Made by a program: the position numbers and the translations under genes
From: Gemmatirosa kalamazoonensis
Lineage (GTDB): Bacteria > Gemmatimonadota > Gemmatimonadetes > Gemmatimonadales > Gemmatimonadaceae
NCBI RefSeq assembly: GCF_000522985.1
Contig: NZ_CP007128.1
Location: forward strand, 4,758,220 to 4,822,219
Direction: 5' to 3'
Length of the DNA stretch: 64,000 bases
In this document: piece after piece, positions 1-64,000 of the stretch
Numbering within the stretch: position 1 is the first letter of the stretch
Layout: the number at the start of each line of letters is the position of its first letter
The notes under the pieces: model-generated
The model's database searches: none
Seen by the model: the letters and a program-made list of their open reading frames with translations, nothing else
What the model was told of the DNA's origin: nothing

Positions 1-2
1 TA

Positions 3-1481
3 GGCGCCGCGGACGCGACGCCGGTGTGGGTCGCCGAGGCGCGCACGCGTCGGTCGCGCTGGCTCGTCGCGGGCGCGGCCGCCGTCGTGATCGTCGGCGC
101 GGCGGGCGCGTTCGCGATCTCGCGTGGCGCGTCGCGTCTCGTGCCGATCGCCGCGCAGACGGACGCCCGTCGCCCCGCGATCGAGGTGCCGGCGACACGG
201 CCGGTGCCCGACGCGGCGCCCGCGCTCGACTCCGCGCAGATCCCCGCGCCGTCGCCGACGTCGGCGCCGCCGAGCGCGGCGAACGTCGCCGCGAGCGTGC
301 AGGCGCGCGAGGCCGCCGTGACGCCGACCCCGACGCCGGACACCGCGCCCAACGCCCCTGCCGCCGCGCCCGCGCCCGCGGCGGTGCCCGCGGCGGTGCC
401 CGCGGCGGTGCCCGCGCCTCTCCCCGTCGAGCGCTCGACGATCGCCGTCGGCGGACGCCACACGTGCGCGCTCGGCGGCAGCGGCCGCGCGTACTGCTGG
501 GGAGCGAACGACCGTGGCCAGCTCGGCGCCGACGACGCCGAGGGGCGCGCGACGCCGGTCCCCGTCGCGAGCGACGTGCAGTTCGCCGAGATCGCCGCGG
601 GCGTCGCGCACACGTGCGCGCTCACGTCCACCGGCGACGCGTACTGCTGGGGGAACGACGAGCACGGGGAGCTCGGCGACGCGACGACGAGCAGCCGCGA
701 TGCACCGGTGCGGGTCGCGGGCGGGCTCCGCTTCCGCGTGCTCCGCACGGGACTCTCGCACACCTGCGGCGTGACCATCGACGGCGGCGTCGCGTGCTGG
801 GGCGCGAACGGATCCGGCCAGCTCGGCGACGGCACGACGGCGACGCACACCACGCCGGTGCTCGCGACGACCGGGTCGGCGCGCTTCACGACCATCGCCG
901 CGGGGTGGCGCCACAGCTGCGCGCTCACGTCCGACGGCATCGCGTTCTGCTGGGGCGCGAACGACGACGGGCAGTTGGGCGACGGCACGCACGACGCCAA
1001 GCGCGTCGCGACGCCGGTCGCCGGCGGGCTCCGCTTCGTCGACATCGCGGCGGGCAGCGCGCACACCTGCGCGCTCACCGCTGCCGGCGAGGTGTACTGC
1101 TGGGGGCGGAACGCGTACGGGCAGTTAGGCACCGGCGGCGGCGGCGACCGCGCGACGCCGACGCGCGTCGACGCGCCGATGCGCTTCGCGTCGGTCGCTG
1201 CGGGGAGCGTGCACTCCTGCGCGCGCACCGGGGCCGGCGTCGTCATGTGCTGGGGGCGCAACGTCTACGGCCAGCTCGGCGACGGCACGACCGTCGACCG
1301 CACGTCGCCGGTGCGGGTGCCGGGTACGTTCACGAGCATCGACGCGACGGGCGCCCACACCTGCGGCACGACCGCCGCGGGCGGCGTCGCGTGCTGGGGC
1401 TACAACGTCGAGGGACAGCTCGGCGACGGCACGCGCACGCATCACGCGTCGCCGACGTACCTCGAGAAGGCGCTACCATGA
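3..1481 (+). CDS. Membrane-anchored RCC1-repeat protein (5' end outside window)
   Basis: The frame is open to the left edge, so this is the C-terminal part (492 codons visible) of a longer protein; a GTG at 24 is a possible but unconvincing start. After a short cytoplasmic stretch there is a basic-flanked hydrophobic segment (RSRWLVAGAAAVVIVGAAGA), then about 90 residues of Pro/Ala-rich linker, then seven RCC1/BNR-like blades. Each blade has an H-[TS]-C and a C-W-G cysteine plus a GQLGDGT-type turn, so each blade could hold one disulfide. This suggests an exported beta-propeller tethered to the membrane. In related bacteria such propellers can be the outer part of Ser/Thr kinases; an upstream kinase domain is a guess. 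It ends in an ATGA overlap with the next gene, so the four genes to 8261 look translationally coupled. Confidence 0.8.
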   Translation, partial: GAADATPVWVAEARTRRSRWLVAGAAAVVIVGAAGAFAISRGASRLVPIAAQTDARRPAIEVPATRPVPDAAPALDSAQIPAPSPTSAPPSAANVAASVQAREAAVTPTPTPDTAPNAPAAAPAPAAVPAAVPAAVPAPLPVERSTIAVGGRHTCALGGSGRAYCWGANDRGQLGADDAEGRATPVPVASDVQFAEIAAGVAHTCALTSTGDAYCWGNDEHGELGDATTSSRDAPVRVAGGLRFRVLRTGLSHTCGVTIDGGVACWGANGSGQLGDGTTATHTTPVLATTGSARFTTIAAGWRHSCALTSDGIAFCWGANDDGQLGDGTHDAKRVATPVAGGLRFVDIAAGSAHTCALTAAGEVYCWGRNAYGQLGTGGGGDRATPTRVDAPMRFASVAAGSVHSCARTGAGVVMCWGRNVYGQLGDGTTVDRTSPVRVPGTFTSIDATGAHTCGTTAAGGVACWGYNVEGQLGDGTRTHHASPTYLEKALP

Positions 1482-4400
1482 TCGGACGCGCTCTGGCTCG
1501 CAGGCTCGGTCGTGCGCTCGTGGCGGCCGCGCTGGCCGCGGCGACGGCGTGTGGCGGTGGTGCGGGCGCCGACGGCGGCATCACCGGCGCCACGGTCGTC
1601 GGCACGGTCGCGGCGGTGTCGATCTCCAGCCCGACGGTGACGCTGGAGGTCGGCGGCTCGACGACGCTGCAGGCGCAGGCGCTCGATCCGCAGGGGCACG
1701 CGCTTCCCCGCTCCATCGTCTGGTCCAGCAGCGACACGACGATCGTGCGCGTGTCGAGCGACGGACGCGTGACCGGCGTCGCGGTGGGCCGCGCGGAGGT
1801 CGCGGCGAACGTCGAGGGCAAGTTCACGAAGGCCACCGTCACCGTCGGCCCGCGCGCCGTGGCGACGGTGCAGCTCTCGCCCGACGCGGCACGTCTGATG
1901 GTCGGCGCGCGCATGACGCTCGTCGCGCACACGCTGCACGCCGACGGGAGCGAGCTGACGGGACGCGTCGTCACGTGGACGACGACCGACCCGCGCATCG
2001 TGTCGGTGGACAGCGTGGGGACGATCGAGGGACGCGCGCCCGGCGTCGCGACGGTCACGGCGACGAGCGAGGGACACGTCGCATCCGTGGGCGTCACCGT
2101 CGTCGCGGTGCCGGTGGCGGCGCTCGCCGTCGCGCCGGCGACCGACACGCTGGTCGTCGGCCAGTCGACGCAGCTCTCGGCGACGGCGACCGACTCGGCG
2201 GGCGGCGTGCTCGCGGGTCGCACGATCGCGTGGAGCTCGAGCGACCCGGCCGTCGCGTCGGTGTCGTCGTCGGGGCTCGTGCTCGCCGCGGCGCCGGGCG
2301 CCGTGGACGTGACCGCGTCCGCCGAGGGACGCAGCGCTGCCGCGCACGTCGTCGTCGTCGCGCGTCCCGTCGCGTCGGTGATCGTGTCGCCGAGCAGCTC
2401 GTCGCTCGCGGTGGGCGACACGCTGCGGCTCGAGGCGCTCGTGACCGACGCGTCCGGTGCCGTGCTCGCGGGCCGCGCCGTCGCGTTCGCGTCGTCCGAC
2501 ACCACCGTGGCGCGCGTGAGTGCGGACGGCGTCGTCACGGCGACGGGGCTCGGCTCGGCGACCATCACGGCGACGAGCGGCAGCGCGACCGGCACGGCGA
2601 CGGTGACCGTGGCTCCGGCGAACGTCGCGTCGCTCGACCTGCAGCCGGCGGCCGCGTCGCTCACCGTGGGCGACACGCTCACCGTGCGCGCGACGGCGCT
2701 CGACGCGGCGGGGCACGCGCTCGCCGGCCGCGTCATCACATGGACGAGCGGCGCGCCGGGCGTGGTGTCCGCCGCGCCTAACGGCAAGCTGACCGCGCTC
2801 GGCGCCGGCACCGCGGTGATCCTCGCGACGTCGGGGCGCGCCTCGGCGACGATGACCGTCACCGTGCGCGCCGTGCCCGCGGCCGGCGTGCGCATCCTGC
2901 CCTCGTCGCTCGTCATGCTCGTCGGCGACGCGCGCGACCTCGCGGCGACCGCGGTCGACGCCGGCGGCAACGCGCTGCCGTACCCGATCACGTTCGCGTC
3001 GAGCGACGAGCGGGTCGCCGTCGTGTCGAGCGCGGGACGGGTGCTCGCGCTCGCGCTGGGCACGGTGCAGATCACCGCGTCGGCGGGCGGCGCGCAGGGC
3101 ACGGCGACGGTGAGCGTGGTGCCGGACCCCGTCGTCGCCGTCGCGGTGAGCGGCATGCCGCCGTCGCTGCTGCCCGGCGCGACGGCGCAGCTCTCCGCCG
3201 CCGCGACGAACCGCTTCGGTACCGCGGTCACCGGCCGCCCCGTGACGTGGGCGACGAGCGACGCCGCGGTCGCCACCGTGTCGCCCGGCGGCCTCGTGAC
3301 CGCGGTCGGCGCGGGGAGCGCCGTGATCTCGGCGACGATCGACGGCGTCACCGGCTCGACCACCGCGAGCGTGTCGCAGGTGCCGGTGGCGCGGGTGACG
3401 ATCGCGTTAGGCACCGGATCGCTCCAGCCCGCGCAGACGACGCAGGCGACGGCCACGGCGTACGACGCCGCGGGCAACGCGCTCGCCGGGCGCGCGTTCG
3501 CGTTCACGACGAGCAACGCCGCGGTCGCGACCGTGTCCGCGTCGGGCGTCGTGACCGCCGTCGCCGACGGCACCGCGACGATCACGGCGTCCGCCGGCGG
3601 GCAGAGCGCGTCGGCCACCGTGACCGTCACGACGCCGGCGACGCCACCGCCGCCGCCCCCACCACCGCCGTCCGTGGCGACGGTGGCCGTGTCGCTCGCG
3701 TCGCCGAGCCTCACGGTGGGACAGGGGACCGCCGCGACCGCGACGCTGCGCGATGCGAGCGGCAACGTGCTCACCGGCCGGCCGGTGACGTGGGCGACGT
3801 CCGACCCCGCCATCGCCACCGTGTCGACGACCGGCGCCGTGACCGCGGTCGCCGCCGGAACCGCCACGATCAGCGCGACGAGCGGCGGCGTGACGGGCAG
3901 CGCGACGCTCACCGTGACCGCCGTCTCGCCGCCGCCACCGCCCCCACCGCCGGCGGTCGCGTCCATCACGGTGTCGTTAGGCACTGCGAGTCTTCCGCTC
4001 GGGAACGCGACGCTCGCGACGGCGACGGTGCGCGACGCCGCCGGCAACGTGCTCACCGGACGCACGGTGACATGGGCGAGCTCCGATCTCACGGTCGCGA
4101 CGGTCGCGCCGAGCGGCGCCGTGATCGGCGTCGGCCTCGGCAGCGCGACGATCTCGGCGACGAGCGGCGGCGTGACCGGCTCCGCGTCGGTGACGGTCGT
4201 CGCGCAGGCGCCCGCGCCGGTGGCTGCGATCAGCGTGTCGTTGGGCAGCGCGAGCCTCGTCGTGGGACAGAGCACGGGCGCGACGGCGACGCTGCGCGAC
4301 GCGGCCGGCAACGTGCTCACCGGCCGGCCCATCGCGTGGACGACGTCGAACGCATCGGTCGCGACGGTGTCGTCGAGCGGCCAGGTCGTCGCGGTCGCGC

Positions 4401-5563
4401 CGGGAACGGCGACGATCACCGCGACGAGCGGCAGCGCGAGCGGGTCGGCGTCGCTCACGGTCAGCGCGCCGCCGCCGGCGCCGGTGGCGACGGTCTCGGT
4501 GTCGTTGGGCGCGTCGTCGCTCGTCACGGGTGGCAGCACCACCGCGTCGGCCACGCTGCGTGACGCGGCGGGGAACGTGCTCACCGGACGTCCGGTCACG
4601 TGGGCGTCGTCGGACGCGTCGATCGCCACGGTGTCGGCGAGCGGCGGCGTCACGGCGGTGGCGCCGGGAACCGTCACGATCAGCGCGACGAGCGGCGGCG
4701 TCACGGGGTCCGCGACGCTCACCGTGACGGCACCGCCGCCGGCGCCGGTGGCGTCGATCGCGGTGTCGTTGGGCAGCACGAGCCTCACCGTCGGCAGCGC
4801 GACCTCCGCGACGGCGACGCTGCGGGATGCCGCCGGCAACGTGCTCACCGGGCGCCCGCTGACGTGGGCGAGCTCCGATCCCACGGTGGCGACGGTGTCG
4901 CCGAGCGGCGGCGTGATCGCGGTCGGCGTCGGCAGCGCGACGATCTCGGCGACGAGCGGGGGCGTCACCGGATCCGCCGCGCTCACGGTGACCGCGCCGC
5001 CGCCGGCGCCGGTCGCCGCGGTGTCCGTCACGCTCGGCGCGTCGACGCTCGCGATCGGCGCGACGACGACGGCGACCGCCACGCTGAGCGACGCGAGCGG
5101 CAACGTCCTCACGGGACGCCCGATCGCGTGGACGAGCTCCGACCCGTCGATCGCGACGGTGTCGTCGTCGGGCGTCGTCACGGCGGTGAGCGCCGGGTCG
5201 GCATCGATCACGGCGACGAGCGGCGGCGTGAGCGGCTCGGCGGGCGTGACGGTGCAACAGCCGCCGCCTCCGCCGGCCCCCGTCGTCGCGCGCATCGACG
5301 TGCGTCCCGGCGCGATCAACCTGAAGAGCGGCAAGACGCCGAAGGACGCGGCGGACATGGCCGCCATCGCGTACGATGCGAGCGACAACGTGATCCTGAC
5401 GGCGAAGTTCACGTGGTCGATCGACGATCCGTCGGTCGCCGCGCTCAACGTGAACTCGCTCCTCAGCAACCTCGCGACGGTGGTCGCGCTGAACGACGGC
5501 GACGCCGTGGTCACGGTGCGCTCCGGCAGCGTCAGCGCGACCGTGAAAGTGAAGGTGCGATGA
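1478..5563 (+). CDS. Giant BIG2 (bacterial Ig-like group 2) repeat lipoprotein
   Basis: A 1361-residue protein starting in the ATGA overlap with the RCC1 gene. The N-terminus is a lipoprotein signal (basic start, hydrophobic core, lipobox ending ATAC at about residue 27). The rest is a string of about 14 BIG2 Ig-like domains (pattern VASVxVSPxxxxLxVGxxx then TWxSSDPxVATVSxxGxVTAV) and a divergent C-terminal module with a KSGKTPKDAAD insertion. From about nt 3640 the domains are separated by Pro-rich linkers and are much more alike than the first eight, consistent with recent tandem duplication. BIG2 domains are extracellular adhesion or spacer modules. The role is inferred as a surface-anchored stalk or adhesin; no catalytic domain is visible. 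Confidence 0.88.
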   Translation: MIGRALARRLGRALVAAALAAATACGGGAGADGGITGATVVGTVAAVSISSPTVTLEVGGSTTLQAQALDPQGHALPRSIVWSSSDTTIVRVSSDGRVTGVAVGRAEVAANVEGKFTKATVTVGPRAVATVQLSPDAARLMVGARMTLVAHTLHADGSELTGRVVTWTTTDPRIVSVDSVGTIEGRAPGVATVTATSEGHVASVGVTVVAVPVAALAVAPATDTLVVGQSTQLSATATDSAGGVLAGRTIAWSSSDPAVASVSSSGLVLAAAPGAVDVTASAEGRSAAAHVVVVARPVASVIVSPSSSSLAVGDTLRLEALVTDASGAVLAGRAVAFASSDTTVARVSADGVVTATGLGSATITATSGSATGTATVTVAPANVASLDLQPAAASLTVGDTLTVRATALDAAGHALAGRVITWTSGAPGVVSAAPNGKLTALGAGTAVILATSGRASATMTVTVRAVPAAGVRILPSSLVMLVGDARDLAATAVDAGGNALPYPITFASSDERVAVVSSAGRVLALALGTVQITASAGGAQGTATVSVVPDPVVAVAVSGMPPSLLPGATAQLSAAATNRFGTAVTGRPVTWATSDAAVATVSPGGLVTAVGAGSAVISATIDGVTGSTTASVSQVPVARVTIALGTGSLQPAQTTQATATAYDAAGNALAGRAFAFTTSNAAVATVSASGVVTAVADGTATITASAGGQSASATVTVTTPATPPPPPPPPPSVATVAVSLASPSLTVGQGTAATATLRDASGNVLTGRPVTWATSDPAIATVSTTGAVTAVAAGTATISATSGGVTGSATLTVTAVSPPPPPPPPAVASITVSLGTASLPLGNATLATATVRDAAGNVLTGRTVTWASSDLTVATVAPSGAVIGVGLGSATISATSGGVTGSASVTVVAQAPAPVAAISVSLGSASLVVGQSTGATATLRDAAGNVLTGRPIAWTTSNASVATVSSSGQVVAVAPGTATITATSGSASGSASLTVSAPPPAPVATVSVSLGASSLVTGGSTTASATLRDAAGNVLTGRPVTWASSDASIATVSASGGVTAVAPGTVTISATSGGVTGSATLTVTAPPPAPVASIAVSLGSTSLTVGSATSATATLRDAAGNVLTGRPLTWASSDPTVATVSPSGGVIAVGVGSATISATSGGVTGSAALTVTAPPPAPVAAVSVTLGASTLAIGATTTATATLSDASGNVLTGRPIAWTSSDPSIATVSSSGVVTAVSAGSASITATSGGVSGSAGVTVQQPPPPPAPVVARIDVRPGAINLKSGKTPKDAADMAAIAYDASDNVILTAKFTWSIDDPSVAALNVNSLLSNLATVVALNDGDAVVTVRSGSVSATVKVKVR

Positions 5564-7173
5564 CGCGTCGGCGCCTCGCGGTGGGCGCCGCGCTGGCGCT
5601 CGCCGCCTGCTCGAGCACGGCGAGCGATCCGATCGACGCGGCGAGCGTCGAGCTGTCGGCATCGACGCTCACCGTCGTCGCCGGCGCGGACGCGCCGCTC
5701 ACCGCGCGCGTGCGCGACGCCGGCGGCCGCGACGTCGGCGGCACGGTGGTGTGGACGACGCGCGACGCGGGCATCGCGGCGGTCACGTCGTCGGCCTCGA
5801 GCACGGGGATCGTGCGCGGCGTCGCTCCGGGAACCACCCAGGTCGCCGCGAACTTCGCTGGCCGCTACGCCGTCGCCACGGTCACCGTCACGCCGCGGCC
5901 GGTCGCGTCCGTCGTCGTGCAGCCGTCGACGGTGGACCTGCGCGTCGGCGGCACGGCGCAGCTCCGCGCACGCACGCTCGACGCGGCGGGCGGCGAGCTG
6001 ACGGGGCGCACGGTGACGTTCGCGTCGAACGCCGCCGCCGTCGCGACGGTCGCGCCGGACGGGCTGGTGACGGCCGTGGCGCCGGGGACGGCGTCGATCA
6101 CCGTCGCGAGCGAGGGGCGCACCGCGCTCGTCGCCGTCACCGTGACCCCGATCCCGGTCGCCTCGGTCACCGTCGCGCCGTCGGCGCCGTCGATTCCGTT
6201 AGGCGGTACCGTGCAGCTCGCGGCCACGACGCTCGACTCGCTCGGCCGACCGCTCGCCGGGCGCGCCGTGACGTGGACGTCGAGCGACCAGGCGGTGGCC
6301 ACGGTCTCCTCGGGCGGGCTGGCGACGGGCACCGGCGTCGGCACCGCGCGCATCACCGCGACGATCGAGGGGCGCTCGGCGAGCGCCACGCTCACCGTGC
6401 TCCCCCGCCCCGTCGCGTCGGTCACGCTGTCGCTCGCGAGCACCACGCTCGCCGAGGGCGATACCGCGCGCCTCGCCGTCAGGCTCGCCGACGCGCAGGG
6501 GCAGCCGCTGAGCGGACGCGACGTGACGTTCGCGAGCGACGCGCCGAACGTCGCCCGCGTGAGCGCGACGGGGCTCGTGACGGCCGTCGCCGCGGGAACG
6601 GCGACGCTGTCGGCGACGAGCGAGGGCGTGCGCGGCACGGTCGTCGTCCGCGTGACCGCGCTCGCCGTCGCGGCGGTGCGCGTCAGCCCCGACACCACGC
6701 GGCTCGCCGTCGGCGCGACGGCGCGGCTCACCGCGACGCCGCTCACCGCCGGCGGCGCGCCGATCGCCGGCCGCACGATCGCGTGGACGAGCGGAGCGCC
6801 CGGCGTGGCGACCGTGGCGAGCGACGGCACGGTCACCGCGCTGTCCGGCGGCGTCGCGGTGATCTTCGCGCAGACGGGTGGCGTCGTGGGCCAGGCCGTG
6901 GTGATCGTGCAGGCGCCGACGGTGCAGCGCGTGATCGTCTCGCCGGGCACCGCGTCGACCCCCGTCGGGTCGTCCGTGACGCTCGTCGCGACGCCGGTCG
7001 ACGCGGCGGGTGCGACGATCACGGGACTTCCCGTCACGTGGTCGACGAGCGACGCATCGGTCGCCATCGTATCGAGCAGCGGCCGCGTCGTGGGCCTCGC
7101 CGTCGGCACCGTCACCATCGGCGCCGCGAGCGGCGGCGCGACCGGCACCGCGACGGTGACGATCACGCCGTGA
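5560..7173 (+). CDS. BIG2-repeat lipoprotein
   Basis: A 537-residue protein whose ATG overlaps the stop of the preceding giant BIG2 gene (ATGA). It has a lipoprotein signal peptide with lipobox LAAC at about residue 17, followed by six BIG2 Ig-like domains. The repeats are diverged from each other and lack the Pro-rich linkers of the neighbouring protein. It is probably an outer-surface partner or shorter paralogue of the upstream lipoprotein. The run of overlaps from 1478 to 7173 argues for coordinated, roughly stoichiometric translation. No ligand can be named from sequence. Confidence 0.85.
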   Translation: MTRRRLAVGAALALAACSSTASDPIDAASVELSASTLTVVAGADAPLTARVRDAGGRDVGGTVVWTTRDAGIAAVTSSASSTGIVRGVAPGTTQVAANFAGRYAVATVTVTPRPVASVVVQPSTVDLRVGGTAQLRARTLDAAGGELTGRTVTFASNAAAVATVAPDGLVTAVAPGTASITVASEGRTALVAVTVTPIPVASVTVAPSAPSIPLGGTVQLAATTLDSLGRPLAGRAVTWTSSDQAVATVSSGGLATGTGVGTARITATIEGRSASATLTVLPRPVASVTLSLASTTLAEGDTARLAVRLADAQGQPLSGRDVTFASDAPNVARVSATGLVTAVAAGTATLSATSEGVRGTVVVRVTALAVAAVRVSPDTTRLAVGATARLTATPLTAGGAPIAGRTIAWTSGAPGVATVASDGTVTALSGGVAVIFAQTGGVVGQAVVIVQAPTVQRVIVSPGTASTPVGSSVTLVATPVDAAGATITGLPVTWSTSDASVAIVSSSGRVVGLAVGTVTIGAASGGATGTATVTITP

Positions 7174-8261
7174 GCCTCACGCCTAACGACGCCTCGATGA
7201 TCCGCCGCACTGCCGCCGTCATTCTCGCCACGCTGCTCCTCTCCACGCACGCGGTCGCGCAGACGCTCGCACCGAAGCGCACGCTGCCGCTGCCGCCGCC
7301 GGGCTGCGCGCGCGCCGTCGCCGCGGCCACGCCGCGCCAGGACAACGCCGAGGCCCGCCGGCTCGCGGCGCAGGGGCGCGAGGCGGCGCTCGTGGGCGAC
7401 CGCAGCGGGGCGCGCGACGCGTTCCGCCGCGCCGCCGCGCTCGACCCGAACGACGACCAGATCGCCTACGCGTTAGGCCGCGCCGACGAGGAGCTCGGCG
7501 ACGCCGCGGCCGCCGTCGTCGACTACTGCCGCTATCTCGCGCTGTCGCCGACGGGACGCGACGCCGACGACGTGCAGCAGCGCGTGCTCCGGCTCTCGCC
7601 GGCGGGTACCGCGGACGCCGCGCGGCGCGCCCAGGAGCGCTTCCGCGCCGGCCTCGCCGCGCTCGACGCCGGCCGGTGGGAGGCCGCCGCGGCGGCGTTC
7701 GACGAGACCGTGCGCCTCGCGCCGCCCGCGCCGGAAGCGGTGTACGACCGCGCCATCGCGCGGCTTCGGCTCGGCCGGCGCGACGCCGCCGCGCGCGACC
7801 TCGAGGCGTACCTCACGGCGTCGCAGTCGGCGGACGACCGCGCGGCGGTGCTCCGCGCGCTCGACGCGCTCCGCCGCCCGACGTACGACGCGTCGACGGC
7901 GCTCGTGCGCGGGCTGGTGTTCCCCGGGCTCGGCCAGTTCTACACGGGGCGGCCCGCGCTCGGCGTCGTCGCCGTCGGACTCGCGGGCGCCGCGGTGGGC
8001 GGCGCGCTGTACGAGCGGACGGTGGTGCGCGATCGCACGTTCCTCGACGCGTTCGGCCGCCCGTACACGCAGGCGGTGCCGGAGCGCGAGCGCCCGTACG
8101 TCGTGCCGTCGATCGCCGCGGGGGCCGGCGTGTGGCTGCTCGCCGCGCTCGAGGCGCGACATCACGCCGGCGCGTCGACGGCGAGCGCGCGACGCGTCGG
8201 CGCGGCACCGGTGGTGTCACCGCGGGGACGCGCGGGCGTGCAGGTGCGCGCGACGTTCTGA
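7170..8261 (+). CDS. Exported TPR protein with C-terminal membrane segments
   Basis: I chose the GTG at 7170 because it overlaps the previous TGA (GTGA), like the other couplings here; an ATG at 7197 gives the same signal peptide (IRRTAAVILATLLLSTHAVAQ). The mature part has a TPR-like helical region (residues about 60-230: GREAALVGDRSGARDAFRRA, then a YALGRADEELGD repeat). A C-terminal region follows with two hydrophobic segments and the motif PGLGQFYTGRP, typical of DUF5683/TM2-like membrane proteins. It closes the RCC1-BIG2-BIG2 cluster and may be the periplasmic or membrane assembly factor for these surface proteins; that role is inference. Confidence 0.75.
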   Translation: MSLTPNDASMIRRTAAVILATLLLSTHAVAQTLAPKRTLPLPPPGCARAVAAATPRQDNAEARRLAAQGREAALVGDRSGARDAFRRAAALDPNDDQIAYALGRADEELGDAAAAVVDYCRYLALSPTGRDADDVQQRVLRLSPAGTADAARRAQERFRAGLAALDAGRWEAAAAAFDETVRLAPPAPEAVYDRAIARLRLGRRDAAARDLEAYLTASQSADDRAAVLRALDALRRPTYDASTALVRGLVFPGLGQFYTGRPALGVVAVGLAGAAVGGALYERTVVRDRTFLDAFGRPYTQAVPERERPYVVPSIAAGAGVWLLAALEARHHAGASTASARRVGAAPVVSPRGRAGVQVRATF

Positions 8262-8342
8262 TCGGTTGCGCAGCGTCGTCTGGCGGCGCGCCGCGCCCAC
8301 CAGTACGATCCTCGCCACCACGCGCATCACTCGGAGGATCGC

Positions 8343-10427
8343 ATGCCCCGCCACCGTCTGCCGTACGCGGCGCTCGTCCTGCTCCTGGTCGCGACGCCGC
8401 CGGCCGTCCCTGCGCAGCCTGCTGCGACGCCGCCTAACGCGGCCGCGGCGCGCCCCCGCGACCGCGTCGCGCTCGAGCAGTACCTGGACTGGGAGGACGT
8501 CCAGAATCCGCAGATCTCCCCCGACGGCTCGACGATCATCTTCACCCGCCGCTGGGTGGACAAGATGAACGACCGCTGGGAGACGTCACTGTGGCAGATG
8601 AACGCCGACGGCACGCGCCCGCGCGCGCTCGCGCAGGGCTCCGACGCGCACTGGTCGCCCGACGGCAAGCGCATCGCGTACATCGCGCGCGGGGAGCCCA
8701 ACGCCTCGTCGCAGATCTTCGTGCGGTGGATGGACGCCGAGGGCGCGACGACCCAGATCTCGCACGTCACCGAGGCGCCGTCGGCGCTCGAGTGGTCGCC
8801 CGACGGCAAGCAGCTCGCGTTCACGATGAACGTCCCGGTGCGCGACAACTGGCGCATCGCGATGCCCACGCCGCCGAAGGGCGCGAAGTGGATCGAGGCC
8901 CCGAAGGTCGTCACGCGGCTGAACTACCGCTCCGACCGCATCGGCTTCACCGACGAGGCGTACCGTCACGTGTTCGTGATCCCGGCCGACGGCGGCACGC
9001 CGCGCCAGCTCACGACGGGCGACTTCAACCACGCCGCGCCGAGCTTCTCCGCCGACGGCAAGTGGGTCGCGTTCTCCGCGTTCCGCGTCGCCGACTCCGA
9101 GCGCATGTTCCGCCGCTCGCAGATCTACGCGGCGAACGTGGAGACCGGGGAGATCAAGCAGCTCACCCAGAGCGTCGGGAACAACGGCAATCCGGTGTAC
9201 TCGCCCGACGGCCGCCACATCGCGTATCTCTCGGCCGACTCCACCGACCACTCGGCCACCGCGGAGACGAAGCTCGTCGTCATGAACGCGGACGGCTCGG
9301 CCCCGCACGTCGCGTCGGGCACGCTCGACCGCCCGATCGCGGGGCAGTTCTGGTCGCCCGACGGCGCGAGCCTCTACTTCAACGTCGAGAGCGAGGGGTC
9401 GCGCAACTTGTACGTGACCGGGCTGACGGGCGCGCCGCGGCCGGTGACCACGGGCACGCACGTGCTCGTGGTCTCGAACGTCGGCCGCAACGGCCTCGCC
9501 GTCGGCGTACGCTCGACGCCCACGAAGCCGAACGACGTGGTGACGTTCACGATCCCGAAGACCGGCGCCGCGACGACGTTCGCGCAGCTCACGAACGTCA
9601 ACGACGACGTGCTCACCGGCAAGAAGCTCGCGACGACGGAGGAGATCTGGTATCCGTCGAAGGACGGCCTGAAGATCCAGGGATGGATCGTGAAGCCGCC
9701 GGACTTCGACCCGTCGAGGAAGTACCCGCTCATCCTCGACATCCACGGCGGGCCGCAGTCGATGTACAACGTGGCGTTCAGCTTCGCGCGGCAGGACCAC
9801 GCGGCGGACGGCTACGTCGTGCTGTACACGAATCCGCGCGGCAGCACGGGCTACGGCATCAAGTTCACGAACGAGATCAAGAACGCGTACCCGGGCAAGG
9901 ACTTCGACGACCTCATGGCGGGCGTCGACACCGTCGTCGGGCGCGGCTACGTCGACACGAAGCGGATGTTCGTGTACGGCTGCTCGGGCGGCGGCGTGCT
10001 CACCGCGTGGATCGTCGGCCACACCGACCGCTTCGCCGCGGCGGCGTCGCTCTGCCCGGTCACGAACTGGATGAGCTTCGTCGGCACGACGGACGGCGCG
10101 GCGTGGTACGACAACTTCGAGAAGCCGTTCTGGGAAGATCCGAGCGAGTACCTGCGCCGCTCGCCGATCATGTACGTCGGCAACGTGAAGACGCCGACGC
10201 TGCTCATGACCGGCGTGCAGGATCTGCGCACGCCGATCCCGCAGACGGAGGAGTTCTATCGCGCGCTGAAGATGCGCGGCGTGCCGACGGCGATGATCCG
10301 CATGAACAACGAGTACCACGGCACCTCGAGCACGCCGTCGAACTTCCTGCGGACGCAGCTCTACCTGCGGAGCTGGTTCGACCGCTTCGCGCCCGGCCCG
10401 CGCGCGACGACGGCAGCGATGCAGTGA
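8343..10427 (+). CDS. Secreted S9 family prolyl-oligopeptidase-type peptidase
   Basis: A 694-residue dipeptidyl/acylaminoacyl-peptidase family protein with a GGAGG ribosome site 5 nt before the ATG and a cleavable signal peptide ending near residue 26 (AVPAQ). The N-terminal two-thirds is a WD40/TolB-like beta-propeller (repeats ending SPDGKxIAY). The alpha/beta-hydrolase domain begins around residue 430 with the oxyanion segment ILDIHGGPQSMYN. The catalytic triad is visible: Ser548 in GCSGGG, Asp627 in QDLRTP, His659 in EYHGT. The elbow has Gly where many S9 enzymes have Tyr (GxSYGG). It probably degrades peptides in the periplasm or medium. It is transcribed alone and ends at a strong hairpin. 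Confidence 0.93.
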   Translation: MPRHRLPYAALVLLLVATPPAVPAQPAATPPNAAAARPRDRVALEQYLDWEDVQNPQISPDGSTIIFTRRWVDKMNDRWETSLWQMNADGTRPRALAQGSDAHWSPDGKRIAYIARGEPNASSQIFVRWMDAEGATTQISHVTEAPSALEWSPDGKQLAFTMNVPVRDNWRIAMPTPPKGAKWIEAPKVVTRLNYRSDRIGFTDEAYRHVFVIPADGGTPRQLTTGDFNHAAPSFSADGKWVAFSAFRVADSERMFRRSQIYAANVETGEIKQLTQSVGNNGNPVYSPDGRHIAYLSADSTDHSATAETKLVVMNADGSAPHVASGTLDRPIAGQFWSPDGASLYFNVESEGSRNLYVTGLTGAPRPVTTGTHVLVVSNVGRNGLAVGVRSTPTKPNDVVTFTIPKTGAATTFAQLTNVNDDVLTGKKLATTEEIWYPSKDGLKIQGWIVKPPDFDPSRKYPLILDIHGGPQSMYNVAFSFARQDHAADGYVVLYTNPRGSTGYGIKFTNEIKNAYPGKDFDDLMAGVDTVVGRGYVDTKRMFVYGCSGGGVLTAWIVGHTDRFAAAASLCPVTNWMSFVGTTDGAAWYDNFEKPFWEDPSEYLRRSPIMYVGNVKTPTLLMTGVQDLRTPIPQTEEFYRALKMRGVPTAMIRMNNEYHGTSSTPSNFLRTQLYLRSWFDRFAPGPRATTAAMQ

Positions 10428-10432
10428 ACGCG

Positions 10433-10496
10433 GCTGCGTGGCTGCGTGGCTGCGTGCCTGCGTGACGGGACCCACGCAGCCGCGCAGCCACGCAGC
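10433..10496. terminator. Long hairpin between convergent genes (bidirectional terminator)
   Basis: A 24-bp stem (10433-10456 with 10473-10496, one mismatch) around a 16-nt loop sits exactly between the convergent S9 peptidase and amylase stops. The arms are made of iterated GCTGCGTG units. There is no clear U-tract, so it may act as a structural terminator for both transcripts. Confidence 0.65.
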
Positions 10497-10499
10497 GAC

Positions 10500-12362
10500 T
10501 CACCCGAGCACCTGCACTTCCATCGGCCGCAGCGCCACCCGCACCACCGCCGCGGGGCCGGTGCCTGACGATCCGTCGACCTCGCGGACCTCGATCGCGC
10601 CGGTCACGCGCACCGCACCGGGTGCCGCGGGGTCGGCGCGGTTCGCGTGCAGCACGGCGAACGTCGATCCCGGGGCATTGAGCGATGCGTCGACGATCAC
10701 CTCCCCGACGAACCCGTCGCTCGCGCTCGTGTTCGCGACGACGAGCACCTCGCGGTCACCGAGGATGCGCGAGAACGCGAGCACGCCGGCGCGGAACGGT
10801 GACACGCCGAAGTGCACGCCGTCCCCCGACACGGGGCGGAAGTAGAAGCGACCGTAGCGCAGCGCGGGCGTGCGGCGGCGCAGGTCGGAGAGCGCGCGCA
10901 GCGCTCGCGCGAGCGGGTGCGCGGGGTCGAACGCGCCCGGCTTCCCCCACAGCGCCTCGCGCACGTTCTGGTCGCTCGCGCCGCGGCCGGCGAGCCCCTG
11001 CTCCGTGCCGTAGTACACGCACGGGATCCCGGGCAGCGCGAACTGGCACGCGAGCGCCAGCGTCACCTGGTCGTCGTAGCGATGCGGGTCGTCGGCCGCC
11101 TCGAAGCGGAATCGCTCGTGCTGGTCGTGGTTGTCGAGGAACGTGACGAAGAAGCGCGTCGCTTCGCCGTGCGAGCTCACGACCTCGCGCTCCACCGCCT
11201 TGCGCCGCTGGTACACGCCGGCGATCTCGCTCGGCGGCAGCATCCCCTTCAGCACGGCCGGAAGCTTGAAGAACAGCGGGAAGTCGAGCGCCGCGTCGAC
11301 GCCGACGATCTCCGCGTTCGCGTCGCGCGTGTTGCGGCCGACGAACCGCGCGATCTGCGCCTCGTCGTCGTACACCTCGCCGAACGTGAAGAAGTTCTTC
11401 TTGCCGGCGCCGAGCGCGAACTCGCGCATCGCGTTGCCGAACGTGCGCGCGAACTCGCGGTCGAGGTACTTCAGCGTGTCGACGCGGAAGCCGTCGACGT
11501 CCCACCGCGCGATGACGTACTGGTGCGCGCGAATGAGCGCGTCGGCGACCGCGGGATCGCTCGTCACGAGCTGCTTCAGCGAGCCGAAGTCGCCGATCGT
11601 CTCGGGGCCGTCGGCGGCGGGCGCGCCCTGGCGGCGGAACATCGCGTCGTGCCGCAGCTCGTCGGGGAACACCGCGGCGTCGAGCGGCGGCAGGCTGCCG
11701 ATGGCGTCCGCGGTGGTCCACTCCGGCCGCGCCACGCCGTGCGCGTCGCGCCAGTGGATCCTGCGCGGCGCGTCGGCGTGCGCGGCCGTCGATCCGCCGT
11801 CGTACGCGAACACGTCGCCTGTGTGGTTCAACACGATGTCGAGGATGACGTAGATCCCGCGCGCGTGCGCGTCGTCGACGAGCCGCCGCAGCTCGGCGTC
11901 GGCGTGCCGCGGGTCCGAGGCGTAGCGGGGATCGACGGCGAGGAAGTTCTGGATCCCGTAGCCGTGGTACGTGCCCTCGTTCGGCGCGCCGTCGACGCGC
12001 GCGACGTTGCGCAGCACGGGCGTGATCCACAGCGCGCCGACGCCTAACGACTGCAGGTAGTCGAGCCGCCGCCGCACGCCGTCGATCGTGCCGCCCTGGA
12101 AGCCGCCGAACGGCGCGTCGAACGGCAGGTGCCGCGGCGGCGCGTGCGGGTTGTCGAACCGGTCCACCATCGCGAAGTAGATCCACCCGTCGCGCCAGTC
12201 CGCCGGCGACGGCGTGAGCGGGCGCACCGGATCGGGCTCGCGCACCGCGTCGATCGCGGCGCGAACCTCGGGCCCGCGCACCGATCGCGGCACGGCGGTG
12301 GGGGGAGCGCCGGTGAACGGCGCGGGAGCAGGACGCGTGCGGGAGCGCGGTGACCGGGGCAT
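10500..12362 (-). CDS. GH13 alpha-amylase family glycosidase
   Basis: A 620-residue protein starting at the ATG at 12362, which has an AAGGGA ribosome site upstream; the frame stays open beyond it, but only through palindromic intergenic DNA. All four GH13 regions are present: DIVLNHTG, GFRVDTLKY (nucleophile Asp), FTFGEVYDD (acid/base Glu) and FLDNHDQ. A C-terminal all-beta domain follows. No signal peptide is evident (the N-terminus is Arg/Pro/Ala-rich), so it may act in the cytoplasm, unlike the two GH13 enzymes at 38-41 kb. Substrate is alpha-1,4-glucan or maltooligosaccharide by family; exact specificity is unknown. Confidence 0.9.
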   Translation of the reverse strand: MPRSPRSRTRPAPAPFTGAPPTAVPRSVRGPEVRAAIDAVREPDPVRPLTPSPADWRDGWIYFAMVDRFDNPHAPPRHLPFDAPFGGFQGGTIDGVRRRLDYLQSLGVGALWITPVLRNVARVDGAPNEGTYHGYGIQNFLAVDPRYASDPRHADAELRRLVDDAHARGIYVILDIVLNHTGDVFAYDGGSTAAHADAPRRIHWRDAHGVARPEWTTADAIGSLPPLDAAVFPDELRHDAMFRRQGAPAADGPETIGDFGSLKQLVTSDPAVADALIRAHQYVIARWDVDGFRVDTLKYLDREFARTFGNAMREFALGAGKKNFFTFGEVYDDEAQIARFVGRNTRDANAEIVGVDAALDFPLFFKLPAVLKGMLPPSEIAGVYQRRKAVEREVVSSHGEATRFFVTFLDNHDQHERFRFEAADDPHRYDDQVTLALACQFALPGIPCVYYGTEQGLAGRGASDQNVREALWGKPGAFDPAHPLARALRALSDLRRRTPALRYGRFYFRPVSGDGVHFGVSPFRAGVLAFSRILGDREVLVVANTSASDGFVGEVIVDASLNAPGSTFAVLHANRADPAAPGAVRVTGAIEVREVDGSSGTGPAAVVRVALRPMEVQVLG

Positions 12363-12499
12363 GATTCCCTTTCGCGGCTCGTGGTGCGGCGCCGCGCCGT
12401 CGCCACTTCGCGACGTGGCGCGCCGCGGGGAGCATGGGTGTGCACGCGCGGGGCGGCAAGCGTCCCCGGCGGTCGCGGAGCCATTCTTGCGCGGCATCG

Positions 12500-12720
12500 T
12501 CTCGCGCGGAGGCGCGGAGGACGCGGAGCACGGCCTCTTTGAGTCGAACCGCAGAGGACGCAGAGGGCCGCAGAGAAACCTCAACTGCTCTTGACCACGG
12601 AGGGCACAGAGGACACGGAGAAAACCAACTGTAGCGGTACTGCTTCGTGTCCTCCGTGCCCTCTGTGGTTCAAAACCAACAAGAGGCAGTGCTCCGCGTG
12701 CTCCGCGTCTCCGCGTGAGA
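12500..12720. repeat. Nested palindromic intergenic repeat block
   Basis: This fills most of the 368-bp gap 12363-12730. An outer imperfect inverted repeat (12500-12541 with 12677-12720, built from gcggaggacgcggagcac-like units) encloses an inner one (12591-12617 with 12645-12673, gaggacacgg-like units, two mismatches). A 32-nt segment at 12544-12575 is identical to the left arm of the hairpin at 49271. Short open frames crossing the block are low-complexity and I do not call them genes. It belongs to a dispersed repeat family with further members at 21269 and 49271. Confidence 0.8.
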
Positions 12721-12730
12721 TCCGAACAGC

Positions 12731-13648
12731 ATGCAGCTCCCACTCGTCGCACTCACCTTGCTGTCGCTCGCGACCGCGCAGCCGCCGCGGCCCATCGTGC
12801 TGATCGTGCACGGCCGCGGACAGGCCGGGCGCGACTCGGCCGCGCTGCGGCGCGACGCGCTCGACGCGCTGCGCGAGGGGGCGCGCGCGGCCACCGGGCG
12901 CGCGCTGCTCGACGACGACGACGTGCGCGTGGTGTGGTACGCCGATCTGCTCGCGGCGCGCGGCACGACGGGCGGCTGCGGCGACGACGTTAGGCTCCCC
13001 GTGGCGAAGGACTCGCCGCTCGGCGTCTTCGCCCAGGTCGCCGGCGCGCTGCTCGACGCCGTCGCGAGCGCGGCACGCTCGGACGCGCCGAACGACTCGT
13101 CGACGCGCGAGCTCGGAAGCCTCGCCGGCGACCTGCACTTCCTCGGCGATCCCGGCTCGCGCTGCGCGGCCGAGCGTCGTGTGGGCGACGCGCTGGCGCG
13201 GGCGCGGCGCGAGCACCGCCCCGTGGTGCTCGTCGCGCGCAGCTTGGGCGGCCTCGTCGCGTGGGGCGACCTGCTGCGCGACACGACCACGTCGCGCGCG
13301 CCGCTCGTCTACCGACTCGTCACGCTCGGCTCGCCCGTCGCGTCGGCCGACGTGCGCCGGCTGCTGTTCGGCGACGAGCGCTCGGCCGACGTGCCGCCGG
13401 GTGTGGGGTCGTGGCGCAACGTCGTGGGCGAGGGCGATCCGTTCGCGGCGCACGCCACGTCGATCGACTCGCTCGCCGACAGCGCGCGCGTCGCCGATCT
13501 GCGCACCGAGTCACCACATCGTGACGATCCTCATGGGCTGCTCGGCTACCTGCGCGACCCGACCACGGCGCGCGCGGTGATCGGTGCGTGGTGCGATGCG
13601 GCGCGGCGCAGCGACGCGTCGTGCATGGCGCTGCGCACCCCACGCTGA
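12731..13648 (+). CDS. Secreted alpha/beta-hydrolase
   Basis: A 305-residue protein with a short signal peptide (residues 1 to about 17). The fold is suggested by strand-plus-oxyanion motif VLIVHGRGQ near residue 24, the nucleophile elbow VARSLGG with Ser171, and a late His in DDPHGLLGYL. It resembles lipase or esterase-like hydrolases that act on small esters or lipids, but the substrate cannot be told. The start lies directly downstream of the palindromic repeat block with no strong ribosome site, so promoter and start are uncertain. Confidence 0.7.
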   Translation: MQLPLVALTLLSLATAQPPRPIVLIVHGRGQAGRDSAALRRDALDALREGARAATGRALLDDDDVRVVWYADLLAARGTTGGCGDDVRLPVAKDSPLGVFAQVAGALLDAVASAARSDAPNDSSTRELGSLAGDLHFLGDPGSRCAAERRVGDALARARREHRPVVLVARSLGGLVAWGDLLRDTTTSRAPLVYRLVTLGSPVASADVRRLLFGDERSADVPPGVGSWRNVVGEGDPFAAHATSIDSLADSARVADLRTESPHRDDPHGLLGYLRDPTTARAVIGAWCDAARRSDASCMALRTPR

Positions 13649-13827
13649 GCGCGAGCGATCGCCGGGCTCGACCCTTGCCATACGGACCCATGCGCTCGTA
13701 GGATGCGGTCCAGAAAGTTGGGATCGCACGTTTTTCCAGCGTCCGACGTCGCCGCCTGCCGTTGTGCATCCGGACCACGGCTCGCGCATATTCCACGCAT
13801 CTCTTCCGTACGCATGGAGGCATACGC

Positions 13828-14475
13828 ATGGAACATTCAGGCGAGGCGAGCCGTTCGGGCGCGCCGGCCGATGCCGGAACCGGAGCGCGGTCCGGCGAAG
13901 ACAAGGCAGGGCGCGAGCGCGGGCATGGCCTGCTGGACCGGATCCGCCAGCGGGCCTACGAGCTGTTCGTCGCGCGTGGCGGCCGCCACGGGAACGACAT
14001 GGAGGACTGGCTGACGGCGGAGCGCGAGCTGTACCGCCCCCCCGAGATGCCGGGGCTCGCCGACCGGGTGACCGCCGACGCCGGGGTCCTCGGCGCGCCG
14101 AGTGCCACCGACACGCCGACCGCCGCGACGCCACGCAGCACCGCCGGCGGCACGGCGGCGAAGACCGCGCGCACGAAGACGGCGACCGCCAAGACGGCGG
14201 CGAAGACCGGCGCCACGAAGTCGGCGACCCCGGCGAAGACGGCCGCCAAGGCCGCGGCCCCGAAGCCGGCCGCTCCGAAGCCGGCGGCCACGAAGCCGGC
14301 CGCCACGAAGGCCGCCACGCCGAAGCCGGCAGCGGCGAAGCAGGCGGCGGCGAAGTCTCCGTCGCCCTCGCCGGCGACGAACGGCAATCCCGCGAGCGCG
14401 CCGTCCTCCAAGGAAGCGCCGCGGCGAAAGCCCCGCGGCCCGGGCGACGGCAGCGCCGGCGACGCCTCCGCTTGA
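13828..14475 (+). CDS. DUF2934 protein with histone H1-like Lys/Ala/Pro tail
   Basis: A 215-residue protein; GGAGG sits 7 nt before the ATG at 13828, which I prefer to an upstream GTG in the same frame. Residues about 30-70 match DUF2934 (IRQRAYELFVARGG, then NDMEDWLTAEREL). From about residue 90 the protein is a low-complexity tail of AAKTA, KPAA and ATKPAA units rich in Lys, Ala, Thr and Pro, like bacterial histone H1-like or AlgP-type DNA-binding tails. It may bind DNA or another polyanion; this is inference from composition. It is a single gene ending at a strong hairpin. Confidence 0.8.
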   Translation: MEHSGEASRSGAPADAGTGARSGEDKAGRERGHGLLDRIRQRAYELFVARGGRHGNDMEDWLTAERELYRPPEMPGLADRVTADAGVLGAPSATDTPTAATPRSTAGGTAAKTARTKTATAKTAAKTGATKSATPAKTAAKAAAPKPAAPKPAATKPAATKAATPKPAAAKQAAAKSPSPSPATNGNPASAPSSKEAPRRKPRGPGDGSAGDASA

Positions 14476-14498
14476 GGCGAAGTCTCCCTGCGACGGAA

Positions 14499-14534
14499 CG
14501 GGGGCGTGGTGACCGAGCGGTCGCCACGCCCCCG
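14499..14534 (+). terminator. Hairpin downstream of DUF2934 gene
   Basis: A 16-bp G/C-rich stem with one G-T pair (14499-14514 with 14519-14534) and a 4-nt loop lies 23 nt after the stop codon. There is no long T-run. Its position between two separate transcription units supports terminator function. Confidence 0.7.
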
Positions 14535-14706
14535 TCTCGCATCCCGTCACGCCGGACCCGTGCATACCTTTGGTGCGGCGCCCGGGTCATCCGACCCATC
14601 CAACCCGGGGTGCGGCGACCGACCTTTGCGACGCGCTCGCTGTCGGTCCCCGTGCGCGCGTCGTACCTTCGCCGCCGCACGCCCGCCCCGCCTCGCCGCA
14701 TCCGAC

Positions 14707-17700
14707 ATGACTTCCCCCGCCCCGACCGGTCTCGCCGGCGCCCCGACGCCGTTCACGGCCGACGCGTCGTCGCTGGACCGGCTGCTCTCCGACCTCCGCC
14801 GCCGCAGCTGGGGCGATCCGACGGCGAACGCGGTGGGCCTGCTGCGGATCGCGGCGGAGGCGCTCGGCGCCCACACGCTCGTCGTGTGGCTGCCCGGCGC
14901 GAGCGGAGGGCTCGAGCCGATGGTGCACCATCCGCTCGGCGTCGTGAGCTGCGAGCATCCCACGCTGTGGGACGTCGCCGGCGACCGGCCGAACGCGGAC
15001 GCGCTCGCGACCGACGACGCGGCGGAGCGACGCGAGGGCGACGCCGCGGTGCTCGACGTCGCGCTGTGGACCGGCGGGCGGCTCGGCGGCGTGCTGTGCG
15101 CGAAGCGCGGCGCGTCGGCGCCGTGGACGCCCGCCGAACGGAGCTTCCTCGCCCGCCTCGCCGACCGCCTCGCCGGCGAGGCCACCGCCGAGGGGAAGCG
15201 GCTCGCCGAGCAGGCGCTGCGCGAGCGCGAGCAGCAGATGGACCTCGTCGAGCAGATCGCGGGGCTCGGGAGCTGGGAGATCGACCTGCGCTCCGACGCG
15301 ATCACCTGGTCGCGCGAGCAGTCGCGCATCCACGGCTTCGACGTCGAGACGCGGCCACGCACGCACACCGAGTTCATGGCGATGGTGCACCCGGACGACC
15401 GGCGCATCATCGACGACGGGATGGCGCGCCTCACGGGGCTCGCGCCGGTGACGGTGGAGTTCCGCATCGTGCGCCCCGACGGCGAGATCCGCCTGCTGCA
15501 GGCGCAGGGGCTGCTCGCGCCCGGCGTCGACGGCGAGTACTCGCGCGTGATCGGCACGTCGCTCGACATCACGGAGCGCCGCGCCACGGAGCTGGCGCTG
15601 CGTGCGTCGGAGGAGAGCTATCGCGCGATCTTCGACTCGTCGAACGACGCGATCTTCGTGCAGGATCTCGAGACCGGTCGCATCCTCGACGCGAACCGGC
15701 GTGCGTGCGAGGTGAACGACGTCACGCTCGACGAGCTGCGCGCGAGCGGGCTGTCGGTCATCGCGAACGGCCCGCCGCCGTTCACGCCCGATCGCGCGCT
15801 GGCGTACATGCACCGCGCCGCGGCCGGCGAGTCGGTGCGGTTCGAGTGGATGACGGTGCACCGCAAGACGCACGAGGAGATGTGGGTCGAGGTGAGCCTG
15901 CAGCGCGTGACGATCCGCGGCGAGGCCCGCCTGCTCGCGCTCGTGCGCGACATCCGCGACCGCAAGCAGGTGGAGCTGGCGCTGCGCGCGAGCGAGGAGA
16001 ACTACCGCGGCATCTTCGAGAACGCGTCCGACGCGATGTGGATGCACGACGTCGACACCGGCGCGTTCCTCGAGGTGAACAGGGCGGCGGAGGAGATCTA
16101 CGGCTTCACGGCGGAGGAGCAGAAGGCGGGCGGCGTGCCGCTCATCAGCGACAACCGGCCGCCGTACACGCCGGAGGCGAGCCTGGAGTACCTGCGGCGC
16201 GCCGCGGCGGGCGAGCCGCAGCGCTTCGAGTGGCTGTGCCGCCACAAGGATGGCCGCCCGGTGTGGAACGAGGTGCGTCTCCGCCGCGTGAACATCGGCG
16301 GCGTCGACCGCGTCCTCGCCACGGCCCGCGACATCAACGATCGCAAGGCGGCCGAGCAGCGGCTGCGCGCGAGCGAGGAGAGCTATCGCACGATCTTCCA
16401 GAGCGCGTCGGATGCGATGTGGCTGCACGACGTGGACACGGGCGCGTTCCTCGACGTGAACAACGCCGCGGTGGAGCTGTACGGCTTCTCCGCCGACGAG
16501 CAGAAGGCGTTAGGCATCGCCGGCATCAGCGACGGGCGCGCGCCATACACCCCCGAGCAGGGGTGGCGCTATCTCCAGCAGGCCGCGGCCGGCCTGACGC
16601 CGCGCTTCGAGTGGCTCGGCCGACACAAGGACGGACGCGCCGTGTGGGCCGAGGTGCGCCTGCGTCGCGTCACGCTCGCCGGCGTGGACCGCATTCTCGC
16701 AACCGCGCGCGACACGAACGACCGCAAGCGCGCCGAGGCGGCGCTGCGCGAGGCGAACGAGGTGCTCGAGCTGCGCGTCGAGGCGCGCACCGCGGAGCTG
16801 GCGGCGGAGGTCGCGGAGCACGCGCGCGCGAAGGAGGCGCTGCTGCAGCGCACGCGCGAGCTCGAGGGGATCTTCCAGGCGCTCCCGGATCTGTACTTCC
16901 GCTTGTCGTCGGAGCTGCGGATCCTCGACTACCGCGCATCGAGCACCGACCGGCTGTACGTGCCGCCGGAGGCGTTCCTCGGCAAGCGGCTCCGCGACGT
17001 GATGCCGGTCGAGCTGTGCGACCGGTTCGACGAGGCGCTCCACGACGCGCGCCCGGGCGAGCTCGCGACGGTCGAGTACGAGCTCCCCGCGGGCGACGAG
17101 ATGCGCGACTTCGAGGCGCGCTTCTTCCCGCTCGTCGACGGCTCGTACATCAGCGTCGTGCGCGACATCACCGATCGCAAGCGCGTGGAGCGTGCGCTGC
17201 GCGAGCGCGAGGCGCAGCTGCGCGAGACGCAGCGCATCGCGCGCCTCGGCTCGTGGCAGATGGATCTCCGCACGGGCCAGCTCGCGTGGGACGCCGTCGT
17301 GTGCGAGCTGTACGGCGTCACGCCGGCGAGCGCGCCGCGCGACCTCGAGGGGTACCTCGCCCTCGTGCACCCGCACGACCGCGACTTCGCGCGCGAGGTC
17401 TCGGCGCAGGCGCGGGCGACGGGCAAGCCGTTCTCGTTCGACCACCGCGTGGTGCACCCCGACGGCACCGTGCGCCACCTGCACGGCCGCGGCAGCCTCG
17501 TCACCGCGCCCGACGGCACGCCGCTGCGCATGGTCGGCAGCTCGCAGGACGTCACGGAGCGCAAGGTCGCCGAGCGCGCGCTCGCCGAGCGCGAGGAGCA
17601 CTTCCGCCGGCTCATCGAGAACACGAGCGACTTCGTGATGATCGTCGACGAGACGGCGGCCATCACGTACGTCGGTCCGTCGGTTGAGCGGATGCTCGGC

Positions 17701-19116
17701 TGGCAGCCCGAGGAGATGATGGGCACGCGCCCGTCGGACCTCGTGCATCCGGACGACGTGCCGCGCGTGATGGAAGACTTCCAATGGATCGTCGAGCATC
17801 CCGGCCAGACGCACAACTCCACGTTCCGCATTCGCTGCAAGGACGGCACGTACCGTGTGTTCGAGAACCTCGGCCGCACGCTGTCGCCGTCCAGCGCCGC
17901 CGAGGGGATCGTCGCGAACGGCCGCGACATCACCGAGCGCAAGCTCGGCGAGGAGGCGCTCGCGCGCGCGAAGGAGGAAGCCGAGCGCGCGAACCGCGCG
18001 AAGAGCGAGTTCCTGTCGCGCATGAGCCACGAGCTGCGCACGCCGATGAACTCCATCCTCGGCTTCGCGCAGCTGCTGCAGCGCGCCGAGCTGCCGCCGC
18101 AGCACGGTAAGGCGGTGGGCCACATCCTGAAGGCGGGACGGCACCTGCTGCACCTCATCAACGAGGTGCTGGAGATCGCGCGGATCGAGGCGGGGCGCGA
18201 GAACTTCTCGCTGGAGCCGGTGGCGCTCGCGTCGGTGCTGCAGGAAGCGTTCGGGCTCGTGCGGCCGCTCGCGCAGCAGTGGGAGGTGGAGCTGCGCGAG
18301 GGCGCGTGGCCGAGCGACGCGTTCGTCCAGGCCGATCGACAGCGCCTCGTGCAGGTGCTGCTGAACCTCCTGTCGAACGCGATCAAGTACAACCGCCGCG
18401 GCGGCCACGTGCGCCTCACGAGCGTGCAGGCGGACGGCCGCTGGATCGTGCGCGTGGAGGACAGCGGGCGCGGCATCCCGGCGGAGCGCGCGGGCCAGCT
18501 GTTCACGCCGTTCGCGCGGCTCGGCGCGGAGCAGACCGAGGTGGAGGGCACGGGGCTCGGGCTCGCGCTGTCGCGGCGCCTGTGCGAGGCGATGGGCGGC
18601 TCGCTCGCCCTGGAGACGACGGGCGGCGACGGCAGCACGTTCCGGCTGGAGCTCGACGGCGCCGTGGACCCGTTAGGCACGCTGGAGGAGACCGGCACGT
18701 TCGCCGTCCCCGCCGGCCCGCACCGCGAGGCGACGCTGCTGTACGTCGAGGACAACCTCGCGAACCTGAGCCTCGTCGACACGATTCTTCTCTCGCGGCC
18801 GGGGTGGCGCACGATGCCCGCACTGCAGGGACAGCTCGGCGTGGAGCTCGCGCGCGAGCACCTGCCCGACGTGATCCTGCTCGACCTGCATCTCCCCGAC
18901 ATCCCGGGCGAGGAGGTGCTGCGCCGGCTGCGCGGCGACGCGCGCACGGCGCGCATCCCGATCGTCGTCGTGAGCGCCGACGCGACGCCGACGTCGCTGG
19001 AGCGGCTGCGCGCCTCCGGGGCCGACGCATATCTCACGAAGCCGCTCGACGTCGACGAGTTCCTCCGCGTCGTCGAGAGCTTCCTGCCGCCGGGCGGCGC
19101 GAGGACGCGCGCGTGA
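14707..19116 (+). CDS. Multi-PAS hybrid histidine kinase with C-terminal receiver
   Basis: About 1469 residues from the ATG at 14707 (upstream in-frame codons look non-coding). Order: GAF-like sensor (about 15-160); seven PAS/PAC modules (about 180-295, 300-420, 426-543, 553-670, 716-830, 836-955, 964-1085) with a short coiled coil near 680-715; HisKA with phospho-acceptor His1108 in SRMSHELRTP; HATPase (N, G1 and G2 boxes, about 1210-1320); and a receiver domain with Asp1393 in ILLDLHLPD. No membrane segment is visible, so it is a cytoplasmic sensor, probably integrating several small-molecule or redox inputs. PAS3 and PAS4 are near-duplicates. Its stop overlaps the next kinase gene (GTGA), implying a phosphorelay operon. 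Confidence 0.92.
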   Translation: MTSPAPTGLAGAPTPFTADASSLDRLLSDLRRRSWGDPTANAVGLLRIAAEALGAHTLVVWLPGASGGLEPMVHHPLGVVSCEHPTLWDVAGDRPNADALATDDAAERREGDAAVLDVALWTGGRLGGVLCAKRGASAPWTPAERSFLARLADRLAGEATAEGKRLAEQALREREQQMDLVEQIAGLGSWEIDLRSDAITWSREQSRIHGFDVETRPRTHTEFMAMVHPDDRRIIDDGMARLTGLAPVTVEFRIVRPDGEIRLLQAQGLLAPGVDGEYSRVIGTSLDITERRATELALRASEESYRAIFDSSNDAIFVQDLETGRILDANRRACEVNDVTLDELRASGLSVIANGPPPFTPDRALAYMHRAAAGESVRFEWMTVHRKTHEEMWVEVSLQRVTIRGEARLLALVRDIRDRKQVELALRASEENYRGIFENASDAMWMHDVDTGAFLEVNRAAEEIYGFTAEEQKAGGVPLISDNRPPYTPEASLEYLRRAAAGEPQRFEWLCRHKDGRPVWNEVRLRRVNIGGVDRVLATARDINDRKAAEQRLRASEESYRTIFQSASDAMWLHDVDTGAFLDVNNAAVELYGFSADEQKALGIAGISDGRAPYTPEQGWRYLQQAAAGLTPRFEWLGRHKDGRAVWAEVRLRRVTLAGVDRILATARDTNDRKRAEAALREANEVLELRVEARTAELAAEVAEHARAKEALLQRTRELEGIFQALPDLYFRLSSELRILDYRASSTDRLYVPPEAFLGKRLRDVMPVELCDRFDEALHDARPGELATVEYELPAGDEMRDFEARFFPLVDGSYISVVRDITDRKRVERALREREAQLRETQRIARLGSWQMDLRTGQLAWDAVVCELYGVTPASAPRDLEGYLALVHPHDRDFAREVSAQARATGKPFSFDHRVVHPDGTVRHLHGRGSLVTAPDGTPLRMVGSSQDVTERKVAERALAEREEHFRRLIENTSDFVMIVDETAAITYVGPSVERMLGWQPEEMMGTRPSDLVHPDDVPRVMEDFQWIVEHPGQTHNSTFRIRCKDGTYRVFENLGRTLSPSSAAEGIVANGRDITERKLGEEALARAKEEAERANRAKSEFLSRMSHELRTPMNSILGFAQLLQRAELPPQHGKAVGHILKAGRHLLHLINEVLEIARIEAGRENFSLEPVALASVLQEAFGLVRPLAQQWEVELREGAWPSDAFVQADRQRLVQVLLNLLSNAIKYNRRGGHVRLTSVQADGRWIVRVEDSGRGIPAERAGQLFTPFARLGAEQTEVEGTGLGLALSRRLCEAMGGSLALETTGGDGSTFRLELDGAVDPLGTLEETGTFAVPAGPHREATLLYVEDNLANLSLVDTILLSRPGWRTMPALQGQLGVELAREHLPDVILLDLHLPDIPGEEVLRRLRGDARTARIPIVVVSADATPTSLERLRASGADAYLTKPLDVDEFLRVVESFLPPGGARTRA

Positions 19117-20639
19117 GCACGACGCAGATGCCGGCGGCCGCGCCGGCCGCGGACCGCCTGCGCGACCGCACCATCCTGCTGGTGGACGACGAGGAGGCGA
19201 ACCTCGACCTGCTCGACGCGCTGCTGACGGCCGAGGGTTACACGGCGCTCGTGCGCACGTCGGACGCGCGCGAGGTCACGGCGCTCGTCGCGCGCCACGC
19301 ACCGGATCTCATCCTGCTCGACCTCCACATGCCGCACCGCCACGGCCTGGAGGTCCTCGGCGAGCTGCGCGAGACGACGACGCCCGGCGACTATCGCCCG
19401 GTGCTCGTGCTCACCGCCGACGCGACGTGGGAGGCGAAGGAGCGCGCGCTCGCGCTCGGGGCGCGCGACTTCGTCACGAAGCCGTTCGACGCCACCGAGG
19501 TGCTGCTGCGCGTCGGCAACCTGCTGGAGACGCGCGTGCTGCACGACGACCAGCGCGCGGCGCGCGAGCGCGCGGAGGCCGCCGAGGCGCGCGCCGCGCT
19601 GCTCGCCGAGTGGAGCCGGCTGCTCGCGTCGTCGCTCGATCCGTCGACGTCGTTCGCGCACCTGCCGCGCCTCGTGGTGCCGCGGTGGGCCACGGGATGC
19701 GTCGTACGACTCGGCGACGCGGTGATCGCCGAGGCGCGCACGGGCGACCCGACGCGGCTCCCCGAGGCGATGCACGTCGTGGCCATCGCGAGCGAGGGCG
19801 AGACGGTGGGCGACATCGTCGTCGAGCACGCGCACGGCGAGACGATCGACGGCGCGCTGTTCGCCGAGCTGGCGGCGCGCGCCGGGCAGGCCGCCGAGCA
19901 CGCGCGGCTCTTCGCAGCCGCCGAGCGCGCGACGCAGGAGCGCGAGCGGTTGCTCGCCGTCGTCGCACACGACCTGCGCAACCCGCTCGGCGTCGTCGGC
20001 ATGTACGCCGAGATGCTCGCCAGCATGCAGCCGGAGGATGCCGACGAGTACACGAGCGCCGCGCTCGCGACCATCCGCGACGGCGCGACGACGATGCAGC
20101 GCCTCGTGGAGGACCTGCTCGACGTGAGCGCGCTGCGCGAGGGTGCCCTGCGCATCCACCGCACGGAGCAGCGCGTCGGCGCTCCGATGGAGGAGGCCGA
20201 GCGCATGCTGCGGCCGCTCGCGGCGGCGCGCGCCATCGCGTTAGGCTTCCTCGCGGAAGGCGATTCCGCGCAGCGCTCGGCCCCGATCGACGGGGCGCGC
20301 CTCGTGCAAGTGCTGTCGAACCTCGTCGGCAACGCGCTGAAGTTCACGCCGGAGCGCGGCGTGGTGGAAGTGCGCTACACGGCGAGCGACGAGACGCTGG
20401 AGGTGTGGGTGAGCGACACCGGCCCGGGCATCGCCGCCGAGGACCTGCCGCACCTGTTCACCGCGTTCTGGCAGCGCGAGCCGAAGGACCGCCGCGGCGT
20501 GGGCCTCGGTCTGTGGATCGCGCGCGCGATCGTCGAGGCGCACGGCGGCCGACTGCAGGTGCAGTCGCATCACGGGCACGGCACGACGTTCCATTTCTCG
20601 CTCCCCTTCTCCGCCCCCACGCGACGGTGGGAGGACTGA
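19113..20639 (+). CDS. Receiver-histidine kinase hybrid
   Basis: A 508-residue protein starting with GTG in a GTGA overlap with the preceding kinase. An N-terminal receiver domain (residues about 20-140) has Asp70 in LILLDLHMPH and the KPF motif. It is followed by a coiled segment and a degenerate GAF-like region (about 150-275), HisKA with His286 in VVAHDLRNP, and HATPase with DTGPGI and GVGLGLWI boxes. The receiver probably takes phosphate from the upstream hybrid kinase and controls this kinase, which then likely acts on the response regulator 3 nt downstream. No membrane segments are seen. Confidence 0.92.
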   Translation: MSTTQMPAAAPAADRLRDRTILLVDDEEANLDLLDALLTAEGYTALVRTSDAREVTALVARHAPDLILLDLHMPHRHGLEVLGELRETTTPGDYRPVLVLTADATWEAKERALALGARDFVTKPFDATEVLLRVGNLLETRVLHDDQRAARERAEAAEARAALLAEWSRLLASSLDPSTSFAHLPRLVVPRWATGCVVRLGDAVIAEARTGDPTRLPEAMHVVAIASEGETVGDIVVEHAHGETIDGALFAELAARAGQAAEHARLFAAAERATQERERLLAVVAHDLRNPLGVVGMYAEMLASMQPEDADEYTSAALATIRDGATTMQRLVEDLLDVSALREGALRIHRTEQRVGAPMEEAERMLRPLAAARAIALGFLAEGDSAQRSAPIDGARLVQVLSNLVGNALKFTPERGVVEVRYTASDETLEVWVSDTGPGIAAEDLPHLFTAFWQREPKDRRGVGLGLWIARAIVEAHGGRLQVQSHHGHGTTFHFSLPFSAPTRRWED

Positions 20640-20642
20640 GCC

Positions 20643-21263
20643 ATGCATCGGATTCTCGTCGTAGAAGACACGCCCGCCTTCGCCGAGGCGCTCGAGCGGA
20701 ACCTCACGCTCGAGGGACACCACGTGCTGCTCGCCACGCGCGCCGCGGAAGCGATCGCGCGCGTGACGCACGAGTCGCCGGACCTCGTGGTGCTCGATCT
20801 CGGGCTCCCCGACAAGGACGGCTATCACGTGCTGCGGCAGATGCGCGAGCGGGGCAACGAGTGCCCGGTGCTCATCCTCTCCGCGCGATCGCTGGAGTCG
20901 GACAAGATCGAGGGCTTCCGGTTGGGCGCCGACGACTACGTCACGAAGCCGTTCAGCGCGCTGGAGCTGCTCGCGCGCATCTCCGCGCTGCTCCGCCGCG
21001 CCCGCCGCGGCCAGCCCGCCACCCCCGCCGCATCGGCCGACGTGCGCGCGCTGGAGGACGCCGACCTGCGCGACCGGTACGGCCTCACCGATCGCCAGGT
21101 GACCGTCGCGCGGCTGATCGCGGAAGGGTGCACGAACGCCGAGATCGCGACGCGGCTGGGGCTCAGCTTCTACACCGCGCGCAACCACGCCGAGCAGGTG
21201 ATGGCGAAGCTCGGCGTGTCGTCGCGCGCCGCGGTGGGGGCGCTGATGTACGAGGAGGCCTGA
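20643..21263 (+). CDS. Response regulator, receiver plus LuxR-type HTH
   Basis: A 206-residue output protein of the signalling operon, 3 nt after the kinase stop and with a GGGAGGA ribosome site inside the kinase gene end. The receiver domain has phospho-acceptor Asp52 (VVLDLGLPDKDG), the acidic pair ED at 8-9, and DDYVTKPF. The C-terminal GerE/LuxR HTH (about 145-200: LTDRQVTVARLIAEG, TNAEIATRLGLS) binds DNA. The receiver looks OmpR-like while the output is LuxR-like, an uncommon but known pairing. Targets are unknown. Confidence 0.93.
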   Translation: MHRILVVEDTPAFAEALERNLTLEGHHVLLATRAAEAIARVTHESPDLVVLDLGLPDKDGYHVLRQMRERGNECPVLILSARSLESDKIEGFRLGADDYVTKPFSALELLARISALLRRARRGQPATPAASADVRALEDADLRDRYGLTDRQVTVARLIAEGCTNAEIATRLGLSFYTARNHAEQVMAKLGVSSRAAVGALMYEEA

Positions 21264-21268
21264 GGCGT

Positions 21269-21305
21269 CTCACGCGGAGCCGCGGAGGACGCGGAGAACA
21301 CCTGA
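21269..21305. repeat. Solitary arm of the dispersed 'gaggacgcggag' repeat
   Basis: Just after the response regulator stop lies a single unpaired copy of the cacgcggagccgcggaggac-type sequence that forms the outer arms at 12500-12720. It lies between the convergent response regulator and VOC genes. Confidence 0.6.
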
Positions 21306-21350
21306 GGATTTCTCGAATTCTCGAGATTCTCTGAATCGAGCCCCACGTCG

Positions 21351-21395
21351 TGGAGTCGTCCCGGGCGCGATTCAGTGTCGCCGAGCACGACTCCA
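21351..21395. terminator. Hairpin between convergent genes
   Basis: A perfect 9-bp inverted repeat (TGGAGTCGT at 21351-21359, ACGACTCCA at 21387-21395) in the 152-bp gap between the convergent response regulator and VOC genes. It is a possible terminator; the 27-nt loop makes this only moderate. Confidence 0.4.
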
Positions 21396-21415
21396 GGCTC
21401 CGCGTGAAACGCAGG

Positions 21416-21826
21416 TCAATCGAGCCGCTCGGCGTTCAGCTCGACCACGTTCCTGTCGGGATCGAGCAGAAAGACCTGCGGAAACCCCGCCGTCGCGTGC
21501 GGCTGCTCCACCGTGCGCCGCATCGGGTCCTCCGCGTCGGGCCGGTACCCGAGCGCGGCGAGATGGTCGATCGCGGCACGATAGCTCGACACACGGATCG
21601 CGAAATGGATGTCGCGCGTGTCGACGCCCTTGCCGGCCCGAAAGGTCTGATCGTCGTTCACGATGAGGTGCAGGATGCGATCGCCGGCCTGAAACCAGGC
21701 GCCGGGAAACGAGAACGCTGGGCGCGCGACCTCGTGCAGCCCGATGACGTCCGCGTAGAAGCGCTTCGCGCGCGCGAGGTCGGTCACCGGCAGCGCGACG
21801 TGGTGAATCGTCAAGATGTCGAGCAC
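21416..21826 (-). CDS. VOC/glyoxalase-fold protein
   Basis: A 136-residue single-module vicinal oxygen chelate protein starting at a GTG (21826) with GAGGA 4 nt before it. The paired beta-alpha-beta-beta-beta repeats show as IHHVALPVTDLARAKRFYADV and DIHFAIRV, ending VFLLDPDRNVVEL. The His at the start of the first repeat and the Glu of NVVEL sit where metal ligands lie in the family. It lies 14 nt downstream of the ADOP permease on the same strand and is probably the last gene of that operon. It may be a glyoxalase-like enzyme or a small-molecule resistance protein; substrate unknown. Confidence 0.85.
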   Translation of the reverse strand: MLDILTIHHVALPVTDLARAKRFYADVIGLHEVARPAFSFPGAWFQAGDRILHLIVNDDQTFRAGKGVDTRDIHFAIRVSSYRAAIDHLAALGYRPDAEDPMRRTVEQPHATAGFPQVFLLDPDRNVVELNAERLD

Positions 21827-21840
21827 GTGCTCCTCGGTGA

Positions 21841-24429
21841 TCAGTCAGCGCGCATGGCGAGCAGCGGGCTCACGCGCACCGCGCTCAGCGCCGGAGCGAG
21901 CGAGCCGATGAGCGTCGCCACGAGCACCACGCCCACGCCGGCGGCGAGCGCCAGCGGGTCGCTCGGCGGCACCCCGAAGAGCAACGCTCGCATGGCGCGC
22001 GCCGCGGCGTACGCCACGAGCACGCCCGGGATGCCGCCGAGGAGCGCGAGACGCACCGCCTCGAAGACGATCATGCGTGCCGCGCGCCGCGGATCGGCGC
22101 CGAGCGCGAGGCGGACGCCGATCTCTCGCGCGCGCTGGGCGACGATGAACGCGAGCAGCCCGTAGATGCCGATGCCCGTGAGCAGCAGCGCGACCACGGC
22201 GAGCGCCGTGAGCACGCCGAGCTGCGCGCGACGGTCCGCGGTCTGGTTGCTCACCACCTCGCTGAGCTGCCGCACGTCGGAGATCGGCTGCTCCGGATCC
22301 ACGCCGCGGATCACGCGACGGATCGCGGGGAGGAGCGTCTCGCTGCGGCCGTTCGCGCGGACGATGAGGTCCTTCGGGACGTACAGCCCGCCGAGCTGGC
22401 CGGCCTGCGCAGCCGCGAAGTAGAGCTGCGGCTCGCTGCTGCGCTCCAGGCCGCGCACCCGGATGTCGCGCACGACGCCGACGACCGTGTAGTCCATGCC
22501 TCGCAGGCGGAAGCGCTTGCCGAGCGGCTCGCCGTTAGGCCAGTGCCGCCGCACGAACGCCTCGCTCACGACCGCGACGAGCGGGCGGCCGAACCGGTCG
22601 CCGTCGGCGATCGCGCGCCCGCGGAGGACCGGCACGCCGAGCGCGGTGAAGAACTGCGGCGTGATCCAGCGGAGACTCTCGCCGTCGGCCCGTCGGTTGC
22701 GCTCGTCCTCGCCGGGGATCTCCGCGGCCCCGATCCCGCCCCACAGCACGAACGGGAGACCGCTCGTGTACGCCGCAGCCTGGACGCCGGGGAGGCTCTG
22801 CACCCCCGCCAGCACGCGGTCGTAGAACTCCGTGCGGCGCAGCGTGTCGGCGGCGCGCGGCGACGGCAGCGCGGTGCGCATCGTCAGCACCTGCTCGGTC
22901 GTGAATCCGGGGTCGACCGCGCGCACCTTCCAGACGGCGCGAATCAGCAGCCCGGACGAGACGAGCAGCACAACGGAGACCGCGACCTCCACCGCGACGA
23001 GCACCGCGCGCAGTCGCTGGCGACGTCCACCGCCGGCGCGCGCGCCGTCGCGCAGCGCCGAGAACGCGGCCCGTCCGCCCACCATGGTGGCGGGGAGGAG
23101 GCCGAAGCCGATGCCGGTGAGCGCCGTGAACGCGCCGGCGATGAGCAGCGCGCGCGGATCGAGCCGCGGCTCGTGGGCGAGCGGCAGCGACGTCGGCACG
23201 AGATGCGTCAGCAGCGGCACCGCGAGCATCGCGACGAGCAGGCCGACCGCGCCGCCGAGCAGCGCGAGCACCACGCTCTCGGTGAGCATCTGCCGCACGA
23301 GCCGCTCGCGCCCCGCGCCTAACGCGGCGCGCACCGCCAGCTCCCTTTCTCGCGCCGATGCGCGCACGAGCAGCAGGTTCGCCAGGTTGGCGCCGGTGAG
23401 CAGCAGCAGACTGAGACTCGCGCCGCAGAGCGCGAGCAGCATCACCCGGTACCGGGGCAGCACCTGGTCGCGCTGCCGGAAGAAGGAGAAGCCCACGTCC
23501 TCGTTCGTCTCCGGGTGATCCCGGGCGAGCCGCGCCGCGATCATCGCGAGCTCGCCGCGCGCCGACTCGAACGTCACGCCGGGCGCCAGTCGGCCGATCG
23601 CCTGCAGGTACGTGTTGTCGCGCTCCGCGTAGTCCTCCTCGCGGAGCACGAGCGGCGTCCAGAGCTGGTCGTTCGTCGTCGGGAAGTGGAAGCTGCGCGG
23701 CATCACGCCGATGACCACGCGCGGCACGTCGTCGAGCCGGATGGTCGTGCCGACGACGTCCGGGTTGCCGCCGAACTGGGACTGCCAGAGGCCGTAGCTC
23801 AGCACGACGGTGCCGGCACGCGGGTCCGTCGCGTCCTTCGCGTCGAACACGCGGCCGAGCAGCGGGCGCACGCCGAGGACGGGCAGCACCTCCGGCGTGA
23901 CGGCCGTCGCCGAGAGCCGCACCGGCTCGCCGCCGCCGACGAGATTCGCCTCGGCTCCGGTGAACGCGCCCCACCCGCGCGTCTTTCTCGCCATGGCGAC
24001 GACGTCGCGGAAGTTCGCGGGCGACAGCTCGTTCATGCAGCCCCACCCGCTGCCGTCGCGCGGCCCCTCGCAGAGCCGCACGAGCGCGTCCGGCTGCGGG
24101 AACGGCAGCGGTCGGAGCAGCACCGCGTCGGCGACGGAGAACGTGGCGGTGTTGGCGCCGACGCCGAGCGCGGTGACGAGCACCACGGCGGTGACGAAGC
24201 CGCGCGAACGGCTCATGGCGCGGACGGCGTAGCGCAGGTCCTGCCGCAGGACCGTCCCGTGGGCGAGCATCGCGTTAGGCACGACGTCTCCGATGGCGGC
24301 GAGGTGGGCGGCCAACCGGCTCCGGCCGCGTGTGGACTCCTCGAACGTGTGGGCCAGCTCCGCGCCGTACTCCACGCGGAACGACTTCGGGTAGAGCCAC
24401 AACAGCGCCCGGTAGAATCGGCGGCTCAT
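21841..24429 (-). CDS. ADOP (duplicated orphan permease), FtsX/MacB-type
   Basis: An 862-residue membrane protein. The N-terminus (FYRALLWLYPKSFRVEYGAEL) is the leader typical of acidobacterial duplicated orphan permeases, followed by two MacB periplasmic-core/FtsX units, each with its own membrane helices (about 12 in total is expected by family). The second half ends GVRLALGADPRRAARMIV and a last FtsX unit. No ATPase domain or ATPase gene is adjacent, as is usual for this family. The ATG overlaps the stop of the PadR gene by 4 nt, so it is expressed with and presumably controlled by PadR. Function is presumed transport or membrane mechanotransmission; cargo unknown. Confidence 0.92.
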   Translation of the reverse strand: MSRRFYRALLWLYPKSFRVEYGAELAHTFEESTRGRSRLAAHLAAIGDVVPNAMLAHGTVLRQDLRYAVRAMSRSRGFVTAVVLVTALGVGANTATFSVADAVLLRPLPFPQPDALVRLCEGPRDGSGWGCMNELSPANFRDVVAMARKTRGWGAFTGAEANLVGGGEPVRLSATAVTPEVLPVLGVRPLLGRVFDAKDATDPRAGTVVLSYGLWQSQFGGNPDVVGTTIRLDDVPRVVIGVMPRSFHFPTTNDQLWTPLVLREEDYAERDNTYLQAIGRLAPGVTFESARGELAMIAARLARDHPETNEDVGFSFFRQRDQVLPRYRVMLLALCGASLSLLLLTGANLANLLLVRASARERELAVRAALGAGRERLVRQMLTESVVLALLGGAVGLLVAMLAVPLLTHLVPTSLPLAHEPRLDPRALLIAGAFTALTGIGFGLLPATMVGGRAAFSALRDGARAGGGRRQRLRAVLVAVEVAVSVVLLVSSGLLIRAVWKVRAVDPGFTTEQVLTMRTALPSPRAADTLRRTEFYDRVLAGVQSLPGVQAAAYTSGLPFVLWGGIGAAEIPGEDERNRRADGESLRWITPQFFTALGVPVLRGRAIADGDRFGRPLVAVVSEAFVRRHWPNGEPLGKRFRLRGMDYTVVGVVRDIRVRGLERSSEPQLYFAAAQAGQLGGLYVPKDLIVRANGRSETLLPAIRRVIRGVDPEQPISDVRQLSEVVSNQTADRRAQLGVLTALAVVALLLTGIGIYGLLAFIVAQRAREIGVRLALGADPRRAARMIVFEAVRLALLGGIPGVLVAYAAARAMRALLFGVPPSDPLALAAGVGVVLVATLIGSLAPALSAVRVSPLLAMRAD

Positions 24430-24794
24430 GCCGTCTCCGGGGTGGCGGTGGGCGTGAGGCCGCGCGCGCGCGCCAGCCGCACGAGCTCCGTGAGGCGCCG
24501 CATCTCGGCGCGGGCGACGTCGGTGCCGAACGGCGTGATGCGGTAGTAGCGGCGCCGCTCGTCGTCGAGCGCGATCGGGGGGCGGCGCGACGTCTCCTTG
24601 ATGAGCCCCTGCTCCACCATGCGCGCGACGGAGCGGTAGAGCGTCCCCGCGCTGAGCCGCAGAGCGCCCTCGGTGCGCGCCTCGACGTCCTGGATGATGG
24701 CGTAGCCGTGCCGCTCCTGGTCGACGAGCGCAAGCAGGATGTGGAACGTGGCGGGCGGCAGCGGGAGCAGGGCGTCGACGTCGGTGCGGGTCAT
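24426..24794 (-). CDS. PadR family transcriptional regulator
   Basis: A 122-residue winged-helix repressor from the ATG at 24794; the frame stays open upstream, but that stretch crosses the promoter. Typical PadR features: LPPATFHILLALVDQERHGY (helix 1-2), TLYRSVARMVEQGLI (recognition helix and wing) and RRRYYRITPFG. This is the subfamily genetically paired with ADOP permeases, and here the two genes overlap by 4 nt. Promoter, operator and start codon are superimposed, implying autorepression and a transcript with almost no 5' leader. The effector is unknown. Confidence 0.92.
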   Translation of the reverse strand: MTRTDVDALLPLPPATFHILLALVDQERHGYAIIQDVEARTEGALRLSAGTLYRSVARMVEQGLIKETSRRPPIALDDERRRYYRITPFGTDVARAEMRRLTELVRLARARGLTPTATPETA

Positions 24795-24801
24795 GCCCGC
24801 T

Positions 24802-24839
24802 ACTATATCCAGCGTGGCTATATCGTCAATGGCTATAGT
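24802..24839 (-). promoter_or_regulatory. PadR-ADOP promoter with overlapping TATA-type inverted repeats
   Basis: On the minus strand, TTGACG (24829-24824), a 16-nt spacer and TATAGT (24807-24802) form a good sigma-70-like promoter. The -10 box ends 7 nt before the PadR ATG, so transcription would begin at or next to the start codon. Half-sites actatatcc, ggctatatc and ggctatagt cover the promoter; the outer pair is an inverted repeat. This fits PadR operators, which are AT-rich palindromes. Confidence 0.7.
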
Positions 24840-24864
24840 GACGAGCCGCGCGACCGGGATCCGC

Positions 24865-24892
24865 TTGCGGAGACAAATGACTCGGCTAATTT
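24865..24892 (+). promoter_or_regulatory. Putative promoter of DinB-fold gene
   Basis: TTGCGG (24865-24870), a 16-nt spacer and TAATTT (24887-24892), 42 nt before the start of the divergent DinB-like gene. This is one of the few AT-rich patches in the region. Confidence 0.4.
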
Positions 24893-24934
24893 GGGGCTCC
24901 CCGTACAAACGCCGAACCAGCACCGAGGTCCGCC

Positions 24935-25444
24935 GTGTCCAGCCCCGTGACTCCCGCTCGCGCCGACGCCGCCGGCGTCGCGTTCCTCACCGCCGACGCC
25001 TTCCGGCAGCACTGGCAGGGGCATCGCCGGCTCACCCGCCGCATGATCGAGGCGTTCCCCGAGGACAAGCTGTTCACGTTCTCCATCGGCGGGATGCGCT
25101 CGTTCGGCGACCTCGCCTGGGAGCTCGTGCGCATGGCCGCGCCGATGGTGCGCGGTGCGGCGACGGGCGAGTGGGCCGTGGTCGACTGGAAGGCCGCGCC
25201 CCCGCAGTCGCGCGACGAGCTGCTGCGCGCGTGGGACCAGAGCACCGCGGACATCGACGCGAACTGGGCGCGGATCCCCGCCGAGCGGTTCAACGAGACC
25301 ATCACCGCGTTCGGCAGCTTCACCGGCGTCACGAACGACCTGCTGCTGTACACGATCGACAACGAGGTCCACCACCGCGGCCAGGGCTACGTCTACCTGC
25401 GCGCGTTGGGCATCGAGCCGCCGCCGTTCTGGGAGCGGCAGTAG
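24935..25444 (+). CDS. DinB-fold (YfiT-like) metal-dependent protein
   Basis: A 169-residue protein with a GTG start preceded by GAGG. The four-helix DinB fold is recognised from the C-terminal signature NEVHHRGQGYVYLRALG followed by EPPPFWER, which supplies two of the usual three metal-binding His; the first is probably one of the His in QHWQGHRR near the N-terminus. Relatives include bacillithiol or mycothiol-type transferases and uncharacterised damage-inducible proteins. It is divergent from the PadR operon, but I see no evidence of shared function beyond a shared intergenic region. Confidence 0.88.
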   Translation: MSSPVTPARADAAGVAFLTADAFRQHWQGHRRLTRRMIEAFPEDKLFTFSIGGMRSFGDLAWELVRMAAPMVRGAATGEWAVVDWKAAPPQSRDELLRAWDQSTADIDANWARIPAERFNETITAFGSFTGVTNDLLLYTIDNEVHHRGQGYVYLRALGIEPPPFWERQ

Positions 25445-25458
25445 CGGGTCGAGCGCGA

Positions 25459-28400
25459 TCAGCGGCGGAACACGAAGCCGAACACGCCCATTCGGATCTC
25501 CTCGCCGTCGCGCAGCGGTCGGCGGCCGAGGATCCGCTCGCCGGCGACGGCGGTGCCGTTCGACGAGTTCGCGTCCTCGACGAACCAGCCGCCGTCGTCC
25601 ACGTCCAGCACGGCGTGGTAGCGCGACACGCTCCAGTGCGCGAGCACGATGTCGTTCTCGCTGTTGCGGCCGAGCGTGGTGCGTCCCTCGAGCCGGAAGC
25701 CCGCCGGCGCGGCGCGCGTCCGCGAGCTCACGTGGTCCGCGGGCCCGTCCACGAGCGCGAGGCCGGGACGCGGTGCGCGCGTGGGGTCGGGCGGCGTGTA
25801 CGGCGTGGGCGGCGGCGCGGCGACGAGCCCCGGTGCGGTGCGCGACGCCACGACCGGCGCCGCGGCTCCCTTCACCGGTGCGGCCTGCGCCGCGGGCAGC
25901 GCGGGGGTCCAGTGGGGTGTCGGCAGGTCGGCGAGGCTCACCTCGTCCCCGCCGCTCCACACGGAGTGCTCCGCGACCGGTTCCACGCCCGCGTTGGTGC
26001 GCGCCTGATCGAGCGCCTCCACCGCGCGCCCCGCGTCACGCACCTCGCGGACGAGGGCCTGCAGGTCCACCGGCGCGTCGTTCCCCGCGGCCGCGCGAAG
26101 CTCGTTCGCCACCGCCGACATCCGCTCGTACCGGTCCGCCGGGTCCTTCGCGAGACAGCGCAACACGATCGCCTCGACCTCGGGCGCGATCGGCGCGTGA
26201 CGCGAGAGCGGGGGCGGCTCGCGATGCGCGTGCGCCGCCAGCACGTCGACGAGGTCCGCGTCGTCGAACGGGTAGACACCCGTGAGCAGGCGATAGAGCA
26301 CGACGCCGAACGAGTACACGTCCGAGCGCTCGTCGACACTGCGGCCCAACGCCTGCTCGGGGGAGATGAAGCGCGGCGTGCCCACGAGCATGCCGTCGCG
26401 CGTGCGCGACCCGTGCTCGCCGTCGGCCATGCCGCGCCGGCTGATGCCGAAGTCGAGCACGCACACGCGCCCGGCCGACGTCACCATGATGTTCTCCGGC
26501 TTCACGTCGTTGCGCACGAAGCCGTGCTGGTGCACGTAGTCGATCGCCTCCGCAGCGGGGCCGGCGATCGCCACCACGGTGTCGAGGTCGAGCCGGCCGC
26601 AGCGCCGCACGACCTCCTCCGCCGTCACGCCATCGACGAGATCCATCGCGATGTACACGTGCCCGTTCGAGCGGCCCGTGTCGCGCAGCCGCACGATGTT
26701 CGGGTGGTCGAGCGCGCCCAACACTCTCGCCTCGCGCTCGAACCGCGCGACCATCTCGTCGTTGTTCGCCAGCGCGTCGAGCAGCAGCTTCACCGCGACG
26801 CGCTCGCCGCTCCGCTCGTCGAGCGCCTCGTAGACGACGCCCATGCCGCCGCGCCCGATCTCGCGCACGATGCGGAAGCGTCCGACCGCCTTCGGCGCCG
26901 GTGTGCCCTTCCCCGGCGCGGCGTCCGCCGCGTCGCCGTCGAGCGCATCGAGCTCCGCGGTCGTGGCGCGTGCACCGAGCTCCACGAGCCGTCGCGCCGT
27001 GACGCGGTAGCGTGCACCTTCCTCGGCGGCGGCCGCGCCGACGACCACGCGTGAGAGGCTCTGCTTCGACGACTGGATGTACTCGGCGTCGAGCAGGATG
27101 CGCACGATGTCCTCGGCCACGCGCGGCGCGATCTCCTCGGCGAGCGCGATCTTGGCGCTCAGGCGGCGCGACGCGTCGAGCACGTCCTTCAGCGTGAACT
27201 CCGCGGTGCCGCGCCGCAGGATCCAATCGATGAGATAGTAGACGCCGAGCCGGCGCTTGTCGCTCTGGGTCCCGACGACCTCCTCGTGCGACTCCCCGAA
27301 CAGCGTCGCGGCGTGCGCGTCGATCAGATCCTGCAGGCCGGCGAACAGCCGCACGCGCCGCACGTCCTCCGCGGTGAACGCGAGCGCGGGCCGGTGGCCG
27401 TCCCACTCGACGTACTCGTTGAACGTGCGGATGATGCGGCGCGGGATGCCGCGGCCGCGGTAGGCGAGATACTTCTTGAACGCCGCGTAGACCTCGCGCC
27501 CCCACGGCGCCCACCCGTTCGAGTCGTCGACGAGCGTGTCGCAGATGGCGTCGACGTCGGTCCACAGGCACGGCAGGTACTTGTCGTACGCGAAGACGCT
27601 CTCGTACACCGAGTCGCCGCGCCCCACGTCCTCGAGCCATCGCTCGTGGAGGTCCTTGCCGGCGACGAAGATGAACGTGATGCCCGACGTCGTGAACAGG
27701 TTCTTCAGCGCGCCGATGATGCCGTCGATCGCCGGCCGGCGCGGCTTCTCCCCGTCGGCGGCGCGCGCGAACTCCTCGAGCTTGTCCAGCTCGTCGAACA
27801 CGAAGATGATCTTGAGACGCACGCGCGCCGGCGGCCCGTCGCGGAACCGGCGCCAGCGCGACGTCGGCGGCACGTAGCCCGCCGCGAGCCGCCGCGAGAT
27901 CGTGATGACGTCGTGCTCCGCCGCCTTGTCGTCGTAGCCGAGGAACGACGTCTCCTGCTGGCTCGAGCGCGAGCGCTTCGCCGTGAGCGAGAGCTTGAGC
28001 GCGGCCTTCATCCACTCGCCGCCGAGGCTCGCCTCGTCGACGCCGAGCTCCGACGACTCCGCGGTCTGCCGCGCCATGTTCATGGACGTGCGCTGGAACG
28101 CGAGCGTCAGCGCGTCGCGCAGATCCGCGTCGAGCCGCTCGTAGATCCCGCGCTCGCGCAGCCGATCGTGCAGCCGGCGGATGATGTGGTGCATCATCTC
28201 GCCCGGCCGCACGGGACGCGCGACGTTCAGGTACACGTCGACGACCTCGGTCTCGCCGAGCAGCGTCCGCGCCCAGGCGAGCGAATCGTCGAGCGTGCGG
28301 ATGACCTGGTTGACGAACGACGTCTTGCCGACGCCGCGGTAGCCCGTGACGAGGAACGAGCCGCCCTCGGAGAACAGGATCCGCTCGGCGAGCGACTCCA

Positions 28401-28809
28401 GCTCGTTGCGCCGTCCGACGAAGCGCGGCGCCGCGCACTGCCCCACCGGCTCGTGCACGAAGCGGAACGCGGGGAGCAGCGGCACCGTGACCTCGCGCTT
28501 GTCCGGGTAGATCCGGAACGGTGGTGGCAGCGGCGGGGGCACGGTCGTGGGGCGCCGCATCCAGCCGCGGAGACGTGCCGACAACGGCGGAATCCGCTGC
28601 GGCTGGGGCCGCACCCGGACGAGCGTGGCGGCGAGCGAGGTGACGAGCGTCGTGGCGGGCCGCGTCGCGGCGAGCGTGTGCGACGGTGGCGGCGGTGGCG
28701 GCGGTGGCGCGGGCACGGGCGCGGGCCTCGACGCGAGCAGGACGCCGCAGTTGACGCAGAACGCGACGCCGTCGGCGTTGCCGTGGCCGCAGGTCGAGCA
28801 GAACACCAT
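25459..28809 (-). CDS. Zinc ribbon-AAA ATPase-Ser/Thr kinase-FHA fusion
   Basis: A 1116-residue protein with AGGGGG 5 nt before its ATG. Order: zinc ribbon (Cys4, 7, 18, 21); Pro-rich linker; AAA/STAND-like ATPase with Walker A GYRGVGKTS (Lys162), Walker B IIFVFDELDK (Asp339) and a winged-helix-like tail to about 600; Hanks-type kinase (about 640-900) with GRGGMGVVYE, Lys674, a catalytic loop reading RNDVKPEN (Asp768) instead of HRD, LDFGISR and SPEQ; Pro-rich linker; and an FHA domain (about 1020-1116: GRNSENDIVL, SRYHA, SSNGT). The kinase keeps its Lys and Asp and may be active. The FHA could bind the protein's own phosphothreonines. It lies 18 nt downstream of the MATE gene on the same strand. 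Confidence 0.9.
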   Translation of the reverse strand: MVFCSTCGHGNADGVAFCVNCGVLLASRPAPVPAPPPPPPPPSHTLAATRPATTLVTSLAATLVRVRPQPQRIPPLSARLRGWMRRPTTVPPPLPPPFRIYPDKREVTVPLLPAFRFVHEPVGQCAAPRFVGRRNELESLAERILFSEGGSFLVTGYRGVGKTSFVNQVIRTLDDSLAWARTLLGETEVVDVYLNVARPVRPGEMMHHIIRRLHDRLRERGIYERLDADLRDALTLAFQRTSMNMARQTAESSELGVDEASLGGEWMKAALKLSLTAKRSRSSQQETSFLGYDDKAAEHDVITISRRLAAGYVPPTSRWRRFRDGPPARVRLKIIFVFDELDKLEEFARAADGEKPRRPAIDGIIGALKNLFTTSGITFIFVAGKDLHERWLEDVGRGDSVYESVFAYDKYLPCLWTDVDAICDTLVDDSNGWAPWGREVYAAFKKYLAYRGRGIPRRIIRTFNEYVEWDGHRPALAFTAEDVRRVRLFAGLQDLIDAHAATLFGESHEEVVGTQSDKRRLGVYYLIDWILRRGTAEFTLKDVLDASRRLSAKIALAEEIAPRVAEDIVRILLDAEYIQSSKQSLSRVVVGAAAAEEGARYRVTARRLVELGARATTAELDALDGDAADAAPGKGTPAPKAVGRFRIVREIGRGGMGVVYEALDERSGERVAVKLLLDALANNDEMVARFEREARVLGALDHPNIVRLRDTGRSNGHVYIAMDLVDGVTAEEVVRRCGRLDLDTVVAIAGPAAEAIDYVHQHGFVRNDVKPENIMVTSAGRVCVLDFGISRRGMADGEHGSRTRDGMLVGTPRFISPEQALGRSVDERSDVYSFGVVLYRLLTGVYPFDDADLVDVLAAHAHREPPPLSRHAPIAPEVEAIVLRCLAKDPADRYERMSAVANELRAAAGNDAPVDLQALVREVRDAGRAVEALDQARTNAGVEPVAEHSVWSGGDEVSLADLPTPHWTPALPAAQAAPVKGAAAPVVASRTAPGLVAAPPPTPYTPPDPTRAPRPGLALVDGPADHVSSRTRAAPAGFRLEGRTTLGRNSENDIVLAHWSVSRYHAVLDVDDGGWFVEDANSSNGTAVAGERILGRRPLRDGEEIRMGVFGFVFRR

Positions 28810-28827
28810 GTGCGCCCCCTTCGGCGC

Positions 28828-30321
28828 CTAACGGCGCCCGTCGAGGTCCACCGCGATCGCGCGCCACTTCCCCTGGTTGAACCGCAGCACGCTCAGCGCG
28901 CAGCGCGTCACGTGCCCCACCAGGATCGCCACCCAGATGTCGATCGGGTCGAGGTGGCCGAGCCGCTGCACCACGAAGCAGATGCCGAGCGGCACGACGA
29001 TCTGCGACACGATGGAGATGTAGAGAGGGCTCTTCGTGTCGCCGGTGCCCTGCAGCCCGCCGGTGTACGTGAGCGCGACGGCGATGAACAGCCCCGACAC
29101 GCTGAGCACGCGGAGCAGCTGCACGCCGATCTCGCGCGCGGCGTCGTGCATGCCGAACAGCGCGAGGAGCGGCCCCGGAATGAAGAAGAACAGCGCGCCG
29201 AGCAGCGCCGCGCCGCCGAGCCCGTAGCGGGCCGCCGCGTGCACCGCTTCCTCGGCGCGGTCGGCGTTCCCCGCGCCGAGGTTCTGTCCCGCGACCGCGG
29301 CCGCCGCGCCGAGCAGTCCGGTGGACGTCCACGTGATGAGCGAGAAGAGCTGCGAGTAGCCGACCGCGAACGCCGCCTGCGCCGCCGCGCTCTGGGCGAG
29401 CGAGCCGATGAAGCCGAGCATCAGCACGCCGCCCACGTTCATCGCGATCCCCTGGATCCCCGTCGGAAGACCGAAGCGGAAGATCGAGCGGATGAGCGTC
29501 CAGTCGGGGAGCAGGGCGCGGCCGCGCGGGAAGCGCACGACCCAGCCGCCGTGCCACAGCCGCCACAGCGAGTACGCGCCGACGAGCGCCGACGCGATCA
29601 CGGTGCCCATCGCGGCGCCCCGCGTGCCATACGCCGGCACCGGCCCGTAACCGCGGATGAACAGCACGTTGAGCGCGGCGTTCAGCACCGTGAGCACGAT
29701 GCCGAGCACCATCGCCGTGCGCGCGTCGCCGGCCGAGCGGAGCGCAGCGCCGAGCATGAAGAACACGAGCATGCCGCCGCTGAACGCGAACACGATCCGC
29801 AGGAACGGCAGCGCCTCCGCGCGCACCGCCGGCGCGGCGTGCACGAGGTCGAGCAGGAACGGCGACGCGAAGTAGCCGACCGGCGCCATCACGCCGAGCG
29901 ACAGCACGATCGCGACGAGGAAGGCCTGGTACACCGTGCGATCCGCCGTCTCCTCGTCGCCCGCGCCGGCGAAGCGCGCCACCAGCACGCTCATGCCGGT
30001 GAACAGCGACATCATGAACACGATGACGACGACGAAGATCTGCCAGCTCACGCCGATCGCGGCGTTGCCGGTGTAGCCGACGAAGTTGCCGACGAGGACG
30101 TGGTCGATCATCCCCTGCAGCCCGCCGACGACGTTCGTGAGCATCGTGGGCCAGGCGAGCTTCCACACCGCCTCGCGCAGCGGGCCGTCGACGATGGAGC
30201 GGTCGAATCGACGCGATGAGATCGGCCGCGGCGGCGCGATCGGCGTGCGCGTCGGCGCGGCGGCCAGTGGAGGTGCGTCGGGGCCGAGCGCGCGCGGTAC
30301 CTCGGACGGTCGGAGCGACAT
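28828..30321 (-). CDS. MATE family efflux transporter
   Basis: About 497 residues from the ATG at 30321; the longer open frame has a non-coding-looking N-terminus. After a 40-residue cytoplasmic N-terminus (Pro/Arg-rich, ending RSIVDGPLREAVWKLAWPTM) there are twelve predicted hydrophobic segments in two MatE halves, e.g. NVVGGLQGMIDHVLVGNFVG and GGLQGTGDTKSPLY. MATE proteins export cationic drugs or metabolites using Na+ or H+ gradients; substrate here is unknown. The stop is TAG within a GTTAGGC element. The kinase-FHA gene follows 18 nt later, so regulation of the exporter by the kinase, or simple co-expression, is possible. Confidence 0.92.
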   Translation of the reverse strand: MSLRPSEVPRALGPDAPPLAAAPTRTPIAPPRPISSRRFDRSIVDGPLREAVWKLAWPTMLTNVVGGLQGMIDHVLVGNFVGYTGNAAIGVSWQIFVVVIVFMMSLFTGMSVLVARFAGAGDEETADRTVYQAFLVAIVLSLGVMAPVGYFASPFLLDLVHAAPAVRAEALPFLRIVFAFSGGMLVFFMLGAALRSAGDARTAMVLGIVLTVLNAALNVLFIRGYGPVPAYGTRGAAMGTVIASALVGAYSLWRLWHGGWVVRFPRGRALLPDWTLIRSIFRFGLPTGIQGIAMNVGGVLMLGFIGSLAQSAAAQAAFAVGYSQLFSLITWTSTGLLGAAAAVAGQNLGAGNADRAEEAVHAAARYGLGGAALLGALFFFIPGPLLALFGMHDAAREIGVQLLRVLSVSGLFIAVALTYTGGLQGTGDTKSPLYISIVSQIVVPLGICFVVQRLGHLDPIDIWVAILVGHVTRCALSVLRFNQGKWRAIAVDLDGRR

Positions 30322-30454
30322 CGGATCCGGCGGCAGGTGGCGAGAGCGGTCGCTGAATACTGCCCGCGGGACACGACGCGACAAGAGGCGTCGATCACAG
30401 GGGAGTCGGTGCGCCCCGTAGCGGAACGCTCGGCGCGTCGCGAAGTTCTCTCCG

Positions 30455-31108
30455 ATGCCCCCCCAGGCTCCCGCGTCCTCGGCCACGCTGCTCGTGGCCG
30501 CGATCGCCGTGCTCGCCGTCCCGCTCGGCGCCCAGTCTCCCGCGGCGCGCGACAGCGCGTACGTGGCGCGCGCGCGGGCGGACAGCGCGCGCCGCCCGTA
30601 CACCGCGGCGGACGTCCGCTTCATGTCGGGGATGATCGGGCACCATGCGCAGGCGATCTACATGTCGCGCATGGCGCCCACGCACGACGCCAGCGAGGCC
30701 GTGCGCACGCTCGCCGCGCGCATCATCAACGCGCAGCAGGACGAGATCGCCATCATGCAGCGATGGCTGCGCGACCGCGAGAAGCCGGTGCCGGACCCGC
30801 TGCACACGGCGGGCATGCCGGGGATGGAAGGCATGCATCACGAGCTCATGCCCGGCATGCTCACCGACGCGCAGCTGCAGCAGCTCGACTCGGCGCGCGG
30901 ACCCGAGTTCGACCGGCTGTTCCTGCGGTTCATGATCCAGCATCACAGCGGCGCCATCTCGATGGTGAAGGACCTGTTCGACAGCTACGGCGCCGGGCAG
31001 GACGAGACGGTCTTCAAGTTCGCGACGGACGTCAACGTCGATCAGAGCACGGAGGTGGCGCGGATGCAGCGCATGCTCGCCGCGCTCCTGTTCGGCGCGC
31101 CCCGCTGA
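30455..31108 (+). CDS. Exported DUF305 protein
   Basis: A 217-residue protein with a signal peptide ending near AVPLGAQ. The four-helix DUF305 fold (ferritin-like) is shown by two His/Met motifs, FMSGMIGHHAQAIYMS and FLRFMIQHHSGAISM, with a Met-rich loop GMPGMEGMHHELMPGM between them. Members are periplasmic and often linked to copper or other metals. It stands 30 nt before the LVIVD gene on the same strand, probably one operon. A metal-handling role is an inference from His/Met content. Confidence 0.9.
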   Translation: MPPQAPASSATLLVAAIAVLAVPLGAQSPAARDSAYVARARADSARRPYTAADVRFMSGMIGHHAQAIYMSRMAPTHDASEAVRTLAARIINAQQDEIAIMQRWLRDREKPVPDPLHTAGMPGMEGMHHELMPGMLTDAQLQQLDSARGPEFDRLFLRFMIQHHSGAISMVKDLFDSYGAGQDETVFKFATDVNVDQSTEVARMQRMLAALLFGAPR

Positions 31109-31138
31109 CCGACGCCACTCCTCTTCTCGGAGCACACC

Positions 31139-33088
31139 GTGAGACTGCTTCGCATCCCCCTCGCCGGCGCCGCCCTCGCCCTGGTCGCCTCCGGTGCGGC
31201 CGCCCAGCGCGGCCTCGTGGTCTCGCCGCCGAATCCCGACCCGCGCGTCGGGCTGAAGGCCGGGAAGTACGACGCCGCGACGGCCGCGTGGAACATGCGC
31301 CTCCTCTCCGCGACGAAGCCGTCGGAGCGGTTCCAGAGCGGGATCAACTCCGACCTCGCGTTCATCGGCAACTACGCGATCCAGGGCAACTACAACGGGT
31401 TCCAGGTATGGGACATCTCGAACCCGAGCCACCCGACGCTCGCCACGTCGTTCTTCTGCCCGGCGTCGCAGAGCGACGTGTCCGTGTACCGGAACCTGCT
31501 CGTCGTGTCCGCCGAGTCGAACTCGTCGCGGCTCGACTGCGGCGATCAGGGGGTGCAGGACACGGTGAGCCACGACCGCATCCGCGGCATCCGGCTGTTC
31601 GACATCAGCGACATCCGGAACCCGAAGTACATCGGCAACGTGCAGACGTGCCGCGGGTCGCACACGCACTCGATGCTCGTCGACCCGAAGGATCCGGCGA
31701 ACGTGTACGTCTACATCTCCGGGTCGTCGCGCCCGCGCTCGCCTAACGAGATGCCGGGGTGCATCGACCGCGGCGGCGACCCGAACGACCCGAGCTCGGC
31801 GCGGTTCCGCATCGAGGTGATCAAGGTGCCGCTCGCGCATCCCGAGCAGGCGGCCATCGTGTCGAGCCCGCGCATCTTCAACGACCTCACGGAGCCGGCG
31901 TCGCACGGCATGACGGCGGAGGACGTCGCCGAGCTCGCGGCGGCGAAGGCGCGCGGCGAGTACACGGTCAACCTGGGCGGCGACGAGTTCGTGCTCGGCG
32001 CGAAGTACACGCAGCCGATGCTCGACTCGATCGTGAAGGCGCGCGGCGGCACCGGCGCGGCGACGGCGGCCGACTCGGCGGCGCTGCGCGAGGCGTTCCC
32101 GCGCATCGTGCGCGCGATGTTCGGCGAGCCGGAGACACCGGGGAACGGGCCGCGCCCGGGGCCGACGCAGTGCCACGACATCACGCTCTACCCGGGAATC
32201 GGACTCGCCGGCGGCGCATGCGAGGGATACGGGATGCTGATCGACATTCGCGACCCCGCGCACCCGAGGCGCATCGCCGCGGTGGCCGACTCGAACTTCT
32301 CGTACTGGCACTCCGCGACGTTCAGCAACGACGGCACGAAGATGCTGTTCAGCGACGAGTGGGGCGGCGGCGGCTCGCCGAAGTGCCGCGCCTCCGACCC
32401 GAAGCAGTGGGGCGCCGACGCGATCTTCACCGTGGAGAACGGTAAGCTGCAGTTCCAGAACTACTACAAGATGCCGGCGGCGCAGACGTCGCAGGAGAAC
32501 TGCGTCGCGCACAACGGCTCGCTCATCCCGATCCCCGGGCGCGACGTAATGGTGCAGGCGTGGTACCAGGGCGGCATCTCGGTGTTCGACTGGACCGACC
32601 CGAAGCACCCGACGGAGATCGCGTTCTTCGACCGCGGCCCGCTCGACGCGACGCGGATGGACATGGCCGGCTCGTGGTCGGTGTACTGGTACAACGGCGC
32701 GATCGTGAGCTCCGAGATCGCGCGCGGCCTCGACGTACTCGAGCTGCTGCCGAGCGACGCGCTGACGCAGAACGAGATCGACGCCGCGAAGACGGTGCAC
32801 CTCGACTACCTCAACGCGCAGGGGCAGCCGAAGATCGTGTGGCCGCCGTCGTTCGCGCTCGCGCGCGCGTACGTCGACCAGCTCGAGCGCTCCGGCGGCC
32901 TGCCGGCCGCGCGCATCGCCGCCGTGCGGCAGGCGCTCACGACGGCCGAAGGACAGAGCGGATCGGCGCGCTCCGGCACACTATCGACGCTCGCCGGCGC
33001 GCTCTCCGCCGACGCCGGCCGGTCGAGCGACGGGGCGAAGGCTCGCCTGCTCGCGGCCGCGGTGCGGGATCTGTCGACGGCGCGCTGA
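31139..33088 (+). CDS. Secreted LVIVD-repeat beta-propeller protein
   Basis: A 649-residue protein starting at GTG 31139 with CGGAG upstream and a clear signal peptide (LVASGAAAQ). Several LVIVD-type blades are seen: GNYNGFQVWDISNPSHPTLA, IRGIRLFDISDIRNPKYIG, GYGMLIDIRDPAHPRRIA and GGISVFDWTDPKHPTEIA. The C-terminal 120 residues are helical, with no known motif. It likely folds as a propeller in the periplasm or outside the cell. It probably shares a transcript with the upstream DUF305 gene. Cys pairs (for example in FFCPASQ, LDCGDQG) suggest disulfides. No catalytic site can be assigned. Confidence 0.87.
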   Translation: MRLLRIPLAGAALALVASGAAAQRGLVVSPPNPDPRVGLKAGKYDAATAAWNMRLLSATKPSERFQSGINSDLAFIGNYAIQGNYNGFQVWDISNPSHPTLATSFFCPASQSDVSVYRNLLVVSAESNSSRLDCGDQGVQDTVSHDRIRGIRLFDISDIRNPKYIGNVQTCRGSHTHSMLVDPKDPANVYVYISGSSRPRSPNEMPGCIDRGGDPNDPSSARFRIEVIKVPLAHPEQAAIVSSPRIFNDLTEPASHGMTAEDVAELAAAKARGEYTVNLGGDEFVLGAKYTQPMLDSIVKARGGTGAATAADSAALREAFPRIVRAMFGEPETPGNGPRPGPTQCHDITLYPGIGLAGGACEGYGMLIDIRDPAHPRRIAAVADSNFSYWHSATFSNDGTKMLFSDEWGGGGSPKCRASDPKQWGADAIFTVENGKLQFQNYYKMPAAQTSQENCVAHNGSLIPIPGRDVMVQAWYQGGISVFDWTDPKHPTEIAFFDRGPLDATRMDMAGSWSVYWYNGAIVSSEIARGLDVLELLPSDALTQNEIDAAKTVHLDYLNAQGQPKIVWPPSFALARAYVDQLERSGGLPAARIAAVRQALTTAEGQSGSARSGTLSTLAGALSADAGRSSDGAKARLLAAAVRDLSTAR

Positions 33089-33133
33089 GCCGTCCGATCT
33101 CACGGCGCCTTTCAAGTGCAACCGACGCCGCAG

Positions 33134-33790
33134 ATGCGAGTCGAGATCTGGTCGGACATCGCGTGTCCGTGGTGCTATCTCGGGAAGCGGCGCTTCGAGC
33201 GTGCGCTCGACGAGTTCGCGCATCGCGACGCGATCGACGTCGTGTGGCGCAGCTTCGAGCTGAACCCGAACGCGCCGGCGCGGCAGGAGGGGACGTCGGC
33301 GGAGGCGCTCGCGCGCAAGTATCGCGTGCCGCTCGCGCAGGCGCAGTCGATGAACGCGCGCATGGCCGGCGAGGCGGCGAAGGAGGGGCTCGTCATGCGC
33401 TTCGACCGCGTGCGCCCGGCGAACACGTTCGACGCGCACCGGCTCGCGCACCTGGCGGCGACGGTCGGACGACGCGCGCAGATGGTGGAGCGCCTGTTCG
33501 CCGCCCACTTCACCGAGGGCGCGGAGCTCGGCGACCGCGACGTGCTCGCGCGCCTCGCCGCGGACGTCGGGATCTCGGAAGCGGAGGCGCGCACCGCGCT
33601 CGACGGCGACGCGTTCGCCGACGCGGTGCGCGCCGACGAAGCACGCGCGCGCGACTTCGGCGTCGACGGCGTGCCGTTCTTCGCGCTCGACGAGCGCTAC
33701 GGCGTGCCCGGCGCGCAGCCGACGGAGGTGCTGCTCCAGGCGCTGCGGCAGGCGTGGGAGGAGACGGACTCCGCGATGCGTGAGGCGTGA
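33134..33790 (+). CDS. DsbA family oxidoreductase, FrnE-like
   Basis: A 218-residue thioredoxin-fold protein; I start it at ATG 33134 (MRVEIWSDIACPWC), the usual family N-terminus, though GTG 33116 would add six residues. The active-site motif is CPWC, followed by YLGKRRFE. The helical insert has SMNARMAGEAAKEGL and FDAHRLAH, and the cis-Pro loop reads DGVPFF, all typical of FrnE/2-hydroxychromene-isomerase-like DsbA proteins. No signal peptide is visible, so it is probably a cytoplasmic dithiol oxidoreductase involved in redox or polyketide-like chemistry. It is a stand-alone gene 45 nt after the LVIVD stop. Confidence 0.92.
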   Translation: MRVEIWSDIACPWCYLGKRRFERALDEFAHRDAIDVVWRSFELNPNAPARQEGTSAEALARKYRVPLAQAQSMNARMAGEAAKEGLVMRFDRVRPANTFDAHRLAHLAATVGRRAQMVERLFAAHFTEGAELGDRDVLARLAADVGISEAEARTALDGDAFADAVRADEARARDFGVDGVPFFALDERYGVPGAQPTEVLLQALRQAWEETDSAMREA

Positions 33791-33797
33791 GGACGCA

Positions 33798-34820
33798 TCA
33801 TCTCGATTCTGGCCCATCGGCGACGGGGACGCCGAAGTCGGGCGTGCCGTCCGGGCGCCAGCGAATGTGCTGGATGCGGGTGTGGCGATTCGGGTCGCGC
33901 AGCGGATCGCCGACGATGTCGCGGTAGCTCCGCGCGTGGTAGACCAGCACGTCGGCACCGCTCGCGTCGGCGGTGAACGCGTTGTGCCCCGGCCCGTACT
34001 GCCGCGTCGAGTCGCTGCTCGCGAAGACCGGCGCGCGCGACTTCGTCCACGACCGCGGCTCCAGGAGGTCGCTCGTGTCGCTCGCGGTGAGCATCCCCAT
34101 GCAGTAGCTCGCGTCCGTCGCGCTGGCCGAGTACGTGAGGAAGACGCGGCCGTGGCGCACGAGGACGGCCGGGGCCTCGTTCACCCAGTAGCCACGCGTC
34201 TCCCAATCGTACTCCGGCCGCGAGAGCAGGACGGGCGTGCCGCGGATCGTCCACGGGTTCTCCATGGCCGCGATGTACAGGTTGCTGTTGCCGCGGATCG
34301 CCGGGTCCTTCTGTGCCCACACCAGATAGCGGACCCCGCGATGCTCGAACGTGGTGGCGTCGAGCGCGAACGACTCGCGGCCGGTGCGGATCTGCCCGCG
34401 CTCGACCCACTCGCCGGCGAGCGGGTTCGCCGACGCGTTCTCGAGCGCGTAGAGGCGGATGTTCCACACCGAGTCCGCGCGCCCGGCGGCGAAGTAGACG
34501 TACCACTTGCCGCCGATGCGGTGGATCTCCGGCGCCCAGATGTGCGCGCCCATCGGCCCCTGCGCGTGCTCGCGCCAGACCACCACCGGCTCGGCGCTGC
34601 CTAACGCCTGGAGCGAGCGGGCGTGGCGCAGCTCGATGCGGTCGTACTCGGGGACGGTCGCGGTATACCAGTACGTCCCGTCGGTGTCGCGGAAGACGTG
34701 CGGGTCGGCGCGCTGCCGCACGAGCGGGTTCACGAACGACTCGCGCGCGGCGGGCGCGGCACGCGGTGCGCCTCGATGGCACGCGACGAGCAGCGCGAGC
34801 ACGAGCAGCGTTCTCCGCAT
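33798..34820 (-). CDS. GH43 family glycoside hydrolase (lipoprotein)
   Basis: 340 residues from the ATG at 34820, which has GGAG 5 nt upstream; an ATG at 34844 would add eight residues. The N-terminus is a lipoprotein signal with lipobox LVAC at about residue 14. The five-bladed propeller shows the three GH43 acidic residues: base Asp in QRADPHVFRD, pKa-modulating Asp in FALDATTF and acid Glu in WVNEAPAV. Activity is likely on arabinan, xylan or related oligosaccharides. It is convergent with the DsbA-like gene and not linked to the starch locus 4 kb away. Confidence 0.9.
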   Translation of the reverse strand: MRRTLLVLALLVACHRGAPRAAPAARESFVNPLVRQRADPHVFRDTDGTYWYTATVPEYDRIELRHARSLQALGSAEPVVVWREHAQGPMGAHIWAPEIHRIGGKWYVYFAAGRADSVWNIRLYALENASANPLAGEWVERGQIRTGRESFALDATTFEHRGVRYLVWAQKDPAIRGNSNLYIAAMENPWTIRGTPVLLSRPEYDWETRGYWVNEAPAVLVRHGRVFLTYSASATDASYCMGMLTASDTSDLLEPRSWTKSRAPVFASSDSTRQYGPGHNAFTADASGADVLVYHARSYRDIVGDPLRDPNRHTRIQHIRWRPDGTPDFGVPVADGPESR

Positions 34821-34889
34821 CACATCTCCGGTGGGGGACGACATCTCGGTGACCTGACGCTAGAAGACGCGCCGAGGGCGAGCAAGCGA

Positions 34890-34918
34890 TTGCCGGGGCG
34901 GCGGCCCGGCGGTACACT
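34890..34918 (+). promoter_or_regulatory. Putative sigma-70-type promoter
   Basis: TTGCCG (34890-34895), a 17-nt spacer and TACACT (34913-34918), 51 nt before the GTG start of the small secreted protein at 34970, which has its own GGAGGA ribosome site. Confidence 0.5.
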
Positions 34919-34969
34919 AGCCGCCCGACCACCCCGGTCGGAGAGCCGGACGCCGACGCAGGAGGACGC

Positions 34970-35542
34970 GTGTCGAGCAACTCACTCCACGGGCCGCGCG
35001 CGCGGCCAACCAGAGTCATCGTGCTGGCGACCGTGCTGGCGCTCGCCGCGCCGACGCACGCCCACGCGCAGCGCACGGCGACGACATTGCGCCGCGGCGC
35101 GCCCGGCGCACCGCGCGGCCCCCTCACCGACGTCACCGTCTCGTTAGGCGGCACGCGCTACACCGCGCAGGTCGACGCGGACTGTCACGTCGATCCACGG
35201 GCGACGGCGGGCGGCCCGCGCGCGTACTTCGTGATGATGTACCCGTGGTTCGGGCAGCGGCCGGCGCCCGACCAGCCGCAGTGGCACGTCAACCTCGAGA
35301 TCCGGCGCGGCGCCGCGTCGGAAGCGTCGAACGAGTTCGTGTTCGCGTTCGGCGACGGCGCGCGCGCGGCGACGATCCAGACCGTGTCCGGCTCGCAGCG
35401 GATGGGATCGGGCACGGTGCGAGTGACGCGGCACGGCGACGGCGCGCGGTTCGACGTCGCGGGGCGCAGCCACGAAGGTGAGGAGATCCACGCCACGATC
35501 GACTGCTCGGCCTTCCAGAAGAGCGAGGGCGCGGGCGGATGA
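34970..35542 (+). CDS. Small secreted protein of unknown function
   Basis: A 190-residue protein from a GTG with GGAGGA 4 nt upstream. The signal peptide (VIVLATVLALAAPTHAHAQ) is clear. The mature protein appears mostly beta (SLGGTRYTAQVDADCHVDP; HVNLEIRRGA; GSGTVRVTRHGDGARFDVAG) with two Cys, near the start and end (ADCHV, IDCSA), that could form a disulfide. I do not recognise the family. The exported amidase gene starts 13 nt downstream on the same strand, so the two are probably co-transcribed. Confidence 0.75.
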   Translation: MSSNSLHGPRARPTRVIVLATVLALAAPTHAHAQRTATTLRRGAPGAPRGPLTDVTVSLGGTRYTAQVDADCHVDPRATAGGPRAYFVMMYPWFGQRPAPDQPQWHVNLEIRRGAASEASNEFVFAFGDGARAATIQTVSGSQRMGSGTVRVTRHGDGARFDVAGRSHEGEEIHATIDCSAFQKSEGAGG

Positions 35543-35555
35543 TGCACACGCACGC

Positions 35556-37358
35556 ATGAACTCCCGCCGACAGTTCCTCATCCGCGCGCCGCTCGGGCTC
35601 GCGGGCGCACTCGCCGCATGCCGCGGCAACGACCAGCCGCCGTCCACGTCGACCACGGCGACGCCCGGCGCGCCGCCCGCGTTCAACACCGCGCCGCCCG
35701 TCGGCCCCGAGGTGTCGGCGACGACGTTCGCCGAGGCGGAGAAGCTCGCGCAGGTCTCGATGACCGACGCGCAGCGCGAGATGATGGCCCGCAGCTGGCG
35801 CACGTCGATGGCGGCGCTGCTCGAGCGGCGCACGGGGCCGCGCAAGCTCGCGCTCGAGCCGACGCTCGCGCCGGCATCGCGCTGGGAGCCCGCGTCGGTC
35901 GCGGCGACGACGATGCCGGCGAGCGATCGCTTCGTGCGCACCACCGACGACCCCGGCCCGCTGCCGGCGAGCGACGACGAGATCGCGTACGCCACCGTCG
36001 CGCGGCTGTCGCGGTGGATCGAGACGCGGAAGCTGACCGCCGATCGACTCACGCGGATCTACCTCGACCGCGTGCGCCGCTTCGACCCGAAGCTGCGCGC
36101 GATCATCACCGCGGTGCCCGACGCCGCGCTCGCCGACGCCGCGCGCGCCGATGGCGAGATCGCCGGCGGACGCTATCGCGGGCCGCTGCACGGCATCCCG
36201 TACGGCGTGAAGGACCTGCTCGACACGGCGGGCGTCGCGACGACGTACGGCGCGGAGCCCTGGCGAGATCGGGTGCCTAACGCGGATTCCGCGGTCGTCG
36301 CGCGGCTGCGGTCGGCCGGCGCGGTACTGCTCGCGAAGCTGAGCATGGGCGCGCTCGCGCTGAACGACATCTGGTTCGGCGGGCAGACGATGAACCCGTG
36401 GCTGCTCGAGGAGGGGGCATCGGGATCGAGCGCCGGGCCCGGCGCGGCGACGGCTGCGGCGCTCGTCGGCTTCTCCATCGGCAGCGAGACGGGCGGCAGC
36501 ATCGTGAGCCCGAGCATGCGCTGCGGCGTGACGGGGCTGCGCCCGACGTACGGCCGCGTGCCGCGCTCGGGCGCGATGACGCTCTGCTGGTCGCTCGACA
36601 AGCTCGGCCCGATGACGCGCGGCGTGGAGGACGCGATGCTCGTGCTCCAGGCGATCGGCGGGCCCGACGCGGGCGACGTGGCGAGCGTGCCGGCGCATCT
36701 CGAGTTCGACGCGGCGGCGCCGGTGCGCGGTCTGCGCGTGGGCTACGTCGACGCGTGGATGAAGGAAGCGCCGGCGACCGATGTCGATCGCGCGACGCTC
36801 GACGCGATGACGCGTCTCGGCATGACGCCGACGCCGATCACGCTGCCCGACTGGCCGTACGATTCGCTGAACCTGATCCTGTTCGCCGAGGCGGCCGCGG
36901 CGTTCGAGGATCTGACGCTGAGCGGCGCGGCGGACCGGCTCAAGGTGCAGGTGCCCGACGCGTGGCCGAACCTGTTCCGCGAGGCGCGCTTCCTCTCCGC
37001 GGTGGACTTCGTGCAGGCGGACCGCTTGCGGCGCAAGGTGGCCGCGGAGATGGGACGCGTGATGTCGCAGGTCGATCTGCTGCTCGTGCCCTCGCTGCGC
37101 GACGAGATGCTGGTGATCTCGAACAACACGGGGCACCCGTCGCTCACGCTGCGCACGGGGTTCGTGCAGGTGTCGCGGGCGCGCAGCGACTGGGCGCCGG
37201 ATCCCGCGCACCCGCTGCCGACGTTCGACCCGCCGCGGCGCGTGCCGCACGGCGTGACGCTGATCGGGCGGCTGTTCGACGAGGGGACGATCGCGCGGGC
37301 GGGGCTGGCGCTGGAGCGGTCGTTAGGCGTGACGGGGGAGCGGCCGCCCGGGTTCTGA
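35556..37358 (+). CDS. Exported amidase-signature family enzyme
   Basis: 600 residues from ATG 35556; the frame continues upstream but overlaps the previous gene. The N-terminus SRRQFLIRAPLGLAGALAAC combines a twin-arginine-like motif with a lipobox, so it is probably Tat-exported and lipidated. The amidase signature core runs from about residue 200: catalytic Lys in YGVKDLLDTAG, cis-Ser in ASGSSAGPG and nucleophile Ser in SETGGSIVSPS. A helical N-terminal domain of about 130 residues precedes it. It should hydrolyse a carboxamide; relatives range from GatA-like to peptide or aryl amidases, and here the export signal argues against a tRNA role. Confidence 0.9.
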   Translation: MNSRRQFLIRAPLGLAGALAACRGNDQPPSTSTTATPGAPPAFNTAPPVGPEVSATTFAEAEKLAQVSMTDAQREMMARSWRTSMAALLERRTGPRKLALEPTLAPASRWEPASVAATTMPASDRFVRTTDDPGPLPASDDEIAYATVARLSRWIETRKLTADRLTRIYLDRVRRFDPKLRAIITAVPDAALADAARADGEIAGGRYRGPLHGIPYGVKDLLDTAGVATTYGAEPWRDRVPNADSAVVARLRSAGAVLLAKLSMGALALNDIWFGGQTMNPWLLEEGASGSSAGPGAATAAALVGFSIGSETGGSIVSPSMRCGVTGLRPTYGRVPRSGAMTLCWSLDKLGPMTRGVEDAMLVLQAIGGPDAGDVASVPAHLEFDAAAPVRGLRVGYVDAWMKEAPATDVDRATLDAMTRLGMTPTPITLPDWPYDSLNLILFAEAAAAFEDLTLSGAADRLKVQVPDAWPNLFREARFLSAVDFVQADRLRRKVAAEMGRVMSQVDLLLVPSLRDEMLVISNNTGHPSLTLRTGFVQVSRARSDWAPDPAHPLPTFDPPRRVPHGVTLIGRLFDEGTIARAGLALERSLGVTGERPPGF

Positions 37359-37395
37359 GCGGGCGGCGCTCCCGCCATGCCGATCGGCTGCCGCG

Positions 37396-38046
37396 TCAGT
37401 ACGCGACGCCGAACCGCTGGCCGACGTGCTGCGGCCGCTCCAGCTCGTCCAGCACCGCGACCGCGTAGTCCTCGAAGCTGATGAAGCTCTTCCCCTCGGC
37501 GTCGAACAGGAGCTGCTCGTCCGTGGTGCGGTAGTGCCCCGTGCGCTCCCCCGGCCCGATCTCGATCGCGGGACTGAGGAAGGTCCAGTCGAGCCCCTCG
37601 GCCTCGCCACGCCACACGCCGAGCGCGCCGCGTCCCTCGAGCGCTTCCGCCTTGTAGGCCTCGGGGAAGCCGGGCTGGTCGAGCAGCTGCTTGCCCGGCG
37701 CGACCTCGAGGGTCGACGCACCGCCGACATACAGCACGCGCTTGACGCCGGCGTCGCGCAGCCCGGCGATCATCGCGCGCGCGTTGGCGACGAGGGACGG
37801 CGCGGGGAGGCCGCGCGCGTTCGGGCGCGGCGAGATGGCGCTCACGACGGCGTCGGCGCCGCGCGCCGCGGACGCGATGCTCGCGGCATCCGTGGCGTCG
37901 CCGCGCACGAGCACGACGCGGGGGTCGGGCGACGGCACGGCGCCGGGGTCGCGCACGACGCCGACGACGTCGTGGCCACGGCCGAGCGCCTCGGCCACGA
38001 CGCGCCGGCCGACGTTCCCGGTGGCGCCGAAGACGACGATCTTCAT
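37396..38046 (-). CDS. NAD(P)-binding NmrA/atypical SDR reductase
   Basis: A 216-residue Rossmann protein with a GAAGGAG ribosome site before the ATG at 38046. The nucleotide site GATGNVGRRV at residues 8-17 is followed by VVGVVRD and GDATDAAS. The region is typical of YwnB/NmrA-like NAD(P)H oxidoreductases or redox sensors with an incomplete SDR active site (no clear YxxxK). Directly upstream lies an 11-bp perfect palindrome over its promoter, so it is likely controlled by a repressor that is not encoded next to it. It is monocistronic and convergent with the amidase gene. Confidence 0.9.
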   Translation of the reverse strand: MKIVVFGATGNVGRRVVAEALGRGHDVVGVVRDPGAVPSPDPRVVLVRGDATDAASIASAARGADAVVSAISPRPNARGLPAPSLVANARAMIAGLRDAGVKRVLYVGGASTLEVAPGKQLLDQPGFPEAYKAEALEGRGALGVWRGEAEGLDWTFLSPAIEIGPGERTGHYRTTDEQLLFDAEGKSFISFEDYAVAVLDELERPQHVGQRFGVAY

Positions 38047-38061
38047 CAGGTGACTCCTTCA

Positions 38062-38102
38062 GTGTGTGTATCCATGCTAGATACACACACGCCGCCCGTC
38101 AA
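38062..38102 (-). promoter_or_regulatory. Promoter with perfect 11-bp inverted-repeat operator
   Basis: On the minus strand, TTGACG (38102-38097), 17 nt, then TAGCAT (38079-38074) precede the NmrA-like gene. GTGTGTGTATC (38062-38072) and its exact complement (38080-38090) flank the -10 box with a 7-nt spacer, so a bound dimeric repressor would block polymerase. Confidence 0.75.
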
Positions 38103-38135
38103 GGCGGCGTCGCCGCATGGAGTCGCTCGCGCGGG

Positions 38136-39719
38136 TCAACGGCGCGTCGTCACGTCGATCGCCACCGCGCCGTTAGGCGGCAGCGCGAGCGCGATCGATC
38201 CGTCCGGCGCGACCGTCACGACCGCGCCCGCGCACCCGGCGGCCGAGCGCCCGCCGGTGAGCAGGTCGCAGTACGCGCCCGGCGCGACGCTGGTGCGTAC
38301 CGTCGCGGCGAGCGTCGCGGCGCCGCGGTTGATCGCCACGAATCCGCGGTCGCCGCGCGAGAACGCGATGGCGTTCGCGCCGTCGCTCCACCAGTCGGTG
38401 ACGTCGGTGCCGGCGACGGTGCGACGGAAGCGGACCATGTTGCGGATGTACGGGTCACGGTGCTCGCACACCCACTGGCCGAGCGTCGCCGTCTCGAGGC
38501 TCGACGCGCAGCGCACGGGCAGCGTCCACCCGTCGGCGTCGGAGGGCGGGCCGGCGGCGTTCCCGGCCGGGCAGACGAACGCGTAGCTCGAGAGCACCGA
38601 CGGATACCCGTACGGCTGCGCGAGCATCCACACGTTCGCGAGCCGGAAGACCTGCGCGTCGCGATATCCGATGCCGCAGTCGTGCTGCGTGTCGTGGTTC
38701 TGCAGGAACACCACGGCCTTGTCCGCCGGCATGAGGCCCCACGCGGTCGCGGAGAACTGGCCACCCGGGGCCCCGTTCGGGTCGAGCTGCGACACGTGCT
38801 CGCCGTTCACGCCGCGGAACTTGTTGCCGACGCCGACGAACGTGAACTCGGTGATGTCCGCGGCGCCGCCGGAGCGATACGCCTCGCCGAAGTAGTCGCG
38901 TGGCGAGAGCGCCTCCCCCGCCCCGCCCGAGACCTCGAGAAACCAGTACGGGATCGGGCGCGCCTCGGCGACCGCGGTGGAATCGACGATCGACAGGATG
39001 CCGTCGAGCTCCACCTGCTGGATGTGCTTCGCCGCATCGATGCGGAAGCCGGCGACGCCGAGGCGCGAGAGCGACACGAGATAGCCGGCGATCTGCTGCC
39101 TAACGGACGCCAGGCCCGTGTTCAGGTCGGGGAGCGAGAGCAGCTCGCAGTCCTGCACGTTCGCCGCGTCGCGGTAGTCGGTCACCGTGCACGGCGCGTG
39201 AAAGTCGCTCGGGCCGTAGAGCCCCGGATAGCTGTACTTCGTGTACGCGGTGCCCGCGCTGCCGACGCCGGGACTCGGGAAGTTGGTCATGTGATTGATG
39301 ACCGCGTCGACGTAGACGTCCACGCCCGCCGCGCGGCAGCGGCTCACCATGGCCACGAACTCGTCGCGCGTGCCCGAGCGGCTGCGGTCGATCGAGTAGC
39401 TCACCGGCTGATAGCGCTCGCTCCAGTCGCGCGCCGGGGTGATGCTGTGCTCCTGTGGGGGCGACACCTGCACGGCGCGGAAGCCGGCGGGGCCCAGAAC
39501 GGCCTCGCACTCCGACGCGACGTCGCTCCACCGCCACTCGAACAGGTGCACGAACACGTCGCCGGCGGCCGCGTGCCCGCTCGGCCGGTACGTCGTCGCG
39601 AGCGCCGGGCGGACGGCGGGCGCCTCGCCGCCGGTCGGCGCGGGGATGCCGTCGCCGCCGCCGCACGCCACCGCGACCAGGAGCGCGGCGGCCGCCCACG
39701 TGGGGCGGCCACGGCTCAT
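38136..39719 (-). CDS. Secreted GH13 alpha-amylase (lipoprotein)
   Basis: 527 residues from the ATG at 39719, which overlaps the stop of the upstream GH13 gene (ATGA). A lipoprotein signal with lipobox AVAC near residue 19 leads into the GH13 barrel. Conserved regions: DAVINHMTNF, GFRIDAAKHI (nucleophile), FLEVSGG (acid/base Glu) and FLQNHDTQHD, then an all-beta C-terminal domain. The order and the 'HLFEWRWSDVASECE' start resemble animal- and actinomycete-type alpha-amylases. With the adjacent GH13 and SusCD it forms the alpha-glucan locus; this enzyme probably makes the first endo-cuts at the surface. Confidence 0.92.
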   Translation of the reverse strand: MSRGRPTWAAAALLVAVACGGGDGIPAPTGGEAPAVRPALATTYRPSGHAAAGDVFVHLFEWRWSDVASECEAVLGPAGFRAVQVSPPQEHSITPARDWSERYQPVSYSIDRSRSGTRDEFVAMVSRCRAAGVDVYVDAVINHMTNFPSPGVGSAGTAYTKYSYPGLYGPSDFHAPCTVTDYRDAANVQDCELLSLPDLNTGLASVRQQIAGYLVSLSRLGVAGFRIDAAKHIQQVELDGILSIVDSTAVAEARPIPYWFLEVSGGAGEALSPRDYFGEAYRSGGAADITEFTFVGVGNKFRGVNGEHVSQLDPNGAPGGQFSATAWGLMPADKAVVFLQNHDTQHDCGIGYRDAQVFRLANVWMLAQPYGYPSVLSSYAFVCPAGNAAGPPSDADGWTLPVRCASSLETATLGQWVCEHRDPYIRNMVRFRRTVAGTDVTDWWSDGANAIAFSRGDRGFVAINRGAATLAATVRTSVAPGAYCDLLTGGRSAAGCAGAVVTVAPDGSIALALPPNGAVAIDVTTRR

Positions 39720-41383
39720 GGGCGGCGTGTCGCGCGCACGAGCTCCAGCACGACGCCCGCGCGCGGCGCGAGCGTGTCGAGCGGTACGTAGCCCTGCACC
39801 GAGCCGTCGGCCCGCACGACGAGCGGCGCCGCAGGACCGTTGCCTAACAGTGCGCGCACGGCCCACCGCCCCGGTGGCAGCGTGCCGGTGGCCGCGGACA
39901 GCGTCACGCCGCGGCGCGCCGTCGAGTCGAGGTTCGCGACGACGAGCACGACGCGATCACCGGCGCGGCGCACGTACGCGGCGACGGCGTCGTCCGAGGC
40001 GACGAGCGGCGCGAGCGTGCCGCTCGCCAGCGCGGCGTCGCTCGCGCGCAGGTGGATGAGCCGCCGGTAGAGCGAAAGCAGCGACGACGAGTCGCGCTCC
40101 TGCGCCTCCACGGTCATCGCGAGCGAGTCGTCGGCCAGCCGCTCCCACGGCGTGCCGCGCGTGAAGCCCGCCGCGTGCGACGCGCTCCACTGCATCGGCG
40201 TGCGGATGCGCGGGTCCGGCTTCGCGCCGAGCATGCCGATCTCCTCGCCGTAGTAGACGTACGGGAGGCCGGGGAGCGTGAGCAGCAGCAGCGCCGCGAC
40301 CTTCGCCTTCGCGACGTCGCCGCCGAGCTCCGTGCGCGTGCGCGGCTGGTCGTGGTTGCGAAGGAACGGCGAGAATCGCTCGGCCGGCCTGACGGCCTGC
40401 TGCAGACGGAGCGCGGGCGCGAGCACGCCGCGCGCGTCGCCGCGCCTCACGCCCGCGATCAGGCTGTCGGCGATCTCGAACGCGAAGTAGCCGGTGAGCT
40501 GGTCGGGGTAGTACGACAGCAGCGTGTCGGTGGGAAAGAACACCTCGCCCACCGTGTAGCCGCCGAGCGACCGCACGTAGTCGCCGTACGTGTGCAGCAC
40601 GCGGTGCGTGCCCGGGCTGTTCTGCGCGCGTCCCGGCTCCTCGACGAGATACGGCACCGCGTCGAGGCGGAAGCCGTCGACGCCCATGTCGCGCATCCAG
40701 AAGCGCGCGATGCGCTTCGCCTCGTCGAGCACGGGCGTGCGGACGTAGTTCAGATCGGGCATGCCGACCCAGAACAACCCGTAATACCACTCGTCGCGCA
40801 CCGGCGACTTGTGCCACGGCTGGCTCCCCGCCCACGGCCCCGGGGCCCCCGGCCCGCCCTGCGACCAGCGGTACCACGCGCGGTACGGCGACGCGGTGTC
40901 GCGCAGCGCGGCCTGGAACCACGGATGCTCGCTCGACGTGTGATTCAGCACCATGTCGACGAGCACCTTGATGCCCCGCCCGTGCGCCGCGGCGACGAGC
41001 CGCTTGAAGTCGTCGTTCGTGCCGTAGTCCTTCTCGACGCGATAGTAGTCGCTGACGTCGTAGCCGTGGTAGCTCGGCGACTCCGCCACCGGCATGAGCC
41101 AGATGCAGCGCGCGCCGAGCCGCTGCACGTAGTCGAGCTTCTGCGTCAGCCCGTTCAGATCCCCGATGCCGTCGCCGTCGCTGTCGTAGAACGAGCGGAC
41201 GAAGATCTCGTAGCACGTCGCGCCGCGGGTCCACGTTGGGACCTGCGAGTCCGCCGGCGGCGCGAGCGTCGTCGCCGCCAGGGCGAGCCACAGCCACCGA
41301 AAGAGTGAGCGTGGAGCGTGGAGCGGGGAGCGTGGAGCGCCCGTCGCTGCCACGCTCCACGCTCCTCGCTCCACGCTCGACAT
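39716..41383 (-). CDS. Secreted GH13 alpha-glucosidase/amylase
   Basis: About 555 residues if the ATG at 41383 is used. The signal-peptide core LFRWLWLALAATTLA is preceded by about 25 residues encoded by an inverted repeat, so the true start is doubtful. GH13 regions: DMVLNHTSS, GFRLDAVPYL (nucleophile), TVGEVFFP (acid/base) and FLRNHDQPRT; DPRIRTPMQW and AGFT downstream resemble trehalose-synthase or oligosaccharide-type GH13 enzymes. It likely trims maltooligosaccharides in the periplasm. It sits between susD-like (20 nt away) and a second amylase (4-nt overlap), hence one operon, perhaps with the hairpin at 41314 acting as an attenuator. Confidence 0.87.
   Translation of the reverse strand: MSSVERGAWSVAATGAPRSPLHAPRSLFRWLWLALAATTLAPPADSQVPTWTRGATCYEIFVRSFYDSDGDGIGDLNGLTQKLDYVQRLGARCIWLMPVAESPSYHGYDVSDYYRVEKDYGTNDDFKRLVAAAHGRGIKVLVDMVLNHTSSEHPWFQAALRDTASPYRAWYRWSQGGPGAPGPWAGSQPWHKSPVRDEWYYGLFWVGMPDLNYVRTPVLDEAKRIARFWMRDMGVDGFRLDAVPYLVEEPGRAQNSPGTHRVLHTYGDYVRSLGGYTVGEVFFPTDTLLSYYPDQLTGYFAFEIADSLIAGVRRGDARGVLAPALRLQQAVRPAERFSPFLRNHDQPRTRTELGGDVAKAKVAALLLLTLPGLPYVYYGEEIGMLGAKPDPRIRTPMQWSASHAAGFTRGTPWERLADDSLAMTVEAQERDSSSLLSLYRRLIHLRASDAALASGTLAPLVASDDAVAAYVRRAGDRVVLVVANLDSTARRGVTLSAATGTLPPGRWAVRALLGNGPAAPLVVRADGSVQGYVPLDTLAPRAGVVLELVRATRRP
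41314..41378. repeat. 26-bp hairpin of 7-bp GAGCGTG units at the GH13 start
   Basis: Arms 41314-41339 and 41353-41378 match at 25 of 26 positions and consist of iterated GAGCGTG/CACGCTC units. The hairpin lies between the SusD stop and the GH13 signal peptide and covers the first codons of the only plausible reading frame start. It looks like a dispersed intergenic repeat and may act as a terminator or attenuator after susD. Confidence 0.75.
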
Positions 41384-41403
41384 GCTCGTGCGAATTGGCG
41401 TGC

Positions 41404-42996
41404 TCAGTATCCGGGGTTCTGCTTCAGGTTCGGATTCGCCAGCAGCTCCGACGCCGGCAGCGGGTAGAGGTTGCGGAACGCCTCGGTCGTCTTGCCCGTG
41501 ACGACGTTCCCCTTCCATGCCCACACGCCGCTCGTCGTGAACCGGTCGAAGCGAATGAGGTCCGTGCGGCGGTGGCCCTCCCACTGCAGCTCGCGGCCAC
41601 GCTCGTCGAGGATGAAGTTGAGCGTGAGCTGCGCGTCGGTGATGTCGCCGCTGTTGTTGCCGAACGCGCGCCGGCGCAGCTGGTTCACGTAGTCGAGCGC
41701 CTGCGCGCGCGTGCCGCCCGCGCCGCGCAGCACCAGCTCCGCGTACATGAGGTACGCGTCGCCGAGCCGGAACATCGGGTAGTCGACGTCGGAGAACTGG
41801 TTGCCCTGCGGCGGGCCGCCGCTGGACGTGACATTCACGAACTTCAGGTAGCCGATGCCGTTCGTGAAGTCGGTGAGGTTCGGCATCGCGACCGTCTGCC
41901 CCGCCGTGTACAGCACCGACGCGCGCTTGTCGCTCGCGCCGGTGCTGGTGATCAGGTTGTACGCCTCGGGCTTGAGCCGCGTGCCCCACCACCCGCCGTC
42001 GAGGCCGAGCTTCCCGGCGTCCATCGAGCCGCCGACCGCGGCGTGCGTGAGGAACGTCGTCCCGCCGTACGACTGCGTGTGCAGCGCGTCCTGCGGCACG
42101 ACGAAGATCAGCTCCGGCGACTTGTCGTTGTCGGCGCGGAACATCCGGATGAAGTTCGGGTCGAGCGAGTACGCGCCCGAGCCGATCACCTTCTGCACCT
42201 CGGCCAGCGCCTCGGCGTAGTGCGGCGTGCCGGTGTAGACGCCGGCGTTCAGGTAGACCTTCGCGAGCAGCATCGCGACGGCGCCCTGGTCGGCGCGGCC
42301 GTACTGGCCGCCCTTCGGCGCCGGCAGGTCGCCGCGCACCGCGTTCAGCTCGGAGACGACGAAATCGTACACCTGCTGCCGCGTGGCCTGCTGCGGCGGC
42401 GTCTTGCCGAGCGCGTTCTCCTCCGTCACGAGCGGCACGGGGCCGAACAGGTCGATCGCGTGCCAGTAGCTCAGCGCGCGGAGGAAGCGCGCTTCGGCGC
42501 GGTACGTCTTGATGTCGCTCGCGAGCGTGCCGCCGACGCCGCGCGACGCGAGCTGCTCCGGCGTCGTCTGCCGCAGGAACTCGTTGGCCATGCCCACCTG
42601 GAAGTAGATCCGGTAGTACATCGCCACGAGGAACTGGTTGTTCGACGACCAGAGCTGCGTGTTCATGTCGGTGAGGCCGGCGTCGCCGCCCCACGCGATC
42701 GCCACCTCGTCGGTGGGCAGCTCCTCCATCTGCCAGAGCAGGCGGAGGTAGTGCGAGAAGCCCTCGTCGATGCCCTTGATGTCCTGCGTCGACGCGTTGC
42801 CCGCGGGCCCCTGCTGCCCGGTCAGCGCGAGCCCGCCGTAGATCTTGGCGAGGAACGCTTTGTACGACGTCGTGTCGCTGAAGATGTTCGCGCTGCTGAC
42901 GGTGCTCTTCGGCTCCACCGTCACGTCGGTGCAGGCGGCGACGCCCGCAGCGAGGACGAGCGCGCCGAGCAGCGTCTTGCGAGTGGTGATGTGCAT
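41404..42996 (-). CDS. SusD/RagB family starch-binding lipoprotein
   Basis: 530 residues from the ATG at 42996 (GAGG upstream); the open frame upstream of this belongs to a shadow of susC. The lipoprotein signal ends GVAAC at about residue 22. The SusD helical core has the expected N-terminal segment ANIFSDTTSYKAFLAKIYGG, TPR-like helices with AEARFLRALSYWHAIDLFG and PLVTEENALG, and the C-terminal signature FILDERGRELQWEGHRRTDLIRF plus YPLPASELLANPNLKQNPGY. It captures oligosaccharides at the outer membrane and hands them to SusC. It lies 11 nt downstream of the SusC-like gene. Confidence 0.95.
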   Translation of the reverse strand: MHITTRKTLLGALVLAAGVAACTDVTVEPKSTVSSANIFSDTTSYKAFLAKIYGGLALTGQQGPAGNASTQDIKGIDEGFSHYLRLLWQMEELPTDEVAIAWGGDAGLTDMNTQLWSSNNQFLVAMYYRIYFQVGMANEFLRQTTPEQLASRGVGGTLASDIKTYRAEARFLRALSYWHAIDLFGPVPLVTEENALGKTPPQQATRQQVYDFVVSELNAVRGDLPAPKGGQYGRADQGAVAMLLAKVYLNAGVYTGTPHYAEALAEVQKVIGSGAYSLDPNFIRMFRADNDKSPELIFVVPQDALHTQSYGGTTFLTHAAVGGSMDAGKLGLDGGWWGTRLKPEAYNLITSTGASDKRASVLYTAGQTVAMPNLTDFTNGIGYLKFVNVTSSGGPPQGNQFSDVDYPMFRLGDAYLMYAELVLRGAGGTRAQALDYVNQLRRRAFGNNSGDITDAQLTLNFILDERGRELQWEGHRRTDLIRFDRFTTSGVWAWKGNVVTGKTTEAFRNLYPLPASELLANPNLKQNPGY

Positions 42997-43007
42997 GTCG
43001 GGGCGCC

Positions 43008-45971
43008 TCAGAAGCCGACGTTGATGCCCGCCGAGAACGTGCGCGACAGCGGGTAGATGTTGTTGTCGATGCCGTTCAGCCCGGCCGCGGGATCGAGCCC
43101 GCTGTAGCCGGTGAGCGTGAAGACGTTCTGCACCGAGCCGTACAGCCGCAGCGCGCGGAAGCCGCGCGGCTGCTTGAACGTGTAGCCGAGCGTCACGTTG
43201 TCCAGCCGCAGGAACGACGCGTCCTCGACGTACAGGTCGGAGAACGACTGCATCTTCACGAACCCGTTCTTCAGCACCGACGCCTGCAGGTTGCTCGGCC
43301 AGATCCCCTTCAGCGCGTCGTAGTGCCCGAGGTTCGACGCGACGTTGTTGTACACGTAGTTCCCGAGATACGACCGCAGCGTGAAGTTCAGGTCGACGCG
43401 GCGGTAAGCGAGGTTCGACGTGTGGCCGAGGATCCACTTCGGCTGCGGGCTCTTGTAGGCGACGCGGTCCGCCTGGTTGATCGTCTTGTCGCCGTTCTGG
43501 TCGACGTAGAGCGCGCTGTCCGGCTTGTCGCCGACGACCGGGTTGCCGCTCGCGTCGGTGCGGTGGCGGTAGACGAAGAACGAGTTCACCGGCACGCCCG
43601 GCTGCAGCACCTGGATCGTCGTCCCGACGCCGCCCGCGATGCCGCCGACCGCGATCTGGTCGCTCCCGGCGCCGGTGATGCGCAGCAGCTTGTTCGTGTT
43701 CGTCGCCGCGTTGAAGCTCGCCGTGTAGCTCAGCCCGCGCGAGCCGCCCTCGAGCACCTGCGCCGTGAGCCCGAACTCGACGCCGCGGTTCTGCATCGAG
43801 CCGATGTTCGTCGTGACGAAGTTCGACAGGTTCGTGCCCGCCGCGACCGGCACGTTGAAGATCAGGTTCGTCGTCTTCTTGTTGTAGACCTCGACCGAGC
43901 CGGTGAAGCGGTTGTCGAGGAATCCGTAGTCGACGCCGAAGTTCGTCGACGCGGTCTGCTCCCACTTGATGTCGGGGTCCACCGCCGACGGCCGGATGGG
44001 CGTCACGAACGTGTTGCCGAACTGCACCTGCGCGAGGTTGTTCGCGTACGTGTACGTCGAGTACTGCAGGTAGTTGCCGAAGGCCTGGTTGCCGTTCACG
44101 CCGTACGAGACGCGCAGCTTGAGGTCGGAGAACGGCCCGGCGTGGTTCTGGAACCACGGCTCGTTGATGACGCGCCACGCGAGCGCGGCCGACGGGAACC
44201 ATCCCCACTGGTTCGCCGGGCCGAAGCGCGACGAGCCGTCGCGGCGCACGCTCAGCGTCAGCAGGTAGCGGTCGGCGAGCGAGAGGTTCGCGCGCGCGAA
44301 GCCGGAGACGAGCTTGCTCTCGTCCTGGGTGAGGAACTGGTCGACCTGCTTCGCGGCCGGCACGCCGTTCGGCCCGAGCAGGTTCGACGCGAGCCCGCGC
44401 GCGGTGAACGACGGATAGTCGCCGTTCGCCTGCTCGTACGTGTACCCGGCCGTGAGGTCGACCGTGCTCTTCGCGCCGACGTCGTGCACGTAGTTGCCGA
44501 ACGTCTCGAGCACGAGCCCCGTCTGCTCCGGGCTGTTGCGGTAGAACGTGCCCGGGTTGTCGGCGCCGACCTGCCCGTGCTGCAGCGACGACGTGAACGT
44601 CGTGCGCTCCGCGGTCGCCACGTCGTAGCCGCCGCGCACCGTGGCCGAGAGCCCCGGCACCCACGGCGTCTTGTAGCGCGCCTCGACGTTGCCGATGCTG
44701 CGGTAGGTGCGCCCGGCGTCGGAGATGTAGGCGAGCTCGGAGAGCGGGTTGGCGGCGGCGAGGATGTTCGCGTACTGCGTGAAACCGCCGTTCGCGGTGT
44801 ACGGCGCGAGCGTGGGCGAGAACAGCGTCGCGCCGCTCAGCACCCCACCCGGCGTGAACTTGTCGTCCGACCGGCTGCCCTTCAGGCTCGCCGTCACCTC
44901 GAGGCGCTTCGCGAACAGCTGGTCCGCGTAGTTCACGCCGAGCGACGCGCGGCGCGTGTCGGTGCCGATCAGCACGCCCCCCTGGTCGAGGTAGCCGAGC
45001 GACACGCGGTAGCGCATGTCCTCGCGCATGCCCGAGATGCCGAGCGTGTGCTCCTGGCCACCGGCGTTGCGCTCGATGAGGTCGCGCCAGTTCGTCGACG
45101 CGTTGCCGAGCTGGTTCAGGTTCTCGGGCGCGTACTGCTGCACCGCCGCGCGGATCTGCGCCGCATCGAGCATGTCGGGCTGCCCGGTGACGACGGAGCT
45201 CGACACGGAGCTCGCGTAGTCCACCTGCGTGCCGCGCTTGCCCTGCTTCGTGGTGATGATGACGACGCCGTTCGCGCCGCGCGATCCGTAGATCGCGGTG
45301 GCCGACGCGTCCTTCAGCACCGAGATCCCCTCGATGTCGTTCGGGTTCAGGAAGTTCAGCGGGTTGCGCCCGGCCGACACGCCGCCGCCCACCTGGAGCG
45401 GCACGCCGTCGACGACGTAGAGCGGGTCGTTGCTCGCGTTGATCGACGTGCCGCCCCGGATCCGCACCGCGACGCCGCCGCCCGGCTCGTTGTTGTCGAC
45501 GACCTGCACGCCCGGCACCTTCGCCTTGATGAGCTGGTCCGGGCTGATGATGCGTCCCTTGTTGAACTGCGACGAGTCGACCACCTCGACCGCGCCGGTG
45601 CGGTCGCGCTTCTCCTGCGTGCCGTAGCCGATGCTGACGACGGTGGAGAGGATGGTCGCCGTCGGATGCAGCGTGAAGTTCGCGGTCGCGTCGCCGCCGT
45701 CGGTCACGGTGACGGTGGCCGAGTCGGGCGCGTAGCCGATGCGGATGGCGCGGACACGATACGTGCCGGGGCGCGCGGTGATCGTGTACCGGCCGTCCTC
45801 GCGGGTCACGGTGCCGTTCGTCGTGCCGACCACGACGACCTGCACGGCGGCGACGGGTCGGGCGTCGTCGGCCGAGGTCACCGTGCCCGAGATGCGCCCC
45901 TGCTGCGCGAGCGCCGGGGATCCCAGGGCGAGGGTTCCGATCGCCAGCAGTGCTGCTGTGCGCGACATCAT
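43008..45971 (-). CDS. SusC/RagA family TonB-dependent outer-membrane transporter
   Basis: I place the start at 45971 (MMSR), where AGAGGA sits 5 nt upstream; an ATG at 45989 would add six residues with no ribosome site. Signal peptide ends SPALAQ. A carboxypeptidase-regulatory-like domain (GRISGTVTSADDARPVAAVQ) precedes the plug (GYGTQEKRDRTGAVEVVDS; VRIRGGTSINASNDPLYVVDG; SATAIYGSRGANGVVIITTK) and a long TonB barrel ending RTFSAGINVGF. It imports oligosaccharides bound by the SusD protein 11 nt downstream, powered by TonB-ExbBD encoded elsewhere. It heads the operon running to 38136. Confidence 0.95.
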   Translation of the reverse strand: MMSRTAALLAIGTLALGSPALAQQGRISGTVTSADDARPVAAVQVVVVGTTNGTVTREDGRYTITARPGTYRVRAIRIGYAPDSATVTVTDGGDATANFTLHPTATILSTVVSIGYGTQEKRDRTGAVEVVDSSQFNKGRIISPDQLIKAKVPGVQVVDNNEPGGGVAVRIRGGTSINASNDPLYVVDGVPLQVGGGVSAGRNPLNFLNPNDIEGISVLKDASATAIYGSRGANGVVIITTKQGKRGTQVDYASSVSSSVVTGQPDMLDAAQIRAAVQQYAPENLNQLGNASTNWRDLIERNAGGQEHTLGISGMREDMRYRVSLGYLDQGGVLIGTDTRRASLGVNYADQLFAKRLEVTASLKGSRSDDKFTPGGVLSGATLFSPTLAPYTANGGFTQYANILAAANPLSELAYISDAGRTYRSIGNVEARYKTPWVPGLSATVRGGYDVATAERTTFTSSLQHGQVGADNPGTFYRNSPEQTGLVLETFGNYVHDVGAKSTVDLTAGYTYEQANGDYPSFTARGLASNLLGPNGVPAAKQVDQFLTQDESKLVSGFARANLSLADRYLLTLSVRRDGSSRFGPANQWGWFPSAALAWRVINEPWFQNHAGPFSDLKLRVSYGVNGNQAFGNYLQYSTYTYANNLAQVQFGNTFVTPIRPSAVDPDIKWEQTASTNFGVDYGFLDNRFTGSVEVYNKKTTNLIFNVPVAAGTNLSNFVTTNIGSMQNRGVEFGLTAQVLEGGSRGLSYTASFNAATNTNKLLRITGAGSDQIAVGGIAGGVGTTIQVLQPGVPVNSFFVYRHRTDASGNPVVGDKPDSALYVDQNGDKTINQADRVAYKSPQPKWILGHTSNLAYRRVDLNFTLRSYLGNYVYNNVASNLGHYDALKGIWPSNLQASVLKNGFVKMQSFSDLYVEDASFLRLDNVTLGYTFKQPRGFRALRLYGSVQNVFTLTGYSGLDPAAGLNGIDNNIYPLSRTFSAGINVGF

Positions 45972-46052
45972 GAGGTTCCTCTTGGGCATGGGACGCCGAC
46001 CGGGCTCCGGCGGGGCACGCGGTGGGTCCGGCGTCCGTACTATTTCTCTTGG

Positions 46053-46073
46053 CCCGGATAGACCCGATCCGGG
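46053..46073. promoter_or_regulatory. Inverted repeat between susC-like and GH5-like genes
   Basis: CCCGGAT (46053-46059) and ATCCGGG (46067-46073) with a 7-nt spacer lie in the 171-bp divergent control region. It is a candidate operator for sugar-responsive control of both directions; no clear -35/-10 pair can be fixed here. Confidence 0.4.
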
Positions 46074-46142
46074 AACGGGCCGTCACTGCCGTGTGTGTTT
46101 GCACATGAAGTCTTAACATCCCCCGTCGGAGGGAGCCCCCCG

Positions 46143-48770
46143 ATGCGTCCGTCGCGCTCCGCGCTCGTGCTCTGCCTGGCTGCCTGCGCGGCCGCCGCGC
46201 GCTCCGGGCACGCGCAGCCGGCCACGCGTGCCGCGTACGTGGATCCCGCCGGCGTGATCCGCTGGCGCGACACCCGCGCGGAGGTCGCGCTGTTCGGCGC
46301 GAACTACACCCTGGCCTCGGCCTCCGACTTCCGCGCCGCCGGCTACCTCGCGCTCGACCGCAAGCGCCTCGTGGACGAGGACCTCGCGCAGATGGCGCGC
46401 ATGGGATGGGACGGGATCCGGCTCGCCCTGTGGGGCGACTGGGAGAACACCGACCGCGCCGGCAACCTGCTGGCGAACGAGCACCTCGACCTGCTCGACT
46501 ACGCGCTGGCGAAGGCGCGCGAGCGCGGCATCTACGTGCTGCTGAGTCCCATCCAGACGTATCAGGCGACGTGGCCCGACGCGCTCGGCGACACCACGTC
46601 GCCCGGCTTCTCGCGCTTCTACAAGAAGGAGACGCTCGGCACCGATCCGGCGGCGATCGCGGCGCAGGTGAACTACATCCGGCAGCTGCTGAACCACGTC
46701 AACCCGTACACGCGCACCGCGATCAAGGACGAGCCGGCGATCCTGTTCGTGGAGATGATCAACGAGCCGGCGCACCACAGCGCCGACGTCGCCGGCTCGG
46801 TGCGGTACATCGACGCGCTGGTGGACGCGGTGCGCAGCACGGGATGCACGAAGATCACGTTCCACAACGTGAGCCAGGACTTCGCGATCGCGCGCGCCAT
46901 CCGACGCTCGAAGGTGCAGGGCGCGACGTTCGGCTGGTATCCGACGGGGCTCAACTCGGGGCACGAGCTGCGCGGCAGCTACCTGCGCGCGGTGGACGAC
47001 TACCCGCCGATGCGCGACACGACGCTCGCCGGCCTGCCGCGCATCGTCTACGAGTTCGACTCGGCGGACCTGCGCACGGGCTACATGTATCCGGCGATGG
47101 TGCGCACGATGCGCTCCGTGGGCGCGCAGTTCGCCGCGATGTTCGCGTACGACATGCTGGAGACGGCGTCGCGCAACCTCGGCTGGCAGACGCATCACCT
47201 CAACCTCGTGTACACGCCGCGCAAGGCGATGAGCGCGGTGATCGCCGCCGAGGCGATGCGGCGGCTGCCGCGCGGGCGAGGCTGGGGGCCGTACCCGGCG
47301 AACACGCGCTTCGGCGACTTCCGCGTGAGCGCGGAGGAGAACCTCGGCGAGCTCGCGGCGCCGGACGCGTTCCTCTACACGGGCGACACGAAGACCGCCC
47401 CGCCTAACGCCGCCACGCTGCGGCGCATCGCCGGCGTCGGCTCCTCGCCGGTGGTGCAGTACGACGGCGCGGGGATCTACTTCCTCGACAAGGTGCGCGA
47501 CGGCGTGTGGCGGCTCGAGGTGTACCCGGACGCCGTGCCGGTGCGCGACCCGTTCGAGATGCCGAGCCCCGACAAGATCGTGACGCGCGCCGTGTCGCAC
47601 GCGTGGCCGATGACGGTGCGCCTGCCCGACCTCGGCGCGACGTTCGCCGCGGAGCCGATCACGCCGGGCGGCACGACGGCGCGCGCGGTGGACGGGCGGT
47701 TCACGGTGACGCCCGGCGTGTACGTGCTCGCCGCATCGGGCCGCGTCGACCGCGCGTCGCTGCCGGCCACGATCGGCCATCTCGGCTTCGACGAGTTCCA
47801 CGCGCCGCCGGCGGACACGATGGGCGCGCGCGTGGAGCCGCTGGGCATCGTCGAGGGTCCGATGGAGCGCGTCGCCGACCGCGCGATCGACATCGCGGCG
47901 CGCGTCGCGACGACGACGCCGCCGAGCGCCGTCACGCTGTGGGTGCGACCGACGGGGAGCTGGTTCCGCCGCTTCCCGATGCTGCCCGACGGCGCGTACC
48001 GCTACCGCGCGACGATCCCCGCCGGCACGTTAGGCGCCGGCACGTACGACTACGCCATCAGCGTGCAGTGCGGCGAGGCGGCGTGCGGCGACTTGCTGAC
48101 GACGTTCCCCGAGGGTGCGCACCAGACGCCGTGGCAGTGGAACTTCGGCGCGCAGCGATTCTGGCCGCTGCGGGTCGTGTCGCCGGAGACGCCGCTGCGA
48201 CTGTTCGCGCCCGGAGTCGACGCGGCGCGCCTCGCGTTGACGCGCATCGGCGACGCGGGGCGGCAGGGGCAGTTCCGCGTGGTGCCGTCGAGCGCGACGG
48301 GCGCGCCGGCGTTCCACCTCGAGCGTCCGATGGCGCGCGGCGGTCCGGGCGACTACACCGCGTCACTCGTCGTGACGGAGCGCGTGGCCGCGCGCGGCGA
48401 CGCGATCGCGGGCGCGCGGGCGCTCGTGCTGCGCGCGCGGGCGCTCGGCTCCGGTCAGACGGTGCACGTCACGCTGGTGGAGCGCGACGGAACGGCGTGG
48501 AGCACCGCGATCGCGCTCGACAGCGCGTGGACGGAGCGCGCCATCCCGCTCGCCGATCTCCGCCCCGCGCGCTGGGCGATGCTCCCCGAGGGATTTCCCG
48601 GCGAGTGGAACTACTGGGCGTCGCCGCCGGCGGGACGCGGCGGCGCCGGCGACGCGATCCGGCTGCCCGACGTCGAGCGGCTGCAGCTCTCGCTGCGGAG
48701 GGAGCCTAACGAGACGACGACGGGGCCGTACGGCGTGGAGGTGGAGTCGGTGTGGCTCGCGTTCCGGTAG
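46143..48770 (+). CDS. Secreted GH5-like (clan A) glycoside hydrolase
   Basis: 875 residues from the ATG at 46143 with GGAGGG about 10 nt upstream; a longer in-frame start is unlikely because the signal peptide (ALVLCLAACAAAARSGHAQ) begins here. The (beta/alpha)8 barrel has FGANYTLASASDF, WDGIRLALWGDWEN, the acid/base motif VEMINEPAHH and a nucleophile Glu probably in IVYEFDSADL. The C-terminal half is beta-rich and holds probable carbohydrate-binding or Ig-like modules. It is divergent from the SusC operon, so it may be co-regulated. It could act on beta-glucan or mannan, or be a specialised glycanase; specificity is not readable. Confidence 0.85.
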   Translation: MRPSRSALVLCLAACAAAARSGHAQPATRAAYVDPAGVIRWRDTRAEVALFGANYTLASASDFRAAGYLALDRKRLVDEDLAQMARMGWDGIRLALWGDWENTDRAGNLLANEHLDLLDYALAKARERGIYVLLSPIQTYQATWPDALGDTTSPGFSRFYKKETLGTDPAAIAAQVNYIRQLLNHVNPYTRTAIKDEPAILFVEMINEPAHHSADVAGSVRYIDALVDAVRSTGCTKITFHNVSQDFAIARAIRRSKVQGATFGWYPTGLNSGHELRGSYLRAVDDYPPMRDTTLAGLPRIVYEFDSADLRTGYMYPAMVRTMRSVGAQFAAMFAYDMLETASRNLGWQTHHLNLVYTPRKAMSAVIAAEAMRRLPRGRGWGPYPANTRFGDFRVSAEENLGELAAPDAFLYTGDTKTAPPNAATLRRIAGVGSSPVVQYDGAGIYFLDKVRDGVWRLEVYPDAVPVRDPFEMPSPDKIVTRAVSHAWPMTVRLPDLGATFAAEPITPGGTTARAVDGRFTVTPGVYVLAASGRVDRASLPATIGHLGFDEFHAPPADTMGARVEPLGIVEGPMERVADRAIDIAARVATTTPPSAVTLWVRPTGSWFRRFPMLPDGAYRYRATIPAGTLGAGTYDYAISVQCGEAACGDLLTTFPEGAHQTPWQWNFGAQRFWPLRVVSPETPLRLFAPGVDAARLALTRIGDAGRQGQFRVVPSSATGAPAFHLERPMARGGPGDYTASLVVTERVAARGDAIAGARALVLRARALGSGQTVHVTLVERDGTAWSTAIALDSAWTERAIPLADLRPARWAMLPEGFPGEWNYWASPPAGRGGAGDAIRLPDVERLQLSLRREPNETTTGPYGVEVESVWLAFR

Positions 48771-48884
48771 CGGACGGACGCGACCCCCGAGAGCGGGTGA
48801 TGGCATCGGCGCCGCGCGGTCGTATGTTCGGCGCGCGGCACCGCTGGAGCACCGGCAGCTCACTCACCCCCACGGAGGGACCCG

Positions 48885-49235
48885 ATGACTCCCCGCCTCA
48901 TCCCGCTGGCCGCGACGGCCCTGGCGCTCACGTCGATCGGCGCGGCCCGGCCCCGCGTCGACGACGGCTGCACGTTCGCGCGCGGCACCACGACCTGCAC
49001 GACGACCTCCCAGTCCACCGAGACGTCGACGCACGTCGCCACCGCCGGCTGCCTGTACGGCCCCGACGGGATCCCCGGCCGCCGCTCGCTGACCTTCCTC
49101 GACACGTTCCTCGTGACCGTGACGACGACGACGTTCGCTCATGGCGTCGAAGGGCCGGTGTACGACACGAGCACCGAGGTCACGCGCACGCTGCAGTCGT
49201 CGACGCTGATCTCGGTGGTCTGCGAGGCGCTCTGA
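48885..49235 (+). CDS. Small secreted Thr/Cys-rich protein of unknown function
   Basis: A 116-residue protein with GGAGG 6 nt before the ATG. Signal peptide residues 1-21. The mature part has four Cys (DGCTF, TTCTTT, AGCLYG, VVCEAL) and is unusually rich in Thr and Ser (TTTCTTTSQSTETSTH). Two disulfides are plausible. No family is recognised. It stands alone, followed by the 34-bp palindrome at 49271. Confidence 0.7.
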   Translation: MTPRLIPLAATALALTSIGAARPRVDDGCTFARGTTTCTTTSQSTETSTHVATAGCLYGPDGIPGRRSLTFLDTFLVTVTTTTFAHGVEGPVYDTSTEVTRTLQSSTLISVVCEAL

Positions 49236-49270
49236 CCTGACCGCGCGCGGAGACGCGGTTCCTCCTCGTA

Positions 49271-49350
49271 TCGAACCGCAGAGGACGCAGAGGGCCGCAG
49301 AGGACTGCAATCGTTGTCCTCTGCGGCCCTCTGCGTCCTCTGCGGTTCGA
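49271..49350. repeat. Perfect 34-bp inverted repeat (dispersed palindrome family)
   Basis: Left arm 49271-49304 and right arm 49317-49350 are exact complements around a 12-nt loop. The left arm shares 32 identical nt with 12544-12575. The repeat lies between the convergent small secreted protein and DUF4199 genes, where it can serve as a bidirectional terminator. Confidence 0.9.
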
Positions 49351-49371
49351 TTCCAGAGTCAGCGATGTCGC

Positions 49372-49926
49372 TCAGACCACGAGCGACGTCTCCGCGGCGA
49401 CTCGCTCGACCGCCGGCCCGCGGCGCCGCAGGATGCCGGCGCTCACGAGCGTCATCAGGAGCGCGACCGGGAGCGGCTCGACGAACGTCATCGCCGCGTT
49501 CACGAGCGGGTTGCGGTACATCTCGCGGAACCGCGCCATCTCCTGCGACTGCGCCGCGAGCTGCTCGGGCGTCGCCCCGGACGCGCGCGCCTTCTCGAGC
49601 ACGTACGCCGCGTACCGCTCCATGTAGTCGGGCATCATGAGGCGGTAGACGAACTGCCACGTCACGACGTAGCACACGCACGCCACGAGCGAGATCAGCA
49701 GGCCGACACCGAGTGCCCGGCCGAACGAGATGCTGCCGCCGCCCACGGTGTCGCGGTACGCCCGCACGCCGAAGAAGACGAGCAGGAACGAGAGCACCAT
49801 CGTCGTGTAGCCGACGACGAGGCCGCGGTCGAAGCCGATCTGCTCGTGGAAGGCCATGCTCACGACCATCATGAGCGAGAGCAGCCCGCCGGCGATGAGG
49901 CCGAACGTGAGGACGATCCGTCGCAT
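49372..49926 (-). CDS. DUF4199 family membrane protein
   Basis: A 184-residue protein with GGAG upstream of its ATG. Four hydrophobic segments can be read: residues about 5-27, 36-55, 72-98 and 150-168. The sequence RGLVVGYTTMVLSFLLVFFGVRAYRD, followed by GGGSISFGRALGVGL, is the DUF4199 signature. A 60-residue extracytoplasmic helix-rich loop (YMERYAAYVLEKARASGATP) lies between the third and fourth segments. It follows the LuxR-type membrane regulator on the same strand at 126 bp, which suggests functional linkage; its biochemical role is unknown. Confidence 0.85.
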   Translation of the reverse strand: MRRIVLTFGLIAGGLLSLMMVVSMAFHEQIGFDRGLVVGYTTMVLSFLLVFFGVRAYRDTVGGGSISFGRALGVGLLISLVACVCYVVTWQFVYRLMMPDYMERYAAYVLEKARASGATPEQLAAQSQEMARFREMYRNPLVNAAMTFVEPLPVALLMTLVSAGILRRRGPAVERVAAETSLVV

Positions 49927-49988
49927 GTGTGTGGGCTCCGGTGAGGGGTGGGATGGCCGGAGGATGGGGCCGAGGCGGGAGGGATGTC

Positions 49989-50044
49989 GTCACCCGTTCG
50001 GGTGATTTCGCGCGCGAGCGGCGAGAATCACCCGTCGGGATGAC
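49989..50044. promoter_or_regulatory. Paired inverted repeat between LuxR and DUF4199 genes
   Basis: GTCACCCGTTCGGGTGATT (49989-50007) and AATCACCCGTCGGGATGAC (50026-50044) form an imperfect inverted repeat (15 of 19 matching); the left arm is itself palindromic (TCACCCGTTCGGGTGA). It is either a terminator for the LuxR gene or an operator in front of DUF4199. Confidence 0.5.
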
Positions 50045-50052
50045 GCCGCGGG

Positions 50053-50529
50053 CTACGGGATCAGCCCGTGCTGCTTCGCGAGCTGCACGGCCTGCGTGCG
50101 CCGCCGCGCGCCGAGCTTGTCGAGGATGCGGCTGGCGTGGGTCTTCACGGTGTTCTCGCTGACGTGGCTCCGCTCCGCGATCTCGCGCGTGCTGAGCCCC
50201 GCCGCGATGAGCTCGAGGATCTCCAGCTCGCGCGGGGTCACGCCGAGCGCCTGCACGCGCGCCGCGTCGCGGGCGAACGGCACCGGCGTGGGCACGGGCA
50301 CCTCCGTAGGGACCGGCACCGGCACCTCGCGCACCACCACGGTCGCCGTGGGGCGCGGGCGCGTCATGCGGAGGCCGAGCCAGATGCCGAGCGCGGCGAA
50401 CAGGGCGGCGACGAGCGCACCGTAGATCTCCACCGACCGCTCGACGACGAGCCAGCGGTACTCGATGACGTCGAGCAGCGCGATGAGGGCGCCGCAGGCG
50501 AGGCCGTAGACGAGGACGTGCTTCTTCAC
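50053..50529 (-). CDS. Membrane-anchored LuxR-type transcriptional regulator
   Basis: 158 residues from a GTG at 50529 (KKHVLVYGLACGALIALLDV), chosen because the first transmembrane helix begins directly after; a longer frame is possible but looks non-coding. Two hydrophobic helices (about 4-24 and 38-58) are followed by a Val/Pro linker (PVPVPTEVPVPTPVP) and a GerE HTH (about 95-155: VTPRELEILELIAAGLSTRE, SENTVKTHASRILDKL). There is no receiver domain. A DNA-binding domain held at the membrane suggests it senses a membrane or periplasmic cue, perhaps through the DUF4199 protein downstream. Confidence 0.85.
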   Translation of the reverse strand: MKKHVLVYGLACGALIALLDVIEYRWLVVERSVEIYGALVAALFAALGIWLGLRMTRPRPTATVVVREVPVPVPTEVPVPTPVPFARDAARVQALGVTPRELEILELIAAGLSTREIAERSHVSENTVKTHASRILDKLGARRRTQAVQLAKQHGLIP

Positions 50530-50630
50530 GCCCCAACTTGCCGGGCGCCCGCAAGCTTGGCAACGCGGCCAGCGGCGAGCGCGCGACGACACCTACGTCG
50601 TCGTTCTTGCGACACCCGTTCCCACGGCGC

Positions 50631-50646
50631 ATGTTCGTGAGAACAT
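50631..50646. promoter_or_regulatory. Palindrome ATGTTC-N4-GAACAT in divergent control region
   Basis: A perfect 6-bp inverted repeat with a GTGA spacer lies in the 242-bp gap between the divergent LuxR and kinase genes. It is a plausible operator for either. The half-site order (GTTC then GAAC) is opposite to that of the GAAC-N4-GTTC LexA type. Confidence 0.45.
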
Positions 50647-50771
50647 CGTAATGATCGGCCGAGCAGTCGGACGCGCCGATACCGCGTCACGGTGGGGTGT
50701 GTCAGCTCGGTCGCTCCGAGCCGCGGGGCGACCCGCGTGACCCTCCGTGTCGGACCCCGGAGGGACATGCG

Positions 50772-53468
50772 GTGACGACCACCTGTTCGCACTGCGGTGC
50801 CGCGACCGCGCCGAGCGCGCTGTTCTGCAGCGGCTGCGGGCGAAGTCTCTCGCAGGCGAGCGTCGCCATCGCGACGCCTCCGGGCGTGCCGACGCTCTCC
50901 GGCGCCCCGACGCTCGACATCCTCGGGACGCTGCGCATCGCGCTCGCGGGACGCTACGACGTCGAGCGCGAGCTCGGGCGCGGCGGGATGGCCACGGTGT
51001 TCCTCGCGCGCGAGCCGCGGCACGACCGCGAGGTCGCCATCAAAGTGCTGCACCCCGAGCTGGCCGCCACGCTCGGCGGCGATCGGTTCGAGCGCGAGAT
51101 CCGACTCGCCGCGAAGCTGCAGCACCCGCACATCCTCGGGCTCTACGACTCCGGCGTCGCGGAGGGGCTGCTGTACTACGTGATGCCGTTCGTGCGGGGC
51201 GAGTCGCTGCGCGACCGGCTCGCGCGCGAGGGACAGCTCCCCGTCGACGAGGCGATCCAGATCACGCTGGAGGTGGCCGACGCGCTCGGGCACGCGCACG
51301 ACCATGGGATCATCCACCGCGACGTGAAGCCGGAGAACATCCTGCTCGCGAACGGCCACGCGCTGGTCGCGGACTTCGGCATCGCCCGCGCGCTGAGCGA
51401 GGCGGACAGCCACAAGCTGACGCAGACGGGGATGGCCGTCGGCACCCCGGTGTACATGGCGCCGGAGCAGTCGATGGGGGAGAAGGTCGGGCCGCAGGCG
51501 GACATCTACAGCCTGGCGTGCGTGCTGTTCGAGCTGCTCGCCGGCGAGCCGCCGTTCGCCGGCAAGAACGCGACGGCGATCATGGCGCGCCACGCCATGG
51601 AGCCGCCGCGGAGCGTGCGCGTCGTGCGCAGCGCCGTGCCCGAAGAGGTGGAGGAGGCGATCTTCGCCGCCCTCGAGAAGTCGCCCGCCGACCGGCCGAA
51701 GAGCGCGGCCGCGTTCGCGCAGCTGCTCGGCGCCGCGCCCGGCAGCACGGCGACGATGCGCGTGCGCGGGTACACGGCGACGCGGCGCCTTCCGTCCAAC
51801 CCGTACATCACGACCGCACCGCCGGCGGCACCGGTCGCGCGGTGGCGCCGGCCGGCGATGCTCGGCGCGCTCGGCGCGATCGTCGCGCTGCTGCTCGCCG
51901 GCGCGGCGGCGTGGCGCTTCGCGGGGCGCGGCGCCGCGTCTGGCACCGCCGGCAACGGGTCGGGGCGCGTCGCGGTGCTCTACTTCGACGACCGCAGCGC
52001 GGAGCACACGCTCGGCCCGCTCGCCGACGGACTCACCGAGGGGCTCATCGACGCGCTGGCCAGCGCGCCGAGCCTCACGGTGATCTCGCGCGACGCGGTG
52101 GCGCGCTTCCGCGGGGCGGCCGTGGCGCCGGACAGCGTCGCGCGCGCGGTGCGCGCGGGCTATCTCGTGCGCGGCGAGGTGGAGCCGGAGCGCGACGACA
52201 TCCGCGTCACGCTGCGGCTCGACGACGCGAGCGGCGTCAACCTGCGGCGCGTGAGCTTCCGGCGCCCGGCCGGCAACCTGCTCGCCATCCGCGACACCCT
52301 CACCGACGTCGCCGCGGAGCTGCTCCGCGCGGAGCTCGGGCAGGAGCTGCGACTGAAGGCGCAGCGCGCGAGCACCGCGAGCGCCGACGCGTGGCTGCTC
52401 GTGCAGCGCGGCGAGCAGGCGCGCCGGCGCGGCGAGGCCGCCGCAGCGAACGGCGACCCGGCGGGCAACGATCGCGCGTTCAGCGAGGCGGACACGCTGC
52501 TCGCGCGCGCCGCGACGGCGGACCCGCGATGGCCGCAGCCGGAGCTGCTGCGCGGCGTCGTCGCGTACCGCCGCTCACGCCTGGTCGGCCGCGACCCCGC
52601 GCTCATCCGCCGCTGGGTGGACAGCGGCGTGGTGCACGTGGCGCGCGCGCTCGCTCTCGCCCCGCAGCTTCCGGACGGGCTGGAGCTGCGCGGCAACCTG
52701 CGCTACTGGAGCTGGCTGATGGGGCTCGAGGCCGATCCCGTTAGGCAGAAGGCCCTGCTCGACTCGGCGCGCGCGGATCTCGAGAAGGCGACGACGCTCA
52801 ACCCGCGCCAGGCGGGCGCGTGGGCGACGCTGTCGCATCTCTACTACCAGGTCGCGACGCCGACCGAGGTGCAGATCGCGGCGCAGCGCGCGCTGGAGGC
52901 CGACGAGTTCCTGTCGAACGCGGACGTCATCCTCGGGCGGCTGTTCCTGTCGTCGTACGACCTCGGGCAGTTCGACAAGGCGGAGCAGTGGTGCGGCGAG
53001 CTCGGACGCCGCTTCGCCGCCATCCCGCTCGCCGTGCGCTGCCGGCTCTACCTGCTCACCACCAAGAACAAGGCGCCCGACGTCGCCCTCGCGTGGCGTC
53101 TGGCCGACTCGGTGGTCGCGCGCGCGCCGGCGGCGCAGCGGCCGGCGCAGCGGCTGTTCATGGACATGCTCGTCGGCGCCGTGATCGCGCGCGCGAGCCG
53201 CACGACGCCGGCCCTCGCCGACAGCGCGCGGCACGTCGTGCGCCGCGCGACGGGCGACGCGACGATCGACCCCGCGCGCGACGCGGCATACACCGGTGCC
53301 TGGGTGTACTCGCTGCTCGGCGACCGCGACGCCGCGCTGCAGCTGCTGCGAGAGTACCTCGCCGCGAACCCCGGACGCGTCGACGCGTTCCGCGACGATC
53401 CGGGGTGGTGGTTCCGCGACATGGCCGGCGATCCGCGCTTCCGTCGGCTCGTCGGCGCGACCGAGTGA
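50772..53468 (+). CDS. Receptor-type Ser/Thr kinase with TolB-like and TPR outer domains
   Basis: 898 residues from a GTG at 50772 with GGAGGG 7 nt upstream. Zinc ribbon (CSHCG, FCSGCG) at the N-terminus; Hanks-type kinase (about 55-320) with GRGGMATVF, Lys91, HRDVKPEN (Asp184), DFG and APEQ, so all key residues are present. One transmembrane helix (about 360-382) leads to an extracytoplasmic part: a TolB/FlgO-like domain (VAVLYFDDRSAEHTLGPLAD, GLTEGLIDAL, then YLVRGEVEPE) and a TPR-like helical region to the end. The architecture is common in Gemmatimonadota- and Acidobacteria-like genomes. Targets are unknown. Monocistronic. Confidence 0.92.
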   Translation: MTTTCSHCGAATAPSALFCSGCGRSLSQASVAIATPPGVPTLSGAPTLDILGTLRIALAGRYDVERELGRGGMATVFLAREPRHDREVAIKVLHPELAATLGGDRFEREIRLAAKLQHPHILGLYDSGVAEGLLYYVMPFVRGESLRDRLAREGQLPVDEAIQITLEVADALGHAHDHGIIHRDVKPENILLANGHALVADFGIARALSEADSHKLTQTGMAVGTPVYMAPEQSMGEKVGPQADIYSLACVLFELLAGEPPFAGKNATAIMARHAMEPPRSVRVVRSAVPEEVEEAIFAALEKSPADRPKSAAAFAQLLGAAPGSTATMRVRGYTATRRLPSNPYITTAPPAAPVARWRRPAMLGALGAIVALLLAGAAAWRFAGRGAASGTAGNGSGRVAVLYFDDRSAEHTLGPLADGLTEGLIDALASAPSLTVISRDAVARFRGAAVAPDSVARAVRAGYLVRGEVEPERDDIRVTLRLDDASGVNLRRVSFRRPAGNLLAIRDTLTDVAAELLRAELGQELRLKAQRASTASADAWLLVQRGEQARRRGEAAAANGDPAGNDRAFSEADTLLARAATADPRWPQPELLRGVVAYRRSRLVGRDPALIRRWVDSGVVHVARALALAPQLPDGLELRGNLRYWSWLMGLEADPVRQKALLDSARADLEKATTLNPRQAGAWATLSHLYYQVATPTEVQIAAQRALEADEFLSNADVILGRLFLSSYDLGQFDKAEQWCGELGRRFAAIPLAVRCRLYLLTTKNKAPDVALAWRLADSVVARAPAAQRPAQRLFMDMLVGAVIARASRTTPALADSARHVVRRATGDATIDPARDAAYTGAWVYSLLGDRDAALQLLREYLAANPGRVDAFRDDPGWWFRDMAGDPRFRRLVGATE

Positions 53469-53578
53469 ACGCCCCGCCGTTTCGTTAGTCCTCCAACATC
53501 TCCTCGAGTCGTGGTGCGGCGCCGACCTCCCGGCGACCGCACGCGGCGCGTCGTGCACGCTCCGTCCCGGAGACGCTC

Positions 53579-56113
53579 ATGGCACGTGTGGCGGCGGCAT
53601 CCCGGCTCGCATCGCTCGTCTGCGTCGTCGCGCTGCTTTCGGCCTGCCGCGACACCGTCGACCGCCGCGCGCTGCCGACGGCGCCTAAAGCGCCCGCGCG
53701 CGTCGCGACGACGGCGGGCACCTGCGTCACCGACGTCCAGCTCGAGCAGCTCGTGAACGACGCGTTCGGCGCCGGCTCGCCCGACGCCAACTCGGCGCTC
53801 GGCAAGGTGCACAACATGGAGAAGCAGGTGGCGGACGGCGACCTCGCCGGCGCGAAGGCGCAGGCGTTCAACATCGTCTCGTTCATCCTGCAGAAGAACC
53901 GCCAGCGTCCGCTCCCCGGCGGAGCCACCGCGGTCACCGCGCTCGTGAACGGCGTGTTCTGCTACGCCGGCCTGACGATCACCACGAGCGACGCCACGGA
54001 CGCCTTCCTCGTCTACCCGCTCGACCCGCCGCAGACGCTGCTCTCGGCGGATGGGCTGGCCGGCACGCAGCTTCCCTCGGATCCGGTGAGCGAGCCGACG
54101 CTGATCACGATCGACGCGATCCCGACGACGGGCTTCCCCGCGCCCGGCTCGGGACCGCTGTCGACGAAGCTCGATCAGTATCCCGGCTTCTACGAGTTCG
54201 CGAAGAGCTCGGAGACCAACGCGCCGTTCAAGGCGCCGGTCGTCGTCGGCGTGTGCCCCATCGGTGCGATCCCCGCGGACGTGCGCGCGCGGCTCCGACT
54301 CGGACACAACGCGACGGCCGGCTTCGAGATCACGCCGCCGGCGAGCGCGAACTTCCTCTCCTGCCCCGACCCGACGTCGTCGGTGTCCGTCGCGCTGCCG
54401 GGGTGGGTGCGCACGCTCGCCGACGCGCTGCTGCCGAGCGAGCTGCATGCCGCGGTCCTCGCCACGGGCGGCGTCGGCGGGACGGCGAGCGAGTTCAGTC
54501 CGTTCGCGCCGGTGGACCCGCAGGTGATGGCGGTGGGCGGCGTGGGCGGCACGGCGAACGAGTTCACACGCCTGCCGTTCGGCGCGCGGGCGAGCGTCGC
54601 CGCGGCGTTGAGCTGCACCGCCGTCGAGGCGCCGATCGGCACGCCGCTGTCGGCCGACTGCCGCCCGGAACTGCGCCTGCGCACGCCGCTCGGCACCCCG
54701 CTGCAGGGCGTGCCGACGACGCTCGCCACGGCGCCCGGCGACAACGGCGTCGTGGCGCCGGAGAGCGCCGGCGCGTGCGGCACGTTCGGCCCGACCGCGC
54801 TCGCGCCGAGCGACGCGTCCGGCGCCGCGCGCGCGTGCTGGACGCTCGGCCTGACGCCGGGCACGAACACGGTGCGCGCGACCCCTGCGGCGGGCGGCGA
54901 CGTCAACTCGCCGGTCGCGTACTTCACGCCCGCGTCGGTGACCTTCACGGCGACGGCGAACGCGCCGACGGCGCTGCGCTTCACGCAGCAGCCGGCCGCC
55001 GGCAGCACCGTCGTCGCCGGCGCGCCGCTGTCGTACGCGGTCGCGGCGGTGGACCACAACGGCACGACGGCGCTCGGATGGAGTGGCACGGTCACGCTCA
55101 CGTTGAACCGGTACACGTTCGCGAGCGGCGCGACGACGGCGAGCGCCGCGGCGAGCCAGGGCGTGGCGACGTTCACGGGGCTCGCGATCGACAAGGCGGC
55201 GGCCGGCTACCAGCCGACGGCGAGCGCCACGCTCCTCGGGACCACGGCGTCGGTCCTCGGCAACGCGTTCGACGTCGTGCCCGCGGCGGCGAGCGCGCTG
55301 CGCATCGTGCAGGGGAATGGCCAGACGGCGCCCGCGGGGAGCGTGGTACCGGTGGCGCCGACCGTCGAGGTGAGCGACGCGTTCGGCAACCTGGTGGCCG
55401 GCGCGCCGATCGCGTGGACCCCGGGCGGCTCGTCCGGCGGCTCCGTGTCGCCCACGCAGAGCGTCACCGGCAGCAACGGCCGCACCGCGACGCAGTGGAC
55501 GCTCGGTGCCGACGCGAACGAGCTGCTCGCGACGCTCGCGCGCCCGGGTCTGGGCGACCTCTCCGTGCTGTTCACGGCGACCGGCACGACCTCGCTGTCG
55601 GTGCTGAACAGCTGCGCGCCGGGGAACGGGCCCGGCGACCCGGTGAACGCGCCGGGCAAGACGTACGCGTTCTGGTTCCCGGGTCCCGGACCGAACAAGA
55701 CGGTGCGCGAGATCGAGCTGTACTTCTCGTCCGCGGGCAAGGCGAACGCGCCGACGGCGTACACGATCGAGCTCTCGACGCAGCGCGGCTCGTTCGACGC
55801 GACGTTCGCGCCGCCGACGACGACGACGGCCACCGTGTTCCTGCGCGGCAGCAACTCCGAGAGCAAGGCGGCGACGTTCGCGCTGGCCGCGCCCATCGTG
55901 GGCGCCAGCCAGTCGCCGCCGGTCATGGTGACGCTGCGCGTGCTCACGAATCCCGACAACTCGACGATCTCGTTCAACACCGGACCGTGCGCCCCGGGCT
56001 CGAGCTGCAAGGCGCCCCCGTCGTGCGCGGCGACGGAGGTGAACGCGCTCACGCCGTACCCGGCGGGGAGCGCGTACCGCAAGAGCGTGGGGCTCGTCGT
56101 GCGCGGCCGTTAG
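53579..56113 (+). CDS. Large surface lipoprotein with Ig-like domains
   Basis: 844 residues, GGAG before the ATG. Lipoprotein signal with lipobox LSAC near residue 22. Residues 40-290 form a domain of unknown type with several Cys. A duplicated segment (TGGVGGTASEF / VGGVGGTANEF) lies near 300-330. From about 350 on there are repeated Ig-like modules of the Big_1 or filamin-like style (LRFTQQPAAGSTVVAGAPLS; LRIVQGNGQTAPAGSVVPVA), then a C-terminal beta domain with FWFPGPGPNKTVREIELYF. It probably sits on the outer surface. The TAG stop lies in a GTTAGGC element. Confidence 0.82.
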   Translation: MARVAAASRLASLVCVVALLSACRDTVDRRALPTAPKAPARVATTAGTCVTDVQLEQLVNDAFGAGSPDANSALGKVHNMEKQVADGDLAGAKAQAFNIVSFILQKNRQRPLPGGATAVTALVNGVFCYAGLTITTSDATDAFLVYPLDPPQTLLSADGLAGTQLPSDPVSEPTLITIDAIPTTGFPAPGSGPLSTKLDQYPGFYEFAKSSETNAPFKAPVVVGVCPIGAIPADVRARLRLGHNATAGFEITPPASANFLSCPDPTSSVSVALPGWVRTLADALLPSELHAAVLATGGVGGTASEFSPFAPVDPQVMAVGGVGGTANEFTRLPFGARASVAAALSCTAVEAPIGTPLSADCRPELRLRTPLGTPLQGVPTTLATAPGDNGVVAPESAGACGTFGPTALAPSDASGAARACWTLGLTPGTNTVRATPAAGGDVNSPVAYFTPASVTFTATANAPTALRFTQQPAAGSTVVAGAPLSYAVAAVDHNGTTALGWSGTVTLTLNRYTFASGATTASAAASQGVATFTGLAIDKAAAGYQPTASATLLGTTASVLGNAFDVVPAAASALRIVQGNGQTAPAGSVVPVAPTVEVSDAFGNLVAGAPIAWTPGGSSGGSVSPTQSVTGSNGRTATQWTLGADANELLATLARPGLGDLSVLFTATGTTSLSVLNSCAPGNGPGDPVNAPGKTYAFWFPGPGPNKTVREIELYFSSAGKANAPTAYTIELSTQRGSFDATFAPPTTTTATVFLRGSNSESKAATFALAAPIVGASQSPPVMVTLRVLTNPDNSTISFNTGPCAPGSSCKAPPSCAATEVNALTPYPAGSAYRKSVGLVVRGR

Positions 56114-56166
56114 GCACGAGCGCGCGGCGGCAACCTATCCGACGCCTCGACGAGGGGGTATGACGC

Positions 56167-56400
56167 ATGCCGAGATCCACGGTGCTCGATACGGGACAGT
56201 GTCCCTGCGGCGGGACGTTCGCGAGCCGGCTCATCACGGTCCCATTGAACGCGCTCGGGCCGGGCGGGGCGCTCGAGGACGTCCCGGAATCCCGGTGCGG
56301 CGACTGCGGGACGCGCGTGTACCAGGCCGCGCTGCTGCGGCGCATCGAGTCGATCATGCGCGGCGACACGCGAGGCTCCATCGCCGGCGCGACGACGTGA
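56167..56400 (+). CDS. Small YgiT/MqsA-type zinc-ribbon protein
   Basis: A 77-residue protein with GAGGGGG about 8 nt before the ATG. Two zinc-knuckle pairs (CPCGG near residue 12 and CGDCGTRVY near residue 44) match YgiT-type zinc ribbons. It lacks the HTH half seen in MqsA, and no toxin-like partner is adjacent. It ends 3 nt before the convergent stop of the FHIPEP-like gene. It may be a small regulator or a protein-binding zinc ribbon; a role in the neighbouring NTPase operon is only a possibility. Confidence 0.75.
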   Translation: MPRSTVLDTGQCPCGGTFASRLITVPLNALGPGGALEDVPESRCGDCGTRVYQAALLRRIESIMRGDTRGSIAGATT

Positions 56401-56403
56401 GGC

Positions 56404-58074
56404 TCACGCGTCGATCGTGATGCGGCCGATCGGCTGCACGTTCATCGCCGGCGGGATCTCCTCGTAGGACAGCACCGACACCTGCGGCAGCTCCGATGCG
56501 ACGAGCGCCGCGAGCGCCTCGCGATGCGCGCCCTCGGTGAGCAGCGCCGGCTTGGTGGTGACGGTGCCGAGTCGATCGAATTCGGCGTGGATCGCGTCGA
56601 GGAGCGCATCGTCACCGTCGACGGTGCGCGGCGCCGACAGCGCGGTCTCGAAATCCTCGCTCATGAGATAGGCGGCCACGTACGCGGCGCCGCTCGCCGA
56701 CCGGTTCGCGATCTGGCTCGCGAGCTGCGCGCGCACGAACGCGAGCCGCCCCGGCAGCTCGCCGTCGGTCTCGACACCGGCCGCGCGCTCGAGAAGCCGG
56801 CCGTAGATGAGCGGGAGGTTCCGCACGGAGACGCGCTCGTCGACGAGCGCGCGCAGCACCGGCGTGAGCGCGCGCGGTGCCATCTCCGGCGCGTCGACGT
56901 CGGAGAGCGCGGGGATGACGTTCCAGGTGGCGAGATCGCGCAGCTGCCGCGCGACGGTGCCCTGCTCCAGCACGCGCCCGACGTCGCTGCGCACCGTCTG
57001 CGTGAGGCAGCCCGCGAGGTACGCGACGGGGCTCCACCACCGCGCCCCCGTGCTCTCCACGCGCTCCCGCGAGGTCGCGTGCACGATGCTGCCCTGCGAG
57101 TCGCTCATCGGGTACGGCATCGGCTCCGCGTCGATGTCGCGCGAGCGGAGGACGTCCGCCTGCTCGTTCACGAACACGTGGTCGGCGGGCACCCCGACGA
57201 TGGGCTGCGTGGACAGCGCGTTGATGCGGAACGCGAAGCTGCCGGCCGCGAACCGCGGCGCGGGCTCGAAGCGGAACGCCGGGAGCGGGACGCCCAGCTC
57301 CGTGAAGAGCTCCTGGCGAGTGTCCGAGATCGAGTCGGGTCCGCCGGCATCGGTGAACCTCTCCGTGAGCTCGCGGAGATACTCCGGCGCCATCTGCACG
57401 ACGATCGCCGGCTCCCGCAGCGCCGAGACGAGATCCTCCGCGACGTCCTCCCACCGCTCCACGGACTCGCTGCCCAACACGCGCGCGACTCCGGCGCGAT
57501 CGCCGAGCGAGATGCCGAGCGACAGCACCCGCATGAGAATTCGCTCGAGGACGTCGATGTCGCGCCCCCATCGCAGCTCGGCGAGCGTCGGCGCGCCGTC
57601 GCGGTACGCCTCGAGCTGCGCGCGCGCGAGCAGCACCTGCGGTCGACGCACGATCGCTTCGCGGCAGACGTCGGCGAGGAATGCCGCGACGGACGGCGTC
57701 TCCGCCGCGCGCAGCTGCATGAGGATCTCCACCCACGTCGGCGCCTCCGCGGCGCGCTGCCGGGCGCGGTACGTCGCCCGCACGACGTCCTCCGGGAAGC
57801 GCGCGACGCGGTCGCCGACCGTTAGGCGCAGCAGGCGGTGCGCACGGCCGGCGGCTTCCGCGCGCGGCTCCACGCGCACGGCCGGCCGCCCCGGGATGCC
57901 GAGCGCCGAGAGCAGCGCGGACACCTCGTGCGCGACCGCATCGCGCACCGCCTCGGGGAACTCACTCTCGCCCGGCTCGTCCGCCCTGCCGGCGAGGATC
58001 GGGTGCAGCTCGACGACGACCGGCAGCTCGACCGCCGCGTCGCTCGTCGGGCGCTCGTCACCGAGCGTGCGCAT
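56404..58074 (-). CDS. Soluble FHIPEP (FlhA/SctV C-domain)-like protein
   Basis: A 556-residue protein with no signal peptide and no membrane segments. Its start overlaps the TPR gene end by 17 nt. From about residue 250 it follows the order of the cytosolic domain of FlhA/SctV export gates: RQELFTELGVPLPAFRFEP, a degenerate FRINALSTQPI segment, ALTPVLRALVDERVSVRNLP, and the end ALLTEGAHREALAALVASEL then VSVLSYEEIPP, the most characteristic string of that family. Residues 20-230 look like a second, more diverged copy (VLERILMRVLSLGISLGDRA). The membrane half of FlhA is absent. I infer a cytosolic ring or scaffold protein working with the upstream ATPases. Confidence 0.72.
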   Translation of the reverse strand: MRTLGDERPTSDAAVELPVVVELHPILAGRADEPGESEFPEAVRDAVAHEVSALLSALGIPGRPAVRVEPRAEAAGRAHRLLRLTVGDRVARFPEDVVRATYRARQRAAEAPTWVEILMQLRAAETPSVAAFLADVCREAIVRRPQVLLARAQLEAYRDGAPTLAELRWGRDIDVLERILMRVLSLGISLGDRAGVARVLGSESVERWEDVAEDLVSALREPAIVVQMAPEYLRELTERFTDAGGPDSISDTRQELFTELGVPLPAFRFEPAPRFAAGSFAFRINALSTQPIVGVPADHVFVNEQADVLRSRDIDAEPMPYPMSDSQGSIVHATSRERVESTGARWWSPVAYLAGCLTQTVRSDVGRVLEQGTVARQLRDLATWNVIPALSDVDAPEMAPRALTPVLRALVDERVSVRNLPLIYGRLLERAAGVETDGELPGRLAFVRAQLASQIANRSASGAAYVAAYLMSEDFETALSAPRTVDGDDALLDAIHAEFDRLGTVTTKPALLTEGAHREALAALVASELPQVSVLSYEEIPPAMNVQPIGRITIDA

Positions 58075-61000
58075 GCTGGCGTGCCTCCTGAAGCGTCTCC
58101 GTGTCGACGACCGCCGCGTCGTCGAGCAGCTCGTCGCGCGCGATCACCATGAGCGTCGGGAACTCGGCGCGCACGAGCCCTCGGAGCGTCGGCCGCGCGG
58201 CATCGCTGCGCGTCACGAGGACGGCGGGCTCGGTGATCGGCGCCATCGCCGCCCGCAGCACGCGCAGCATGGCGAGCGCGTCGCGCGGCGGCACCACGGC
58301 GGGCGTCCCGCGCTCGTCCACGGCAGCGAGCACGTGCTCCCAGAGCGCCGGCACGGCGACGCGGCGGATGCCCGGCTCGTTCCCCGGCAGGTTGGGCCGC
58401 AGCGCCGCACGCACCGCGCGCACGAGCGGCGCGAGGCTGCCCGCACCGAGTCCGATCGCGCCGACCGTCTCCACGATCTCGCGCCCCGCCGTGATCGGGA
58501 CGCCGTCGTCCACGAGCGCGCGGAGGAGCGCCGCGAATCGCGCGCGCGCGCGCCAGTCGGGGAGCAGCGACGTCGTCATGTGCGCTTCGACGCCGGCCTG
58601 GACCCACCGGCTCAGGATGCCGCCGAGTCGTCCCACGTCGACGAACCGGCCGAGCTGCGCGCGGAGCACCTCCTCCAGGTGACGCATCATGGGGCGCAGC
58701 GGCTCGCCATCGGCCCCGGGCACGTCGTTGCCGGTGCGTCCGCGCGCGACCGGCGCCTCCTCGAGCTCGATCCGATACTCGCCGGGCGCGAGCGAGTCGT
58801 TCGACGCGATGCGCACGCCGGTGACCTCCACGCCCGTCGACCGCACGATGCGGTCGCGCATCTCGGGGATGAGCGACTTGAACAGCGACCATTCGCTGCT
58901 CGTGTCCTCGGGCACGAGGTCCCGCGCGATCTCGACGCGGATGGCCGTCACCATCGAGACCTGGGACTCGCCGCCCTGCGCCGCGTCGAGCCGCCAGCGC
59001 GCATCGAGCCACGGCCGCAGCGCGGCGCGCGCCCGCTCCCATTCGGCCGATCGCGGGCCCGGCTCGGACGCGAGCCGCGCCCAGATCTCGTCGATCTTCC
59101 AGTACGCGTCGACGTCGGTGAGCATGCCGCTCGCGACGCTGCCTAACGCCGCGCCGACCTCCTCGGCGCCGCCCCGCACGTAGTCCTCCATCGCGGCGCG
59201 GAACGCGTCGGCGACGGGCGCGTTCCCGTCGGCGCCGATCGCGCCGGCCGCGAGCCGGGCCCGCGCCTCCGCGAGCCCGCGCACGCCGCCGTCGAACCTG
59301 GCGGCGCACCCCGCGCCGCGGAGCGTGTCGAGGCAGCGGCGGTAGAACTCGCGCGCCGCGTCGACGTCGCCATGGGTGGCGAGCGCCTTGCCGACACGGG
59401 TCCACGCATCGACCGGCGGCGGCACGGGCACGTCGGTCGCCTCCTCCGCGCGCGGGTCGAGCAGCTCGCGAGCGCGCCGCGCGTGCTCGCGCGCGACGAC
59501 GCCGGTCGGCGCGTCGGTCGCATCGGCATCGGCGCCGGCGGTCGCCAGGTGCCACTCGGCCAGTCGATGGTGGAGCGTCCGCCGCGGCATCCACGCCGGC
59601 GCCATGCGCAGCAGCGCGTCCATCTGGTCGATCGCCGCGTCCCACTCGCCGAGCTGCGCGGCGGTGTACGCCGCGTTGAGGCGATACCAGTACGCCGGCG
59701 GCGCCTGCTGATTCGCGTTCTCGAACAGGTCGCGCGCCGCGCGGAGCTGCCGCAGCCGCTCCTTGCCGCCGGTGAAGAACGCGCGCATCGCGCGCGCGTC
59801 GTCCTCGTCCGCGGCGACGACTTCCGAGGTGGGACGGTACGCGTCGAGCGCCGCGATGGAGCTCCAAATCGTGCTCAGCGAGGCGAGCGATCGTGCGGCC
59901 TCCTCGGCACGGCCGACCGCGAGCGCCATGTCCGCGCGATCGACGAGCACGGTCGCGACCAGCCGCGGTCGCTGCAGCATGTCGTACGACGCGGCCGCGT
60001 CGGTGAACGCGGCGAACGCCTCGTCGATGCGTCCGCGCCGGCGCAGCACGAGCGCGTCCGTGTGCCGCAGCTCGGCGAAGCGCTGCGGCAGGTCGGCGCC
60101 GATCTCGGTCCGTGCGTCGTCGAGCAAGCGCTGCGCTTCCGCGAGGTCGGCGGCGTCCGCGTCCGAATCCGCCGCGGCCCGTGCGGGTGCGGGCGATGCC
60201 GCGCACGCGGCGCACGCGGCGAGCGCCGACGCGATGAGCGTCGTCGCACGCGGCCAGTCGGCGTCGTTGGCACGGATCGCGGCGCGCGCGTGCCAGCTCC
60301 GCGCGGCGATCCACGCGCCGGCGGCACCGGCCTCCTCGGACGCCGCGATCGCGCGCGCGTGCTCGTCGTCCGCCTCGGCGTGGCGTCGATGCAGGCCGTG
60401 CACGTCGCCGGTCAGCCGGTGGCTCTCGGCACGCGCGAGCGCGGTGGTCTCGACGTCGCTTCCCGCGGCGTCGTGGGCGCGGTCACGCGCGGCCGCCGCG
60501 AGGCGGGCGCGCCGCTCGAGCACCTGCGCCTCGAACGTGAGCATCGCGGCGGTGAGCCGTCGGTGCCCGATCTTGCGCCAGTGCTCTCGCGCGACGCGGA
60601 AGTCGTGAACCGCCGCATCCAGGTCGCCGCGCTCGCGCAGCAGCAGCCCGCGGTTCGAGAGCGCGGCCGCGCCGGTCCAGGTGACGCCGTTCTCGTCGGG
60701 CGGCGCGAACGCGAGCGCCAGCGAGTACGCCTCGATCGCGGCGTCCACGTTTCCCTGCTCCGAGCGGAGCCCGCCCTGGCTGAGCTGCAGCTGCGCGAGA
60801 AACTCCTCGCTCACCTGCCCGGCCGCGTCTCGCGCCAGCGTGTCCATGGTCTGGTCCGCAAGCCGCAGTCGCGTCGCCGAGACCAGCGCGTCCATGTAGC
60901 GGCGGTCGTAGTCGAGCCGCAGGTTCACGTCGGCGCCGGCTGGCACCAGCGCGCGGAGCTCGTGGTACAGCGTGTCGACCAGCGCGGGATCGCTCGGCGG

Positions 61001-62239
61001 CACGAGGCGGAGCAGCGCGCCGAGGACCGCGATCGCGTCGTCCGGCTTCGGCTCCTCCGCCATCCAGACCAGGTCGAGCGCCTGCAGCGTGCTCGCCACC
61101 GCACCGGACAGGTTGCCGCGATCGGCCAGCGCCCCGGCCAGCCCGACGAGCGACGTCCCCTCCATGTATCGGTTCGCTTCCTCGCGCGCGGAGCGAACCG
61201 ACTGCCGGTAGTAGTCGATGGACGCGTCCAGGTCGTCGCGCAGGAACAGGTTGCTGGCGACGCGCGCGTACGACACCGGGATGTTGAACGGATCGACGCG
61301 GCTCGACGTCGAGAGCTCCAGCTCCCGGCGATAGATCTCGACGGCGACGTCGAGCTGACCGAGGCCCGAGTACGCGTCGCCCAGGCTCGAGATCGTCCAC
61401 AGCAGCAGCGTGACGTCCTCGCCCACGCGTCGCTCGAGGTCGGACAGGCGACGCACCGCCTCGCCGTAGCGCGACTGCAGCACGTCGAGTCGTCCCGCCC
61501 AGTACTCCAGCCAGCGCGACGTCGACATCTTCGCGTCGTCGTCACCGGGACGCCGCCGGAGGTTGTCGCGCATCGCGACGAGCAGCGCGTTGCAGACCGT
61601 GGTGCGCCCCTCGCGCTGGTATTCCTGAAAGCGATCGCGGAACGTCTCGTAGCCCGCGTCGATCGACCGCAGCGTGTCGTGATACTGCTCCTCGAGCAGC
61701 GGCGCGATCTCCAGCGTCTCCACGCGACGGAGCAGCGCGTCGTATCGCGCGCGGTTGGCCTGGCGCACGACCGCGCCGGCGAGCTCCAGGTCGCGCGTCA
61801 GGCGACGGAACGCGCTCACCTCGGATCGGAAGTGCGCGGCCAGCCGCAGATTGCACGCGTCGAACGCGGTCCGGTCGACGTCGGGCTCGAGCCACTGGCG
61901 GAGCAGCAGCTCGCGCGCGTCGTGGTGGAGCGCGCAGTCGCCGTCCTGCCGCAGCCGCGTGATGGGCAGCGCGGCGAGCATCGCGAACAGCTCGGCGTTC
62001 GCCGAGTGGTCGTCCGGGCGGTCGCGCAGGATGCCGATGATCCGCGCGTTGATGTGGCGCGGGATGGCGGCGAGGCGGATCACCGCGGGCAGCTCCGCGT
62101 GGCGACGCGCGGCGACGGCGAGCGTCCGCTCCAGCAGCTCTGCATCGGAGTCGGGCGCGGTGAGCCGATCGAACTCCGCGATCGAGAACGGCGGTGGCGC
62201 GTTCAGCCCGGCATGCAATGGCGCGTTCAACTCAGCCAT
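58058..62239 (-). CDS. Winged-helix/TPR protein with C-terminal FHIPEP-like domain
   Basis: A 1393-residue soluble protein whose ATG overlaps the ATPase gene by 8 nt. Residues 1-150 resemble the winged-helix module that follows the ATPase in STAND proteins (AELFAMLAALPITRLRQDGD, ALHHDARELLLRQWL). Residues about 200-1050 are TPR-type helical repeats (LLLWTISSLGDAYSGLGQLD; GAAALSNRGLLLRERGDLDA). From about 1110 the chain reads as an FlhA/SctV C-domain: PEMRDRIVRSTGVEVTGVRI, PGEYRIELEEAPVARG, RFAALLRALVDDGVPITAGR, and VLVTRSDAARPTLRGLVRAE followed by FPTLMVIARDEL. With the separate ATPase upstream it looks like a STAND protein split into subunits. Confidence 0.72.
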   Translation of the reverse strand: MAELNAPLHAGLNAPPPFSIAEFDRLTAPDSDAELLERTLAVAARRHAELPAVIRLAAIPRHINARIIGILRDRPDDHSANAELFAMLAALPITRLRQDGDCALHHDARELLLRQWLEPDVDRTAFDACNLRLAAHFRSEVSAFRRLTRDLELAGAVVRQANRARYDALLRRVETLEIAPLLEEQYHDTLRSIDAGYETFRDRFQEYQREGRTTVCNALLVAMRDNLRRRPGDDDAKMSTSRWLEYWAGRLDVLQSRYGEAVRRLSDLERRVGEDVTLLLWTISSLGDAYSGLGQLDVAVEIYRRELELSTSSRVDPFNIPVSYARVASNLFLRDDLDASIDYYRQSVRSAREEANRYMEGTSLVGLAGALADRGNLSGAVASTLQALDLVWMAEEPKPDDAIAVLGALLRLVPPSDPALVDTLYHELRALVPAGADVNLRLDYDRRYMDALVSATRLRLADQTMDTLARDAAGQVSEEFLAQLQLSQGGLRSEQGNVDAAIEAYSLALAFAPPDENGVTWTGAAALSNRGLLLRERGDLDAAVHDFRVAREHWRKIGHRRLTAAMLTFEAQVLERRARLAAAARDRAHDAAGSDVETTALARAESHRLTGDVHGLHRRHAEADDEHARAIAASEEAGAAGAWIAARSWHARAAIRANDADWPRATTLIASALAACAACAASPAPARAAADSDADAADLAEAQRLLDDARTEIGADLPQRFAELRHTDALVLRRRGRIDEAFAAFTDAAASYDMLQRPRLVATVLVDRADMALAVGRAEEAARSLASLSTIWSSIAALDAYRPTSEVVAADEDDARAMRAFFTGGKERLRQLRAARDLFENANQQAPPAYWYRLNAAYTAAQLGEWDAAIDQMDALLRMAPAWMPRRTLHHRLAEWHLATAGADADATDAPTGVVAREHARRARELLDPRAEEATDVPVPPPVDAWTRVGKALATHGDVDAAREFYRRCLDTLRGAGCAARFDGGVRGLAEARARLAAGAIGADGNAPVADAFRAAMEDYVRGGAEEVGAALGSVASGMLTDVDAYWKIDEIWARLASEPGPRSAEWERARAALRPWLDARWRLDAAQGGESQVSMVTAIRVEIARDLVPEDTSSEWSLFKSLIPEMRDRIVRSTGVEVTGVRIASNDSLAPGEYRIELEEAPVARGRTGNDVPGADGEPLRPMMRHLEEVLRAQLGRFVDVGRLGGILSRWVQAGVEAHMTTSLLPDWRARARFAALLRALVDDGVPITAGREIVETVGAIGLGAGSLAPLVRAVRAALRPNLPGNEPGIRRVAVPALWEHVLAAVDERGTPAVVPPRDALAMLRVLRAAMAPITEPAVLVTRSDAARPTLRGLVRAEFPTLMVIARDELLDDAAVVDTETLQEARQHAHAR

Positions 62240-63233
62240 GGTCGTCGTCCGGCTCGAAGGCCTTCGCGCCCTCGTAGATCTTCCGCAGCGGGACCGCCTT
62301 GGAGATGATGCGGTTGTGCGCGAAGTCGAGCATGTCCTGCGACGGCTCGCGCCCCAGCATGAGCCGCAGGAAGTCGCCGGTGTGCTCCGGCTGCCACGCC
62401 GTGAGCAGCGTCGGCGCCTCGATCCACTCCGCCGCGTCGTCGCCCGGCAGCCGCAGATAACCGTCGTCCGGCAGATCGCGCCCGGCGAGGCAGAGGATCG
62501 CGTTCTTCGGCCGCTGGTCCGGGTCGAGAAACACGCTCGTCAGCAGCGTCTCGAGCACCCAGTGCACCAGCTCCTGGTACTGTGCCTTCGCGTCGACGGA
62601 GTCGATGAAGATCACCATGAGCCGGTCTTCGCCGACGCCACGGAGGTCCTCGAAGAACGCGTTGACGATCGCGCGCTCGGCGCGCGGCCGCAGCTCCTCC
62701 TGCCACTGCGGTCGGGCGCGCTCCGGCACGTGCAGGTACGTCGGCGCCTGCGTGTTGATGATTATCCCGCCGACCTGCGCGTGATCGCGGACCTCGGCCC
62801 CGGCGGCGTCCACGCGTCCGACGAGCGGATCGGGGATCAGCGACGCGGTGTCCGCACGCTCGCGAGCGCGCGGCTGGGGGACGAACGGCGCGGGATCCTT
62901 CAGCTCGAGCGCGACCTGCAGGCGGTCGAACTCCGGCAGCGCGTCGCGGCCGAGCTGGTCGGCGAGCGCACTGACGAGCGAGTACGCCGTCGGGCCGGCG
63001 TGGTCCTCGAGGTCGACCGCGCACGCCGCGATGCGCGGCGGCAGCTTGCGGTGCTGTCTGCACGCCCAGTGCAGCTTGCGCAGCAGGAGCGTCTTGCCGC
63101 AGCCGGCGCGTCGGTCGCGGATGAGATAGACGCGCGCGGGCCGACCGCGCACGATCATCTCCTCGAAGATCCCTTGCTGCGGACCGTTGTCGGGAATGTC
63201 CTTCTCGGGGATCTGCTTCGTCAGTGGCGGCAT
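62232..63233 (-). CDS. AAA/STAND-like P-loop ATPase
   Basis: A 333-residue protein. Walker A is RDRRAGCGKTLLLRKL (Lys47); Walker B is RLMVIFIDSVD (Asp211) after a strand; an arginine-bearing sensor-like segment AILCLAGRDLPDDGYLRL follows. The C-terminal part (GDFLRLMLGREPSQDMLDFA) is helical, as in STAND NTPase heads before the winged helix, which here begins the next gene. The stop overlaps the TPR gene start by 8 nt and it follows the P-loop gene at 63252 by 18 nt. Probably the active NTPase of the four-gene system. Confidence 0.82.
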   Translation of the reverse strand: MPPLTKQIPEKDIPDNGPQQGIFEEMIVRGRPARVYLIRDRRAGCGKTLLLRKLHWACRQHRKLPPRIAACAVDLEDHAGPTAYSLVSALADQLGRDALPEFDRLQVALELKDPAPFVPQPRARERADTASLIPDPLVGRVDAAGAEVRDHAQVGGIIINTQAPTYLHVPERARPQWQEELRPRAERAIVNAFFEDLRGVGEDRLMVIFIDSVDAKAQYQELVHWVLETLLTSVFLDPDQRPKNAILCLAGRDLPDDGYLRLPGDDAAEWIEAPTLLTAWQPEHTGDFLRLMLGREPSQDMLDFAHNRIISKAVPLRKIYEGAKAFEPDDDHG

Positions 63234-63251
63234 GCGCTACGAGGCTGGCAC

Positions 63252-63995
63252 TCAGACGGTCGGCACGAGGGACCGCTGGCCGGGTCGCATCGGCAGCGTG
63301 AGCAAGCGGTACAGCGCGCCGACGACGTCCGGCCGCCACACGCTCGCCTCCGTGTACTGCTCGATCTCCTCCGCGGTCAGCGGCGGCTCCGTCGTCGGAG
63401 CGAGCGCGCGGAACAGGTCACGCACCTCGTCGCGGTCCAGCGCGCCTAACGTCACGCGCTCGTGCGGGAGCGTGGCGAACGGTTCCAGCGCGCTGTCGGT
63501 GTCGGCGACGACCACGGCGGCGCGCCCGTGCGCAAGCAGGTCGCCGACGAACGTGTCGCGGAACCACGCGGCGAACGTCGGCGACGGACGGAAGCCGTCG
63601 AGGAGCAGCAGCCAGCGGTCGCGGTGCTCGCGCAGCGCCTCGAGCACGGGGTCCTGCACCGGGCGCTGGGTGCTGGCGTCGACGGCGAAGTCGCGTGTGC
63701 CGCCGGTGATGGCGCTCGGCTCTGCGACGTCCAGCGCGTCGCGCAGCCGCTTCGCGAACGCGTCGGGCCTCGTGTCGCGCGCCACCGTGAACTCGCCGTC
63801 CGCGTCCGCGTGCACGACGCGCCACCCCTCGTCGGTGGCGGCCGTGGCGAGCGCGCCGAGGAACGTGGTCTGGCCCATCCCTGCCGGCACGTTCAACAGG
63901 ACGACCGACGGCGCGGCGCGGCCGAGCGCCTCGACCACCTGCCGCAGGCGCGTTCCCCGCCCCACGACGGGCGGCGTGCCGTCGGCAATGGTCAT
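63252..63995 (-). CDS. P-loop NTPase-like protein with degenerate Walker A
   Basis: A 247-residue protein if the ATG at 63995 is the start; the frame is open to the window edge, so it may be longer. The N-terminus PVVGRGTRLRQVVEALG resembles the start of STAND/AAA heads. The P-loop reads NVPAGMGQTTFLGAL with Gln42 where Lys is expected, while Walker B WLLLLDGF (Asp133) is intact. Later VVVADTDSALEPF and LGALDRDEVRDLF match the sensor and helical parts of STAND ATPases. It may bind nucleotide without hydrolysing it, as a regulatory partner of the active ATPase downstream. Confidence 0.72.
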   Translation of the reverse strand: MTIADGTPPVVGRGTRLRQVVEALGRAAPSVVLLNVPAGMGQTTFLGALATAATDEGWRVVHADADGEFTVARDTRPDAFAKRLRDALDVAEPSAITGGTRDFAVDASTQRPVQDPVLEALREHRDRWLLLLDGFRPSPTFAAWFRDTFVGDLLAHGRAAVVVADTDSALEPFATLPHERVTLGALDRDEVRDLFRALAPTTEPPLTAEEIEQYTEASVWRPDVVGALYRLLTLPMRPGQRSLVPTV

Positions 63996-64000
63996 GGCCG

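Follow-up and report, generated by a model that had tools for sequence, protein, structure and literature searches.

Families of short hairpins dispersed in the genome of Gemmatirosa kalamazoonensis are linked, family by family and across phyla, to genes of two protein families, GxxExxY (PF13366) and PF05635. One feature of the window (the whole 64,000-nucleotide stretch analysed, positions 4758220–4822219 of a 5,311,527-base replicon in a genome of 7.48 Mb) lies at 12500–12720. It is probably made up of three non-autonomous hairpin elements, stacked one within another; gene-bearing members of their class carry GxxExxY or PF05635 between such arms, and the encoded proteins would act in trans, each on its own family. 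From sequence comparisons we infer that, of the candidates for spreading the hairpins, these genes are the strongest. To our knowledge, the short-period intergenic palindromes found in many bacterial genomes have no accepted source. A link between arm family and gene points to a likely function for two protein families without an assigned role, and makes the origin of such repeats testable.

A stack of palindromes

The feature consists of a palindrome of family C placed around one arm of a family A palindrome, followed by a palindrome of family B; the right arm of A is absent (Table 1). The arms of C are 40 nt long and 90% complementary, those of B 27 nt long and 89% complementary, which bears out the nested palindromes with two types of arm described in an earlier note on this DNA. 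The note had also reported an extra 32-nt unit recurring further along the window: the two are the same letter for letter, the second copy lying within the left arm of an intact A hairpin. Its statement that the mismatches of the inner arms are all C/T differences that would pair as G-U holds for two of the three (G-T, hence G-U in RNA of the + strand); the third is A-C. Selection for RNA structure, suggested on the same grounds, finds no backing in the wider set of compared arm pairs, which contains 28 G-T, 18 A-C and 18 other mismatches: since 28:18 does not differ from an even split (p 0.18), the mismatches give no hint that one RNA strand has been under selection.

The missing right arm of A is best read as lost by deletion, because AAGAGGCAGT, directly after which that arm would be expected, runs straight into the C arm. 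At C3:145.3 kb two copies of GGCAGT lie around the A right arm, and the loss perhaps occurred between two such copies.

Table 1. Palindrome arms and hairpins of the window (numbered from its first base) and GxxExxY genes of the same genome (positions prefixed C2 or C3).
Feature	Position	Strand	Setting	Basis
Outer palindrome, left arm, family C (GCGGAG words)	12500–12539	+		arm comparison
Single 32-nt arm of middle palindrome, family A	12544–12575	+	partner arm missing	same letters as 49271–49302
Inner palindrome, left arm, family B (CACAGAGG / CACGGAGG words)	12594–12620	+		arm comparison
Inner palindrome, right arm, family B	12643–12669	-		arm comparison
Outer palindrome, right arm, family C	12681–12720	-		arm comparison
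AAGAGGCAGT, which precedes the A right arm in other copies	12681–12690	+		inferred from comparison with other copies
Family L hairpin (GCTGCGTG words)	10433–10496	.	no linked gene found for L	hairpin census
Single family C arm	21271–21287	+		word scan (lone C arms not trusted)
Family J hairpin (GAGCGTG words)	41307–41378	.		gene-bearing J element outside the window, C2:598 kb
Complete family A hairpin	49270–49351	.	degenerate C-like arm just before (49244)	36/36 arm bases paired
GxxExxY, split over two frames	C3:993804		between two A hairpins	flanks by eye
GxxExxY, domain middle missing	C2:1535069		between two C hairpins	flanks by eye
GxxExxY	C2:5013050		between D/E hairpins	flanks by eye
GxxExxY	C2:905456		between GACAGGATG hairpins (F)	flanks by eye
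GxxExxY	C3:1092491		between GGACTGAAG hairpins (H)	flanks by eye
GxxExxY	C3:437285		one GCGGATC hairpin (G), one side only	flanks by eye
GxxExxY	C2:2514178		one palindrome	flanks by eye

A search of the window against Rfam gave zero matches at the gathering score; microRNA hairpin models retrieved at a relaxed E were all below their own cut-offs and were taken as chance hairpin resemblance.

Copy number, nesting and genomic position

A 20-mer of family A, allowed up to three mismatches, matches at 229 + 229 places in the genome (0 and 1 for the reversed control). Against the three loci known to the earlier note, this is an increase of two orders of magnitude. A census of hairpins (arms of at least 20 nt with at least 90% identity) in a 1.68-Mb sample, half of which was chosen around known A copies and which is thus not random, returned 228 hairpins, compared with one in a mononucleotide-shuffled sample. 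Thirteen clusters account for 209 of the 228; most are built of short iterated words, and one, with two members, looks like chance. In the same sample families A, B and D gave zero control matches and family J 53 core matches against none in the control. Lone C arms are not trusted, because the short C pattern yields 42 control matches for 78 real ones. A first, loose word scan was dropped, its control matches being nearly as many as the real ones.

The suggestion that one element had been inserted within another is upheld by the order of the families: in all 33 clusters containing at least two families (partial clusters included) the order is C outside A outside B or D. Family E is another inner family, also found inside A loops. 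The nesting suggests successive waves of insertion. In this genome the GxxExxY genes associated with C and A are degraded and that of E is open, which fits such waves, although three cases prove little. Divergence between arms (C 0.052, A 0.020, B 0.075, D 0.046) does not follow the nesting, and an age order derived from it was rejected, the values being out of step.

Hairpins avoid genes: 43 of 218 fall inside called genes compared with 2843 of 3978 random points (edges omitted), the calls being crude, with a coding fraction of 0.73. The 89 clusters of families A, B, C and D favour the 3′ ends of genes. Convergent neighbours surround 31, tandem neighbours 43 and divergent neighbours two; 10 lie inside called genes and three at edges; the convergent excess among the 76 intergenic clusters has p 2e-5. 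This is the distribution expected if the hairpins were terminators or mRNA stabilisers, selected for a host function at gene ends. As an account of their origin we regard this as unlikely, though the hairpins may have such a role secondarily: presence and absence vary at the level of species inside one genus, the linked genes are family-specific, the palindromes nest, no excess of G-U is seen, and the stack at 12500–12720 itself appears, from predicted gene starts, to lie between a - strand gene and a + strand gene.

No target duplication is visible at the arm ends of the 228 hairpins: direct repeats of at least 4 nt occur at 12, with 8.6 expected, and the arm ends may not be the true ends of the element.

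GxxExxY genes between the arms

The genome of G. kalamazoonensis contains nine stretches matching PF13366, at seven loci (Table 1), and arm families A, C, E, F and H go with these genes. In a second genome (G236) two B-like arms enclose a 136-aa frame matching GxxExxY/TIGR04256 at 4.7e-43. Linked genes either occupy the loop of a single hairpin or are flanked by a pair of hairpins from one family, and gene-less hairpins with the same word are scattered through the same genome.

Inverted arms were scored by comparing the 300 nt to the left of a gene with the reverse complement of the 300 nt to its right, using a threshold of 34, the pooled 99% point of pseudo-gene controls placed at the same loci. 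About 1% of 2000 random places in the sample from this genome reach the threshold (99% point 35, maximum 111), and among 908 genes called there 15 score above it, two of which belong to the GxxExxY or PF05635 families. Five of the seven GxxExxY loci of this genome score above 34. With these seven included, 21 of 37 loci from Gemmatimonadota do so (controls 0/110); among the 16 below threshold some have arms that are visible by eye. In genomes reached through loci with the B arm the figure is 29 of 30 (controls 0/95), two of the loci being archaeal. Among 117 cyanobacterial genomes around one such genome (G320), drawn regardless of arms, 26 contain PF13366, and 24 of 29 loci exceed the threshold (controls 1/105). 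Over these three sets together, 74 of 96 GxxExxY loci have inverted arms. The loci tested were the best-scoring ones fetched and not a random draw (30 from genomes reached through B arms, 30 for PF05635, and 30 from Gemmatimonadota besides the seven); same-locus controls for the GxxExxY and PF05635 tests together reached threshold in 2 of 397 cases.

Plasmid copies differ, with two of seven GxxExxY genes above threshold and five below. One of the latter, from a Sphingomonas plasmid, has arms visible inside the annotated frame; two of the other four are flanked by direct repeats instead. Strong flanking repeats that are direct, not inverted, were seen at the plasmid genes L290 and L293. In the Sphingomonas case (L289, 1450–1880) the GxxExxY element has fabD on one side and fabG on the other, within a cluster of fatty-acid genes, and an ATG follows the left arm directly; on a plasmid of Bacteroides finegoldii (L287, 1440–1920) a GxxExxY gene lies between CACAGAGGACGCAGAGG-type arms, close to families A and B. 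At L180 (1487–1530) the GxxExxY frame begins at the outer edge of the arm, and the arm word therefore encodes the first residues (HHRGTEGTEE).

PF05635 genes and the tally of families

The second gene family, PF05635, which comprises four-helix proteins of 23S rRNA intervening sequences, shows the same arrangement. Inverted arms exceed 34 at 28 of 30 PF05635 loci from several phyla (controls 1/87) and, in G. kalamazoonensis, at seven of the eight loci examined among nine matches; controls at seven of the examined loci gave 2 of 21. At the eighth (C2:1503900) no arms were found. The arm words are GAGGGCA, GAGCGTG, GGGACTC, GGCGGGACGAT, CGGCGGCGCTGAT and two more minor words, and arm families J, M, N, P and Q go with PF05635; the J copy at C2:598 kb carries such a gene. 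The Pfam search of the protein gave a bAvd match below cut-off. Of 49 chosen genomes 40 contained PF05635, among them every one of the 20 Gemmatimonadota chosen, whereas none of 14 control genomes did; this is not a test of association, because the genomes were chosen for repeats or for GxxExxY.

Overall, a gene lies between or beside the arms in 10 of the 12 multi-copy families of the census (A, B and C counted as one, the chance-like pair omitted). The exceptions are L and R, for which this genome yielded no linked gene; the gene of G is one-sided. Taken by itself, family B yielded none either, and D may at best have the gene of E in common with that family.

Distribution among genomes

The B word (three mismatches allowed) has at least eight matches in 20 of 298 genomes of Gemmatimonadota, and its number differs between species of a single genus (g14), with 74, 153, 11 and 0 matches. 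PF13366 is present in all 20 of these repeat-rich genomes and in 76 of the 278 others (Fisher 3e-11, kinship uncorrected, with the cut of eight chosen after the table was seen). Further afield, exact matches to the 29-nt B arm were found in 54 stretches that, from the titles of the records, belong to Acidobacteria, Planctomycetes, Cyanobacteria, Myxococcales, Bacteroidia, Chloroflexota, Proteobacteria, Verrucomicrobiales and Methanosarcinales, among others. Forty of the 54 loci were searched, and PF13366 was found in 35 of the 40 genomes reached.

Such a distribution bears on two other explanations. The arms consist of tandem words, and longer direct arrays exist (at L102 and L116 the 9-nt word ACACAGAGG is repeated in direct arrays of well over three units), so that slippage in replication or repair could have made iterated palindromes in place, separately in each genome. 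The same exact arm in many phyla and archaea, the fixed nesting order and the linked genes make this most improbable. Equally improbable are REP/REPIN-type elements moved by RAYT, a Y1 tyrosine transposase, the driver the earlier note proposed looking for. The palindromes are REP-like in being short, extragenic and of high copy number, in preferring gene 3′ ends and in leaving no visible target duplication; nevertheless, Y1_Tnp (PF01797) has no match in the G. kalamazoonensis genome at E ≤ 0.001, Y1 occurs in four of the 20 repeat-rich genomes against 73 of the 278 others (no association in the 298), and such arms are absent from all four Y1 loci examined.

A single genome (G146) offered a prediction: that the arm flanking its only GxxExxY gene recurs dispersed in the same genome. 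It does. The arm word matches 38 times in G146, including once at a distance of 17 bases from the GxxExxY domain match, and no more than 12 times in any other genome of the set of 298; G022 has 10 matches, one beside its own GxxExxY gene. PF13366 is present in four of the five genomes with at least four matches. The exception, G226, has 12 matches of the CACGGAG type, and GxxExxY is absent. Its PF05635 locus (L351) has very long inverted flanks with a score of 228; this gene does not explain the CACGGAG-type repeats, because the part of the flanks inspected shows ATTCGGCC-type words.

In another genome (G207; L209, C24, C53 and C251) many arm pairs are inside out, with GGTT/AACC ends toward the loop, the opposite of their orientation in G000.

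The GxxExxY protein

From 99 loci 98 frames were obtained, of which 93 contained the GxxExxY motif and were aligned (five were dropped). The residues D, K and Q are conserved in 100% and the catalytic E in 98%, with the E-x-K pattern present; the G, E and Y of the motif itself carry no weight as evidence, because the set was chosen by that motif. The protein matches PDDEXK_3 at 2e-41 in Pfam, with a Cas4 match at 3e-5. The structure model, which is confident (pLDDT 94.9), has its best VIA match, Z 9.6, to 4ic1 (SSO0001), which we take to be a Cas4; the next match is 7.9 and the rest lower, values of Z 7 to 8 being common for models without a clear match. Weaker structural matches are to chains of Cas4 and of the Holliday-junction resolvase Hjc in VIA and, among weak Foldseek rows, to lambda exonuclease. 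Foldseek returned no PDB match at E ≤ 0.001, and a sequence search of the PDB with the GxxExxY profile gave a single match, E 0.35. Conserved residues, profile and model together indicate that the protein is a predicted PD-(D/E)XK nuclease with a restriction-endonuclease-like fold.

A possible mechanism of spread

The GxxExxY and PF05635 genes might be passengers, carried by, or settling by preference in the loops of, hairpins that another host enzyme, or one since lost, spreads. We consider this the main rival, possible yet a good deal less probable than spread by the gene products themselves. For B, L and R the G. kalamazoonensis genome shows no linked gene, and two unrelated proteins in the same type of site fit a common outside mechanism. 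Passengers, however, would have to have come to occupy different arm families, some ten in one genome; moreover the active site of GxxExxY is preserved across 93 sequences drawn from many phyla, and the presence of PF13366 tracks the number of repeats.

If the gene products spread the hairpins, a GxxExxY or PF05635 protein would act in trans on its own arm family. Once the arms had become single-stranded, or a cruciform had been extruded, the nuclease would cut at the hairpin, and a hairpin copy would be placed in intergenic DNA or in the loop of an older hairpin. Gene-less copies would be remnants left after loss of the gene from the loop, comparable to miniature elements in relation to insertion sequences. 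At 12500–12720, C would have come first, A would have entered the C loop and B the A loop, and the right arm of A would later have been deleted.

The wider proposal is of a new and very widespread class of mobile DNA without a known transposase: iterated-word hairpins spread in trans by the tiny PD-(D/E)XK protein GxxExxY, encoded by the element, or, in a second lineage, by the Avd-like four-helix protein PF05635, each reading its own word. We hold the case for and against this to be evenly balanced. If true, it would account for many of the intergenic palindromes of short period in environmental bacteria and in some archaea; and if the proteins move the hairpins, few agents of DNA spread would be smaller than this nuclease, in which no transposase domain is known.

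Comparison with known systems

Our search of the open PMC literature found no link of GxxExxY or PF05635 genes to dispersed palindromes (the PDDEXK_3 query was uninformative). The small dispersed repeats of Nostoc are small palindromic repeats that nest, as the palindromes described here do, and are not known to have a linked protein.

The heptamer repeats of Xanthomonas and Nostoc are intergenic 7-nt iterated words, in Xanthomonas often as convergent inverted pairs; no general association with mobile elements was found for them (PMC4692102). The resemblance lies in iterated short words in intergenic DNA and in inverted pairs, and we predict a link to PF05635 for these repeats too.

Intervening sequences of 23S rRNA contain an S23/IVP gene in a stem loop formed by terminal inverted repeats, and a mobile origin has been proposed (PMC4990558). 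The PF05635 genes similarly lie in the loop of a hairpin, a likeness confined to the 28 of 30 PF05635 loci; the family-specific iterated arms and dispersed gene-less copies set the present elements apart.

REPtrons, as described in PMC3733652, comprise dispersed REP or REPIN palindromes and a RAYT gene flanked by the same palindromes. The hairpins resemble them in being palindromes dispersed outside genes, in having a gene with copies of the palindrome on both sides and in the 3′ end preference; they differ in that the gene is GxxExxY or PF05635, not Y1, and in arms mostly of iterated words and in ordered nesting. The same paper describes TIRtrons, in which RAYT-like tyrosine transposase genes (TIRYTs) lie between long terminal inverted repeats (PMC3733652). 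Here the genes are PF13366 and PF05635 and no tyrosine transposase was found in the G. kalamazoonensis genome; yet, as in TIRtrons, a small gene lies between long inverted repeats, and the repeats are also dispersed elsewhere.

Follow-up and report, generated by a model that had tools for sequence, protein, structure and literature searches.

A rare bacterial protein joining a predicted ORC-like ATPase, a Hanks-type kinase with an RND catalytic loop and an FHA domain in a single chain

The window analysed here is a stretch of 64,000 nucleotides from Gemmatirosa kalamazoonensis (contig NZ_CP007128.1). A gene on its minus strand (25459..28809) starts with ATG and encodes a protein of 1116 amino acids, in which a zinc ribbon, an ATPase with a winged-helix-like tail, a kinase with RND in its catalytic loop, a linker and an FHA domain follow one another. 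The coordinates of all these parts refer to the minus strand. The protein is soluble by hydropathy: no 19-residue segment has a mean hydropathy of 1.6 or more. The zinc ribbon (aa 1–24, 28738..28809) stays below the Pfam cut-off (20.1 bits against 25), but its CxxC-x10-CxxC pattern is intact. The gene starts 18 bp past a MATE exporter gene on the same strand (28828..30321, minus strand) and ends 14 bp from a convergent gene for a DinB-family protein (24935..25444, plus strand); together these two genes mark the place that the kinase gene occupies. Elsewhere in the window, on the minus strand at 56404–62239 and 62232–63233, there are two matches to FHIPEP (FlhA/SctV C-terminal), one of them fused to many TPRs, beside a small NPHP3-like P-loop protein. 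FHIPEP lies here apparently outside a secretion operon, possibly in a signalling or conflict operon.

Genome contigs were scanned with the N-terminal 615 residues, using exact peptides of this one query, and four relatives were found. Three of them are whole-protein homologues: one in an Acidobacteria MAG (L014:5358-8765), one in the cyanobacterium Scytonematopsis contorta (L015:5920-9264) and one in a gammaproteobacterial MAG (L016), where the gene is frameshifted between two ORFs at 5890–9199 and no zinc ribbon was seen upstream of these ORFs. The known family thus has four members, one of them frameshifted; the true number is probably higher, because the scan used exact peptides of one query. 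All three homologues are co-linear with the window protein. Full-length identities are 50% to the Acidobacteria and 42% to the cyanobacterial homologue, and both of these retain the two CxxC pairs of the zinc ribbon. The ATPase core is the most conserved domain (68% and 56%), followed by the kinase domain (45% and 39%), the FHA domain (36–38%) and the linker (23–26%). The single-chain architecture proposed in the earlier note is borne out by Pfam and by co-linear homologues: the orthologues carry the same fusion, and the ATPase part does match a P-loop NTPase profile. Co-linearity at these identities in two other phyla, together with RND in all four known members, argues that the RND fusion is more than chance. 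This signalling variant of the Hanks kinases, with its RND loop and ATPase fusion, is rare and spread between phyla. It looks like a signalling machine passed on horizontally and not like the accident of a single genome; horizontal transfer probably brought in the whole gene as one unit.

The P-loop ATPase core (aa 106–480, 27370..28494) is supported by Pfam, predicted fold and homologue identity. A long helical insert separates Walker A (GYRGVGKT, aa 156–163, 28321..28344) from Walker B (IFVFDE, aa 335–340, 27790..27807), and Walker A is invariant among the homologues except for T or S at its last position. Pfam matches to P-loop NTPases lie at about residues 129–234. KAP_NTPase matches at 136–224, over the N-terminal third of the profile only, with 20.3 bits against a cut-off of 20.0, and AAA_16 at 129–198 with 31.8 bits, under its cut-off of 32.6. 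The P-loop assignment stands. Against the STAND profile nSTAND1 the window protein gives 0.071, and the best of the homologues 0.0097. The rest of the module (aa 481–615, 26965..27369) is helical and winged-helix-like according to model m4031c2def165 and to alignments with ORC chains that reach model residue 514.

Two AlphaFold models of the ATPase, both of modest confidence, were compared with known structures (541 aa, pLDDT 63.6; 395 aa, pLDDT 67.9). The better one aligns with archaeal ORC2 1w5t (VIA Z 14.7, rmsd 6.2, 248 residues); for the RdrA ring 8hr8 the values are VIA Z 13.9, rmsd 5.7 and 275 residues, and for TnsC 7mcs VIA Z about 13, rmsd 5.7 and 252 residues, the three scores being tied within the resolution of the method. 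Resemblance to CED-4, Apaf-1 and NRC2 is weaker. By predicted fold the ATPase is AAA+/ORC-like; it may have an ORC/Cdc6-type AAA+ core with a winged-helix tail, to judge from Z 14.7 to 1w5t on a model of pLDDT 68, and sequence matches are weak. Membership in RADAR was considered and rejected: the similarity to RdrA is one of fold, the sequence match is weak and confined to the surroundings of the P-loop (E 0.017), and no deaminase was found among the scanned neighbours of the window gene.

The ATPase module also occurs with other partners. In a soluble protein of a Nitrospira MAG (L017) it is followed by TPRs and there is no kinase (BLASTP 1e-30). More distant relatives are giant proteins of 2601 aa (L047 and L173) and 2336 aa (L170 and L174), which hhalign connects with the window module (97.5%, E 7e-12 for L173/L174). 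In KAP P-loop NTPases, membrane helices typically separate Walker A from Walker B; such an insert is absent from the window protein, and the giants L173 and L174 carry many hydrophobic segments at this place. The C-terminal region is long in both, and in L173 it matches TPRs weakly. Since the module is joined to TPRs in the Nitrospira protein and occurs in the giants as well, the kinase–FHA part replaces another partner domain. As an observation apart, the L173 gene (1925–9727, the 2601-aa NTPase) is directly followed by a UvrD/Rep-type helicase gene (9818–13066), and the two could be a defence pair. Profile searches with an alignment of four ATPase sequences, requiring a match over most of the model, found no other genome with the module among 298 searched in Gemmatimonadota, and no further one among 386, 396 and 329 genomes of the phyla of the cyanobacterial, Acidobacteria and gammaproteobacterial homologues, respectively. 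Matches of P-loop length elsewhere (mostly 45–65 residues, E about 1e-7 to 1e-3) were left out of the family.

The Hanks-type Ser/Thr kinase domain (aa 640–910, 26080..26892) is recognised by Pfam (Pkinase at 646–901, E 3.5e-44) and by phmmer to PknB 3ori. The domain is full and has the VAIK Lys, the catalytic Asp, the Asn and the DFG. In its catalytic loop FVRNDVKPENIM (VRNDVKPEN), R766-N767-D768 (26506..26514) stand in place of H-R-D. Alignment with PknB confirms what the earlier note had read: Arg stands where PknB has His, Asn stands where it has Arg, and the catalytic Asp, Lys and Asn are unchanged. RND is kept in all four members, as are K674 (the VAIK Lys), D768, N773 and D786 (DFG). 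None of the four is thus an RD kinase, the residue before the catalytic Asp being Asn in each. Four independent genomes exclude a sequencing error as the source of RND. It is important to note how unusual the motif is among related kinases. HRD is present in 71 of the 74 other host-genome kinases with a readable motif, the remaining three having HGD, HLD and HFD, and RND in none; among 101 comparison kinases, His is always found at the first position and Arg or Lys at the second in 95%. RND is also not a general kinase variant, an idea that we rejected because a pattern search of 273 genomes of the cyanobacterial phylum returned the known gene and one match reading Ser-Asn-Asp. In the literature searched, which covered few subscription journals, no report was found of a bacterial RND catalytic loop or RND clade, or of an ATPase–kinase–FHA fusion.

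In a maximum-likelihood tree of 105 kinase domains (the window protein, its three homologues, 74 host kinases and 27 others from the homologues' genomes) the four RND kinases form one clade with support 100/99, separate from all the host kinases. Of the kinases in each homologue's genome, the RND kinase is by a wide margin the closest to the query. We also looked for alignment columns in which all four RND kinases have lost a residue that 80% or more of the 101 remaining kinases share. Only columns 759, 766, 767 and 790 passed, around the catalytic loop and the DFG or base of the activation loop; at 759 Ala becomes Val or Ile, and at 790, two residues past the Gly of DFG, Ala becomes Ser or Thr. 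On sequence grounds, these changes may be read as one remodelling and not as decay. Both equivalents of the activation-loop Thr residues of PknB are T or S in one of the four RND kinases, compared with 33 of 63 host kinases. One such Thr remains in three of the four, so activation-loop phosphorylation could still occur. Altered activation-loop control, as suggested in the earlier note, may follow from the loss of the HRD Arg, the joint change of neighbouring positions and the scarcity of the Thr pair. Apart from these, a second Ser/Thr kinase is encoded in the window (50697–53468, plus strand), also with an N-terminal zinc ribbon and with an ordinary HRD.

A Pro/Thr-rich linker (aa 911–1040, 25690..26079) leads to the FHA domain (aa 1044–1108, 25486..25680; Pfam E 1.1e-18), in which the GR, SRxH and NG motifs are complete. 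In the homologues these motifs are only partly kept: the Asn of NG is Arg in the Acidobacteria, Ser in the cyanobacterial and Leu in the gammaproteobacterial protein, which also has Gln for the SxxH His. Judged from its motifs, the window FHA domain is likely to bind phosphothreonine, and as a trait of the family such binding is less sure. The FHA-mediated self-recruitment suggested in the earlier note is weak, the NG Asn being kept in the window protein only. FHA domains are few in the host genome, where only three exceed the cut-off as against 82 kinase matches; one of them (G000:C2:4317227-4317439) directly precedes a kinase match at C2:4317535. Near the Acidobacteria homologue, two genes upstream, a gene at L014 3381–4748 encodes an M48 peptidase that carries an FHA domain at its C-terminus.

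How could these parts work together? With middling confidence, we propose a non-RD kinase, probably active, that is gated by an ATPase switch able to oligomerise. The architecture is observed, and the mechanism is what we infer from it. The AAA+/ORC-like module, with its helical insert and winged-helix-like tail, would be sensor and switch, and the kinase would be the output. A signal, possibly received via the zinc ribbon, would set ATP binding or hydrolysis, and this would assemble the chains into an oligomer in which kinase domains are brought together or released. The kinase would then be turned on by proximity or conformational release, independently of the usual activation-loop phosphate, and the FHA domain would dock on a phosphothreonine of the same assembly (in cis) or of a substrate. 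Assembly driven by ATP, already suggested in the earlier note, is proposed here on the basis of the predicted-fold resemblance to RdrA and TnsC, AAA+ proteins that act as rings or filaments. We regard the kinase–FHA half as the output of the ATPase because the ATPase is the conserved core and carries TPRs elsewhere. Independence from the activation-loop phosphate is suggested by the missing catalytic-loop Arg and by the surrounding residues, which changed together.

The position of the gene allows another explanation, namely that the kinase is co-transcribed with the adjacent MATE exporter and controls export. The same strand and the distance of 18 bp do make co-transcription likely. However, 38 of 58 other genomes of the family carry a MATE orthologue (57–77% identity), and all 34 of these that were also searched for the ATPase gene lack it. 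In the relative G015 (L187) the MATE and DinB genes lie next to each other at a distance of 0.4 kb, convergent as in the window, and there is no kinase gene between them. Nor did the Acidobacteria, cyanobacterial and gammaproteobacterial loci show a MATE-like ORF adjoining the gene. We therefore reject the MATE exporter as a part of the system, and the link to it made in the earlier note falls; that the kinase controls export is very improbable. The gene-free site is most simply explained by gain of the gene in the lineage of the window, and loss elsewhere is also possible. The gene has the base composition of its host (GC3 0.96 in the ATPase part), so the gain was not recent or the donor was equally GC-rich.

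Patchy distribution also fits a sensor of phages or other conflicts, in which an NLR/STAND-like or RdrA-like NTPase detects an invader and the kinase, as effector, shuts the cell down or signals onward. The gene is sparse in distant phyla and absent from relatives, its ATPase resembles RdrA of RADAR in fold and more weakly CED-4, Apaf-1 and NRC2, and it has TPR-bearing relatives, one of them followed by a UvrD helicase gene. KAP ATPases displace STAND NTPases in conflict systems, where effectors include S/T/Y kinases and FHA domains (PMC8195603). Against this, the annotated neighbours of the window gene (MATE, DinB, PadR, DsbA-like, GH43) are ordinary genes and not a defence cluster, the ATPase gives weak PADLOC matches, the best being mad8 with 0.0049 in one homologue, and no ATPase relative was found in viral contigs or plasmids; among the matches listed, those in phage records covered only query residues 643–941, the kinase domain. 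A defence role is possible, with fold resemblance and patchy distribution pointing to it, and we consider the conflict sensor clearly less probable than the gated kinase. The MADS system (mad6 kinase, mad8 ATPase) was rejected as an assignment: NCBIfam MADS6 gives 146 bits against a cut-off of 460, over the kinase part only, and mad8 is weak. Less probable still is a pseudokinase scaffold, in which the kinase fold, having lost the His and Arg of HRD, only binds partners. Most kinase domains in surveyed conflict systems have disrupted catalytic residues (PMC7159879), and the non-RD kinase EFR needs no kinase activity of its own to signal (PMC8463890). Yet all four members keep the VAIK Lys, catalytic Asp, Asn and DFG without exception, a conservation not expected once function is lost, and non-RD kinases can autophosphorylate, as EFR does (PMC8463890). 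Rather unlikely, too, is a broader picture in which the protein is a bacterial version of NLR/RIPK-type signalling within one chain. The AAA+ switch would sense an invader and assemble, and assembly would activate the fused non-RD kinase, its catalytic loop having been rebuilt to respond to proximity; the gene would have spread between phyla for defence.

The proposed gating of the kinase is of interest beyond this locus. Hanks kinases are usually switched by activation-loop phosphorylation via the HRD Arg. Here is a small bacterial clade lacking the His and Arg of HRD, in which the catalytic residues are kept and the same ATPase is present in all four members. It offers a soluble, tractable system for two questions: how ATPase assembly could gate a kinase in place of activation-loop phosphorylation, and whether bacteria, like plants and animals, combine loss of the RD Arg with immune-like sensing.

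The protein shares features with several known systems and differs from each. KAP P-loop NTPases (PF07693) are matched barely over the profile cut-off and through distant relatives with hydrophobic segments, whereas the window protein is soluble and its helical insert is not a membrane one. RdrA of RADAR (PDB 8hr8, 8fnt; PMC9994260) has by predicted fold the same AAA+ core (Z 12.6–13.9), but it is a heptameric ring ATPase acting with a separate deaminase, RdrB (PMC9994260), and not fused to a kinase and FHA domain. PknB-type Hanks kinases (PknB, PDB 3ori; phmmer 5.8e-54) agree with it in kinase fold and in the catalytic Lys, Asp, Asn and DFG; the window protein differs in having RND for HRD, no PASTA or transmembrane part, an ATPase before the kinase and an FHA domain after it. 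In RD kinases the Arg neutralises the phosphorylated activation loop (PMC1262709), and non-RD kinases occur in plants (PMC8463890) and archaea (PMC5682000). EFR (PMC8463890) and the Sulfolobus non-RD kinases (PMC5682000) have lost the catalytic-loop Arg as the window protein has; EFR, however, is a membrane receptor with Cys in its place, while here His becomes Arg and Arg becomes Asn in a bacterial ATPase fusion. FHA and kinase share one chain also in fusions of cyanobacteria and Chloroflexus, and the 2005 survey that lists them (PMC1262709), in whose text neither 'ATPase' nor 'AAA' appears as a word, has them without an ATPase, which the window protein adds.
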